A stretch of 43,606 nucleotides of DNA from Phycisphaerae bacterium (GTDB lineage: Bacteria > Planctomycetota > Phycisphaerae > Phycisphaerales > SM1A02), in contig JABIWU010000057.1 of assembly GCA_018701395.1 (NCBI GenBank), positions 1 to 43,606 of the forward strand, written 5' to 3'. The notes below the pieces were generated by a model. It was not told the DNA's origin, did no database searches, and saw nothing but the letters and a program-made list of their open reading frames with translations. Position 1 is the first letter of the stretch. Each line of letters starts with the position of its first letter. Position numbers and translations under genes: made by a program. Positions 1 to 43,606 of this stretch are shown piece by piece.

Positions 1-978
1 CGTGCTGATCGCGTATATGGTTATTCAGACTTTACCCCGCCTGACGGGTTGTCAGGTGATAGAGATGTCAGCGCTGCGCAATCTACAGCAGAGTTTTTGT
101 GCCGAAATGGAATTACAGAAGTGATTGGCGATAGAACACTTCCGCTTTTATATGTTGATGAAATGCAAGCTGCTGGAATTACGGTAGAACTTGATGCAAA
201 CCTTGGTGTGCTCGAACGCCGCGTGAAAGATGCTGAAGAAGTCGAACACCTTCGTGTTGCTCAAAAAGTTACGGAAGAAACAATGCGAATGGCATGCGAA
301 ACAATCGCAAATGCAACTGCAGACGAAAATGGCTGTTTGCAGGTTGATGGCGAACCATTAACGAGTGAACGAATACGAATAATGATTGACATTTTTCTCC
401 TTGAACGATCGTTTGAAAATCCCTCGTCAATTGTTGCCGGCGGAATCGACGGCGGAGATTGCCACGAACATGGAACCGGTGTTTTGCGAACTGGCGAACC
501 AATTATTGTTGACATTTTTCCAAGGGACAGTAAAACTTTATATAGCGGTGACTGCACGAGAACAGTTGTTCATGGTGCTATCCCAGAAGAAGTAGCAAGA
601 ATGCATGCTGCAGTTATCGAAGCAAAAATGGCTGCAACTGCTGCAATGAAAGCTGGAGTTACTGGGGAAGCAATACATTTAGAAACCTTACGTGTGTTAA
701 AGGAACACGGTTTTTCTGAAGGGCTGCCAACAGACTCAGACTTAGATTCTTTTTGTTCAATGCCGCATGGAACTGGGCACGGAATTGGATTGGATACACA
801 CGAACCACCACTTCTAGATAGGAATGGCCCAGCACTTTTAGTAGGGGATGTTGTAACAATTGAACCCGGCTTATATAGCAGGGCAATTGGGGGAGTTCGT
901 GTTGAAGATATGGTTCTGATTACGGAAAATGCTTGCGAAAACTTTAATACACTTCCAGAAGGGTTGTCATGGAATTAA
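1..978 (+). CDS. M24-family metallopeptidase (Xaa-Pro aminopeptidase-like), 5' truncated
   Basis: The reading frame is already open at base 1, so the N-terminus lies outside the window; the TTG at 49 is just an internal codon. The visible part is most of a pita-bread (M24) domain. All five expected metal ligands are visible: Asp in IVDIFP, Asp in YSGDCTRT, His in GTGHGIGLDTHEPP, Glu in TIEPGLY and Glu in GGVRVEDM. This set binds two divalent metals in Xaa-Pro aminopeptidases and methionine aminopeptidases. The upstream, non-catalytic N-terminal portion favours an Xaa-Pro dipeptidase/aminopeptidase over a bare methionine aminopeptidase. No signal peptide can be judged. The stop codon overlaps the next gene by 10 bases, so the two are probably co-transcribed. 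Substrate is not determinable here. Confidence 0.88.
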   Translation, partial: RADRVYGYSDFTPPDGLSGDRDVSAAQSTAEFLCRNGITEVIGDRTLPLLYVDEMQAAGITVELDANLGVLERRVKDAEEVEHLRVAQKVTEETMRMACETIANATADENGCLQVDGEPLTSERIRIMIDIFLLERSFENPSSIVAGGIDGGDCHEHGTGVLRTGEPIIVDIFPRDSKTLYSGDCTRTVVHGAIPEEVARMHAAVIEAKMAATAAMKAGVTGEAIHLETLRVLKEHGFSEGLPTDSDLDSFCSMPHGTGHGIGLDTHEPPLLDRNGPALLVGDVVTIEPGLYSRAIGGVRVEDMVLITENACENFNTLPEGLSWN

Positions 979-3941
979 TAGCTTTACTAGTGTTCGCATG
1001 TAGTAGTTCGCCAGAAACTTCATTTGACAATTTGCAAATACAAGAGGGTTTTTCAAAACAACTTATTGCAACAGAGCCACAAATAATGGATCCAGTTGCA
1101 TTTTGCTTCGATGATAATGGAAATATTCTTGTTGCTGAATCATTTAGACAAGAGCAAGGCGTTGAAGACAATCGCTCGAGTGCATTTTGGTTGCATTGGG
1201 ATCTAAGCTTGCTATCTGTCGAAAGTAGATTAGCAATGTACAAATATTTTGCAGACCAGCGTGTAAACGCAATGGAGTATTATTCTGAATACGAAGACCG
1301 CATACGGTTGCTGAAAGATACAGATGGAGATGGAGTCTATGAAACCGCATCGGTTTTTGCTGACGGTTTTAATGAACCGCTTGACGGAACTGGCGCAGGC
1401 GTATTAGCAATGGAAGGAACTGTTTGGTATACAAACATCCCGCATCTTTGGTCTTTTTCTAACGATGACGGAATTGCAACCTCCAAAACTTCGCTTTTTG
1501 GACAAGTTTTCGGAGTTCGAACAGCATTACGCGGACACGATATGCATGGCCTTGCACTCGGTTTGGATGGAAGGTTGTATTGGTCAATTGGTGATCGTGG
1601 GTACCACATCGAACTTGAAAATGAAGCCACTTTGCATAGCCCTGGCGAAGGTGCCGTTTTTAGATGCGAGTTAGATGGAAGTAATCTTGAGGTTTTTCAT
1701 CACGGATTACGAAACCCTCAGGAACTTGCATTCGACAATTATGGAAATTTATTTACAGGGGACAACAACTCGGACTCTGTCGACAAGGCGCGCTTGGTTT
1801 ACTGTGTGGAGGGTGGCGAAACTGGGTGGCGTATGGAATACCAAACATTGAACGGTGCGAACGACCGAGGACCCTGGGTTCAAGAAAATGGTTGGAATCC
1901 ACATGCGCAAGATCGCCCAGCATGGATTTTGCCTGCTATTGACACAATCGGCTCAGGGCCGTCTGGATTAGTTGCATATCCTGGCACAGGTTTTTCTGAG
2001 CGGTATCAAGACCATTTCTTCTTATGTGATTTTCGTGGCGGCGCAGAACATAGCAATGTGCTTTCTTTTTCAGTTGAACCAGATGGAGCGCATTTTAAAT
2101 TAGTGGACCTTCACACATTTGCCGGGAAAATTTTGTGTACCGATGTTGACTTTAGTTATGACGGCAAATTGGTAATTAGTGATTGGGGCGAAGGGTGGAC
2201 AGGCAATTATGAGGGAAGGTTGTATTCCGTTTGGGATGAAGAGTATCGCGAGGGTGGTGATGTATCCGAAATTTTTTCAGAAGGGTTCAGTAGCCGTACA
2301 ACAGATGCATTAATTCACTTTCTTTCGCACGCTGACCGCAGAGTTCGCATTCGAGCGCAACTCGCTTTGGCAGATAGAGATGTTGTAAGCGAATTAAAAG
2401 AAGCGCTTACTACAAAAAATCAAATTGAAAAAATCCATGTGATGTGGACTTTGGCAATGTTGCATCGACGAGGGCAGTCTTGTATGGAATTTGTTGCCCC
2501 GTTACTCGATGATGCAGACCCGGAGATACGTGCGCAAGCATGTAAAATTCTAGGTGAAGCGCATTACACGAAATCTTACACACGAATTGTAGAGTTGCTA
2601 CATGACCCATCAGCTCGCGTCTCTTATTTTGCAACTATGGCATCGGGGAACCTAGGTAACGCCTTGGATGAAATCATTGCAATGCTTGAGCGAAATAATA
2701 ATAGCGATGTATATCTTCGACATGCTGCCGTTGTTGCGCTGTCAAAAACACAATATGCAGCATCAATGGCAAATTTGCAAAACCACTCAAGTGCCGCTGT
2801 GCGATTGGCAGCAGTACTTGTTTTGAGAAGAATGGAGTCAAGATTTCTCGCCGATTATTTGAGTGATGAAGACGATGGTGTCGCAACCGAAGCAGCCCGC
2901 GCAATACATGATGCCAGAGTGGAAAGCGCTATGGCAACACTTGCGTCATCCTTAGACGACGCCCGAACTATTGCTTGGCAGAAGCGAGCAATAAGTGCAA
3001 ATAAAATGGCGCACTCTTGCGAAGAAAGTATGCGTGTTGCAGAATTCGCTGCTGATGCAACGAAACCAGAGTCGATGCGTATTCTTGCAATACAAGCACT
3101 CCGAGATTGGGGTCCTGGGCGTTCTGCAAAACGAGATATTGTCGAAGGACGTATAGTTGCACGCAGGCACAGTTCGGTTTATTGCATCGAAGGAATTGAC
3201 GAATCAATTGAGGAGTTATTTTCAAATGCTCAGGGCGAACTGTTGATGGAAACCCTTAGATTCGCGAATGAACAGCATTTGAACATTCCAGAGGATGTGT
3301 GCTCAACATTAATTCTCGATGAAAGTATGCCAATACAAATTCGTGCCTATGCACTTCAAATAAGTATTGGGGAAGAGCTCATTGAGTTTGCGTTGCAGAG
3401 TGAACACTGGCAACTCCGTGCTGTTGCTAGAGATGTACTACTAGAAAGGGCAGACGCAACGGCAGATGATTTGCTTCTGAATACGGTTGAAACAGGCGAA
3501 ATATTTGAAGCGCAAGAAGCCATCAAATCACTCGCAAGTAAACCTTCTGCATTATCAAAAATTGACAAGGAAACTTTGCGGGTCGAGTTGCAATTGGACT
3601 ACGCTGAAGTTGTTTCGCCAGCAGATGGAATAATCAACGAGTGGCTTGTAGTTGGCGGAAATGCTATGCATGGGAAAAAAGTTGTCTTTGAAAATTCAAA
3701 AAGTGAATGTTTACGGTGCCATAAAATAAACGGAAGTGGTGGCATTGCAGGACCATCCCTTGATGGTGTAGCAAGCCGACTAGAAGGCGGGCAACTACTT
3801 GACGCATTGCTCCTTCCATCCGCAGAAGTTACAGAAGGGTTCGGAACGTACTCTGCTATGCCTCCGATGGGTTCGCTGTTAAGTCAACGAGAGATTCGAG
3901 ATGTGGTTGCGTATCTTAAGACTCTGACGCAATCCGATTAG
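969..3941 (+). CDS. Dehydrogenase-like propeller / HEAT repeat / cytochrome c lipoprotein (PVC type)
   Basis: A 990-residue protein with three parts. Residues about 20-430 resemble the 'membrane-bound dehydrogenase' beta-propeller of planctomycetes, related to PQQ-type sugar dehydrogenases. Residues about 440-850 are helical repeats of HEAT type (for example VRIRAQLALADRD, PEIRAQACKILGEA). The C-terminus is a cytochrome c domain with heme motif CLRCH at residues 914-918 and a Met-rich MPPMG loop supplying the likely axial Met. The N-terminus is a very short lipoprotein-like signal with Cys11 (VFAC) and no basic residue. Proteins of this build are abundant in Planctomycetota and are thought to oxidise sugars or related substrates in the periplasm; the substrate is unknown. 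The gene overlaps the upstream M24 gene by 10 bases and runs 26 bases into the convergent pqiA-like gene. Confidence 0.85.
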   Translation: MELIALLVFACSSSPETSFDNLQIQEGFSKQLIATEPQIMDPVAFCFDDNGNILVAESFRQEQGVEDNRSSAFWLHWDLSLLSVESRLAMYKYFADQRVNAMEYYSEYEDRIRLLKDTDGDGVYETASVFADGFNEPLDGTGAGVLAMEGTVWYTNIPHLWSFSNDDGIATSKTSLFGQVFGVRTALRGHDMHGLALGLDGRLYWSIGDRGYHIELENEATLHSPGEGAVFRCELDGSNLEVFHHGLRNPQELAFDNYGNLFTGDNNSDSVDKARLVYCVEGGETGWRMEYQTLNGANDRGPWVQENGWNPHAQDRPAWILPAIDTIGSGPSGLVAYPGTGFSERYQDHFFLCDFRGGAEHSNVLSFSVEPDGAHFKLVDLHTFAGKILCTDVDFSYDGKLVISDWGEGWTGNYEGRLYSVWDEEYREGGDVSEIFSEGFSSRTTDALIHFLSHADRRVRIRAQLALADRDVVSELKEALTTKNQIEKIHVMWTLAMLHRRGQSCMEFVAPLLDDADPEIRAQACKILGEAHYTKSYTRIVELLHDPSARVSYFATMASGNLGNALDEIIAMLERNNNSDVYLRHAAVVALSKTQYAASMANLQNHSSAAVRLAAVLVLRRMESRFLADYLSDEDDGVATEAARAIHDARVESAMATLASSLDDARTIAWQKRAISANKMAHSCEESMRVAEFAADATKPESMRILAIQALRDWGPGRSAKRDIVEGRIVARRHSSVYCIEGIDESIEELFSNAQGELLMETLRFANEQHLNIPEDVCSTLILDESMPIQIRAYALQISIGEELIEFALQSEHWQLRAVARDVLLERADATADDLLLNTVETGEIFEAQEAIKSLASKPSALSKIDKETLRVELQLDYAEVVSPADGIINEWLVVGGNAMHGKKVVFENSKSECLRCHKINGSGGIAGPSLDGVASRLEGGQLLDALLLPSAEVTEGFGTYSAMPPMGSLLSQREIRDVVAYLKTLTQSD

Positions 3942-4971
3942 TTCTTGCAAGCATTAACTTGTTTAATGTAACCGCAATTACGCCAAGCCCATAACTTAAG
4001 CCTATTGCAATCACTACAACATAAAGGCCAGGCTGTATTTGCGTTTTAACAAGAGACTTGCCTTCTGTTGTGATGAGGAAGAGGGCAAGTCCAAACACAT
4101 CAAGCATGCACCATCGCGATAACACATCGATGATTTTTTTAACTTGTAGGTGACGCGAACCAGTTAATGGCGTGATCCAAGCAAGTAAGAGTATCCCGAG
4201 CCGTAACAATGGAAGAATGAAAAGAGTGCTCACTAAAATAATAAGTAATACCCAATGTTTTTGCGTATACAGCAACGTGCCAATTTCATGAATGCTGTAA
4301 GAATGTGAAACAAGAAAGAATTGGCTGATTCGTAAAAAAGTTGCGTTTAACGATTCAATCAGCGCCACGGCTGAGGCAATTGCAAGAACGGGCACTATCC
4401 ATCCAAAATAAATTGGGTCAAAAAGCATCCACCTTCGTTTAGTAGGGCTAGGTAATGGTGGCGATTCTTTTTCGCATTCTTTACGAGCAAGCGTCATGAT
4501 AATTTCCGATGTAATCATGCTTAGCGTTATTGCACCTATGAAGAAATAAACTCCAATGTGAATGGTTGATGCGATAAAAGATTGGTTACTTGTCAGAGCA
4601 AGCAATAATATGACAACGAAAATATCCATGTATGACCACTTGCCAAGCAGTTCGATCGCGGTTAAATATTTTTCACGCGTGGCAGGTTTCCAAGGTCGAA
4701 ACCAAATTGCAAATAAAGAGAACAGTTTAAAAAATGGAAAAATAATAGAAAAAACTAAAATTAGAATTGCAATGAAATGCAATTTGTGCTCCCACATTAA
4801 CTCAACGGAATGCGGAAGACTGTAAATGACTTTGTCGTGGAATGCTTCATCTATCTCAAGAAACGGAAGCAGCAAGCCAAGGATATTTGCAGTAAATGAG
4901 ATAATGAGCAGGATGGGTATTATCCAGCCCGGTTTACCTACAGTAATTCGTAATGTATTTCGTTCTTCCAT
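3916..4971 (-). CDS. PqiA-family integral membrane protein (two PqiA modules)
   Basis: A 351-residue polytopic membrane protein with about eight hydrophobic segments in two repeated halves. Each half has the PqiA signature: ELLGKWSYMDIFVVILLLAL in the first and DVLSRWCMLDVFGLALFLIT in the second. PqiA proteins are inner-membrane partners of MCE-domain PqiB/YebT proteins in lipid traffic across the envelope; no MCE gene is in this window. The cytoplasmic zinc-ribbon cysteines of classical PqiA are not evident. The ATG at 4971 sits 6 nt after a TATGAT box. The 3' end overlaps the convergent 990-residue gene by 26 bases. The function is assigned from the family only. Confidence 0.8.
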   Translation of the reverse strand: MEERNTLRITVGKPGWIIPILLIISFTANILGLLLPFLEIDEAFHDKVIYSLPHSVELMWEHKLHFIAILILVFSIIFPFFKLFSLFAIWFRPWKPATREKYLTAIELLGKWSYMDIFVVILLLALTSNQSFIASTIHIGVYFFIGAITLSMITSEIIMTLARKECEKESPPLPSPTKRRWMLFDPIYFGWIVPVLAIASAVALIESLNATFLRISQFFLVSHSYSIHEIGTLLYTQKHWVLLIILVSTLFILPLLRLGILLLAWITPLTGSRHLQVKKIIDVLSRWCMLDVFGLALFLITTEGKSLVKTQIQPGLYVVVIAIGLSYGLGVIAVTLNKLMLARTNRIASES

Positions 4972-4977
4972 AAAACT

Positions 4978-4983
4978 ATCATA
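4978..4983 (-). promoter_or_regulatory. -10-like box for the pqiA-like gene
   Basis: TATGAT on the minus strand, followed by exactly 6 nt and the ATG at 4971. A weak -35 (TTTATC) lies 17 bp upstream. The spacing predicts transcription starting at the A of ATG, giving a leaderless mRNA. Confidence 0.5.
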
Positions 4984-5023
4984 CTCTTAAAGAGAAAATC
5001 GATAAATGTAACGTCAAGCTTTG

Positions 5024-5029
5024 TATACT
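5024..5029 (+). promoter_or_regulatory. -10-like box before the 31-codon ORF
   Basis: TATACT followed by 7 nt and the ATG at 5037, the same geometry as at other transcription-unit starts here. The best -35-like hexamer (TCGATA, 19-bp spacer) is weak. Confidence 0.4.
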
Positions 5030-5036
5030 ACGTATT

Positions 5037-5132
5037 ATGGCAACAGTACTAATTACAAACGGTTTATGGCTCGCATTTCTTCTTGGCTGGTGTTTGTTGT
5101 GTTACGCAGATTCGAAAAATCAATCTAACTAA
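5037..5132 (+). CDS. Possible 31-residue single-span membrane peptide
   Basis: An open frame of 31 codons encoding a short polar start, a hydrophobic stretch (NGLWLAFLLGWCLLCY) long enough for one membrane pass, and a polar tail (ADSKNQSN). I recognise no family. Two contextual points support it: a TATACT box 7 nt before the ATG, and its stop codon directly abuts the stop codon of the convergent HD-GYP gene, matching the tight 3' packing of every other convergent pair here. Against it are its length and the lack of a comparative check. It could equally be chance. Confidence 0.4.
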   Translation: MATVLITNGLWLAFLLGWCLLCYADSKNQSN

Positions 5133-5912
5133 TTAGACGTTTTTTGCCTCTGATATGGCATTTATCTTGGAAACGAATGCTTCGACAACTTTAGGGTCGA
5201 AATGACTGCCGCTATTTTGTTGAATAATTGAAACAGCTTCTTCGTGCGACATTTCTTTTTTATACACTCGTTTGGACGTTAACGCATCGTATACATCTGC
5301 AACAGCGACGATTCGGGCTGGCAAATTTATACCTTCGTTTTTTAGCCCAAATGGATATCCAGAACCGTCCCATTTTTCATGGTGGCTAAGTGCAATTTGA
5401 ATTGATGTGTCAATCCACGGGTCACTACCAAGCTCTTCAGAGAGCGCCAGCAGTATGTCACCACCAACAATTGTGTGGCGTTTCATTTCATTAAATTGTT
5501 TCTCGCAATATGCTCCAGGATGTAACAAAATGTTGTCAGTGATTCCAACTTTGCCAATGTCGTGCAACATTGAAGCGGCACTGATAATGGATACTTCGCC
5601 CTTTGGTAATTGTTTTGGATTCGCAGTCGCATACGCATTTGCAATAATCGATGTGTATTGTTTGATGCGTACTAGATGTGTACCAGTATCGTCGTCTCGT
5701 GACTCTGCAAGTTTTGCAAGACCGACAATCATTGCCATGCGAGAAGGCGGAGGATCGCCATTTTCTTGCGCAAGGTCAATCATGAGGAGGGCGGTTTCTG
5801 CTTCTAATCGACCTTCTTTTTCAGTTTGCAATTGCCCGCGAAGGAGTTTGTTTTCTTGAGCAAGCGAGAGAGATTGCTTGGTTGATACGTTAATTTGAGG
5901 TAGGTTTGCCAT
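5133..5912 (-). CDS. HD-GYP domain protein (probable cyclic-di-GMP phosphodiesterase)
   Basis: A 259-residue cytoplasmic protein counted from the ATG at 5912; the frame can extend to a TTG at 5954. Residues about 10-50 look like a short coiled coil, and the remainder is an HD-GYP domain. Visible motifs are the ESRDDDTGTHLVR entry, HDIGK (117-121) with its metal-binding HD pair, and HHEKWDGSGYP (177-187) containing the GYP triad. HD-GYP proteins hydrolyse c-di-GMP to pGpG or GMP. No receiver or sensory domain is attached, so the input signal is unclear. The gene lies downstream of the DUF1080 operon, separated by a hairpin. A PilZ protein (22276-22602) and pilus genes elsewhere in the window are possible members of the same signalling circuit. 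Confidence 0.85.
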   Translation of the reverse strand: MANLPQINVSTKQSLSLAQENKLLRGQLQTEKEGRLEAETALLMIDLAQENGDPPPSRMAMIVGLAKLAESRDDDTGTHLVRIKQYTSIIANAYATANPKQLPKGEVSIISAASMLHDIGKVGITDNILLHPGAYCEKQFNEMKRHTIVGGDILLALSEELGSDPWIDTSIQIALSHHEKWDGSGYPFGLKNEGINLPARIVAVADVYDALTSKRVYKKEMSHEEAVSIIQQNSGSHFDPKVVEAFVSKINAISEAKNV

Positions 5913-5965
5913 GTCTGCTTCGCAGATAAGCCAGTATTCAAGCAGAGTTTTCAATAAATGTACAG

Positions 5966-6000
5966 TTTTGGGATAGCCCCACTTGTGGTTTGTCCCAAAA
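5966..6000 (-). terminator. Hairpin terminator after the DUF1080 operon
   Basis: Perfect arms TTTTGGGA (5966-5973) and TCCCAAAA (5993-6000), with an inner CCAC/GTGG helix. It lies 5 nt past the stop codon of the DUF1080 gene. The flanking A and T runs make it potentially bidirectional, although the run following it on the minus strand is not a pure U-tract. Confidence 0.6.
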
Positions 6001-6005
6001 CGCGA

Positions 6006-7049
6006 TTATTGAAGAGGACGAATGAAAACGTTAGTGAAACTAGCGTCATCACCACCTATGCCGATGGTTTTATCTTCGCCTTGGATTGTAAAACGAGACC
6101 ATTTACCCACTTCACCTTCCGGTAATGTTGTTTTAATGCCATCGATTTCTACAAAAGCAGAACTCATTTCAGTGTTGCATTTAAAGTCAAACATGAGTTC
6201 GTATGCCTTGAGTGAGGTTGAAGTTGTAAGCATGCCGCTACCTTTGCTGCAATGCAGAATATTTCCTCCAGCGTTCCAATTTGTTTCATCACTCGTTACC
6301 CAACCTTGTAGGTTGATTCCGTTGAAAAGTGTGACGAAGCCAATAGATTCGTTTGCGATTTCGCTCTCTGGTATTTCAGGCGTTGAATTTGGCAACACTT
6401 TGATTATTATATTTTTGAATTGGGCTGGCGTTCCTTCTGCTTCAAAGCAGATGTATCCTTTGCGAGGTGTAATATCAAAGCCACCAGAAACCACTTTACC
6501 GTTCACGCTGAGTTTTATAGTTCCATCAATACAAGTAACAATGTAATGATTCCATTCGGGTGCAGGGTTGGACCGACGTTCGCTCGGTAGACATCGTTGC
6601 ACATGTGCGCCAAGTGGATGAGGCCTGTCAGGAGTCATTTGTGCTCCCCAGATTGAAAAAATATCACCATGTGTTGTATACCAGTCAAGTTCTTTACCGT
6701 CCATTATTTGAACTTCTATACTTCTTGTGAACGGGACTCCAATTGCCGGAATTGGGTCTGACCAAACAAAGAGTCCAGCGTTGCCATTGGTAACCATGTG
6801 TCGCCAGTCGAGTTCAAGGATAAAATTTTCGTACATTTCATTTGTACGCATAATGCCTGTAGGATTTCCCGTAGTGACAATCATGTTGCTTTTCGCTACC
6901 CATGTTGTTTTGTCTCCGTTGACAATAGTCCAGCCTTCTAAACTCTCGCCATTAAAGAGAGGAGCAAATTGAGCACTCATGGAACTAGAACATCCAGTAA
7001 TCAATGTAATGATTCCTAAAGTAGCGATAGTAGTTATTGATTTATTCAT
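6006..7049 (-). CDS. Lipoprotein with two DUF1080-type (3-keto-disaccharide hydrolase-like) domains
   Basis: A 347-residue predicted lipoprotein with lipobox LITGC (Cys20). Residues about 28-215 form a DUF1080 jelly roll (start FAPLFNGESLEGW; core FILELDWRH, NAGLFVWSD). A second, shorter copy begins at FVTLFNGINLQGW near residue 238. DUF1080 folds are concanavalin-like lectin/glucanase relatives; characterised members include 3-keto-glycoside hydrolases, and they are greatly expanded in Planctomycetota and Verrucomicrobiota. The gene is the last of a five-gene operon, overlaps its upstream neighbour by 8 bases and ends at a hairpin. A role in processing oxidised sugars together with the adjacent dehydrogenase-like protein is inference. 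Confidence 0.82.
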   Translation of the reverse strand: MNKSITTIATLGIITLITGCSSSMSAQFAPLFNGESLEGWTIVNGDKTTWVAKSNMIVTTGNPTGIMRTNEMYENFILELDWRHMVTNGNAGLFVWSDPIPAIGVPFTRSIEVQIMDGKELDWYTTHGDIFSIWGAQMTPDRPHPLGAHVQRCLPSERRSNPAPEWNHYIVTCIDGTIKLSVNGKVVSGGFDITPRKGYICFEAEGTPAQFKNIIIKVLPNSTPEIPESEIANESIGFVTLFNGINLQGWVTSDETNWNAGGNILHCSKGSGMLTTSTSLKAYELMFDFKCNTEMSSAFVEIDGIKTTLPEGEVGKWSRFTIQGEDKTIGIGGDDASFTNVFIRPLQ

Positions 7050-9453
7050 TTGATGAATCCTTTAAATTTGCTACAAAGAATCGACGAATCAAAAGTTCAA
7101 TATCTTGTACGTCTATGTGAATCGAGTCGCCTTGAATAGTTGGCGCTTCCCCATCTATGATTTTAATTCCATTGAGTAAAACAACGGTTGAGCCTGATTG
7201 CTGAATCTCAATTGTGCACCATTCATTTTGATCAACAAGATTTGTGGTGATTGGGTAGCCAGTAATCCCGCCAGTTTTTCTGTTGCCCGCTGTTGCCAAA
7301 TCAATAGCAAGTTCTCCAATAGTAATGGTCGCAGTTCCGAGTCCATTAACTTTTGCATCAAACTTGATGTTGTTATTTGTCATTACATTTGAAAGAGTCG
7401 CTTTGCCATTCCCGCTAACGACAAGGTCGCCCGCGCCTGATTCACGCCAACTCGCATCCCCTTGTGCCTCAATAGCATTTTTATTGAAAGAAACTGCATT
7501 CCAGTCCGAAGGAATATGTGTTTCGTTTTCAGCGCGGAACCTGACATCACCAAAAGCGAAGTGACCTTTTGTGCATGTAATCTTGATTGGTGCGGGTCGA
7601 AGCATGCCAGTATTTTGTTTGGTATTGACAGCAGTTTCAACGCTGTTGATTCCTACATATGAAACCATCGTAGGATCATCTTCGAATTTAATGACCAAGT
7701 CGTGCCAAATGCCGGCGCCTAGGTACCCGCCTTCTTGCTCATTAGAAAGCGTGATGGCTGCACCAATTGGCAACCGAATTTCTGCTTCGCTATTTTCAGC
7801 AAGCATATACCCCATCTTAATTTCGCCGGATGTCATTGTTGCCTTTGTGCTCATTGACTCGCCAGTTGTTGCAACAAGCGCAGACATTCCCTCGGAAGTT
7901 ATAAAAGTGCTTGGGTTTTTGACATCAAGTTCTGCATTGCATAATTCAACACCATCGTTGTTCCACATGGCAAAAGCATCAGCCCATGTTAGGTAGAGCC
8001 AGCCATCTACTTCTTCGCCACGTTCAATAGGCGGTGTAGCGACTTTTGCAACGTATGCAATTGTTTCACCAACCATTTTATTGATGGTGTACGAAACTTC
8101 ATTGTGAAGCAGTTCTGAACCGTCGAGGCTTTTTGCATCTTGCAGTTTTAGCATGACACATTTTCCAGATTCAAGGTTGTCAATAGTGACTTTTGCGGAT
8201 AATCCATCTTCTGAAAGTTCAACGTTTGAAATCAGTAAATCTTCATTGTTTTGTTGTGGAGACCCATACTCCCACCAATAATTATAATCATATTTATTTC
8301 CAGTAATACTCGGAGTGTTTACTAGCGGTTTTGTAAACTCAAGTTCAAAACCATCTTCTACAAGATGTGCAGATTTGATTTCTAAAGGAAAATCTCCATT
8401 GAATTTTATTCGCGCAATACCACTGCCTGGCGCTAAACCGCCCCAACCTCGATTCGTCATCCCGGCGTAAAGCGTGTTGTCGGGACCATATTCGATGTGG
8501 TAAGCAGAGCCGACCCTTTTGTGTGCGATCCAACACGCGCCTTGCATAACTCCGTCAATTTCTTCAAACTGCGCGCGGAGAATTTGCCCATTTGTTAATT
8601 CTGCAATCAACAGCTGCCCATCAAATGGTCCGCCCGTATTATCTTGAATGACATTTCCAGTTGATCGGGACCATTGGTACGGCAACCAAAGAACTGGATG
8701 TTCTCGTTTAATTTCAGGATGTGGTTGCGTGTCACTTGGTTCGTCGTCGGGTTGATCTTCATACCAGCGGAGTGAAGCAGGGTGGCCATAAAAACCATTT
8801 TCTTTAACTGCATACACTGGACAAACTGGCATCCAGTCACCTTGGTTATCAGTTACGAGTAACGTACCATCATCTAATAAGCCCAACCCCGCAGGCGAAC
8901 GAAACCCTCCTGCTATTGGCGTTACGTTTCCTTCTGGTGAAACTTTTAATACCCAGCCACGGTACGGGGCGCGTGATTTTCCGTGCCACCAATGTGGGTC
9001 CCAAAAACCAACATTCAAAGAAAAATATAAATTGCCTACACTGTCGGCTGGAAGCCCAAACCCAAACTCATGGTAGTTGCCACTCAATCCCCAATCTTGT
9101 GTAACAGTTTGAATTTCGTCAATAATAGTGTCATCATCAAGGTCAACGAGTTTGGAAATTTCACCGCGTTGCATGACAAAAATTTCATCGTCCACAACTG
9201 CAAGGCCGAGCCCTTCATGAAGACCTTCGCAAATTAAAGTAAATGTTGCGTCTGCAGGATTGGAAGCACTTGGATTGTCAACTCGCCACACTTGTCCACG
9301 GCGAGTGCTTGCAATTAGATCTCCATCTGACATAAAGCCAATCCCTCCAACTTCCAGGACAGCGCCTTCGGGTGGAGTCAAGTAATCTACGGTCCAATAT
9401 TCTGGTGTAACTTGCGAGAGGGAAAACGAAAGAATGAAAAGCGAAAATATCAT
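7042..9453 (-). CDS. Secreted dehydrogenase-like beta-propeller protein with C-terminal carbohydrate-binding-like domains
   Basis: An 803-residue exported protein with a short hydrophobic signal peptide (IFSLFILSFSLSQ). Residues about 25-370 form a beta-propeller similar to PQQ-type sugar dehydrogenases and to the planctomycete membrane-bound dehydrogenase family (VGGIGFMSDGDLIASTRRG, FRSPAGLGLLDDG, EYGPDNTLYAGM). Residues about 375-470 look like an Ig-like module. Residues from about 490 are two DUF1080/LamG-like jelly rolls (WNNDGVELCN, VSFNKNAIEAQGD, LNGIKIIDGE). There is no heme motif; the preceding gene encodes a cytochrome c that could accept electrons. The start overlaps that gene by 4 bases (ATGA), and the end overlaps the DUF1080 gene by 8. 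Substrate and cofactor cannot be stated from sequence alone. Confidence 0.75.
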   Translation of the reverse strand: MIFSLFILSFSLSQVTPEYWTVDYLTPPEGAVLEVGGIGFMSDGDLIASTRRGQVWRVDNPSASNPADATFTLICEGLHEGLGLAVVDDEIFVMQRGEISKLVDLDDDTIIDEIQTVTQDWGLSGNYHEFGFGLPADSVGNLYFSLNVGFWDPHWWHGKSRAPYRGWVLKVSPEGNVTPIAGGFRSPAGLGLLDDGTLLVTDNQGDWMPVCPVYAVKENGFYGHPASLRWYEDQPDDEPSDTQPHPEIKREHPVLWLPYQWSRSTGNVIQDNTGGPFDGQLLIAELTNGQILRAQFEEIDGVMQGACWIAHKRVGSAYHIEYGPDNTLYAGMTNRGWGGLAPGSGIARIKFNGDFPLEIKSAHLVEDGFELEFTKPLVNTPSITGNKYDYNYWWEYGSPQQNNEDLLISNVELSEDGLSAKVTIDNLESGKCVMLKLQDAKSLDGSELLHNEVSYTINKMVGETIAYVAKVATPPIERGEEVDGWLYLTWADAFAMWNNDGVELCNAELDVKNPSTFITSEGMSALVATTGESMSTKATMTSGEIKMGYMLAENSEAEIRLPIGAAITLSNEQEGGYLGAGIWHDLVIKFEDDPTMVSYVGINSVETAVNTKQNTGMLRPAPIKITCTKGHFAFGDVRFRAENETHIPSDWNAVSFNKNAIEAQGDASWRESGAGDLVVSGNGKATLSNVMTNNNIKFDAKVNGLGTATITIGELAIDLATAGNRKTGGITGYPITTNLVDQNEWCTIEIQQSGSTVVLLNGIKIIDGEAPTIQGDSIHIDVQDIELLIRRFFVANLKDSSNE

Positions 9454-10400
9454 TGGATTCCCTTTGTAGCGTGGAAAATATTGCGAGTGCTTGTGCCAAC
9501 GGGTATATTTGTTTCTCCCTCAAGCACTGTGCCTTGCAAAGTATTCATTTTAATTGGCGTCAAAACATTTAGAACAATGATTTGTTCAATGAGTGCCCTT
9601 GCACCTGTTGTTGGTTTGCAAAATTCTTCGACAGAAGCAACGCGATTGTTGTCTTTGTCAAAGAGGTCGTAACGGATAACGCCATGATCGTTAAGTGTGT
9701 TTGTTGATGTAAGTTGTGCCCGCAATGGGATGCCATCTTGGGTTGTGAACATTGAATTAGGATTTCCTTCTTCAACTAGAACGGAAATTTTTCCAAGAAT
9801 CGTAAGTGGCGAACCACCCCTTGCCCCCCAGTCAGCCCGTTCAATAAACCTGCCTTGTCGAATCGCAAGAAGGCGGACGTCGTCAACGCGATATTCATAA
9901 CTAAAACCGTCTGGATTTCCGATGATTAATCCTCTTGGGTGCAAGGCACACGCGTCATTAATCGGCGGAATCATACCTCTTGCAACAAGAGGTCTTTCTT
10001 CGACAATCATTTCTGTTTCACTGGCTGAAACTTCTTTTATTGTTTTTACAAATGAGCGTACATACGTTGCAACATCTTCGATTTGTTTTTTAGTAAGCAC
10101 ATCCGAGAAGGGCGGCATTGGCGTGCCTGGGATTCCTGAACTTGTGGTCTTGGAAATTGCATGCACAGTATTGCCAAACGAGAATCCGCTATCTATGAAA
10201 CTTCTTGCGGGTCTATCAAGTTTAAGCAATCCCATACCGTCGCCAGAAGCACCGTGGCATTGCGCGCAGTACATCAAGTACGTGTTTTCCCCAGTTTGCT
10301 CAGTTGGAGCTTTTTCTGCAGCGATTTCTTGCGGTTGTGATGCGTCATTACAACCTGCAATGAGTACCAGATAAAATGTTACGAATGCTATTAGTTTCAT
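9450..10400 (-). CDS. Cytochrome c lipoprotein
   Basis: A 316-residue protein with lipobox LIAGC (Cys17), so probably a membrane-anchored periplasmic lipoprotein. A class I cytochrome c domain spans residues about 35-120: heme motif CAQCH at 45-49 and likely axial Met95 in GTPMPPF, followed by the usual QIEDVATYVRSF helix. Residues about 130-316 form an unrecognised beta-rich region without a second heme motif. It lies between the M28 peptidase gene (6 nt upstream) and the dehydrogenase-like gene (4-nt overlap). It is therefore the obvious candidate electron acceptor for that protein, by inference from context. Confidence 0.83.
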   Translation of the reverse strand: MKLIAFVTFYLVLIAGCNDASQPQEIAAEKAPTEQTGENTYLMYCAQCHGASGDGMGLLKLDRPARSFIDSGFSFGNTVHAISKTTSSGIPGTPMPPFSDVLTKKQIEDVATYVRSFVKTIKEVSASETEMIVEERPLVARGMIPPINDACALHPRGLIIGNPDGFSYEYRVDDVRLLAIRQGRFIERADWGARGGSPLTILGKISVLVEEGNPNSMFTTQDGIPLRAQLTSTNTLNDHGVIRYDLFDKDNNRVASVEEFCKPTTGARALIEQIIVLNVLTPIKMNTLQGTVLEGETNIPVGTSTRNIFHATKGIQ

Positions 10401-10406
10401 ATCCTA

Positions 10407-11303
10407 TTAGGGTACAGGACGAGCTAGGTCAATTGCAGTGAGGAAGACAAGTTGCGTAGTTTTTGTGGCGAGTTCAGGCAGTATTTTGTCTGCATGATCG
10501 GAAACTCTATGATAATCCTCATGATCTTCAACGCTGAAGAAAACAGCAGGCACGTTTTTTTCTATAAACGGTGCTTGGTCACTCCTGTAAAGCCAATCTG
10601 GGTGTGCGTTTCGAATGATATGTAAATCTATTTGAGCATTTGCACGAACGATCGCCATATTTATCCGAGGAGCATCTGGGGCCCCTTCAAGAAAAATAGT
10701 ATTTGGTTCTCCTCGACTAATCATGTCAAGGTTCAACAAACCACGAATTTTGTTCAGTGCTATTGGTGCATTATTCGCGAAGTGTTGAGAACCAACAAAA
10801 CCAGCCTCTTCACCAGTGAATGCAATGAGAACGATGGAAGATTCTATTTTTGATGTTACTTTTGAAAGGGCGTTCCCGATGGAAATGAGAGCGGCAACTC
10901 CTGAAGCGTTGTCGTCTGCGCCATTGTAAATGCGATCGTCGCCATTTCGTTTTGGTTTTAAGTGGTCGTAATGTGCAGTAATGCATACGAACGTATCGCC
11001 GGTTCCTTTATAGATTGCTGCAACGTTTGGTGAATCGCGAAGATCATCTGTTGGTAAATACATAGAATTTTGAGATGGAAGTGGTGTAAGGCCCGCTTCC
11101 TTCCATGCAGTTGCTATATAGTTTGCGGCTTTTCTTGCTTCAATGGAACGGTAGTGCCTTCCTTGCAATGCATCTGAGGCAAGCCAAGTAACATCACGAA
11201 TAATGTTTTGCTCGGTAATAGAATCAACTGGTGATGGTATTTTTGAACTGCAAGCAGTGCAACAAATGAGAAAGGAAATGACTGTGTATTTAAGCAAATT
11301 CAA
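10407..11303 (-). CDS. M28-family zinc aminopeptidase, lipoprotein
   Basis: A 298-residue predicted lipoprotein (Cys18 in CCTAC). The M28 fold is clear and its di-zinc ligands can be placed: His in TAHYDH (111/114), Asp131 in GADDNASG, Glu165/Glu166 in FTGEEAG, Asp193 in LNLDMISRG and His265 in DYHRVSD. Family members are extracytoplasmic aminopeptidases or, more rarely, glutaminyl cyclases. The start overlaps the end of the DtxR-family gene by 14 bases, so translation is probably coupled. Its product would supply amino acids from peptides outside the cytoplasm. Why it is co-transcribed with a metal regulator is unclear, although the enzyme itself is metal dependent. Confidence 0.87.
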   Translation of the reverse strand: MNLLKYTVISFLICCTACSSKIPSPVDSITEQNIIRDVTWLASDALQGRHYRSIEARKAANYIATAWKEAGLTPLPSQNSMYLPTDDLRDSPNVAAIYKGTGDTFVCITAHYDHLKPKRNGDDRIYNGADDNASGVAALISIGNALSKVTSKIESSIVLIAFTGEEAGFVGSQHFANNAPIALNKIRGLLNLDMISRGEPNTIFLEGAPDAPRINMAIVRANAQIDLHIIRNAHPDWLYRSDQAPFIEKNVPAVFFSVEDHEDYHRVSDHADKILPELATKTTQLVFLTAIDLARPVP

Positions 11304-11946
11304 CTTCTATTCTCCCTGCTGCTGCAAGACCTAATACGACTTCTTCACCTTTTGAAATAATGGTGATGGAATCAGCAACCTCATTTTTGTTCGCGACTTT
11401 GATGGTTGCTCCTAAGAGAAGACCGTTGTCTTCGGCGAATTTTAAAAAGTTTGTGTTTTGATTGCCAATTCTTGCAATAGAAACAGTGTCGCCTAGTTTG
11501 CAAAATGAAAGTGGCTGAAGTGAACGCACAGGCAGTGTCCCTTCTGGAGTAGGAATTGGGTCACCATGCGGATCATGGGTTGGATGCCCAAGCAAGTCGT
11601 CCATTTTGGAAATTACTTGGTCAGAGACAACGTGTTCAAGTTGTTCTGCTTCGTCATGTACTTCGCTCCAATCCATTCCAAGAATGTTGACTAGAAATAA
11701 TTCGACAATTCGATGTCTACGTACGACGTGGACTGCGAGAGTTCGACCTTCATTCGTCAGTTTTACCCCGTAGTGCGGCCTGTGTTCGACGAGCCCAGCC
11801 TGAGCAAGCGTTTTAATCATCGAAGTAGCAGAGCCGGGAGTCACAGAAAGGGCTTTTGCCAATTCGCCTGTTGCGATTTGGGTTTCACCGTCTGGATTGA
11901 GCAAAAAGAGCTCTTTTAAATAATTTTCTACAGTACTTGATATCAT
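11290..11946 (-). CDS. DtxR/MntR-family metal-dependent transcriptional regulator
   Basis: A 218-residue three-domain regulator: winged helix (1-75), metal-binding/dimerisation domain (76-140) and a FeoA/SH3-like domain (about 145-218). Metal-site residues are His78, Glu82, His97, Glu101, Glu104 and His105. Glu at the position of DtxR Cys102 is the MntR-like state and favours manganese. The first-helix ligand (Met10 of DtxR, Asp8 of MntR) aligns with an Asn. I chose the ATG at 11946 rather than the TTG at 11991 because the latter lies inside the operator palindrome and a TATAAG box sits 7 nt before 11946. It is divergent from the metal ABC operon and heads a five-gene operon. It probably represses both directions when metal is replete. 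Confidence 0.88.
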   Translation of the reverse strand: MISSTVENYLKELFLLNPDGETQIATGELAKALSVTPGSATSMIKTLAQAGLVEHRPHYGVKLTNEGRTLAVHVVRRHRIVELFLVNILGMDWSEVHDEAEQLEHVVSDQVISKMDDLLGHPTHDPHGDPIPTPEGTLPVRSLQPLSFCKLGDTVSIARIGNQNTNFLKFAEDNGLLLGATIKVANKNEVADSITIISKGEEVVLGLAAAGRIEVEFA

Positions 11947-11949
11947 TGC

Positions 11950-11978
11950 TTGACTTATAGCATACCATAGATTAAACT
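11950..11978 (+). promoter_or_regulatory. Sigma70-type promoter of the metal ABC operon
   Basis: TTGACT (11950-11955), a 17-bp spacer and TAAACT (11973-11978). Transcription would start near 11985, inside the palindrome, giving a short leader that retains the ribosome binding site before 12004. This is the most canonical promoter in the window. Confidence 0.6.
11954..11959 (-). promoter_or_regulatory. -10-like box of the DtxR-family operon
   Basis: TATAAG on the minus strand, 7 nt before the ATG at 11946. It overlaps the -35 element of the divergent promoter. The 18-bp operator palindrome covers roughly its -35 zone, which would make the gene autoregulated. Confidence 0.45.
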
Positions 11979-11994
11979 TTTGATTAATCAAAAG
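11977..11994. promoter_or_regulatory. 18-bp palindromic operator, probable DtxR/MntR-type site
   Basis: CTTTTGATTAATCAAAAG is a perfect inverted repeat between the divergent regulator and transporter genes. It overlaps the expected transcription start of the transporter promoter and lies in the -35 zone of the regulator promoter. Position, symmetry and AT-rich arms fit DtxR-family operators. The binding protein is inferred. Confidence 0.65.
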
Positions 11995-12003
11995 GATTGT
12001 TTT

Positions 12004-12960
12004 ATGCTATTAAAAATACTACTTTTAACGCAAATGCTCTTATTTTCTGCCAGCGATGCTGATGCTGCATTAGAGATAGTCGCAACAACCGGAATGGTCG
12101 CAGACATCACTCGGCATGTTGTAGGCGAATTTGGAACGGTGGATGCATTAATGGGAGAGGGTATTGACCCGCACCTGTACAAACCCACGGCATCCGATGC
12201 TCGCAAAATCATGCGTGCGGACATGATTTTTTACAGCGGGCTTTTACTAGAGGGCCGAATGACGGACACGTTTATCAAAGCAGCACGGATGGGAAAAGTT
12301 GTCTTTCCAGTTACTGAACTCATCGAAGAAACATATTTGCTTGAACCCCCAGAATTCAAAGGGCACTGGGACCCACATGTCTGGATGGATGTTTCTGCAT
12401 GGGCGCATGCTGTAGATGCAATCGCGAAAGCACTTTGCGAACAAGACCCAGCACATTGTGAAGTCTATACATCAAACGCCAAAGAATACAACGAGAAATT
12501 AACTCGGCTTCATCAGTACGCTTTAGATTCCATTGCAACAATTCCAATGGAGCAACGAATTTTAATAACCGCGCACGATGCGTTTAATTATTTTGGTCGA
12601 GCGTATGGAATCAAAGTGGTTGGTATCCAAGGATTATCTACAGAGTCTGAAGCAGGAATTGAAGATGTAAATCGATTGGTGCATTTACTAGTAGACAAGG
12701 GAATTACTGCTGTATTTGTCGAGTCAAGTGTTTCAGACAGAAATGTAAATGCATTAATTGAGGGCGCTGCTTCAAAAGGGCATACAGTCGTAATTGGTGG
12801 TCGTTTATTTTCAGATGCAATGGGGAAGGGTGGAACGTACAAAGGCACATATATCGGAATGCTCGATCACAACATCACAACGATTACGAATGGCCTCGGT
12901 GGCTCAGCACCTGAATTAGGATTTGTTTCAATAAACCAAAAAGAAGAAGTGGTTGAATAA
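12004..12960 (+). CDS. Metal ABC transporter substrate-binding protein (TroA/ZnuA/YtgA family)
   Basis: A 318-residue cluster A-I binding protein with an N-terminal signal peptide ([20 protein letters not shown]). Metal ligands align as His57 (IDPHLYKPT), His125 (WDPHVWMD), His191 ([10 protein letters not shown]) and Asp271 (LFSDAMG), the His3-Asp set of TroA. The His-rich loop of zinc-specific ZnuA is absent. Together with the MntR-like regulator next door this favours manganese or iron, but zinc is not excluded. I chose the ATG at 12004, preceded by an AAAGGA ribosome binding site 7 nt upstream, over the TTG at 11980, which lies in the operator. It is first in a four-gene operon; the stop overlaps the ATPase start (TAATG). 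Confidence 0.9.
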
Positions 12961-13736
12961 TGAAAGTAGAAGCTGGACACTCAACAACCTCGCCGGTTTC
13001 AATACATGACCTTACAGTTGCTTACCAGCGAAAACCAGTTCTTTGGGATGTTGACCTGGACATTCCCGAAGGAAAACTGATTGCAATCGTAGGCCCAAAC
13101 GGCGCAGGAAAAAGTACTCTCATTAAAGCAGTTTTAGATTTAGTTCCAAAAGCATCTGGGAAAGTGATGATATATGGAAGACCATTTGCAAAACAAAGAA
13201 AGTTAGTTGCGTATGTTCCTCAACGAGAATCGGTAGACTGGGATTTTCCTATTGATGCATTAGGTGTTGTCTTGATGGGGCGCTACAACAAGATTGGTTG
13301 GTGTAAGCCAGTTCGCAAACAAGATAGTAAAGCTGCCATGGAATCGCTTGAAAGAGTTGGTATGGCAGATTTTGCTCGTCGACAAATAAGTCAACTCTCG
13401 GGCGGACAACAACAACGTGTATTTCTAGCTCGAGCACTAACACAAGATGCAACTATTTATTTAATGGATGAACCGTTTGCGAGTGTTGACGCTACTACAG
13501 AGAGAGCAATCGTAAAAGTATTGGGCGATTTACGTTCGTTGGGAAAAACAGTGGTCGTGGTTCATCATGATTTGCAAACTGTAAGAGAGTATTTTGATCA
13601 TGTCATTTTATTGAATATGCGTGTTGTTGCACATGGACCTGTTGATGAAGTATTTACAGATGAAAACTTAAAGAAAACATATGGCGGTAGACTGACATTG
13701 CTTTCAGAAGCCGCAGACCGCTTGGCAAGACATTGA
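12960..13736 (+). CDS. Metal ABC transporter ATP-binding protein (TroB/ZnuC/YtgB family)
   Basis: A 258-residue ATPase with Walker [10 protein letters not shown] (45-53), Q-loop in [13 protein letters not shown], signature LSGGQQQR (146-153), Walker B IYLMDEP with Asp170 and catalytic Glu171, and switch His in VVHHDL. The [10 protein letters not shown] segment is typical of manganese/zinc/iron chelate importers. It energises the two permeases encoded next. Its start overlaps the binding-protein stop by one base, and its stop overlaps the next start by 4 bases if that begins at the TTG at 13733. Confidence 0.92.
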
Positions 13737-15085
13737 TTGCTTCGCATTCCATTTCAGATGTCCGCATCTCGATGCCATCGCTCGAACAAATTGTGCGAGT
13801 GCTTAGTCTTGAAGACTACAACACACGCGTTGTGGTCCTTGGCGTGATGGCTCTTGGGGCAGCGTCAGGTTTGGTAGGAACTTTTTTGTTGTTGCGAAAA
13901 AGAGCGCTAACTGCTGATGCTTTAAGCCATGCGACTCTTCCCGGCATAGCAGTTGCATTCATGATCATGGTGGCTTTTGGATATGATGGTAAATCACTTT
14001 TTGGATTACTTACTGGCGCTTTTGTGTTTGGTTGTATTGGCGTTCTTGCCATATTGGGGATACGACATACAACTCGGTTAAAAGATGATGCAGCAATTGG
14101 AATCGTATTAAGTGTTTTGTTTGGGCTAGGGCTTTGTCTTTTACGAATTGCTACCGAACTTCCTAGCGGAAGTGCAGCGGGCCTGAGTGGGTTTATTTTT
14201 GGCAAAGCATCCTCGATGGTTGCAAGCGATGCAACAACGATGGGAGTGGTCGCTGTTTCAATTGCACTTGTCACAATGGTCCTTCACAAAGAGTGGACGC
14301 TTCTTTGTTTTGACGAAAAGTTTGGCTCTTCTCAAGGGTGGCCGGTGATTTGGTTGGACATACTATTGATGGTAATGGTGGCGATTGTTACAGTGCTTGC
14401 CTTGCAATCTGTCGGATTGGTTCTTGCGGTTGCAATGTTAATTATCCCTGCCGCATCAGCGAGGTATTGGACATCTAAAATCACACCCATGTTACTTGCT
14501 GCCGCATCGATTGGATGCCTAAGTGGTTGGCTTGGTGCGGTCGTGAGCGCACTTGTACCCCGTATGCCAACAGGTCCAATTATTGTTTTGATTTGCGGTT
14601 TGTGGTTTATCATAAGTTTCATTGCGGGTCCGAAAGATGGCTTAATAATTAGGCAATTGACACGTTTGTATTTGAATAGACGAATTGCAAAACAACATAT
14701 CTTGCGCGCGATGTGGGAAGTTTGTGAAAGTAATGCAGTGCCCGAATTTACAGTGGATTCGATTGTTTACGTTCGGTCGTGGAATAATCGAACAGTTATT
14801 CGATTGCTAAAAAAAGTTTCAAAATTAAATTATGTCACGCAGCTTCCTTCGGGCAAGTGGTTATTAACAGAATTTGGCTTTGCAGAAGCGGCACGAGTAG
14901 TACGCAACCATCGCTTGTGGGAAATGTATTTAATTACGTATGCTGATATTGCGCCTACCCATGTTGACAGAGATGCAGACATGATTGAACATGTTCTTGG
15001 CCGTGATCTTGTTGCAAAACTTGAGTTGCTTCTTGACGCAACAAAAATACCTCAGAGCCCGCACGCAATTGGGGTGACGCAGTGA
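13733..15085 (+). CDS. Metal ABC permease fused to a DtxR-like domain (YtgCR-like)
   Basis: 450 residues. Residues 1-305 form an ABC-3 permease with many membrane spans ([40 protein letters not shown]). Residues about 315-450 form a cytoplasmic DtxR-like module: winged helix ([17 protein letters not shown], wing [11 protein letters not shown]), then the metal/dimerisation domain with His393 and Glu397 ([10 protein letters not shown]) and Asp416, Glu419 and His420 (ADMIEH). One ligand differs from the stand-alone regulator (Asp for Glu at 416). The same fusion is known from chlamydial YtgCR, whose repressor half is released by proteolysis. The start is either the TTG at 13733, overlapping the ATPase stop, or the ATG at 13772; neither has a good ribosome binding site. 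Confidence 0.88.
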
Positions 15086-16368
15086 CGTGGTCAATAATTG
15101 ATACTTGGATTGTAATTATTGGTGGACTCTGCGCTGCAGGGTGTGCAATTCCCGGAGCAATTCTTGTTTTAAGAAAAATGAGTTTAATGGGAGACGCAAT
15201 TAGCCATACGGTCTTGCCAGGAATCGCAATTGCATTCTTGATTACAGGCAGCCGCGACCCCATGGCGATGCTGATTGGTTCGGTAGTAGTTGGTTTAGTA
15301 ACAGCATTTTTAGTGCAAGCAATTCAAACATTTGGAAAGGTGGAAGCCGGCGCTTCCATGGGCATTGTGTTCACTGTGTTGTTTGCATTTGGGCTAGTTC
15401 TTATGAGGCAGGCTGTAGATCATGTTGACATTGACCCCGACTGTGTTCTTTATGGTTCAATCGAACTTGCATGGTTTGATCAGGATCCAGAGGGGTTAGG
15501 AATACCTCGTGGAGCAATCGTCAACGGCGTGATGCTTTTGGCAAATTTATTGTTGTTGCTACTTTTTTACAAAGAATTCAAAATAACTTCGTTTGATCCT
15601 GCTCTGGCAAAAGCACAAGGGTTTCAACCCTCTTTTATGCATTACATGTTGATGACGATGACTGCGGCAACCGCAGTGGCAGCATTTGAGACTGTCGGTT
15701 CGATTCTCGTTGTTGCAATGTTTATCGTTCCGCCCGCAACAGCGTACTTGTTGACAAATAGATTTAGCATGATGTTTATTCTTGCAATCTTTCTCTCGGT
15801 GTTAGCAGCCATCATTGGGCATATTTCAGCAATTACGATTCCAACGTGGTTTGGTTTTTCTGGAACGAGCACCGCTGGTGCCATGGCAGTTGCAACGGGG
15901 GCACTATTCCTAGTTGCATGGGTTGTTTCTCCACTGGATGGAATGCTCGTACGTATGTGGCACTTATTTTCAACGCGATTGCATGTTGTTCGAGAAGATA
16001 TTCTTGGCGTACTCTGGCGACTAGAAGAAAGAGGACAAAAAGAGCTACTACTAGTTCAGTTGTCAGAAGCGATTGGAACGACCCCATTCTTAGTTAAGAT
16101 TAGTTTGCAACTATTGCAAAAGAGAAATGTAGTATCGAAAACGAAGTTGTTTTGGTCGTTAACTGATTGCGGAAGAAAACAAGCAGCTGCTATTGTTCGT
16201 TCTCACCGTTTATGGGAGGTGTATCTTGATAAACATTTTCCTCAGGACGTGCACCAATTGCATCAATCTGCAGAGAGGTTAGAGCATATTACAACCCCAG
16301 AAATGCAAGTAAAACTTGGTAATGCAAAAGAAGACCCACATGGAAGTCAAGTGCCGGCTGACGAGTAA
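15082..16368 (+). CDS. Second metal ABC permease, also fused to a DtxR-like domain
   Basis: 428 residues starting at a GTG that overlaps the previous stop (GTGA). Residues 1-290 are an ABC-3 permease (LRKMSLMGDAISHTVLPGIA, VGSILVVAMFIVPPATAYLL). Residues about 295-428 are a DtxR-like module with a winged helix (TTPFLVKISLQLLQKRNVV) and a complete set of metal-site residues: His375, Glu379, His394, Glu398, Glu401 and His402, followed by the family's DPHGSQVP turn. The site is thus more MntR-like than that of the first permease. The homologous chlamydial permease YtgD has no such domain, so a doubled fusion is unusual. Last gene of the operon. Confidence 0.88.
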   Translation: MTWSIIDTWIVIIGGLCAAGCAIPGAILVLRKMSLMGDAISHTVLPGIAIAFLITGSRDPMAMLIGSVVVGLVTAFLVQAIQTFGKVEAGASMGIVFTVLFAFGLVLMRQAVDHVDIDPDCVLYGSIELAWFDQDPEGLGIPRGAIVNGVMLLANLLLLLLFYKEFKITSFDPALAKAQGFQPSFMHYMLMTMTAATAVAAFETVGSILVVAMFIVPPATAYLLTNRFSMMFILAIFLSVLAAIIGHISAITIPTWFGFSGTSTAGAMAVATGALFLVAWVVSPLDGMLVRMWHLFSTRLHVVREDILGVLWRLEERGQKELLLVQLSEAIGTTPFLVKISLQLLQKRNVVSKTKLFWSLTDCGRKQAAAIVRSHRLWEVYLDKHFPQDVHQLHQSAERLEHITTPEMQVKLGNAKEDPHGSQVPADE

Positions 16369-16386
16369 GGCGCGAATTGGTATCCT
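16358..16386 (+). promoter_or_regulatory. Promoter of the chagasin-like gene
   Basis: CTGACG (16358-16363), a 17-bp spacer and TATCCT (16381-16386) preceded by TGG, an extended -10. The ATG at 16393 follows after 6 nt, so the mRNA should be leaderless. The -35 overlaps the end of the preceding gene. Confidence 0.55.
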
Positions 16387-16392
16387 GCTGTT

Positions 16393-16791
16393 ATGAAACT
16401 ATTATTTTCAATTCTGTGTTTATTTGTTTTAACTTCTTGTTCGACTTTTTCTAAAGATGGGACAGAAGTCATCACTCGTCCATTTTCCGATGTTGATAGC
16501 GAACGGAAAATTGTCCTGTCAGTAGGGCGAACTTTTGAAATTGTTCTTCCTAGTAATCCAACAACTGGATATAGTTGGACGCTACTTATTGAGAACCCTA
16601 AAATTATTTCAAATGAATCGCACGCATATACTCCTGACGCGGGCGGCAGGGTAGGCGTTGGCGGAAATACAATTTGGAATCTCAAAGCAAGAAAAGAAGG
16701 AGAAACTTCATTGACTTTTTCTTATCAACGTCCGTGGGAAGAAAACACACAACCAACAAAAGTTGTTTCGTTCACTGTTAGTGTTAATTAA
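16393..16791 (+). CDS. Chagasin-like (inhibitor I42) lipoprotein
   Basis: A 132-residue lipoprotein with lipobox LTSC (Cys16). The three inhibitory loops of the I42/chagasin family are all visible: NPTTGYSW (55-62), VGVGG (87-91) and RPWE (113-116). Chagasins block papain-type cysteine proteases by inserting these loops into the active-site cleft. Its own promoter gives it independent expression. The 3' end overlaps the convergent glycosyltransferase gene by 8 bases. No papain-like protease is encoded nearby, although a transglutaminase-like protein with a Cys-His pair lies at 17955-18812. Whether the target is endogenous or foreign is unknown. Confidence 0.85.
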   Translation: MKLLFSILCLFVLTSCSTFSKDGTEVITRPFSDVDSERKIVLSVGRTFEIVLPSNPTTGYSWTLLIENPKIISNESHAYTPDAGGRVGVGGNTIWNLKARKEGETSLTFSYQRPWEENTQPTKVVSFTVSVN

Positions 16792-17947
16792 GAGCGAGTT
16801 TGTACATATCTTCATATCCCTTGGCGACTGTATCAGTGTTTAACCACTGCAAGATATGCTCTCGACCTTTTTTGCCTTTTGTATCGAGTGCTTCTTTGTC
16901 ATTGACGAGGGTTTCAATTGCGTTTGCAAAAGCTTCTGGAGTTCGGTCAGCAATGACTGCACCGCCTTCTTGAAGTTCCTTCCAAATGTCAGTGCCCCTC
17001 GTGCCGATGGCGGGGGTTTCGCAGAGCATGGCTTCCGGATACACAAGACCAAAGTTTTCTTGTTGAGTTGGAAGTGCAAAAACATCCGCCATTGCATACA
17101 GCGATAATTTTAAACTGCCAACAACAAGACCAAGGAACGAAGTTTCGTCTGCAACACCAGCAGATTTTGCACGCTCTTCGAGCGTTTTTATGTACGCTTC
17201 ATCGCCAGTGCCTGCAATGAACAAGCGAATGCTGCTTCCTCTTTGTTTTACTATTGCAATGGCATCGATGAGAGTTTCAATAGATTTTTTTTCATGCACC
17301 CGACTTAAAAAGAGTACAGTTGGTGCATCTGATTTGCCGTAAACATCGAAAGCCTCTTGTGGGCTTGGTACATTTTTGTAGGGCTCAAGGTCAACAATGC
17401 AAGGGACGATGGCAACTTTGTTGTGCTTGAACCATCGTGACGCTTGTCTATTTTCTTCCTCGGCTGTTGTGTGAAAAACTGCGGCAGTACGAACCATTCT
17501 TCTTCCAACGGTTGCTAAGTAAAATTTCTTTTTTGAACCACGCTGTGTCATGCACCAGTCATCCAGCATGCCGTGGATACTAAGTACCCAAGGTGTGCCA
17601 ATGCTGTCGCAAATTTTTGCAATTTGCGGATTTGATGGATCCCACATGGCATGCACATGAACAACCTCGACGTTTTTAATGGCTTTTGAAGCAACTGCAA
17701 GTTGTTCTGCAGTTAGTCTCTTGCCTGATTTTTCAAATTGACCAAGGCAAATCACACTTGGCGTGTTTGGCTCTCCATTTTTCCAAGATTCTGGAACATC
17801 AGTGTCATCGCATGTAAGCCAAATTACATCGTGCCCACGGTTAGCAAGAACAGTACAAATATCAATAGCAACACGAACTGTTCCGCCCTCGGTTAGTCGT
17901 GTAGTTGGAAAGTAGTGTAAAAGTTTCAAAAGAGTCGGCGCTTTCAT
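16784..17947 (-). CDS. GT4-family glycosyltransferase (GT-B fold)
   Basis: A 387-residue cytoplasmic enzyme. The N-terminal half has a nucleotide-like loop (TEGGTVRVAIDICTVLANRGHDV). The C-terminal half carries the donor-binding features of family 4: LFLSRVHEKKSIETLIDAI, and the EX7E region in ENFGLVYPEAMLCETPAIG. Such retaining transferases add hexoses from nucleotide sugars to lipid carriers, polysaccharides or O-antigen-like glycans; donor and acceptor cannot be read here. It starts 7 nt after the transglutaminase-like gene, so it is in the same minus-strand set, although an AATAAT sequence 6 nt before its ATG could be a separate promoter. Confidence 0.87.
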   Translation of the reverse strand: MKAPTLLKLLHYFPTTRLTEGGTVRVAIDICTVLANRGHDVIWLTCDDTDVPESWKNGEPNTPSVICLGQFEKSGKRLTAEQLAVASKAIKNVEVVHVHAMWDPSNPQIAKICDSIGTPWVLSIHGMLDDWCMTQRGSKKKFYLATVGRRMVRTAAVFHTTAEEENRQASRWFKHNKVAIVPCIVDLEPYKNVPSPQEAFDVYGKSDAPTVLFLSRVHEKKSIETLIDAIAIVKQRGSSIRLFIAGTGDEAYIKTLEERAKSAGVADETSFLGLVVGSLKLSLYAMADVFALPTQQENFGLVYPEAMLCETPAIGTRGTDIWKELQEGGAVIADRTPEAFANAIETLVNDKEALDTKGKKGREHILQWLNTDTVAKGYEDMYKLALN

Positions 17948-17954
17948 TGGCGGA

Positions 17955-18812
17955 TTATTTTAAATTGACAATCTCAAATTTGCCTAGGAGAACACCATTG
18001 CGATGGTTTTCAGGAACTCGTCCAATCGGCCAAGCGTCGGTTAATTCAACTAATGCCCAATCTTCATTTTTGTATCGGACCGTATGGTCGTCCTGTTGTG
18101 TTTGAACTTGTACACCTGCAAATAAATGGTCTTTCATGACGATGAAAATTACATCAACTAAATCTATGCTGCGAACTAACGAGGCAAACAGCAAACACTT
18201 CGAGTCGCAATCTCCCCATTCATTGCTCAGGGTTTCAAGTGGCATCATTGCGCCTGCAGTAAGAATCGTTTCGCCTTCTTCATTTATTCTAGAGTCAGAT
18301 GGAATTCTATAATTTAATGATTGTACGAAAGAAGCAAACGCGCCAACTAATTCTATCTTTGTTCTGTATCCTTTTTTTCTTGCAGAACTTTTAATTGCTT
18401 TTGCAACATCTCGGATGGGGTTTTTGCTTTGGTCAATAACCCAGTTATAATCAACGCTAAACCTATTGCCTTTTGAATACATTTTGATGCCGTGTTTTGC
18501 AGCACTGTCTGAAAGTTGTTTTTGCTTTTCTTCTAACTCTTTAGAATCGTGGTACGTAAAAGAAGTCCAACTTTTTGGTATTCCAAATGAATTGATCGCG
18601 AATTCAACACTCGCGTCGTCTATTTTTACTAGGCAAGAAAGTTCTTCCATTTTTGCGCCTTGTTGTATCACAGCAACATCCCCATCCCAACGGATTACTT
18701 CTCTCGTATTAATGTCACTCCACTTAAACGAAGAACGACTTGTGCCAAATGCAAAAGCAGTGGTGGTTGAGAGCAGAAGTCCAATAGTGATGGTGGTGTT
18801 AATTTGTACCAT
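17955..18812 (-). CDS. Exported transglutaminase-like protein
   Basis: 285 residues from the ATG at 18812, with a signal peptide ending in AFAFG. The C-terminal half shows the transglutaminase-like cysteine motif [14 protein letters not shown] and a candidate histidine in [10 protein letters not shown], followed by [10 protein letters not shown], where the third catalytic acid would lie. These domains usually act as cysteine proteases or amidases, less often as crosslinkers. The N-terminal 100 residues are unrecognised. A longer start at 18851 would overlap the aldolase by 53 bases and delay the signal peptide, so I prefer 18812, which overlaps by 14 bases. It lies between the threonine aldolase and glycosyltransferase genes on the same strand. 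Confidence 0.72.
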
Positions 18813-19848
18813 GAGCAACTGTTTCGGCTGTGATTTGAATCGCACGTTCAATTTCTTCGCGTGTTACATCAAGGTGAGTGACGTAGCGAATCTTTTGCGA
18901 ATCAAGGGCTTCAGACATAATTCCGTTATCCCTTAGTTTTCGGCATAAAGAAGCGCCATCTCCAAGCATTTTGTCAATAACGAAGAAAACAAGGTTTGTA
19001 TCAGTCGTACTTGCATCGCAAGTGATTCCATCAATGGATTGAAGACCATTTGCGAGAATTTTGGCGTGCTCATGGTCGGCTTGTAGGCGTTTTAGCTGAT
19101 TGTCCAGAGCAAAAAGTGCTGCCCCAGCGAGGATCCCAGATTGCCGCATGGTTCCTCCAAACATTTTTCTGAAATGTCGTACTTTCTTTATCGTTTCCTT
19201 ATTCCCTGCAACAATTGAACCAGCGGGGCACCCAAGCCCTTTTGAAAAGCAAGCAGAGAGCGTGTCGAAAGGCTTTGCTAAAGTCGCAGCATCGATACCG
19301 GATGCAACCACAGCATGCCAAATTCTTGCGCCATCAAGGTGCGTGTTTAACCCAAACTCATGTGCGGTTTCACAAACGTCGATTAGCTGGTCTTGTGGCC
19401 AGATCGAACCACCACCTCGGTTGTGCGTATTTTCAAGTGAGACGAGTCTACTCGTGCCAAAATGAAAATCGTCAGGTCGAATTAAAGCGCGAACATCAGC
19501 ACTCGTGAAAAAGCCCCTGTTTCCATTTGCAATTGCAAAACTGCATCCACTGAGTGCCGCAGCGCCGCCGGCTTCGTAGTAAACAATGTGGCTATCCCTA
19601 TGGATAATAATTTCATCGCCTGGTTGTGTTTGCGAACGAATTGCGAGTTGGTTCGCCATTGTTCCAGAGGGAACAAAGCACGCATCTTCTTTTCCGAACA
19701 TCGAAGCGCAACGTTCTTGCAATGCATTAATAGTAGGATCATCTCCCCAAACATCATCGCCAAGCGGGGCTTGCATCATTGCTTCCCGCATACCAGTTGT
19801 AGGTTGCGTTACGGTATCACTTCGTAAATCAATTAGTTTCGTCGACAT
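18799..19848 (-). CDS. ltaE: Low-specificity L-threonine aldolase
   Basis: A 349-residue PLP enzyme of fold type I. Family features are the N-terminal [12 protein letters not shown], the [10 protein letters not shown] segment, [22 protein letters not shown] with the cofactor-binding Asp, and the PLP-lysine in [14 protein letters not shown]. It cleaves L-threonine and L-allo-threonine to glycine and acetaldehyde. The ATG at 19848 follows a TACAAT box by 7 nt. It is divergent from the HdeD-like gene, with only 47 bp between start codons. First gene of a set with the transglutaminase-like and GT4 genes; no metabolic link among them is obvious. Confidence 0.92.
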
Positions 19849-19855
19849 GCCTACG

Positions 19856-19861
19856 ATTGTA
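19856..19861 (-). promoter_or_regulatory. -10-like box for the threonine aldolase gene
   Basis: TACAAT on the minus strand, 7 nt before the ATG at 19848, with TACACA 18 bp upstream as -35. Predicts a leaderless mRNA. Confidence 0.55.
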
Positions 19862-19883
19862 AGCGTACTGCGCTTGTTCTGTG

Positions 19884-19889
19884 TATTAT
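19884..19889 (+). promoter_or_regulatory. -10-like box for the HdeD-like gene
   Basis: TATTAT, 6 nt before the ATG at 19896. No convincing -35. The divergent arrangement puts this promoter and the aldolase promoter in the same 47 bp. Confidence 0.45.
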
Positions 19890-19895
19890 TGTTCT

Positions 19896-20426
19896 ATGAT
19901 TAATTGGAAATGGTTTATTGTAGAAGGCGTCGTTTTGATAGCACTTGGTTTTTTTGCGATTGTACGACCCGGAATTGCAGCTGAAGCAATCGTGGAACTC
20001 ATCGGCTGGTTACTCCTTTTTGTTGGCGGCATCGCCTTGTTTGGTGGAGTTACTTCACAATCAGGACCGCGTAAGCCGGTGTCACTTGGCGGTGGTCTGG
20101 TTGCATTGATTTTCGGGATGATTTTTCTTTTACTCCCCTCGCCAGCATTAGCAACTATTACTGTAATTCTTGCAATCTTCTTTTTGCTTTCCGGTTTTGC
20201 AGAAATTTCAGCTTCGATGTCACTCCGCTCCTTGGGCGGACATTCCAACCATTGGGGCATGGCGTTTTTTAGTGGCATGCTTGGAATTATGCTCGGAGTA
20301 ATCATGTTGACATCTTGGCCATCTTCGTATGAAATTATTGGTTTGTTACTTGGGATCAACTTTTTGTTAAGTGGTTCTTATTTGCTTTCTTTAGGGTGGT
20401 TTTTTAGAAACGCTCCTGCGCATTAA
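19896..20426 (+). CDS. HdeD/DUF308-family membrane protein
   Basis: A 176-residue membrane protein with six hydrophobic helices, arranged as a duplicated pattern ([45 protein letters not shown]). This is the DUF308 family that includes HdeD, an acid-resistance membrane protein of enterobacteria whose biochemical activity is not established. I used the ATG at 19896 because the GTG at 19881 would be upstream of the -10 box. The ClC transporter gene begins 2 nt after the stop, so the two are an operon. A shared link to acid or chloride stress is plausible but only inferred. Confidence 0.82.
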
Positions 20427-20428
20427 AG

Positions 20429-21745
20429 ATGAATAACTCTGCTTCAAAACGACTTTCATTTAGCGCTTGGATTGTCGTACTCGTTGCCGCAAGTGTGGTT
20501 GGTTTTATTGCTTATTTTTTCGCGTTCATGGGCAAACAATCTGATTTGTTTAGAGATTCAGTTTCTCACAACACATCATGGTTGTTGTATTTGTTGCCCG
20601 CGATAGGATTAACCAGTATTACATTGCTTCGATTTAAGTTTTTTAATGGAACAGAAGGAACGGGTATTCCCCAAACGATTGCAGCCTTAGAACAGGAAAC
20701 AGATACAGAGAAGCAGTCTTTGTTGTCGCCTAAAATATTATTTGGAAAAATACTATTAACTACAGTCGGTTTGTTTAGCGGCGCATCGATGGGCCGGGAA
20801 GGTCCAACAGTTCAGGCGGGCGCTTGCATCATGTTTTACTGCAGAAAAATTGTCTCACTTCCACAACATGTAGTGCAACGCGGTTTAATTTTAGCAGGCG
20901 GCGCTGCTGGGATTGCAGCAGCATTTAATGCTCCTGCGGCGGGGATCGTTTTTTCTATTGAAGAAATAGGAAGGTCATTTGACAAAAGAAACCTTGGAGT
21001 TTTACTTGCCGTCGTTGTTGTTGCTTGCGCTTTTTGTATTGGTTTGTTTGGCGATTATTGGTTCTATGGAGACATTCCCATCTCGCTAGCATCGAATGCG
21101 GAATGGGCGTTGGTGCCAGTGGTCGCAATCGGTATGGGTTTATTGGGAGGGTTATTTTCACGCTTTATTGTGTACTTTTATCCGAGAGTTATGAAAGTAA
21201 TGATGGCTCGACCTGTACTTGTACCAATGGGAATTGGTTTAGCAATAGGATTGCTCGGTTGGTTATCCGCTGGTCAAACACTCGGCACTGGTTTTATAGA
21301 AGCAAAAATTATGTTGGTTCAAGGCGAGGAACTGGATTGGTATTACGCGCCGCTTCGTTTGTTTGCAACGGCGTTAACGTTACTAAGCGGAATTCCGGGT
21401 GGTCTATTCGACCCATCGCTTTCTGCGGGCGCCGGTTTTGGTCAGTGGTTTTCTGATCTCGCACATACTTTTGAGTGGGGAAAAGACGTAGACTCAAAAA
21501 TGATCATGATGATTGCAATGGCTTGTTTTTTTGCGGCTGTTGTGCAAAGCCCAATTACATCCGTTGTGATTATGGCTGAAATGACAAATTCAATATATGC
21601 GATTATGCCGATGCTAGCAGGCGCTTTAATTGCCTATGCAATTTCAACTCGTATTTGCTCTTGCTCGATTTACGTAGCGCTTGCAAGTACTTACTTTAAA
21701 GATAGTCGTGTGGATGAATCGCCGCGAGAAGCGTGTATCGATTGA
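20429..21745 (+). CDS. ClC-family chloride transporter
   Basis: A 438-residue ClC protein without CBS domains. Signature segments: GTGIP at 77-81 (Thr replaces the Ser of the usual GSGIP selectivity motif), GREGP with gating Glu124, AAFNAPAAGIVFSIEE with the Glu178/Glu179 pair containing the internal proton glutamate of exchangers, GIPGGLFDPSL, and a late Tyr in CSCSIYVALA. Having both glutamates favours an H+/anion antiporter rather than a channel. The Thr may alter anion preference, but this cannot be judged here. Operon with the HdeD-like gene. The last 55 bases overlap the convergent sigma-like gene. Confidence 0.9.
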   Translation: MNNSASKRLSFSAWIVVLVAASVVGFIAYFFAFMGKQSDLFRDSVSHNTSWLLYLLPAIGLTSITLLRFKFFNGTEGTGIPQTIAALEQETDTEKQSLLSPKILFGKILLTTVGLFSGASMGREGPTVQAGACIMFYCRKIVSLPQHVVQRGLILAGGAAGIAAAFNAPAAGIVFSIEEIGRSFDKRNLGVLLAVVVVACAFCIGLFGDYWFYGDIPISLASNAEWALVPVVAIGMGLLGGLFSRFIVYFYPRVMKVMMARPVLVPMGIGLAIGLLGWLSAGQTLGTGFIEAKIMLVQGEELDWYYAPLRLFATALTLLSGIPGGLFDPSLSAGAGFGQWFSDLAHTFEWGKDVDSKMIMMIAMACFFAAVVQSPITSVVIMAEMTNSIYAIMPMLAGALIAYAISTRICSCSIYVALASTYFKDSRVDESPREACID

Positions 21746-22002
21746 CGTGCAATTTTTCTCAAGTGTTGAATTCTGCATAGCACATCACTCATAGACATAT
21801 TTAATACAACGTGAATTTCCCATGGGGAAAGACGTTCAGCAAAATGAAGTGCAAGAACCTGCCGGTCAGTCCATGACAAATTTGAAAAAAATGAACCAAG
21901 TCGGTCAGTGTACTGGTCTGTTTGCAACCTGAGATTATTTACTTTATTCGTTGGTAACGATTGTGGACCAATATGTCCAAGTGGTGATGTGTCGGCGATC
22001 AT
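21691..22002 (-). CDS. Small sigma-70 region 4-like helix-turn-helix protein
   Basis: 103 residues from the ATG at 22002, preceded by AGGAAG 7 nt upstream; a GTG at 22035 would add 11 residues. Residues about 45-90 (SWTDRQVLALHFAERLSPWEIHVVLNMSMSDVLCRIQHLR, quoted here in outline) resemble sigma region 4 of FliA/ECF type: an ...L.LHF.E.LS..EI..VL pattern and then a recognition helix. No region 2 is present, so it cannot be a complete sigma factor. It may be a stand-alone regulator or anti-sigma-like partner. It overlaps the convergent ClC gene by 55 bases and is read from a long upstream stretch holding a hairpin at 22026-22046. Confidence 0.6.
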   Translation of the reverse strand: MIADTSPLGHIGPQSLPTNKVNNLRLQTDQYTDRLGSFFSNLSWTDRQVLALHFAERLSPWEIHVVLNMSMSDVLCRIQHLRKIARQSIHASRGDSSTRLSLK

Positions 22003-22025
22003 GGGCGACTTCCTGTCTTTGTTTG

Positions 22026-22046
22026 AAGCCAGCACTCCGCTGGCTT
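22026..22046 (-). other. 8-bp hairpin upstream of the sigma-like gene
   Basis: AAGCCAGC (22026-22033), a 5-base loop and GCTGGCTT (22039-22046). On the minus strand it sits 24 nt before the ATG at 22002, just upstream of the AGGAAG site. It could act as a 5'-leader hairpin or attenuator. No U-tract follows. Confidence 0.4.
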
Positions 22047-22176
22047 AGTTAGAGAAGTAGGTATGGCTAAGATTTCATTCAATAATATTATTTTGAATTT
22101 TTTTGAAGAACTGTGAAAAGATTGATTCGTATGAGTGTTGTCTGTTTGGTGGCAAGGAAACCATCTCTCATTAAAC

Positions 22177-22256
22177 AAACCCTTCTCTCTCTCTCTTTCT
22201 TTCTTCTCTACTCTGCGAGCCCACGCCACAAGCGTGGGCTCGCGGCGTTTTATGCC
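22177..22256 (+). other. Polypyrimidine tract plus strong 12-bp hairpin, terminator-like
   Basis: An almost pure C/T run (about 22180-22214, mostly CT repeats) leads into a perfect 12-bp stem, GCGAGCCCACGC (22215-22226) and GCGTGGGCTCGC (22232-22243), then GGCGTTTT. Read on the plus strand it resembles an intrinsic terminator, but no gene ends just upstream on that strand. The 273-base gap 22003-22275 contains no convincing gene otherwise. It may terminate a small RNA, or form the 3' end of the PilZ transcript read the other way. Confidence 0.45.
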
Positions 22257-22275
22257 TTAATTGGCTTAAAAGTGC

Positions 22276-22602
22276 TTAATTCGACCCGAAAAACCAGATT
22301 CCGCAATGGTAACCATCATCATCTGCGGTGGAACTGCTCCAAGCCACCATCATTGGCTGGTGAACAGCGGTGCCTTCTGGTAAATAACGAGTAATAATGC
22401 CCGTCATACCTTCAGAAAGTGGGAATTGCGAAATAATTCGCATCCCTCCATCACTTCTATCCACAACCCGATAGCGTACAGGCGTATCAAAATCGTGGCT
22501 CCAGCGGAGTACCGCTTCGCCATGGAATTCAGTTCGAGTGCGATCTCTTCGGTTATTGTCAATGGAGGCGTTATCAGGGCGAATGCTTTGGTCATGTATC
22601 AT
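22276..22602 (-). CDS. PilZ-domain protein (c-di-GMP receptor)
   Basis: A 108-residue single-domain protein. The two c-di-GMP contact motifs of PilZ are present: the RxxxR arginines in NRRDRTR near residue 20, and DRSDGG (the [D/N]xSxxG motif) near residue 49. It ends shortly after a beta-barrel strand (YHCGIWFFGSN). PilZ proteins pass c-di-GMP levels to motility or polysaccharide machines. It starts 50 bases after the lipA stop and could be read through from it. Its likely partners in this window are the HD-GYP protein (5133-5912), the exopolysaccharide locus or the pilus cluster, all inferred. Confidence 0.82.
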   Translation of the reverse strand: MIHDQSIRPDNASIDNNRRDRTRTEFHGEAVLRWSHDFDTPVRYRVVDRSDGGMRIISQFPLSEGMTGIITRYLPEGTAVHQPMMVAWSSSTADDDGYHCGIWFFGSN

Positions 22603-22652
22603 TTAGGAAGATTCGTCCAAATCAAAGAGCAACTTAACTTGTTGTAATCAAA

Positions 22653-23651
22653 TTATTTACGGTTTGATTCAAATGCACGAACCTGTTCCTCTGCGTGGTA
22701 GGAACTTCGAACGAGCGGACCAGATTCTACGACTCTGAAGCCGAGTTTTAGCCCGATTTCCTTATATTTTGCAAATTGATCGGGATGAACCCAACGGTCA
22801 ATTGGAAGGTGATTTCGGCTTGGTTGTAGATATTGGCCAATAGTGATAATCTCAGCATTTGATTTATCTCGAATATCTGCGAGCAACGTGGAAATTTCTT
22901 CATCAGTTTCGCCAATGCCAACCATTATTCCCGTTTTGCATACAAGCCCTGCATCAGAAATGCGTTTTAGAACTTGCATCGACCGGTCGTACGTGGCTTG
23001 GGGTCGAACCGCCCCGTGCATTCGGGGTACTGTTTCGAGGTTGTGCGCCAATATCTCTGGTTTAGCAGCAAGTACAGTTGCTAAATCGTCCCTGTTGCCT
23101 TTAAAATCACCAATTAATGCTTCAACTGAGGTTTCTGGTGCGAGTCTATGCACTGCTTCGATGGTTTCAGCCCATATTTGAGCGCCGCCATCGGGTAAAT
23201 CATCTCGGTCCACGCATGTAATAACAATATGTCGTAAGCCCATCAGTGCAATGGATTTACCGACGTTCTTTGGCTCATCGTAATCTGGCGGGTTTGGCTT
23301 GCCCGTTCGGACATTGCAAAAACCGCAAGAGCGCGTGCAGATATCGCCAAGGATCATTATTGTCGCAGTTCCTCTTGTCCAGCAATCTCCAATATTGGGG
23401 CATGAAGCTTCTTGGCAAACGGTGCTTAGTCCATGTTCTTTCATATTTTTCTGCATCGCAAGGTATGCATCGCCGCCAGGAATTTGAGCTCGAATCCACG
23501 AAGGTTTACGTTGCATCAACAAAGTCTGCGAGCCGTCATCGTTATTTAAGACTTGCGCACTTAAATCAACTGTCGCCGAACTTCGTGTCGTGCGTGCCGT
23601 ATCACCACCAAGTGGTTTGGGATGTCTAGAAGAAGGAAATGAATTTATCAC
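22653..23651 (-). CDS. lipA: Lipoyl synthase (radical SAM)
   Basis: A 332-residue enzyme that inserts two sulfurs into octanoyl groups on lipoyl domains. Both iron-sulfur clusters are accounted for: the auxiliary cluster by Cys79, Cys84 and Cys90 (CQEASCPNIGDC) and the radical SAM cluster by Cys105, Cys109 and Cys112 (CTRSCGFC). The C-terminal RSSYHA (Ser at 316-317) supplies the unusual serine ligand of the auxiliary cluster. The start is a GTG. The N-terminus is about 45 residues longer than the catalytic core requires and low in recognisable features. lipB is not nearby. A TAGAAT box lies 9 nt before the GTG. Confidence 0.96.
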   Translation of the reverse strand: MINSFPSSRHPKPLGGDTARTTRSSATVDLSAQVLNNDDGSQTLLMQRKPSWIRAQIPGGDAYLAMQKNMKEHGLSTVCQEASCPNIGDCWTRGTATIMILGDICTRSCGFCNVRTGKPNPPDYDEPKNVGKSIALMGLRHIVITCVDRDDLPDGGAQIWAETIEAVHRLAPETSVEALIGDFKGNRDDLATVLAAKPEILAHNLETVPRMHGAVRPQATYDRSMQVLKRISDAGLVCKTGIMVGIGETDEEISTLLADIRDKSNAEIITIGQYLQPSRNHLPIDRWVHPDQFAKYKEIGLKLGFRVVESGPLVRSSYHAEEQVRAFESNRK

Positions 23652-23660
23652 GAGAACTAC

Positions 23661-23666
23661 ATTCTA
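23661..23666 (-). promoter_or_regulatory. -10-like box for lipA
   Basis: TAGAAT on the minus strand, 9 nt before the GTG at 23651, implying a leader of at most a few bases. Confidence 0.4.
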
Positions 23667-23807
23667 CCAGATATGGCGCTGTATTCACTCATCATTGGCG
23701 CCGACATTGGTCGATGAAGTCCGATACCATCCCGCATATTGATAGTGCGGGGGCTATTCTTTGGAGCATTGAGCGGTAAAGGCAAATTTTTGATTAACTG
23801 GAATATA

Positions 23808-25469
23808 ATGAGTTTAAAATCCTACGCAACAATCTTTCAAACAAGTAGCGTCGCAGTTGTTGCTGGCTTTTTCTTACTTGGTTGCAATTCAAATGCTTGG
23901 ATGGGTGATCCGAGTGCTCAGGGCTATTACAAGCCTACGCCAACGACGATCCCAATTCTTGACAGGATTGACATAATTGAAGAACCTGACGTTTGGCCTC
24001 AACTGTCAAAAGTTACACCGATGGACTTGATGCCATCTGATTTGACCTATCGAATACACCCAGCAGATGTTTTAGATTTGAAAATTTTTGGTTTGTACCA
24101 AACAAATCAACATTATCCTGTCACCAGAAGAGTGGATGTTGGCGGTCACTTTCGAGTTCCAGAACTCGGCGATGTTTTAGTTGCCGGTTTGACTGTGCAA
24201 GCCGCACAGGATTTAATTACAAGTGAACTTGGCAAAAAAGTACTAACACATCCAAGTGCACAACTTGAAGTAATTGATCAAACAGCATTGACGTATACCG
24301 TATACGGCGGATTGTCAAGATGGGGTTTGTTTACATTGCACAATCCAGATTTGCGACTTGTCGATGTACTCGCTCTTGCGGGAGGTGTCCCCCAATCTAC
24401 GCAAGAAATTTATGTTATTCGCCAACTTGAAGTTAGCGATACTGTGCTTCCATCTTGGGACCATAGCAATGCTGCAAAGAACCACGAAACTCCTCTGAAT
24501 AGTAAAACGCCAACAACTACACCAGTTTCAAAACCACACCAACCAAGTGTGGACATTGAAGATTTAATAAAACAATTAGATTTGGGCGAAGGCGCTCCGT
24601 CAGATACACAAGTTCCAGCGCCGACCCTAGATGAAACACAAACTGAGAATGACGCAGATATAACTTCGTTAATTAACCAACTTGACATTGGTGATACAAC
24701 CGAGCAACCATCCCATTCAGTTTCGCCAGGAATTATCCAAACAGGGAATCATGAGTTAATTGACATCGACGATTTAGTCCCTGATCGAAACTCCGCTTCC
24801 AACTTTACTGCACAGCAACTTCCTGTTGACATCGATGACCTCATTACACCAAGTGCTAAGCCGACGACTGATTCCGCTTTTATTTATGTTCCTGAGAGTG
24901 ACACTTGGATTCCAGTAAGTACTGGCCCAAAAAAAGCAACTCGATTAGACAACACTACTAGCAAAGACCAAAATGCTCAGGCATCGGTTGTCCTCGAACG
25001 AATTATTGAAATCCCATGGGGTTTGCTTAAACAGGGCGATAGCAGATACAACATCGTAATTCGACCTAAAGACCGCGTGTATGTAAAAGGTGTGCCACTG
25101 GGCAACTTGTACATTCGCGGCGAAATCAGTCGGCCAGGAGTTTACGATTATCCAAGAAGCGGAAAGAAGATTACTCTTTCAGAGTTCATAACTTCTGCGG
25201 GTGATTTGGGCCCAATCGCAGTCCCTGAAAAAGTAAGTCTTACGCGTCGATTTGGTGATGTTCAAGCAACAGTCACACTTAACTATGCAGCGATTCTTCA
25301 GCGAACAGAACCAGATATTTTCTTGAAACCAAACGACCACATCAGTATTGGCACTTCATGGGGTGCAACTCCAATGGCGATTATTCGAAATGGTTTCAGG
25401 GCAACGTACGGCTTTGGTTTTCTTCTTGATCGGAACTTCGGAAACGACGTCTTCGGAAGGCCTCCGTAA
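23808..25469 (+). CDS. Outer-membrane polysaccharide export lipoprotein (Wza-like, SLBB)
   Basis: 553 residues from the ATG at 23808, with lipobox FLLGC at about residue 26. Residues about 80-190 form the polysaccharide-export domain (HPADVLDLKIFGL, VDVGGHFRVPELGDV, LTVQAAQDLI) followed by an SLBB strand set. Residues about 240-390 are an acidic, low-complexity insert holding four related motifs: DIEDLI (249), DITSLI (284), DIDDLV (319) and DIDDLI (341). A second SLBB domain (NLYIRGEISRPGVYDYP) and a short C-terminus follow. Upstream in-frame starts exist at 23739 and 23769, the latter 8 nt after TATTCT. The family forms the outer-membrane exit channel for capsule or EPS. It opens the exosortase/EPS locus; the 135 bases after it hold nothing recognisable. 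Confidence 0.86.
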   Translation: MSLKSYATIFQTSSVAVVAGFFLLGCNSNAWMGDPSAQGYYKPTPTTIPILDRIDIIEEPDVWPQLSKVTPMDLMPSDLTYRIHPADVLDLKIFGLYQTNQHYPVTRRVDVGGHFRVPELGDVLVAGLTVQAAQDLITSELGKKVLTHPSAQLEVIDQTALTYTVYGGLSRWGLFTLHNPDLRLVDVLALAGGVPQSTQEIYVIRQLEVSDTVLPSWDHSNAAKNHETPLNSKTPTTTPVSKPHQPSVDIEDLIKQLDLGEGAPSDTQVPAPTLDETQTENDADITSLINQLDIGDTTEQPSHSVSPGIIQTGNHELIDIDDLVPDRNSASNFTAQQLPVDIDDLITPSAKPTTDSAFIYVPESDTWIPVSTGPKKATRLDNTTSKDQNAQASVVLERIIEIPWGLLKQGDSRYNIVIRPKDRVYVKGVPLGNLYIRGEISRPGVYDYPRSGKKITLSEFITSAGDLGPIAVPEKVSLTRRFGDVQATVTLNYAAILQRTEPDIFLKPNDHISIGTSWGATPMAIIRNGFRATYGFGFLLDRNFGNDVFGRPP

Positions 25470-25604
25470 ACAAAATATATCGGTAACTCTTTTTGCTGAA
25501 CACGGTACTACTGTAGGCGTACTGTTGTTGCGCAAGGAGGGTATTGAAGAATGCTTTAAGCTATATGTATAGAGAGAGTCATTCTGAACCGATTATAGAA
25601 AACC

Positions 25605-27386
25605 ATGTTTAAAGCATTAGAAATGCAATCTACGGAAGAAGTTTCCCCAAAAAGACTATTACTTTGGTCAATAGTTATTTTTGTTGCATTTACATGGATC
25701 TTTTGGGATTTTCTTCAGCGACAATTTTTGTTTGCAATACAACAGCAAGCAGACTGGGGTCACACACTTATTATTCCGTTTATTTCGGGCTATTTTATAT
25801 GGCTTTGCAGGGGGAAAATTCTTAGCGAACCCTTTAAGCGGGCTCGAAGCGGCATTTTGCTCCTTCTGCTCGGTTTGGGTTGGTATACGCTCTGTGCTCT
25901 GGGGCCTACCGCGATGCATCACCACAACCTAATGGGTTTTGGAGTCTGTCTCTCCATTACTGGGCTATGCTTGTATTTGTTTGGGTGGCGTGCGATGCAG
26001 TATCTTTGGTTTCCCCTTTTATATTTGTTTGTGTTTGGGCAATCGATTTCAGATCGCTTTATGGAAATCGTCACGTTTAAATTGCAAGACATCGCATCTA
26101 TTGGCTCTTATTATGGACTTACGATTCTTGGTTTAGATGTGACTCGAGCGGGGAATACGTTGGAAATTTTTTACAACGATGTTGCATATCCTCTAAATAT
26201 TGCAGAAGCATGTTCCGGCATGCGAATGCTGATGGCTTTTTTAGCGCTTGGCGTTGCAATGGCATACACTGGGTTGCCGTATCTCTGGCAACGAATAACA
26301 CTTGTAGTATTAGCATTGCCAACAGCGGTTTTTGTCAACATACTTCGGGTAATGTCTTTAGGGCTGCTGAGTATTGCAGACAGTGGATTAGCCGCAGGCG
26401 ATTTTCATACATTTATTGGGACGCTTTGGTTAATACCTGCTTTTTTAATTTACCTTGGAATCGTATGGATTCTTAAAAATTTAATCATTGAAGAAGATGA
26501 AATAGAAGAACCCGAAGAAGAAATTAGCCCACTGCGATTTCGAGGTACCGCAACTACTGGGTTTGTTACTGCGGTCGTCATTTTGTCGGTTTCAGCAGTT
26601 GCTTTGCAAATTGGAGTGAGCGCACTGAATGTGTATTTGAAAAAGGAAGCAGTTTTTCCTAGAAAAGTTTTTTCCGTGTTGCCCTCGACCATTGATGGGT
26701 GGAAACGAATCGGAGAGGATGCTAGGTTTGACTCTGCGGGCGTTGAAGCACTCGGTACAGAGTTGTACTTAACAAGAGCATATGCAAGCTCAGATAAAAC
26801 ATTGCCTGTTATTCAACTACACATTGCGTATTACACAGGTCAAATTGATGCAGTGCCACATGTGCCAGACAGATGCATGGTTGCTGGAGGGTATGTCCCT
26901 CTTACAGCGGAACCAATTACCGTAGCCATGCACATTGATAATTCTGATTGGGTAATAGACCAAGCAATTGGTCAAAATGGCACCCAATATCCAATGATTG
27001 AGCAGTGGGACCCAATTCAAGAAACTAATGAAATAATTCATTTTCCACTGGGCGACTTCGAATTGCGTTGCACTGAATTCATACATCCAAAACTAGGCGA
27101 TAACCATGTTTTCGCTGGCTATTTGTTTATTGCCAATGGAAAAACCACAGCGTATCCAGAAAGAATTAGAATGCTCGCATTCGACAGATCGTCAAAATAT
27201 GCTTACTACTGCAAGATACAATTTACAACACGTGGCGGTCCTCAATTCACTATGGACGAATTTAATGCGCTCGCTTCAGGATTTTTATCGAGCGCACTTC
27301 CAGAAATTATGCGTTGCCTCCCAGACTGGGCTGAGGTAACAGATCAAACTCAAACAACCCTTCTTCAAGATAATCAGGAGCCGTGA
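25605..27386 (+). CDS. Exosortase fused to EpsI domain
   Basis: A 593-residue membrane protein. Residues about 15-290 are the exosortase core with roughly eight membrane spans. The catalytic triad of the exosortase/archaeosortase family is visible: Cys203 in AEACSGMR, Arg248 in VNILRV and His268 in DFHTFIGTLWL. An acidic linker (about 294-308) joins one further membrane span to a periplasmic EpsI domain (about 350-580) with the usual HVPDRCMVAGGY segment. Exosortases cleave and re-anchor PEP-CTERM-type proteins at the envelope, normally in EPS-producing bacteria. No PEP-CTERM-like tail was found on any protein in this window, so substrates lie elsewhere. A TATAGA sequence 5 nt before the ATG may be its promoter. 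Confidence 0.92.
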   Translation: MFKALEMQSTEEVSPKRLLLWSIVIFVAFTWIFWDFLQRQFLFAIQQQADWGHTLIIPFISGYFIWLCRGKILSEPFKRARSGILLLLLGLGWYTLCALGPTAMHHHNLMGFGVCLSITGLCLYLFGWRAMQYLWFPLLYLFVFGQSISDRFMEIVTFKLQDIASIGSYYGLTILGLDVTRAGNTLEIFYNDVAYPLNIAEACSGMRMLMAFLALGVAMAYTGLPYLWQRITLVVLALPTAVFVNILRVMSLGLLSIADSGLAAGDFHTFIGTLWLIPAFLIYLGIVWILKNLIIEEDEIEEPEEEISPLRFRGTATTGFVTAVVILSVSAVALQIGVSALNVYLKKEAVFPRKVFSVLPSTIDGWKRIGEDARFDSAGVEALGTELYLTRAYASSDKTLPVIQLHIAYYTGQIDAVPHVPDRCMVAGGYVPLTAEPITVAMHIDNSDWVIDQAIGQNGTQYPMIEQWDPIQETNEIIHFPLGDFELRCTEFIHPKLGDNHVFAGYLFIANGKTTAYPERIRMLAFDRSSKYAYYCKIQFTTRGGPQFTMDEFNALASGFLSSALPEIMRCLPDWAEVTDQTQTTLLQDNQEP

Positions 27387-27391
27387 ATTAG

Positions 27392-30300
27392 ATGGCAAAA
27401 AAGAAATATAAGTCTGTACATAATAAGAAACGCAAAAATAATTCTGTTCACGGAAGTAAAACGAACAAGAAGTTGATAAAGATCTTGGTTGTTGCAACGT
27501 TACTCGTCGGCAGTGTGCTAGTTGGCTTGATTTATATGAACATGAAAAGCGCGGTTTCAAATGTTGCAAATGCAGACGAAAGTATGGAATTGGGTGACTT
27601 TCGAAAAGCATATAAGTTATACGGCAAAGCGGTCAGCAAAGAGTTAAACAACCTCGATTACATTTCGAAGTTGCAAAACGCACTTATCCAGATTACACCT
27701 AAGACGCAGGAAGAAGCAGTAGATTTCTACAACAGATATATTGAAACGTTAGTTCACGCTGCTAGATACAACCCCTCAGACATAGACGCTCAACTTGCAG
27801 TGGCAAATGAAATGCACAGAGCCGCACGAGTTACAGGAGGTTTGAATTATTGGAAGCGACTACAATTAGCTGCAAAGGCTGGGCTTGAGCATATTGCACT
27901 TGATAACCCTCGTCGTCACGAGTTGACACTGTTCGTTGGCCTTTCTTCGTTGCGCATCGAAGATGCGACCATGACTGAAACATATGATGCAATAGGTCAC
28001 GTACGATTCCCGGGCGAAAATGAAATTGAACTTGCAATTGAAGCAGACCCAGGGAATGCTATTGCATGGGCTGCACTTGCTCACGGAAGGATGGCACTAT
28101 ATTATCGTTTAACTGCGCAGGGCAAAACTAAACAAGCGAGCCTCAATTTCCAATTAGCAAATGAAACTATGCAACAAGCAATTGAAGTTGCAGGAGAAAG
28201 TTTTGATGTTTTGACTACGTACTTCAGGGATGTTTTGCTACAGAGGGGCACTCTAAATCAACTTCACTTGATGGACCCAAGAAAAGTTACGCAAGAAGAG
28301 TTAGAAATTGCCGAGTTGAAAGTCACTGATGCACAAGATGCACTCATTGAACATTTTGACCCAGAAATACACGGTTCGCGCACACCAGAGGTTGTAAGTT
28401 TATTGCTCAAAGCATCCAAAGAAGGGCCTGATGTTGCGATTCAAATTTTACAAAAACATATAGACCGATACCCTAAAGATTATGCAAGAAGGTATTTGTT
28501 TTCGACTGTGTTGAGGCAAAAGGATAGGCTTGACGAAGCAGAGGAAGTTGTACAAGTAATAATTGATGCGCCACAACAGACGGTGTCACTCGAAGCGATT
28601 GAACAATTTTCCTTACATGCACCTTCAGCCCATTTATTGGTTGAGCTGGCAATACATAAAGCGATTCGCGAGGAAGACGAAACTGTTAGGCAGCAATTGA
28701 TTAAAGAAGCAAAAAATAGTAGAGAACTTTTGTTAGGATTTGTTTCAAATAATAAAAAGAATAATTTGCTTTTGTATGCCGATGGATTGATTGCGCTTGC
28801 GGAGAAAAACTACGATGTTGCAACAGCCAAGATTGAGTTAGTAATTTCTCGAGTACCAATTCCGACTCCCCAACAACTTCGACATGCTGCAATCGCTCTC
28901 GCAGAAACTGGCTCAAAAGGTTTGGCGACAGTACGATTAGCATCTGCTATTGAGCAAGAGCCAGAAAATTTAGCGAACTACCTGTTAAAGGCGAGACTGG
29001 AATTGCAAATGTCAGATTTTGTTGCAGCCAAGCGGACGCTTAATAGACTTCCTGATTCTGCTAAAGAAGTAGAGCAAGTTGCAGAGTTGCTCGACATCAT
29101 CGCAATGAAAAATTCTGATTCAAATGAAACAGTGTTTACAGACGAAATTCTTTTCGTAATTGCAAGCGCTGAAAGAATGTATTCTCTGGGGCAAGTCCAA
29201 GAAGCAATTACATTGTTGCTTGAGGAAATAGATAGAACTGAGTCAAAGGATTGGCGTTTGCTTGTAGCAGTGTCCAACCTATATATGAACAACGAAGATA
29301 TAGAATCAGCAATTGCTTATCGCAAAGAGGCACTCCAACTGCGTCCTAACTTGAAGTTGCAAAATGACATAATTGCAATGGAGAGCGGGGATCGCGTTGA
29401 AGCAGTAATTGCAATCATCAACTCTCGCGATTTACCAGAAGGCGAAACTGCCCAGCGCATCGCTGTTGAATTGTATTCCCTTGGAATGAAGCAGCGGAAT
29501 TCGCAAATTCGCTGGAGCCGCATGGGAGATAAAACGGCAGCAGATGAAGCGGAGGTAATTTCTACGAAAGCATTTGAACATAGTAAACAATATCAAGAAC
29601 GAGCATTAGAACTTGGAGTAAATGCAGCATCAATCACATTGATGCAATTCAACCAAGCGCTGTTTGACAAGGACTTGGATTTAGCAGATGAACTAATCAA
29701 CGAATATAGTTCAATGTCATCAGATGAAATTGAATTGTCCGGAATGAAAATTAGTTCTCTCTTGTTAAAAGGTGAAATGGCAAAGGCAGATGGCGATTTT
29801 GCATCGGAGCAAATCCACTATAAAGATGCGTTAGAAATTGCACTGGCAAATACTGAAGAAAGGCCATTTTCAGATGTTACTTGGAGTGTTCTAGGTATGG
29901 TGCACTCTGCTATGGGTAATCTGGATAAAGCGCTTTCTGCGAACGAAGAGGCGTATCGAATTGCACCAAAATCTAAAGAGAACGTTCGTAGTTATGTTGG
30001 GTCTTTGTATTCAACAAATGCAGATGCAACTCGCTTGCTTCGAGTCATCAGACTTGCCCGGACGCAACACCCTTCAGATAAGCAAATATTGGAAGTTTGG
30101 TTAGATATGGAATCTCAAAGAGGGAATCTTAGTGATGTTCTTTCATATCGAAATGAACGGTACATGCTTAAACCTAAAGATAGAAACAATACGATTAATC
30201 TTGCTGCGTTCTATATGCAAACTAAACCAACTCACGAATTGTTATTGAATGTGGATGGAAGTAAAAAGTATCCAAACAGAACATGGGAAAAATTACCTTC

Positions 30301-32548
30301 CCTTAGACAGAATGAAATTTTAAGAGAAGCGGAAACAGAATGGGTTACGATGTCGAATAGTTTGCTTGTTGATTTGGCGAAAGAGGTTGACCCCACAGTA
30401 AAAAGTTGTTTTCTTCACGCAAGTGTACTACGTGATAGAGGACGGCTTGACGAAGCATCGAAAGTTTGGGAAAAATTCATTGAAACTCGAAAAGGAACGG
30501 ATGAGTTTTCTTTGGCGTCAATTGCGGCAGCAGATTTCTTTATGAAAGCAGATAAAGTTACTCAAGCGATTGTTTTGTTGAAGTCTGCCGTTGAATTCCA
30601 AAGTGATATATTTGAAGTTGATTCCGCGCTCGGTTCAATGTATTTCTTGCAAGGCGAATATGCGCTCGCGGCGGAATCGTTAGAAAGACCAACACAGGCA
30701 ACAAATGACATGGCGCTTCAATCGCGAAGAATTGAAGCGTTGGCGATGTCAAGTCAGTTTGAAGAAGCGGAAAAAGCGCTGGTTCATTTTAAAACTTCAA
30801 ATAATGCCTTTTCTGCTGCGACACTTGAAGCAACAATTCATAGGGTGCAAAGTTCAGTTTATTTAGCACAAGGCAAAATGGAAGAAGCGACCGAATCACT
30901 TGCTAGGTATAGAAAGTCGCTTAAAAAGGCTATCGATGCCGACCCGACGAGCATGCTACCTTACTTTAGACTTTGTTCAAGTTTGTTGAACGAATATCGG
31001 TTGACTCAAAATAAAGAATTGCTTGAGGAAGCGCTTGTAATTGCAGATGCTGGGGATAACATTGGCGCTACGGGCGCTACGGGCGCTACGGGCGCTATGG
31101 GCGCTACGTTAGAACAGTTCGCTATAATTCGTGCCGATGTCCTTCAAGCAGACGGACAACTGCAACGAGCAATAGAAAGATTAGTTCGGTACATTGCTGA
31201 AACTCCAAGTTCTGACGCTGCTCGTCAACGATTAGTCGAGGCTTATCTTGATTCAAATAATGTAAATAGAGCAATTGCAGTAGTAGAAGAAGGCATACAA
31301 AATAATCCAAGAAGTAGTGTTTGGCTTAATCGATTGGGCGATTTGGAATTTCGTGTAAATAACAATAGAGAAAATGCGGCCATTGCATATATCGATGCAA
31401 TGAAAATAGCCCCGACAGTAAGCCAATTACTCATACTCAATGTACTCACTCGAACAGAGCAATCTATGCCAGACCTAGATTTGATTGCAATGGCACGAGG
31501 CGTAGCATCCCAATTACACCCTGCTGCAAAATCTATTGAAGCAAAATCTTTGATGAATCTTAATCGCAGCAGGGAGGCTGTTGCAGCAATGGAAGTTTCA
31601 TGGGGAATGTACAACACTGGAATTGATCGTGGTTGGATTCCTGCAATTTCAATTGTTGATTGGTTTGTAGATTTAAAACCATTATTTAAGAATGGGCCAG
31701 AAGAAGGCGAACGTATGGCAAGAAGATTGGCTTCAGGAAAACTTACTTCTGAACAGCAATATGGTCTTGCGAATTTTTACAAAGAATACGGAGTTCAATA
31801 CGTTGATAAGACAATTGCATTGATTGATGAATCTGTCAATGACTCTCGCACTGATACAACTATGCGTGCAAACCTTCTTAATTTAAAAGGCGGGTATTTA
31901 GTAGAAGTTGGTAAATTTGAAGAGAGCAAAGCCGTATTCAAGCAACTAGTTGAAGAATTTGATTCAGCATTAGTGTTAAATAATTATGCCTATGTTGTCG
32001 GTGTTTACATGAACGAACCTGAAGAAGGATTAATTCTTGCGAAGAAAGCCGCAAAAAAAGCACCAAGAAACCCTTCTATTATTGACACTGTTTCAGAGTT
32101 GTATCAGCGTACGGGTAACTTTGTGAAAGCGGCTGAAATGCTTGACTATCTTGTAATATTAGACCCCTCAAATGCTAAAGCAATGGCTAAATTGGCTATT
32201 TTGAATTCTGAGCAACTTAAGCAACCCGAAAGAGGAATTATCTTTGCAGAACGAGCAAGAAGTATCTCGCCACGCCTTCCAGAAGTGCTTGATGCGCTCG
32301 GATGGAGTTATTTCCAGCTAGGTCGTGAAGATAAGGCAAAAGATTATTTGCAAAGGTCACTCCGAGAAGGGGAGACGATGAACGCGTATGTGCATTTAGC
32401 ACAGGTAGTTACAGAACGCAGAGAATACGACAAGGCCTTGGATTATTTACGAATGGCTCAAGAACTTGCAGAAGATTCATATTCGAAGGATAGTATTACA
32501 GCCCTTAAAGACGATATTCGCAGTATTCAGGTTGCTATACCTGAGTAA
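27392..32548 (+). CDS. Giant TPR protein of the exosortase/EPS locus
   Basis: 1718 residues. A very basic N-terminus (residues 1-28, mostly Lys, Arg, Asn) precedes one membrane span (about 29-49), so the bulk should lie outside the cytoplasm. The remainder is helical tetratricopeptide-like repeats (for example EMLDYLVILDPSNAKAMAKL, DALGWSYFQLGREDKAKDYL). A TPR protein (PrsT type) is a standard member of exosortase-EPS loci, but this one is roughly twice the length I would expect. Residues 1225-1239 are a collagen-like run of Gly-Ala-Thr triplets encoded by a 9-bp DNA repeat. It starts 5 nt after the exosortase gene. A scaffold role in EPS assembly or export is inferred. Confidence 0.82.
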   Translation: MAKKKYKSVHNKKRKNNSVHGSKTNKKLIKILVVATLLVGSVLVGLIYMNMKSAVSNVANADESMELGDFRKAYKLYGKAVSKELNNLDYISKLQNALIQITPKTQEEAVDFYNRYIETLVHAARYNPSDIDAQLAVANEMHRAARVTGGLNYWKRLQLAAKAGLEHIALDNPRRHELTLFVGLSSLRIEDATMTETYDAIGHVRFPGENEIELAIEADPGNAIAWAALAHGRMALYYRLTAQGKTKQASLNFQLANETMQQAIEVAGESFDVLTTYFRDVLLQRGTLNQLHLMDPRKVTQEELEIAELKVTDAQDALIEHFDPEIHGSRTPEVVSLLLKASKEGPDVAIQILQKHIDRYPKDYARRYLFSTVLRQKDRLDEAEEVVQVIIDAPQQTVSLEAIEQFSLHAPSAHLLVELAIHKAIREEDETVRQQLIKEAKNSRELLLGFVSNNKKNNLLLYADGLIALAEKNYDVATAKIELVISRVPIPTPQQLRHAAIALAETGSKGLATVRLASAIEQEPENLANYLLKARLELQMSDFVAAKRTLNRLPDSAKEVEQVAELLDIIAMKNSDSNETVFTDEILFVIASAERMYSLGQVQEAITLLLEEIDRTESKDWRLLVAVSNLYMNNEDIESAIAYRKEALQLRPNLKLQNDIIAMESGDRVEAVIAIINSRDLPEGETAQRIAVELYSLGMKQRNSQIRWSRMGDKTAADEAEVISTKAFEHSKQYQERALELGVNAASITLMQFNQALFDKDLDLADELINEYSSMSSDEIELSGMKISSLLLKGEMAKADGDFASEQIHYKDALEIALANTEERPFSDVTWSVLGMVHSAMGNLDKALSANEEAYRIAPKSKENVRSYVGSLYSTNADATRLLRVIRLARTQHPSDKQILEVWLDMESQRGNLSDVLSYRNERYMLKPKDRNNTINLAAFYMQTKPTHELLLNVDGSKKYPNRTWEKLPSLRQNEILREAETEWVTMSNSLLVDLAKEVDPTVKSCFLHASVLRDRGRLDEASKVWEKFIETRKGTDEFSLASIAAADFFMKADKVTQAIVLLKSAVEFQSDIFEVDSALGSMYFLQGEYALAAESLERPTQATNDMALQSRRIEALAMSSQFEEAEKALVHFKTSNNAFSAATLEATIHRVQSSVYLAQGKMEEATESLARYRKSLKKAIDADPTSMLPYFRLCSSLLNEYRLTQNKELLEEALVIADAGDNIGATGATGATGAMGATLEQFAIIRADVLQADGQLQRAIERLVRYIAETPSSDAARQRLVEAYLDSNNVNRAIAVVEEGIQNNPRSSVWLNRLGDLEFRVNNNRENAAIAYIDAMKIAPTVSQLLILNVLTRTEQSMPDLDLIAMARGVASQLHPAAKSIEAKSLMNLNRSREAVAAMEVSWGMYNTGIDRGWIPAISIVDWFVDLKPLFKNGPEEGERMARRLASGKLTSEQQYGLANFYKEYGVQYVDKTIALIDESVNDSRTDTTMRANLLNLKGGYLVEVGKFEESKAVFKQLVEEFDSALVLNNYAYVVGVYMNEPEEGLILAKKAAKKAPRNPSIIDTVSELYQRTGNFVKAAEMLDYLVILDPSNAKAMAKLAILNSEQLKQPERGIIFAERARSISPRLPEVLDALGWSYFQLGREDKAKDYLQRSLREGETMNAYVHLAQVVTERREYDKALDYLRMAQELAEDSYSKDSITALKDDIRSIQVAIPE
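31064..31108 (+). repeat. Five tandem copies of a 9-bp unit (Gly-Ala-Thr repeat)
   Basis: Unit GGCGCTACG repeated five times without interruption; the fourth copy reads GGCGCTATG (Thr to Met). Units are in frame, so copy-number change adds or removes Gly-Ala-Thr without frameshift. The run is far more GC-rich than the surrounding gene. Confidence 0.95.
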
Positions 32549-32562
32549 TTGGAACAATAGAT

Positions 32563-34746
32563 ATGCCAACACCACCGCAAAGAAATGTAGGTTCTCCTAA
32601 CCGCCCAATGCCCAAAGGGCGAGCTATTGACCCGATTAGGGTCTTAAGAAGATATTGGAAGGGAATTCCAATCTGGGGAGCTATTGGTGGTGTCATTGGT
32701 GTTGTTGCATTCGTTTTGTTTGCTCGTTTTTATCCGCTCTACTCAGGCGAGGTGATGTTCGAAGTCCGTCCAGGTCTTGGGGATGCAACCGATATCGCAA
32801 CGACAGATACTATTAGTGACAAAATGGTTGAGCGGGTTGCCGCAACGCAAACATTCTTGATTAAGGAACGCTCCATTCTCACAGTTGCAATGTCAGATAG
32901 AGCGATGGAGGAAACGGTTTGGCTTCAGCAGTTCATTGATCCAATAACCCAAACACTTCTTGTTGATGATGCGGTCGATGAATTGCTCGAAGAAATTGGC
33001 ACAATTATTAAACGTGGAACGAACCTCTATGGAGTTCGTTGGTCTGCACATGTTTCAACAGATGTGCCAATTATGCTTAACTCAATTGCAAAAGCATATA
33101 TGCGTCGGATGAAGGAACTGGATGACGAGAGTTTCAGATCTAACTCTGAGTTGTTTGAAGACCAAGGTCGCGGAATTCGGTTTAAGTTGCAAGACTTGAA
33201 TGATGATTTGCAGGCGTTTATTCAAAAGATGGGTATTACTACGCTGGACGATGCTCGATTTTCAGCAACTATGGTTGAAATTCAGCGCTTAAGTGAAAAC
33301 GCAATTGAGAATAGACAGCAATTAATTGGTCTTGACCAACGTTCTCAACAGGTTGCTGCAAAACTTGAAGGCACAATGGAGCCAACAATGGAAGATCGTC
33401 TTCTTGCAGAAAAAGATCCGATTATTTTTCGGCAAGAGCAGGTGCTTGAAACACTTGAAGCTAATTTAAGAGCGCTTCGCGATCGATTAGACAACTCACA
33501 TCCGCAAATAAAAGAATCGGAAATTATAGTCAAGGCAACAAGCGATCAGATTGAATCAAAAATTGAAACTATTATACGTCGAAACTTAACAGCTGAGTTG
33601 CGAGATGCAGAATCGGCAAAAGGCCAACTCATTGCAGCACTTGAACGAACCGAGTCGGAAATTATTGTGAAAGATACCACACTAAGAGACCTTGCTGCAA
33701 ACCAATCACAGTTCGAAGGGATGGAGTCAACACGCAAGCAATTAGAATTGCAACGTGACGAAAATCAACGGTTGATTTCAAGTTTGAAACTAATGCAGTT
33801 GCGGGTAGATGCAAGTAGAGTTCGTCAATTAACTCCTGCGCTTGAACCACGCGAAAAATCATTTCCTGAACTTGAAATTTTAATTCCAGCAGGAATGGTT
33901 CTATCGATGGGTATATTTATCGGATTGGTTTTCCTTCGTGAATTGACAGATCAAAAGATTCGTAGCGCAAGTGATGTGCTTATTATTCCAGGCGCTTCAG
34001 TTGCCGGCGTCTTGCCTGATATACATGAAGATCCCGCAGGTCTTGAAACACCAGAGTTAGCATTACTTCACAGTGGCGAAGGTGTATTTGCTGAATCTTG
34101 CCGTCAGGCATGGACAGGAATTAACCGTACCCTGCAGCAATCAGCGCATCAATCCTTGCTGGTTCTTGCTGCCGCGCCAGAAGCTGGTACGACAACCGTC
34201 ATTGGTAACTGTGCAATTGCTGCTCAATTGTCTGGAACGAATACCGTTGTGATTGATTGCAATTTCCGTCGACCCTGTCTTGCCTCTATGTTTGACTTTG
34301 ATGACGCTTCTGCTGGAGTTGCAGATATGTTGGCTGGAAGTGCAGGCATTGCCGAGTGCATTCAAAAAACAGAATCGGGTGTCGATGTCATTGCCGCTGG
34401 AAATCCGGCAAATCGCCTCTTTCAACGATTGGGAAGCGAAAAAATGAAGAGCATCTTGGCTGAACTGCGAGATAAATATGATTTAGTTATTATTGATGCC
34501 CCGCCTTCTATTGTTGCAGGCGATGCTTTGCTTCTAGCAAACTTGGTAGACGCAATTATTGTAGTTGTTCACAGTGACCGAGATGAGCGCGGCTTAGTTG
34601 CTCGTGTTCTTCGCGAACTGGGTGAAAGCAGAGCGGAAATTCTAGGTGTAATGTTGAACGCTGCTGTTGGAACAGTTGGCGGTTATTTCCGAAAGAATTA
34701 CCTTGCAATGATTTCATATTCTGATCAAGAAGAAGACGACGAATAA
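32563..34746 (+). CDS. Wzz/BY-kinase-like polysaccharide co-polymerase with degenerate Walker A
   Basis: 727 residues. A first membrane span (about 40-60), a long periplasmic coiled-coil region (about 180-430, Wzz and GNVR type) and a second span (about 442-465) are followed by a cytoplasmic BY-kinase-like domain. The Walker A region reads PEAGTTTV at 539-546, where the invariant Lys is Thr543; Walker A' reads VIDCNFRRP (second Asp is Asn); Walker B LVIIDAPP is intact. The C-terminus keeps a tyrosine cluster (GYFRKNYLAMISY) before an acidic tail. The family sets polysaccharide chain length; kinase activity may be lost here. A phosphatase of the expected type is encoded two genes downstream. 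Confidence 0.87.
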   Translation: MPTPPQRNVGSPNRPMPKGRAIDPIRVLRRYWKGIPIWGAIGGVIGVVAFVLFARFYPLYSGEVMFEVRPGLGDATDIATTDTISDKMVERVAATQTFLIKERSILTVAMSDRAMEETVWLQQFIDPITQTLLVDDAVDELLEEIGTIIKRGTNLYGVRWSAHVSTDVPIMLNSIAKAYMRRMKELDDESFRSNSELFEDQGRGIRFKLQDLNDDLQAFIQKMGITTLDDARFSATMVEIQRLSENAIENRQQLIGLDQRSQQVAAKLEGTMEPTMEDRLLAEKDPIIFRQEQVLETLEANLRALRDRLDNSHPQIKESEIIVKATSDQIESKIETIIRRNLTAELRDAESAKGQLIAALERTESEIIVKDTTLRDLAANQSQFEGMESTRKQLELQRDENQRLISSLKLMQLRVDASRVRQLTPALEPREKSFPELEILIPAGMVLSMGIFIGLVFLRELTDQKIRSASDVLIIPGASVAGVLPDIHEDPAGLETPELALLHSGEGVFAESCRQAWTGINRTLQQSAHQSLLVLAAAPEAGTTTVIGNCAIAAQLSGTNTVVIDCNFRRPCLASMFDFDDASAGVADMLAGSAGIAECIQKTESGVDVIAAGNPANRLFQRLGSEKMKSILAELRDKYDLVIIDAPPSIVAGDALLLANLVDAIIVVVHSDRDERGLVARVLRELGESRAEILGVMLNAAVGTVGGYFRKNYLAMISYSDQEEDDE

Positions 34747-34752
34747 TCCATT

Positions 34753-36018
34753 ATGTTATTGGCTAGCACCTCAGGAAATATTCATTCGCTGGGGTGGTTT
34801 ACGTTCTTGCAACACTATTGGCCTGTACTTGTTGTTGCATTTGTTGTGGCAGTAGTTGCAACACCAATAATGCGATTCGTCGCAAGAAAAACTGGCATTG
34901 TTGATCGCCCAGATGAAGCGAGAAAAATGCACAAGAAACCGATTGCCTACTTGGGAGGGGTAGCAATTTTCATTGCAGTGCTTGCGGGTATTTGCACGAG
35001 TCATTTTTGGATTAAATCGCCTGCAATCTTTCAGCCATTTCCACTAGTTGTCATCGTTGGTATGTTCGCAATCGGGCTTACTGGCTTGGCGGATGATATT
35101 TTTGAATATTTTGATCCTTGGCTTAAAGTTGCGGGTCAATTAGTGGCAGCCGCTGCATTGGCACAGCAGGGTGTTGGAACGCGAGTTGCAGAAGGATTTA
35201 TGCGGGGTGTGCTTGGAATACCGGAATCAGTTTGCAATTTCCCGATTTTAGAGGCCAGTTCACTGATGCCTGATCCAATGACCTTGACGACGATCACTGG
35301 TGTAATAATCATTGTTATCTTTGTCCTTGGTGCATGCAACGCAGCCAATTTACTTGATGGCTTAGATGGTCTCTTGTCAGGAACCGTTGCAATCACTTGT
35401 GTTGGCCTCATTGCGATTAGTATTACAATTGCATTGCATCTGACACAAGAAAATATTATAGATATACAAAGCCACCTTACGAAGCATCCGTTTTTGAATA
35501 ATCGAGGTAGTGGCATAACCCTTTTGGGAGCAAACATCGTTCTTGGATTTGCGGTGCTAGGGGCCGTCTTAGGATTCTTAGTGTACAACTTTAATCCCGC
35601 CACAATATTCCTTGGCGATGCTGGAAGTTTGTTGCTTGGGTATTTATGTATCGTAATGGTATTGATGCTTGGCGAACAAGGTCGAACGTATATGGTTGTT
35701 GCTGGACTCATTGTGTTTGCATTGCCAATTCTCGATACGTTGCTTGCCATTATTAGACGAAAACTTGCAGGAAAGGCGATGTCGGAGGCGGACTCAAACC
35801 ACATCCATCACATCTTGAAGCGAAAACTTGGCAGTGTGAAGTTAACAGTGCTATCTTTGTATGGGATTTCTTTTGTATTTTGTCTTCTTGGTGTAGCGCT
35901 TGCGTATGCACATATAACAGATGTAATCGGGGCTTGGGTAATTTATCTAGTGGCTATTATAATTTTTGGCGGTATAAGTAGTATTGCGCTTCAAGCAGCT
36001 CGTAAGCATGAGGCATAA
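34753..36018 (+). CDS. WecA/TagO-like undecaprenyl-phosphate sugar-1-phosphate transferase
   Basis: A 421-residue protein with about eleven membrane spans. Conserved cytoplasmic segments of the MraY/WecA superfamily are in order: DRPDEARKMHKKPIAYLGG, the aspartate pair in GLADDIFEYFDP, NAANLLDGLDGL, NPATIFLGDAGSLLLG, and the His-rich loop DSNHIHHILKRK. The last loop is diagnostic of the WecA-type (GlcNAc-1-P or related) rather than MraY. It would start the EPS repeat unit on the lipid carrier. It lies 6 nt after the Wzz/BY-kinase-like gene and overlaps the phosphatase start by one base. Confidence 0.92.
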   Translation: MLLASTSGNIHSLGWFTFLQHYWPVLVVAFVVAVVATPIMRFVARKTGIVDRPDEARKMHKKPIAYLGGVAIFIAVLAGICTSHFWIKSPAIFQPFPLVVIVGMFAIGLTGLADDIFEYFDPWLKVAGQLVAAAALAQQGVGTRVAEGFMRGVLGIPESVCNFPILEASSLMPDPMTLTTITGVIIIVIFVLGACNAANLLDGLDGLLSGTVAITCVGLIAISITIALHLTQENIIDIQSHLTKHPFLNNRGSGITLLGANIVLGFAVLGAVLGFLVYNFNPATIFLGDAGSLLLGYLCIVMVLMLGEQGRTYMVVAGLIVFALPILDTLLAIIRRKLAGKAMSEADSNHIHHILKRKLGSVKLTVLSLYGISFVFCLLGVALAYAHITDVIGAWVIYLVAIIIFGGISSIALQAARKHEA

Positions 36019-36488
36019 TGAGGAGCAATCAAACGTCAATATTATTTGTTTGTATGGGTAATATTTGTCGGTCGCCAACCGCAGAATGTTTGTTTAGAGC
36101 AGTTGTAGAAAAAGCAGGGGTAGCAGATGATTATTCGATTGATTCTGCAGGTACTGCTGGGTGGCATGCTGGCGCAAAACCTGATCGGAGAATGCGGGCA
36201 GCTGCAAAAAGACAAGGATATGAATTGTACGGCAGTGCAAGGCAGGTAACCTTGACCGATTTCTCCACCTTTGATTGGATATTTTGCATGGACAAGGATA
36301 ATTTAGATGAAGTCCTCGCAATGGGGGCTAATCCAGATAATACGAAGTTGTTTTTGCCTTTTATAGGCCACCCAACTTTGGCGGAAGTACCAGATCCATA
36401 TTATGGTGGTGAAGAAGGCTTTGATACAGTAATAGAGCTTATACGCGATGCGGCACAATCATTAATTTCTTCGATGGAATCCTGCTGA
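36018..36488 (+). CDS. Low-molecular-weight protein-tyrosine phosphatase (Wzb-like)
   Basis: 156 residues. The P-loop VCMGNICRSPTAE carries nucleophile Cys12 and Arg18 (CX5R plus Ser19), and the general acid is Asp126 in PDPYYGG. In capsule and EPS loci this enzyme dephosphorylates the tyrosine cluster of the BY-kinase co-polymerase and thereby controls chain length. That the kinase-like partner here has a damaged Walker A makes the phosphatase's substrate an open question. Last gene of the EPS operon by position. Confidence 0.93.
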   Translation: MRSNQTSILFVCMGNICRSPTAECLFRAVVEKAGVADDYSIDSAGTAGWHAGAKPDRRMRAAAKRQGYELYGSARQVTLTDFSTFDWIFCMDKDNLDEVLAMGANPDNTKLFLPFIGHPTLAEVPDPYYGGEEGFDTVIELIRDAAQSLISSMESC

Positions 36489-36493
36489 ATTGA

Positions 36494-36499
36494 TAAAAT
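36494..36499 (+). promoter_or_regulatory. -10-like box for the serA-like gene
   Basis: TAAAAT, 6 nt before the ATG at 36506, in the 17-base gap after the phosphatase gene. It suggests the serine genes can be transcribed separately from the EPS operon. The intervening GGGG could be mistaken for a ribosome binding site but abuts the ATG. Confidence 0.4.
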
Positions 36500-36505
36500 A
36501 CGGGG

Positions 36506-37771
36506 ATGGCAAATCAAACTCTCATAAGTTCACAACAAGATTCAACTGCAAGTAAACCTTCTGCAGTGATTCTTTTTGCAGATTCGTTTCAGCAACAAGG
36601 CTTAGATGCATTGGAAGAACTTGGTTGTACGATAGTTTTGGACTCTTCGTTAAAGGACGGATTATTAACTGAAGCAATAAAAGAAGCAAGCCCCGACGTT
36701 CTCGTAGTTCGTTCAACAAAAGTTACGAAAGAAATGCTTGCAGCATCTGACCGACTTAGTCTGATTGTTCGAGCTGGTGCTGGTTACGACACAATTGATG
36801 TCGCGCAAGCATCCAAGTGCGGCATATTTGTTGCGAATTGCCCGAATAAAAATTCCGTAGCTGTTGCAGAGTTAACCTGGTCATTGATTTTAGCTTGCGA
36901 CCGAAAAGTTCCAGATCAAGTAAATGATTTACGCAACGGAAAGTGGAACAAGAAAGAATATTCAAAAGCACTTGGATTATATGGCCGTACACTAGGCGTA
37001 ATTGGTTTAGGTGGAATCGGCAAGGAAGTCGTACTTCGCGGCAAAGCATTTGGAATGCATATTGTTGCATGGTCGAGATCGCTAACTGATGAAGGCGCTG
37101 AAGAACTTGGAATCGAACGTTGTGAAAGTTTGTTAAATGTGGCGAAGATGTCAGATGTAATTACTGTTCATCTTTCTTCAACTCCTGAAACTGCAAACAT
37201 AATCAATAAAGAATTTTTGTCGTCAATACGTGATGGCGCAACATTTGTTAATACGAGCCGAGGAAATGTGGTTGATGAACTAGCGCTTGAACAGGCAATT
37301 CGAGACAAAAATCTTTTAGTGGGTCTCGATGTGTATCAAAACGAACCCTCTTCTGGAGACTCTGAATTTTCTCCATCAATTATAAATAAAAAATCGGTGT
37401 ATGGAACCCACCATGTTGGCGCGTCGACATCGCAAGCGCAACAAGCAATTTCTACTGAAGCCGTCCGTGTAATAAGAACCTACATAGAAACCGGTGAAGT
37501 AAAGAACTGTGTGAATTTAGCAAAGTCAACGCCAGCACAAGCAATGCTTTCGGTTCGACACTTGAACTTGCCAGGCGTCTTAGCCGCCGTTTTTGAATTG
37601 TTAAGTCATGCTGGCGTCAATGTAGAAGAAATGGAAAATATTATTTACGAAGGCGCGGAAGCTGCGTGTGCAAAAATACAACTTGACGAAATGCCGACAC
37701 AAGAACAAATCGAACAAATTCGGAATAACGCAAACGTACTATCCGTTACGGTCTCAACCATTAACTCATAA
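36506..37771 (+). CDS. serA: D-3-phosphoglycerate dehydrogenase
   Basis: 421 residues with the D-isomer 2-hydroxyacid dehydrogenase fold. The NAD-binding loop is GVIGLGGIGKEV. Catalytic residues are Arg in NTSRGNVVDE, a Glu in YQNEPSS and His in GTHHVGAST. Residues about 345-421 resemble an ACT-type regulatory domain (LPGVLAAVFELLSHAGVNVEEM). The enzyme opens serine biosynthesis by oxidising 3-phosphoglycerate. Together with serC immediately downstream it supplies two of the three steps; serB is not in the window. The general 2-hydroxyacid dehydrogenase family is hard to resolve by motif alone, and the neighbour decides the call. Confidence 0.9.
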   Translation: MANQTLISSQQDSTASKPSAVILFADSFQQQGLDALEELGCTIVLDSSLKDGLLTEAIKEASPDVLVVRSTKVTKEMLAASDRLSLIVRAGAGYDTIDVAQASKCGIFVANCPNKNSVAVAELTWSLILACDRKVPDQVNDLRNGKWNKKEYSKALGLYGRTLGVIGLGGIGKEVVLRGKAFGMHIVAWSRSLTDEGAEELGIERCESLLNVAKMSDVITVHLSSTPETANIINKEFLSSIRDGATFVNTSRGNVVDELALEQAIRDKNLLVGLDVYQNEPSSGDSEFSPSIINKKSVYGTHHVGASTSQAQQAISTEAVRVIRTYIETGEVKNCVNLAKSTPAQAMLSVRHLNLPGVLAAVFELLSHAGVNVEEMENIIYEGAEAACAKIQLDEMPTQEQIEQIRNNANVLSVTVSTINS

Positions 37772-37780
37772 AGAGAAAAT

Positions 37781-38875
37781 ATGCCAACTACAACAACTGA
37801 CCGAATTTTAAACTTCTCTGCCGGCCCAGCTACTATGCCTGTTTCGGTACTTCGACAAGCTCAAAGCGATTTGTTAAATATCGCCGAAAGTGGCATTGGA
37901 ATTTGCGAACACAGTCATCGTGGTGAAATTTTCGATACTATTCTTGAAGAGGCGATTGCGGATTGCCGAGCAATTGGAAACATCCCAGACGAATTTGAAG
38001 TATTGTTTTTGCAAGGTGGCGCGACACTTCAATTTGCAATGATTGCAATGAATTTCCTTAGCAAAGGAGAAACTGCGACTTATCTTGATACTGGTGTTTG
38101 GGCGAGCAAAGCGATCAAAGAAGCGAAGAAAATCGGAAACGTTCATCTTGCTTTTGATGGTTCTAAGTGTAACTACGACCATTGCCCAACCGATGATGAA
38201 ATAGATGCGTTAGAGAACGTTGCGTATATGCACTACTGCACGAATAACACAATATACGGCACACGCTTTTCAAACATCCCAGCAAGTGAAGCGCCATTAA
38301 TTTGCGATATGAGCTCCGACATTTTTTCGCGTCAAGTTGACTGGTCGAAATTCGACATGGTCTATGCTGGCGCGCAAAAGAATCTTGGACCTGCCGGCAC
38401 AGTGTTGGTCATCATCCGAAAATCAATGCTTGAAAAATGTCCAGACGGATTACCATCAACATTAAATTATAAAATGGTTGCCACTAAAGGATCGCGCTTG
38501 AATACTCCTCCAACTTTTGGCATTTACTTGATGGGCCAAGTATTCAAATGGATTTTAAATGAGGGCGGATTGCAAGCCATCGAAAAGAAAAACGAACACA
38601 AATCGGGTTTGATTTACGATGCGCTTGATTCCATCCCAGATTTTTACACGACGTTTGCTCGTGACTGTAGTAGGTCACAAATGAATATTTCGTTTAAAAC
38701 AAAATCGCCCGAACTCGATGCGATGTTCCTTGAAGAATCTGCAAAGCAGGGCATGTCAGGGTTGAAGGGGCATCGGGATCTTGGCGGATTGCGTGCTTCG
38801 ATTTACAACGCTTTCCCCGAAGAAGGTTGCGCTAGGTTCGCAGAATTTATTCAATCATTTGCTAGTTCGCATTAA
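37781..38875 (+). CDS. serC: Phosphoserine aminotransferase
   Basis: A 364-residue PLP enzyme of the class V aminotransferase family. The N-terminus is NFSAGPATMP, with the SHRGEIF substrate segment and the PLP-lysine in GAQKNLGPAG. The C-terminal GLKGHRDLGGLRASIYNAFP is highly characteristic of SerC. It converts 3-phosphohydroxypyruvate to phosphoserine using glutamate. It lies 9 nt after serA, with a weak AAGAGAAA ribosome binding site. Its stop codon is interleaved with the stop of the convergent DUF1015 gene. Confidence 0.96.
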   Translation: MPTTTTDRILNFSAGPATMPVSVLRQAQSDLLNIAESGIGICEHSHRGEIFDTILEEAIADCRAIGNIPDEFEVLFLQGGATLQFAMIAMNFLSKGETATYLDTGVWASKAIKEAKKIGNVHLAFDGSKCNYDHCPTDDEIDALENVAYMHYCTNNTIYGTRFSNIPASEAPLICDMSSDIFSRQVDWSKFDMVYAGAQKNLGPAGTVLVIIRKSMLEKCPDGLPSTLNYKMVATKGSRLNTPPTFGIYLMGQVFKWILNEGGLQAIEKKNEHKSGLIYDALDSIPDFYTTFARDCSRSQMNISFKTKSPELDAMFLEESAKQGMSGLKGHRDLGGLRASIYNAFPEEGCARFAEFIQSFASSH

Positions 38876-40107
38876 CGAAGTTCGTGCACGAATAGCCCAC
38901 TGCGTAATTTTGGTTCAAACCAGGTAGACTTAGGTGGCATTATTAAATTCGCATCTGCTACATCGAGCAGTTGTTTGATAGTTGTGTGGTACATTGAGAA
39001 AGCGATCGCAGCGTTACCCTCGTCTACGCGGTTTTCTAATTCAGTTGTTCCACGGATGCCACCAACAAAATCAATACGAGTGTCGCTTCTTGGGTCGCCA
39101 ATGCCAAGTAGTGGCGCGAGGATTCGTTGTTGGAGTAAATCAACATCTAAGGACGCTATTGGGTCTGACATATCAATATCTGGGAAATCAAATTTGTACC
39201 AACCAAATGCTTTGCCTAAGTAAATACAACAAGAGCCAGAAGCGCTTGGTGTTGGATTGTCAGTCTTTGTCAGCGTTCCTATAGATGTAAGTTTCTTAAG
39301 TAATTCTTCTTCTGTATTGCCATGCAAGTCAATGGCAATACGGTTGTACGGTAAAACATTTAGTTGATCTGCTGGGAATAAAACAGTTAAGAACCAATTG
39401 TATTCTTCGCTTCCATCATGGTTTGGGTTTTTCTCTTTGAGCGCAACTGCTGAACGTGCAGCGCTAGCGCTTCGGTGATGTCCGTCCGCAACATATGCGA
39501 GTTTAATTTCACTGCAAGCTGCGAGAAGTGCTTCTTCATTTTCAACACGCCAGCCGGTGTGTGTTACACCGTCATCTGCCTTGAAATGAAACATAGGTCT
39601 TTTATTCATTCCCTCTTCAATAATTACATCTATATTTTTAGTGCCTCGGTATGTTAAAAATACAGGACCAGAGTTTGCATTTAAACCTAAGACATGGTTT
39701 GTTCGGTCGTCTTCTTTTACTTGGCGTGTTTTTTCATGTTTACGAATAAGGTTATTGTTGTAGTCGTCCACATGACAACATGCTACAAGTCCAACTTGGT
39801 GGTGGTCGCCCATGCACTGTCTATATAAGTATAGTGAAGGATTTTTATCCTTGACAAGTGCTCCAATTTCCAGCAATCGGTCAAGATTTTCTTTCGCTTT
39901 TGTATAAACAGACACACTGTACGGAGATGTTTCGCTTGGCAAATCAATTTCTGATCGCACGACATGCATAAAACTATCTTCGTTTTGCATGCCAATAGCA
40001 CTCGCTTCTTTACGATTTACTACATCGTAAGGAACAGAAGCAACCCTCGTTGCGTCTGATGCAGTTGGGTAAATGGCGTTAAATGGCCGGATTCTTAAAT
40101 GTGACAT
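38872..40107 (-). CDS. DUF1015-family protein
   Basis: 411 residues from the ATG at 40107. The frame stays open to 40551, but family alignment (MSHLRIRPFNAIYP start) and a TACACT box 6 nt upstream fix the start. Typical motifs are VPYDVVNRKEA, GPVFLTYRG, MFHFKADDG and the strongly conserved ADGHHRSASA. Family function is not established to my knowledge; its genes recur beside serA and serC in many bacteria, as here, suggesting a link to serine or phosphoserine metabolism. No signal peptide or membrane span. It overlaps serC by 4 bases tail to tail. Confidence 0.88.
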   Translation of the reverse strand: MSHLRIRPFNAIYPTASDATRVASVPYDVVNRKEASAIGMQNEDSFMHVVRSEIDLPSETSPYSVSVYTKAKENLDRLLEIGALVKDKNPSLYLYRQCMGDHHQVGLVACCHVDDYNNNLIRKHEKTRQVKEDDRTNHVLGLNANSGPVFLTYRGTKNIDVIIEEGMNKRPMFHFKADDGVTHTGWRVENEEALLAACSEIKLAYVADGHHRSASAARSAVALKEKNPNHDGSEEYNWFLTVLFPADQLNVLPYNRIAIDLHGNTEEELLKKLTSIGTLTKTDNPTPSASGSCCIYLGKAFGWYKFDFPDIDMSDPIASLDVDLLQQRILAPLLGIGDPRSDTRIDFVGGIRGTTELENRVDEGNAAIAFSMYHTTIKQLLDVADANLIMPPKSTWFEPKLRSGLFVHELR

Positions 40108-40113
40108 GTGAGA

Positions 40114-40119
40114 AGTGTA
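40114..40119 (-). promoter_or_regulatory. -10-like box for the DUF1015 gene
   Basis: TACACT on the minus strand, 6 nt before the ATG at 40107, with a weak TTTCCT 17 bp upstream. Predicts a leaderless mRNA. Confidence 0.45.
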
Positions 40120-40169
40120 ACGAATTGAGAAAATAGGAAAGAAAATTGGGTTATCCACGCTTCTCTTGT

Positions 40170-40334
40170 TTGCTGCTTGTATTTGGCTCAACACAGCCGC
40201 ATCGTCCTCCGATGAGGAGTAAGCAGCAATGCCTAACTCCATCAAAAGAAGAGGGGTTACGCAATAACCCCTTGTTGCACACCCGCAAAGCCAGGATGGC
40301 AGCAGGAACCCGAGGTTCGAGATCGCCGTGATCT
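40170..40334 (+). other. Hairpin-rich region upstream of the major pseudopilin, possible structured leader RNA
   Basis: The 286-base gap 40108-40393 has an outer helix of 40170-40178 with 40221-40229 (TTGCTGCTT/AAGCAGCAA) enclosing two hairpins: GGCT/AGCC (40185-40188/40195-40198) and CATCG/CGATG (40200-40204/40210-40214), together a three-way junction. It continues with AGGGGTTA/TAACCCCT (40252-40259/40265-40272), TTGC/GCAA (40275-40278/40285-40288), GAACC/GGTTC (40306-40310/40314-40318) and AGATC/GATCT (40320-40324/40330-40334). It is more GC-rich than its surroundings. Whether it is transcribed with the pilin gene is unproven; no clear promoter was found. Confidence 0.5.
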
Positions 40335-40393
40335 TGATCAAGTCACCCCAATCCACGCAATCCATGTCTGATTGCTTTAAAGGGAATAAACGT

Positions 40394-40813
40394 ATGAATA
40401 CACTCACCACAACTAACCAAAACATTATTCGACGCGGATTTACGCTCATTGAAATTCTGATTGTCGTCGTAATTCTGGGAATATTAGCTGCCGTCGTTGT
40501 GCCGCAATTTACGAATGCTGCAGATGATGCAAATGATGCTGCTGTTCGCACTCAATTACAAACACTTCGTGGGCAAATCGAACTGTACAGAGCACAAAAC
40601 GCAGGTGACCCTAATTTAAGTGGCACTGGCTGGACTGACATGATAGATGGAAACTACTTAATGAGTAGCCCAAGCAATCCACTGACTTCATCTGCAACGG
40701 TTGCGGCTGCACCAGCTGTTGGCGTTGGTTGGGTTTGGCGAGATAAAAGCGCTTCAAACACAACGAAAGGCCTGTACGGCGTAAACGCAGATGGTACTGA
40801 ATTCGCGGATTAA
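40394..40813 (+). CDS. Major pseudopilin (GspG/PilA-like)
   Basis: A 139-residue prepilin. Leader peptide ends RRG, with cleavage before FTLIEILIVVVILGILAAVV (Phe at +1, Glu at +5), the class III signal processed by prepilin peptidase. The C-terminal globular part is short, as in GspG-type pseudopilins (VGWVWRDKSAS...KGLYGVNADG). I chose the ATG at 40394 with AGGGA 8 nt upstream; the frame is open from 40328. Expression is probably set apart from the downstream genes by the strong terminator at 40847-40883, which would give the major subunit in excess over the minor subunit and assembly proteins. Confidence 0.92.
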   Translation: MNTLTTTNQNIIRRGFTLIEILIVVVILGILAAVVVPQFTNAADDANDAAVRTQLQTLRGQIELYRAQNAGDPNLSGTGWTDMIDGNYLMSSPSNPLTSSATVAAAPAVGVGWVWRDKSASNTTKGLYGVNADGTEFAD

Positions 40814-40846
40814 GTAACCCTAACCTCGGGTAACCGAAACCCCCAC

Positions 40847-40883
40847 AGCGGGGCAGATGACGGAGATCATCTGCCCCGCTTTT
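40847..40883 (+). terminator. Strong intrinsic terminator after the major pseudopilin
   Basis: Perfect 14-bp stem AGCGGGGCAGATGA (40847-40860) and TCATCTGCCCCGCT (40867-40880) with a 6-base loop, then TTTAATT. A small TCGG-GTAA-CCGA hairpin precedes it (40826-40837). Confidence 0.9.
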
Positions 40884-41024
40884 AATTAGCCTTGGATTAA
40901 TTAAAAAGCGCGGTCCGATAACGCAAATTATGTATTTGATTGAGCGACAAATAGGAAGACGGGCTTGTGTTAGGTAGTTATTTTCCCGATGCAAGTCAGT
41001 GGCAGGGTACATGGAATTAACAGA

Positions 41025-41615
41025 ATGATGAAGATGCAATCACAAATCAAACACACTGTTCACCGAAAGGGATGGACGTTTATCGAATTGCTAATGACAA
41101 TTTTGATTCTATCAATTGCCGCCATGGCGATCGTGCCCAGCGCAAGTTCTGGAGCATCAAGCTCTGGTCAATCTGCAACACGATTGGTTGTTACAGATAT
41201 CCTCGCAGCTCAAATGGATGCTGTTGCACGCCAAGAGTTTCGTCGAATTCATTTTTTCTCAGATGGCAGTGGCTGGTGCATTGAAGTTTTAGAAAGCGGT
41301 CAACTTGCGACTCCGTACGCACAATCTTCAGCAGTCTATGCCGATGATGTTACAGAGTCGCAAGGGCATAACCAAAAATCCTACATTGATTTTAACCAAG
41401 ACGCGCGCTTTAAAAATATTGCAATAATTTCGCCCCTCTTCGATGGCTCGAACAGCAGTCTTATTTTTGACCAAACTGGCGGCATCATTGCTCCAGACGG
41501 ATCTCCTTCCACAGGCGGAAGTTTTGAAGTGCACAGCGGTTCATTCTCTTGGCAGATACAACTTGCTCCGTTGACTGGGAAAGTAACAATTACAAAACTA
41601 GGTGGTGCTTCTTGA
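41025..41615 (+). CDS. Minor pseudopilin (GspH-like)
   Basis: 196 residues from the ATG at 41025 (alternative ATGs at 40989, 41028 and 41034). The class III signal is HRKG followed by WTFIELLMTILILSIAAMAIVP: Trp at +1 is unusual, where Phe or Met is the norm, while Glu at +5 is kept. The globular domain (ATRLVVTDILAAQMDAVARQEFRRIHF...GSGWCIEVL) fits a GspH-type minor subunit. The stop overlaps the TTG start of the PilM-like gene by 4 bases. The 140 bases between the terminator and this gene contain nothing I can identify, including no clear promoter. Confidence 0.82.
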   Translation: MMKMQSQIKHTVHRKGWTFIELLMTILILSIAAMAIVPSASSGASSSGQSATRLVVTDILAAQMDAVARQEFRRIHFFSDGSGWCIEVLESGQLATPYAQSSAVYADDVTESQGHNQKSYIDFNQDARFKNIAIISPLFDGSNSSLIFDQTGGIIAPDGSPSTGGSFEVHSGSFSWQIQLAPLTGKVTITKLGGAS

Positions 41616-42670
41616 ATTTTTCATTTAAAAAAAACACAAAAGGGCAGATAGGAATTGCGTTTCAAGAAAATGGAGTGACAATTGGCCAGTGTTCGTGGAA
41701 GCAGGGAATGTACTTGCATCCTGAAGTTAAACACATCGAAATTAATCCAGGTGAAATAACTGCAGAATGCTGGAGAGCAAACATCAACAAATCATCAATG
41801 ATTGGCACTGATTGTGTTCTCTCCTTGCCGCCCTCATTAGTTCACCATCAAGTGCTTCGATTACCAAATATGTCAATCGAAGAATTGAAAGAAGCCGCAG
41901 CATGGGAAATGGTCGATCGGCTTGGTGTTGAACGCACAGAACTTCAACTTGACGCTATTCCAATTGGTTCGGGTGGCGATGTTCTTGCTATTGCAATTTT
42001 CAAATCGTCACTGTCCGAATTGCTCGACCCACTATATTGTGCGGGTCTTCGCCCAACTTCTATTGAACCACACTGCGTTTCAGTCGCAAGAACTTTAAGT
42101 TTGTTGCATCGAAGGCAGAGCGATCAATCAATAGTTCGTTCAGTGTTTGACTTTGGCTTGCACGATTCCGCATTTATGGTTTTAGCTGGTGACTCAATGG
42201 TGTTTTATAAACATCTTGAACACAGCGGCACACAATTGATTGAATCCATCGCTTCACAGACTGACGTGACAATTGAACAAGCAAAGAAGATGTTGTTAGC
42301 ATCGCAAGAAGATTGTGAAGATGGCGATATTTCTAATGCAGTACGCGGTGCGACACGTTCCATACATGAATCAATCGCAACTGATGCGATGAAATGCATC
42401 CGTCATTACGGCGTTACAAATCGTGGACCTCTTTCTACACAGTTAATTGTGACTGGAAGTTCAGGATGGAATACACATTTGGCTAGCGCGCTCACAGCTG
42501 CTTGTAGCCAGGAAGTGGTAATTGAATCGAGCGTGACACATATTCAGCCGTTGTCATCGTCTGTTACAAATGAAAACAATTGGCATATTGCTCTAGGCGC
42601 AAGTCTAGCAAGCATGCTTCAGCAAAGACAAAGGCGTGGCAGCGATTGCACAATAAAGGATGCAGCATGA
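41612..42670 (+). CDS. PilM/GspL-like actin-fold assembly protein
   Basis: 352 residues from a TTG at 41612, supported by AGGTGG 6 nt upstream and a TTGA overlap with the previous stop; the frame is open to 41549. Features of the PilM family are the GIAFQENGVTIGQC start strand, SLPPSLVHHQVLRLPNMSIEELKEAAAWEM and VFDFGLHDSAFMVLAGDSMVFYKHLE (phosphate-loop and adenosine regions of the actin fold). PilM binds ATP and the N-terminus of PilN on the cytoplasmic face. It is followed by the PilN-like gene with an ATGA overlap. Confidence 0.84.
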   Translation: MNFSFKKNTKGQIGIAFQENGVTIGQCSWKQGMYLHPEVKHIEINPGEITAECWRANINKSSMIGTDCVLSLPPSLVHHQVLRLPNMSIEELKEAAAWEMVDRLGVERTELQLDAIPIGSGGDVLAIAIFKSSLSELLDPLYCAGLRPTSIEPHCVSVARTLSLLHRRQSDQSIVRSVFDFGLHDSAFMVLAGDSMVFYKHLEHSGTQLIESIASQTDVTIEQAKKMLLASQEDCEDGDISNAVRGATRSIHESIATDAMKCIRHYGVTNRGPLSTQLIVTGSSGWNTHLASALTAACSQEVVIESSVTHIQPLSSSVTNENNWHIALGASLASMLQQRQRRGSDCTIKDAA

Positions 42671-43263
42671 ATTTATTACCAGAACAATACGTTGAAAGAA
42701 GCAAAAATAAAGCGCGTAGTAGCAGAGTTGCAATTGCAATTATAATTACGCTTTGCGCAGTCGCCACAGTAGCAACGCATTCACGGTTGGCAATGAACTC
42801 GGCAGTAGAACATCTAGTTATTGCTCAATCAAGGGCAAATAGTGCGTTAGAATTAGAAGTTGATGCGACATCGCTAGAATTGCGTAAAGCAAAATTAGAA
42901 TCGTTTATTAACCGTTACAACAACGAAAAAATTACATTCGCGATGGGCGATTTAGTTGCAACGGTTACGAATTTACTTCCAACTTCAATGACTATCGAAG
43001 ATCTTTCATTGGACATTGTTCAAGCCGAAGAAGGGAAACGCATTAGCGGTCGACTTGTTGGCTTTGCTTCTTCGGACGAATCAATCGCGTCGCTCGTTTC
43101 TTCTTTGCATAAAAAGGAACCGTTTGGCGAAGTGAGTATGGACTTTAGTAAATCAAGAACTGTTCGAGGCATGCGTGCTCGAGAATTTAGAGTTAGTTTT
43201 TTAATTAATTTAGAAAATGATTGGGAACTATCACAAATGGTAGTTGTTGGAGGTGAAGAATGA
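42667..43263 (+). CDS. PilN-like inner-membrane assembly protein
   Basis: 198 residues from the ATG at 42667 (AAGGA 6 nt upstream; overlap ATGA with the PilM-like stop). The start MNLLPEQY is a close match to the INLLP motif of PilN that docks into PilM. One membrane span (about 23-41) is followed by a periplasmic coiled coil and a small ferredoxin-like domain. It links the cytoplasmic PilM ring to periplasmic PilO in type IV pilus or type II secretion systems. Confidence 0.85.
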   Translation: MNLLPEQYVERSKNKARSSRVAIAIIITLCAVATVATHSRLAMNSAVEHLVIAQSRANSALELEVDATSLELRKAKLESFINRYNNEKITFAMGDLVATVTNLLPTSMTIEDLSLDIVQAEEGKRISGRLVGFASSDESIASLVSSLHKKEPFGEVSMDFSKSRTVRGMRAREFRVSFLINLENDWELSQMVVVGGEE

Positions 43264-43606
43264 CAGCATCAAATGAACGTTGGATGTTATTTGGGACTTT
43301 TATATTGACTGTACTTTTCGCCTGCTTTTTTGTATTGCCAAATTACAAAAATGCTGAACAAGCAACAAATAATGCTGTTGAACTTGAAGTTCGCATCCAG
43401 CAATTAGAGCGTCGACAAGTAGAAGTTGAACAAATGAGACAAGACTTCAGTTCTATGGAGGCGAGAGTACAAGAAGATTGTAAATTGGTTCCAGATTCGC
43501 CAAACACTTCTGAAATCGTAAAAGCCTTATCGTTAGAGGTGGATGGGTACCAGGTGCTAGATCAAAGTTTTACGGCGGGCTCAACTGCTTCAAAATTACA
43601 ACAAAA
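43260..43606 (+). CDS. PilO-like inner-membrane assembly protein, 3' truncated
   Basis: 115 codons are visible before the window ends. It starts at the ATG at 43260, overlapping the PilN-like stop, with a strong GGAGGTG 4 nt upstream. One membrane span (about 9-27) is followed by a coiled coil (about 36-70) and the start of a periplasmic domain. Architecture and position after pilM- and pilN-like genes indicate PilO (or GspM). The C-terminal domain needed to confirm this is outside the window. Confidence 0.72.
   Translation, partial: MTASNERWMLFGTFILTVLFACFFVLPNYKNAEQATNNAVELEVRIQQLERRQVEVEQMRQDFSSMEARVQEDCKLVPDSPNTSEIVKALSLEVDGYQVLDQSFTAGSTASKLQQ

Follow-up and report, generated by a model that had tools for sequence, protein, structure and literature searches.

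The window that we analysed, a stretch of 43,606 nucleotides of DNA from a Phycisphaerae bacterium, contains a locus in which a repressor gene diverges from the operon of a metal importer. On the reverse strand at 11290–11991 lies a stand-alone DtxR/MntR-type repressor with a C-terminal FeoA domain (Pfam PF01325, PF02742 and FeoA), which is the separate and divergent DtxR protein of the original prediction; its likely true start is an ATG near 11946, and its best solved relatives by sequence comparison (5zr4, 8pvt) are manganese-dependent repressors according to the structure titles. The forward strand carries a periplasmic metal-binding protein of the ZnuA family (12004–12960; Pfam ZnuA, 8.3e-75), then the ABC ATPase of the importer (12960–13736; Pfam ABC_tran, 1.3e-29), and then two permeases: A, of YtgC/TroC type (13733–15085, 450 residues), and B, of YtgD/TroD type (15082–16368, 428 residues). 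Both are assigned from Pfam, a permease tree and predicted models, and A also from a structure match: its membrane domain aligns with PsaBC, a manganese importer permease (PDB 7kyp/7kyo; Z 35.8, with 31% of 283 residues identical), although PsaC, a chain of at most 290 residues, ends without a sensor. The ABC-3 membrane domain (1e-54 in A, 7.7e-47 in B), the ZnuA-type protein and the ATPase, together in one operon, fit the Mn/Zn/Fe ABC-3 importer class (TroBCD/PsaBC/ZnuBC); the top NCBIfam match of the ATPase is a manganese/iron ABC ATPase, at a score under that model's cut-off.

Each permease ends in a DtxR-like module, recognised by Pfam as Fe_dep_repr_C, the metal-binding and dimerisation domain (6.1e-13 in A, 8.7e-14 in B, each above the cut-off): the doubled fusion that had been proposed from the sequence is real. 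Across the whole genome (97.7% complete), searches at E 0.001 returned these two ABC-3 permeases only, and these three DtxR domains only.

A perfect, operator-like palindrome, TTTTGATTAATCAAAA (11978–11993, no strand), lies in the region from which the repressor and binding-protein genes diverge; the listed reading-frame start of the ZnuA-family gene, 11980, falls inside it, and an ATG follows at 12004. There is only one exact match to TTTTGANNNNTCAAAA in the 1.94 Mb genome. In 146 related loci the palindrome pattern occurs 24 times (23 distinct sites) against 0.5 expected, and 21 of these 24 occurrences lie no more than 400 bases from a gene start, the gene encoding either a DtxR domain or a binding protein. 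Among 12 intergenic regions from relatives, some copies are inexact (one mismatch in L063, from the same genus, and two in L072), and those of L069 and L154 contain no good match. We discarded a regulon reading of the palindrome in its own genome as too noisy: 33 sites at one mismatch versus 10 for a control, and a window count of 2 at three mismatches, not above shuffles. The weight of the palindrome rests on its place and recurrence, not on genome-wide counts, and on that footing we consider it the probable operator of the stand-alone DtxR, a protein encoded within the same locus in 19 of the 22 doubled genomes of the order. Some FeoB-linked DtxR-FeoA proteins of this order have, by eye, an N-terminal membrane helix too.

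Fold, metal ligands and membrane coupling of the modules

Single-chain models of A and of B (whole-model mean pLDDT 90.9 and 93.6) predict a winged helix plus a dimerisation domain in both modules, and residues 315–450 of the A model superimpose on DtxR with Z 16.9 and 2.0 Å over 131 residues. All of the ligands originally listed are at their residues: His393, Glu397, Asp416, Glu419 and His420 in the metal-binding and dimerisation core of A (14867–15058, forward), and His375, Glu379, His394, Glu398, Glu401 and His402 in that of B (16162–16356, forward), both cores being placed by Pfam and alignment. Missing from that list were Asp412 of A, at a position that is His in most of the family, and the helix-1 metal-site residue, which is His322 in A and Asp306 in B. 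The DtxR/MntR fold, as predicted, and its His/Glu ligand set are thereby present in both modules. Conservation of these sites is high in 21 loci of the order: the equivalents of His77 and Glu83 are found in 20/21 A and 21/21 B modules, those of Glu102 and His103 in 21/21 of each, and the helix-1 residue is His in 20/21 A and Asp in 20/21 B. Some second permeases have a tail that comprises a winged helix only, and in 15 of 15 (L099, with a 177-residue tail in a doubtful frame, was omitted) the helix-1 metal position is Leu, Ile or Met, which indicates that metal residue and metal domain co-occur.

Residues 304–334 of A (14642–14734, forward) form a single continuous helix, by DSSP of the predicted model, that runs from the membrane exit into helix 1 of the winged helix and bears His322; residues 288–316 of B (15943–16029, forward) are likewise modelled as a continuous helix running into helix 1, bearing Asp306. 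In A, His322 is 19 residues past Gly303, the membrane-exit glycine, and the spacing between this glycine and the helix-1 metal-site position is exactly 19 residues in all 200 fused modules compared (194 distinct sequences, as the rows contain 6 duplicates). Neither model has a linker between membrane domain and module, which speaks against reading the module boundary as a cleavable linker and, though not decisively, against proteolytic release; as modelled, the sensor of each permease is rigidly continuous with the last membrane helix.

Divergence of the winged helix and origin of the modules

The original prediction of a winged helix in each module holds for the predicted fold, but neither permease has a match to PF01325, the Pfam DNA-binding domain that is found in the stand-alone protein of the window. 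Counted over the loci compared, PF01325 was matched by 30/30 stand-alone proteins (chosen out of 70 rows), 0/21 A and 0/21 B. We gave up this absence as proof against DNA binding because chlamydial YtgC also lacks the domain (0/12 putative Chlamydiaceae YtgC). The degree of conservation was compared in 36 same-genome pairs, which are non-independent, from nine doubled loci whose repressor is of the DtxR-FeoA type (L084 and L088 left out): mean winged-helix identity was 0.55 for the stand-alone repressor, 0.30 for A and 0.26 for B, with core identities of 0.67, 0.65 and 0.52, respectively, and the winged helix was the more identical in the repressor in 36/36 pairs versus A and 35/36 versus B. 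A figure of 0.38 refers instead to all 70 ‘stand-alone’ rows, among which are two fused permeases truncated where their contigs end (L085, L086) and repeats of two records (L084/L102, L091/L115). Long gaps occupy the recognition-helix region in A of L076 and L079 and in B of L082. In contrast to this lack of conservation among relatives, the winged helix of the putative Chlamydiaceae proteins is conserved (0.50 at a core identity of 0.62; 31 pairs, close relatives). The Trp at the start of the recognition helix is kept in 19/21 A modules; together with the well-folded prediction, this implies that the winged-helix domain has some job, a point that counts against the explanation we prefer below.

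Permease A groups with Chlamydiota YtgC in the permease tree (support 100), and module A shares one clade with Chlamydiota modules (97/96), whereas module B is a separate lineage. When the modules are set against YtgR and stand-alone DtxR, the suggested YtgCR parallel stands for A; B departs from it, its module being outside that clade and permease B not being plain. In a quick tree the B modules of L082–L084, L104 and L105 fell within A, and the order's B modules towards stand-alone proteins; a careful tree gathered 13 of the 14 B modules in a group next to A. We rely on what the two trees have in common: the order's A modules are with the chlamydial ones and its B modules are outside that clade. 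An AU test rejected (p 0.024) the idea that the A module was recently copied onto B within the order, the group tested having been defined after the trees had been viewed; single clades of B plus stand-alone DtxR (p 0.189), of all B plus single-permease modules (p 0.248) and of A plus B of L082, L084, L104 and L105 (p 0.102) were not rejected.

Permease–DtxR fusions are not a PVC trait, bearing in mind that they occur in at least 12 named phyla among the best 80 of at least 508 confirmed candidates; an ancestral PVC arrangement is thus rejected as it was stated. Of these 80 loci, whose phylum shares are no census, 75 have a named phylum, Bacteroidota being commonest (45), and the majority (66) are single-module importers, so the fusion does not depend on a pair of modules. 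Among the matches listed, the doubled form was confined to Planctomycetota and two Myxococcota records; we found no doubled fusions in the open-licence literature, and regard this form as a variant of the already known permease–DtxR fusion. A census of 53 genomes drawn evenly from the order (twenty earlier order loci had been picked for a tandem look) gave 22 doubled, 3 with only B fused, 2 with only A fused, 4 with one fused permease and the second absent from the stretch read, 19 in which no fused permease was found (their short matches being partly read) and 3 unassigned (G315 and G317 at contig ends, G318 with overlapping frames). Should the lone fused permease in those four genomes form a homodimer, there would be two sensors per importer as well.

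The Chlamydia YtgABCD/YtgCR system has the same gene order, ATPase, permease, permease after the binding protein (as read in Chlamydiota loci), a first permease of the same clade, and a module that agrees in its core ligands and in its 19-residue membrane coupling (the latter seen in putative Chlamydiaceae YtgC). It differs in that the module is on the first permease only (45/45 Chlamydiota loci read), the second, YtgD, being plain, whereas here both permeases bear one; and mostly there is no other DtxR domain (one only in 123/136 Chlamydiota genomes with a match), whereas here there are three, one of them stand-alone and accompanied by the palindrome.

A proposed metal-operated brake and its alternatives

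We hypothesize, and consider on balance probable, that paired modules under the transporter lock the importer at high cytoplasmic metal. Both differing membrane subunits of this Mn/Fe/Zn-type ABC importer would bear a DtxR-type metal sensor, and sensors A and B would most likely come together beneath the transporter as a single DtxR-like heterodimer. Cytoplasmic metal, once abundant, would be bound between helix 1, which prolongs the membrane-exit helix, and the dimerisation core; the bound metal would then pin the two exit helices and hold the importer inactive, that is, trans-inhibition. Transcription would have a controller of its own, the stand-alone DtxR, working at the palindrome ahead of the binding-protein gene. 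This proposal builds on the computed fusion, the predicted fold, the intact ligand sets, the fixed spacing, the divergent winged helix, and the accompanying repressor with its recurrent palindrome; the A:B pairing, the metal bound, the inhibition and the operator role are drawn from these by inference. The proposed logic resembles that of MetNI and ModABC: in those importers, according to PMC10710835, cytoplasmic domains act in pairs, binding the substrate that is transported and thereby locking the importer. The regulatory domain of those systems is part of the ATPase, whereas the one proposed here would be a DtxR-type domain carried by the membrane subunits. A Pfam scan of the present ATPase (258 residues) recovered nothing but the ABC domain, with no regulatory domain of the MetNI/ModABC type. 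No ABC importer of metals is known to us in which the membrane subunits carry a sensor. The modules also share the whole two-domain fold (predicted here) and the metal ligands of the repressors DtxR, MntR, IdeR and SloR, but differ from them by permease fusion, by the missing PF01325 match and by the divergent winged helix.

The original prediction had offered two alternatives, heterodimeric released repressors or transport gated by cytoplasmic metal, and the second fits better. Release is not favoured here: the models show no linker, the spacing never varies, the winged helix has diverged (with part of it deleted in some members), and a distinct repressor gene, accompanied by an operator-like palindrome, adjoins the operon. 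There is nevertheless a precedent: YtgR, as a C-terminal 139-residue construct, is reported to be cleaved and to bind DNA (PMC5599777, PMC6504234); module A is related to the chlamydial modules and has the predicted two-domain fold, and chlamydial YtgC shares both the exit spacing and the PF01325 absence, so these two features are compatible with release and weigh against our preferred explanation. On the other hand, the winged helix of the putative Chlamydiaceae is conserved, and Chlamydiota have first-permease fusions and mostly a single DtxR domain. Overall, we judge it unlikely that the modules described here resemble Chlamydia YtgR in being cut off the permeases to act as soluble repressors, whether as homodimers or as an A:B heterodimer.

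We also think it improbable that the modules merely serve assembly, by dimerising and holding A and B together, or metal hand-off from the channel, without regulating transport. The conserved core and helix coupling would suit such a role, as would the winged-helix-only tails on second permeases that lack the metal domain; but plain permeases of the family, for example PsaBC, assemble without such domains, and the conserved DtxR-type ligand set points to sensing. Tethered DNA-binding repressors that remain in the membrane and report transporter state, a notion consistent with the predicted winged-helix fold and with the membrane helix on some FeoB-linked DtxR-FeoA proteins, are very unlikely, given that sequence features for DNA binding are not kept and that the locus already has a soluble repressor next to an operator-like palindrome.

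Other observations weigh against the trans-inhibition that we prefer: single-module importers are commoner than doubled ones among the 80 loci, some genomes of the order have only B or only A fused, the Glu at the DtxR-102 position is lost from B in 10/21 order loci, and the palindrome is inexact or lacks a good match in some relatives. The evidence as a whole suggests that abundant metal makes the sensors close the importer directly, and that they are not released to regulate genes. More tentatively, and as a possibility that we place somewhat short of probable, the permease-fused DtxR module in general might be a direct metal-operated brake, with trans-inhibition exerted on membrane subunits and, where both permeases are fused, an intact sensor dimer; the binding of DNA by released chlamydial YtgR might then be a later reuse, in a lineage that retains a single module and mostly lacks a stand-alone DtxR.

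If trans-inhibition by the paired modules is true, a transcription-factor sensor has been turned into a transport valve, and the widespread YtgC-type fusion gains a function outside Chlamydia. The doubled form would have its dimer partner built in, unlike the lone chlamydial module, and the reported release of YtgR would be a special case in which a lone module finds its partner by leaving the membrane.

The importer locus and its relatives

The window belongs to a planctomycete genome of 1.94 Mb (102 contigs). Its importer operon (11980–16368, + strand) encodes, in this order, a binding protein, an ATPase, permease A (13733–15085) and permease B (15082–16368), with the last three gene junctions abutting or overlapping; a stand-alone DtxR-FeoA repressor (11290–11991, − strand) is encoded divergently. 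Each permease has a DtxR-type module at its C-terminus, which confirms the original prediction, and the metal ligands assigned to A (His393, Glu397, Asp416, Glu419, His420) and B (His375, Glu379, His394, Glu398, Glu401, His402) each occur at the residue claimed. Searches of this genome found no further ABC-3 permease, and no DtxR domain beyond A, B and the stand-alone repressor. Close by, a chagasin-type (I42) protease inhibitor gene (16393–16791) directly follows permease B, the listed ORF of an M28 peptidase (10407–11303), encoded on the same strand as the repressor, overlaps that gene's end, and an 803-residue protein (7042–9453; no Pfam match at 1e-6) sits between 3-keto-disaccharide hydrolase and cytochrome c genes. 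Further along (23739–34746), genes for a polysaccharide export protein, an exosortase (EpsH), a 1718-residue TPR protein and an AAA_31 ATPase form what looks like an exosortase-type exopolysaccharide cluster.

Permease–repressor fusions are already known: PMC5599777 credits Thompson et al. 2012 with orthologous fusions in 11 phyla and with bands of about 49 and 28 kDa for YtgC, the chlamydial first permease, and in PMC6504234 the C-terminal 139 residues serve as its repressor part, YtgR. Our search of open-licence literature found no doubled fusions, in which both permeases carry a module. Among 53 genomes of the window's order, 22 are doubled, 3 have B only fused, 2 A only and 4 one fused permease; 3 are unassignable to a class, and in 19 no fused permease was found. 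A stand-alone DtxR lies within the stretch read at 19 of the 22 doubled loci, and 21 of these genomes hold a third DtxR-domain match. The named loci (best 80 of at least 508 confirmed candidates) comprise 5 doubled (three Planctomycetota, two Myxococcota), 66 with only the first permease fused and 9 without a second permease in view. For Chlamydiota, 136/151 genomes have a DtxR-domain match (two matches in 13 of those 136), and all 45 loci read have a first-permease fusion. L235, L237 and L242 are the reverse case: a plain first and a fused second permease.

Fold, membrane coupling and ancestry of the modules

Single-chain AlphaFold models (52 and 50 alignment rows for A and B; mean pLDDT 90.9 and 93.6) give both modules the DtxR two-domain fold, winged helix included. 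In the models, each permease has a PsaBC-type membrane domain (Z 35.8 for A), and a complete DtxR unit of two domains comes after it: residues 315–450 of A superpose on DtxR 3–135 with Z 16.9 (2.0 Å, 131 residues), and the B module matches DtxR-type structures at 1.8–2.0 Å over ~130 alignment columns. Neither model contains a linker between membrane domain and module; instead, a single helix, 31 residues long in A (304–334) and 29 in B (288–316), leaves the membrane and continues directly as helix 1 of the winged helix. An exit-motif Gly is found in all 200 fused rows (194 distinct), Chlamydiota included, and in 200/200 it lies 19 residues from the helix-1 metal-site position. Because this helix phase is held so strictly, it appears better suited to mechanical coupling than to the cleavable tether that release of soluble repressors would employ.

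Ligand conservation was counted over 21 aligned loci of the order, with positions named by their DtxR and MntR equivalents. In A, the helix-1 metal-site residue is His (20/21), with Asp at the equivalents of DtxR-98 (20/21) and DtxR-102 (21/21); in B, it is Asp (20/21), with His at DtxR-98 (21/21). At DtxR-102 the window's B module has Glu, but only 11/21 of the B modules do (the others: Met 6, Ser 3, Thr 1); conservation of B is thus looser at this single position.

A quick permease tree sets all first permeases opposite all second or single permeases (support 100). In a careful module tree, the A modules of every sampled phylum, those of Chlamydiota among them, fall into a single clade (97/96). 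Of the 14 B modules, 13 make up a second clade (93/90), and the stand-alone repressors have a clade of their own (100/99); the predicted kinship with YtgR thus stands for A, and B falls separately. The quick tree (89 rows) disagrees with the careful one on where the B groups attach. Grouping the order's A and B modules together was rejected (p 0.024); none of the other tested origins of B was. In 15 single-fusion loci (L087, L090–L093, L107, L112, L117, L121, L122, L127, L133, L139, L143, L176), the second permease carries a winged-helix tail of 89–113 residues (measured from the exit motif) but lacks the metal domain; at the helix-1 metal position, all 15 have Leu, Ile or Met. An F-x-W motif occurs in 14/15 tails. 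The tails appear to be what is left of a former module; doubling may therefore be ancient, and a plain YtgD-type permease the derived state.

Winged-helix constraint and transcriptional control

Winged-helix identity (helix 2 to wing; pairs with core identity 0.40–0.65) is 0.38 in stand-alone repressors versus 0.17–0.24 in fused groups outside putative Chlamydiaceae (order A 0.24, order B 0.22, named single fusions 0.22, other Chlamydiota 0.22). Putative Chlamydiaceae reach 0.50 in 31 pairs of close relatives with a higher mean core identity (0.62). A paired control over nine loci (36 pairs), where repressor, A and B have equal divergence times, gave winged-helix identities of 0.55, 0.30 and 0.26, core identities of 0.67, 0.65 and 0.52, and HTH/core ratios of 0.81, 0.46 and 0.50, respectively. 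PF01325 matched 30/30 stand-alone proteins (30 chosen from 70 rows), 0/21 A, 0/21 B and 0/12 chlamydial YtgC; since YtgC lacks it too, a missing match does not by itself rule out DNA binding.

Between the divergent repressor and binding-protein genes, sequence search located a perfect palindrome, TTTTGATTAATCAAAA (11978–11993), to which the stand-alone DtxR probably binds; transcriptional control would then already be covered by that protein and its candidate operator. The 146 related loci contain 24 copies (23 distinct sites) of the sequence TTTTGANNNNTCAAAA, versus 0.5 in Markov shuffles (maximum 1, 20 runs). Of these 24, 21 lie no more than 400 bases from where a gene for a DtxR-domain protein or a binding protein starts. 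The window's genome has a single exact copy of TTTTGANNNNTCAAAA. Of 12 intergenic regions inspected, 8 have it exactly, L063 (same genus) with one mismatch and L072 with two, and L069 and L154 gave no match worth counting. Two further genomes from the order (L227, L229) have it ahead of a FeoB-linked DtxR-FeoA gene. L227 (2107–3189) and L230 (1392–2390) encode a DtxR core + FeoA protein with, by eye, an N-terminal hydrophobic stretch, beside a FeoB G-domain gene (FeoB is also a neighbour in L228, L229 and L248): the same kind of sensor next to a second, unrelated metal transporter.

A proposed metal lock

The working form of DtxR-type sensors is a dimer, with metal bridging helix 1 and the dimerisation core. 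In the importer, each exit helix would extend into helix 1 of its module, and we infer that the A and B modules pair, so that metal binding would pin both exit helices and halt the alternating movement, shutting import at high cytoplasmic metal. Such locking would be trans-inhibition in the MetNI and ModABC sense; there, according to PMC10710835, paired ATPase domains are held by substrate. The regulatory domains of MetNI and ModABC lie on the ATPases, whereas the importer's modules lie on its permeases. An importer with one fused permease, if a homodimer, would likewise have two sensors. Chlamydiaceae differ from the window's relatives in winged-helix constraint, in the presence of another repressor and in doubling. 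A YtgC-type importer has one sensor, which could find no partner within the transporter, and the reported release of YtgR would thereby have a reason.
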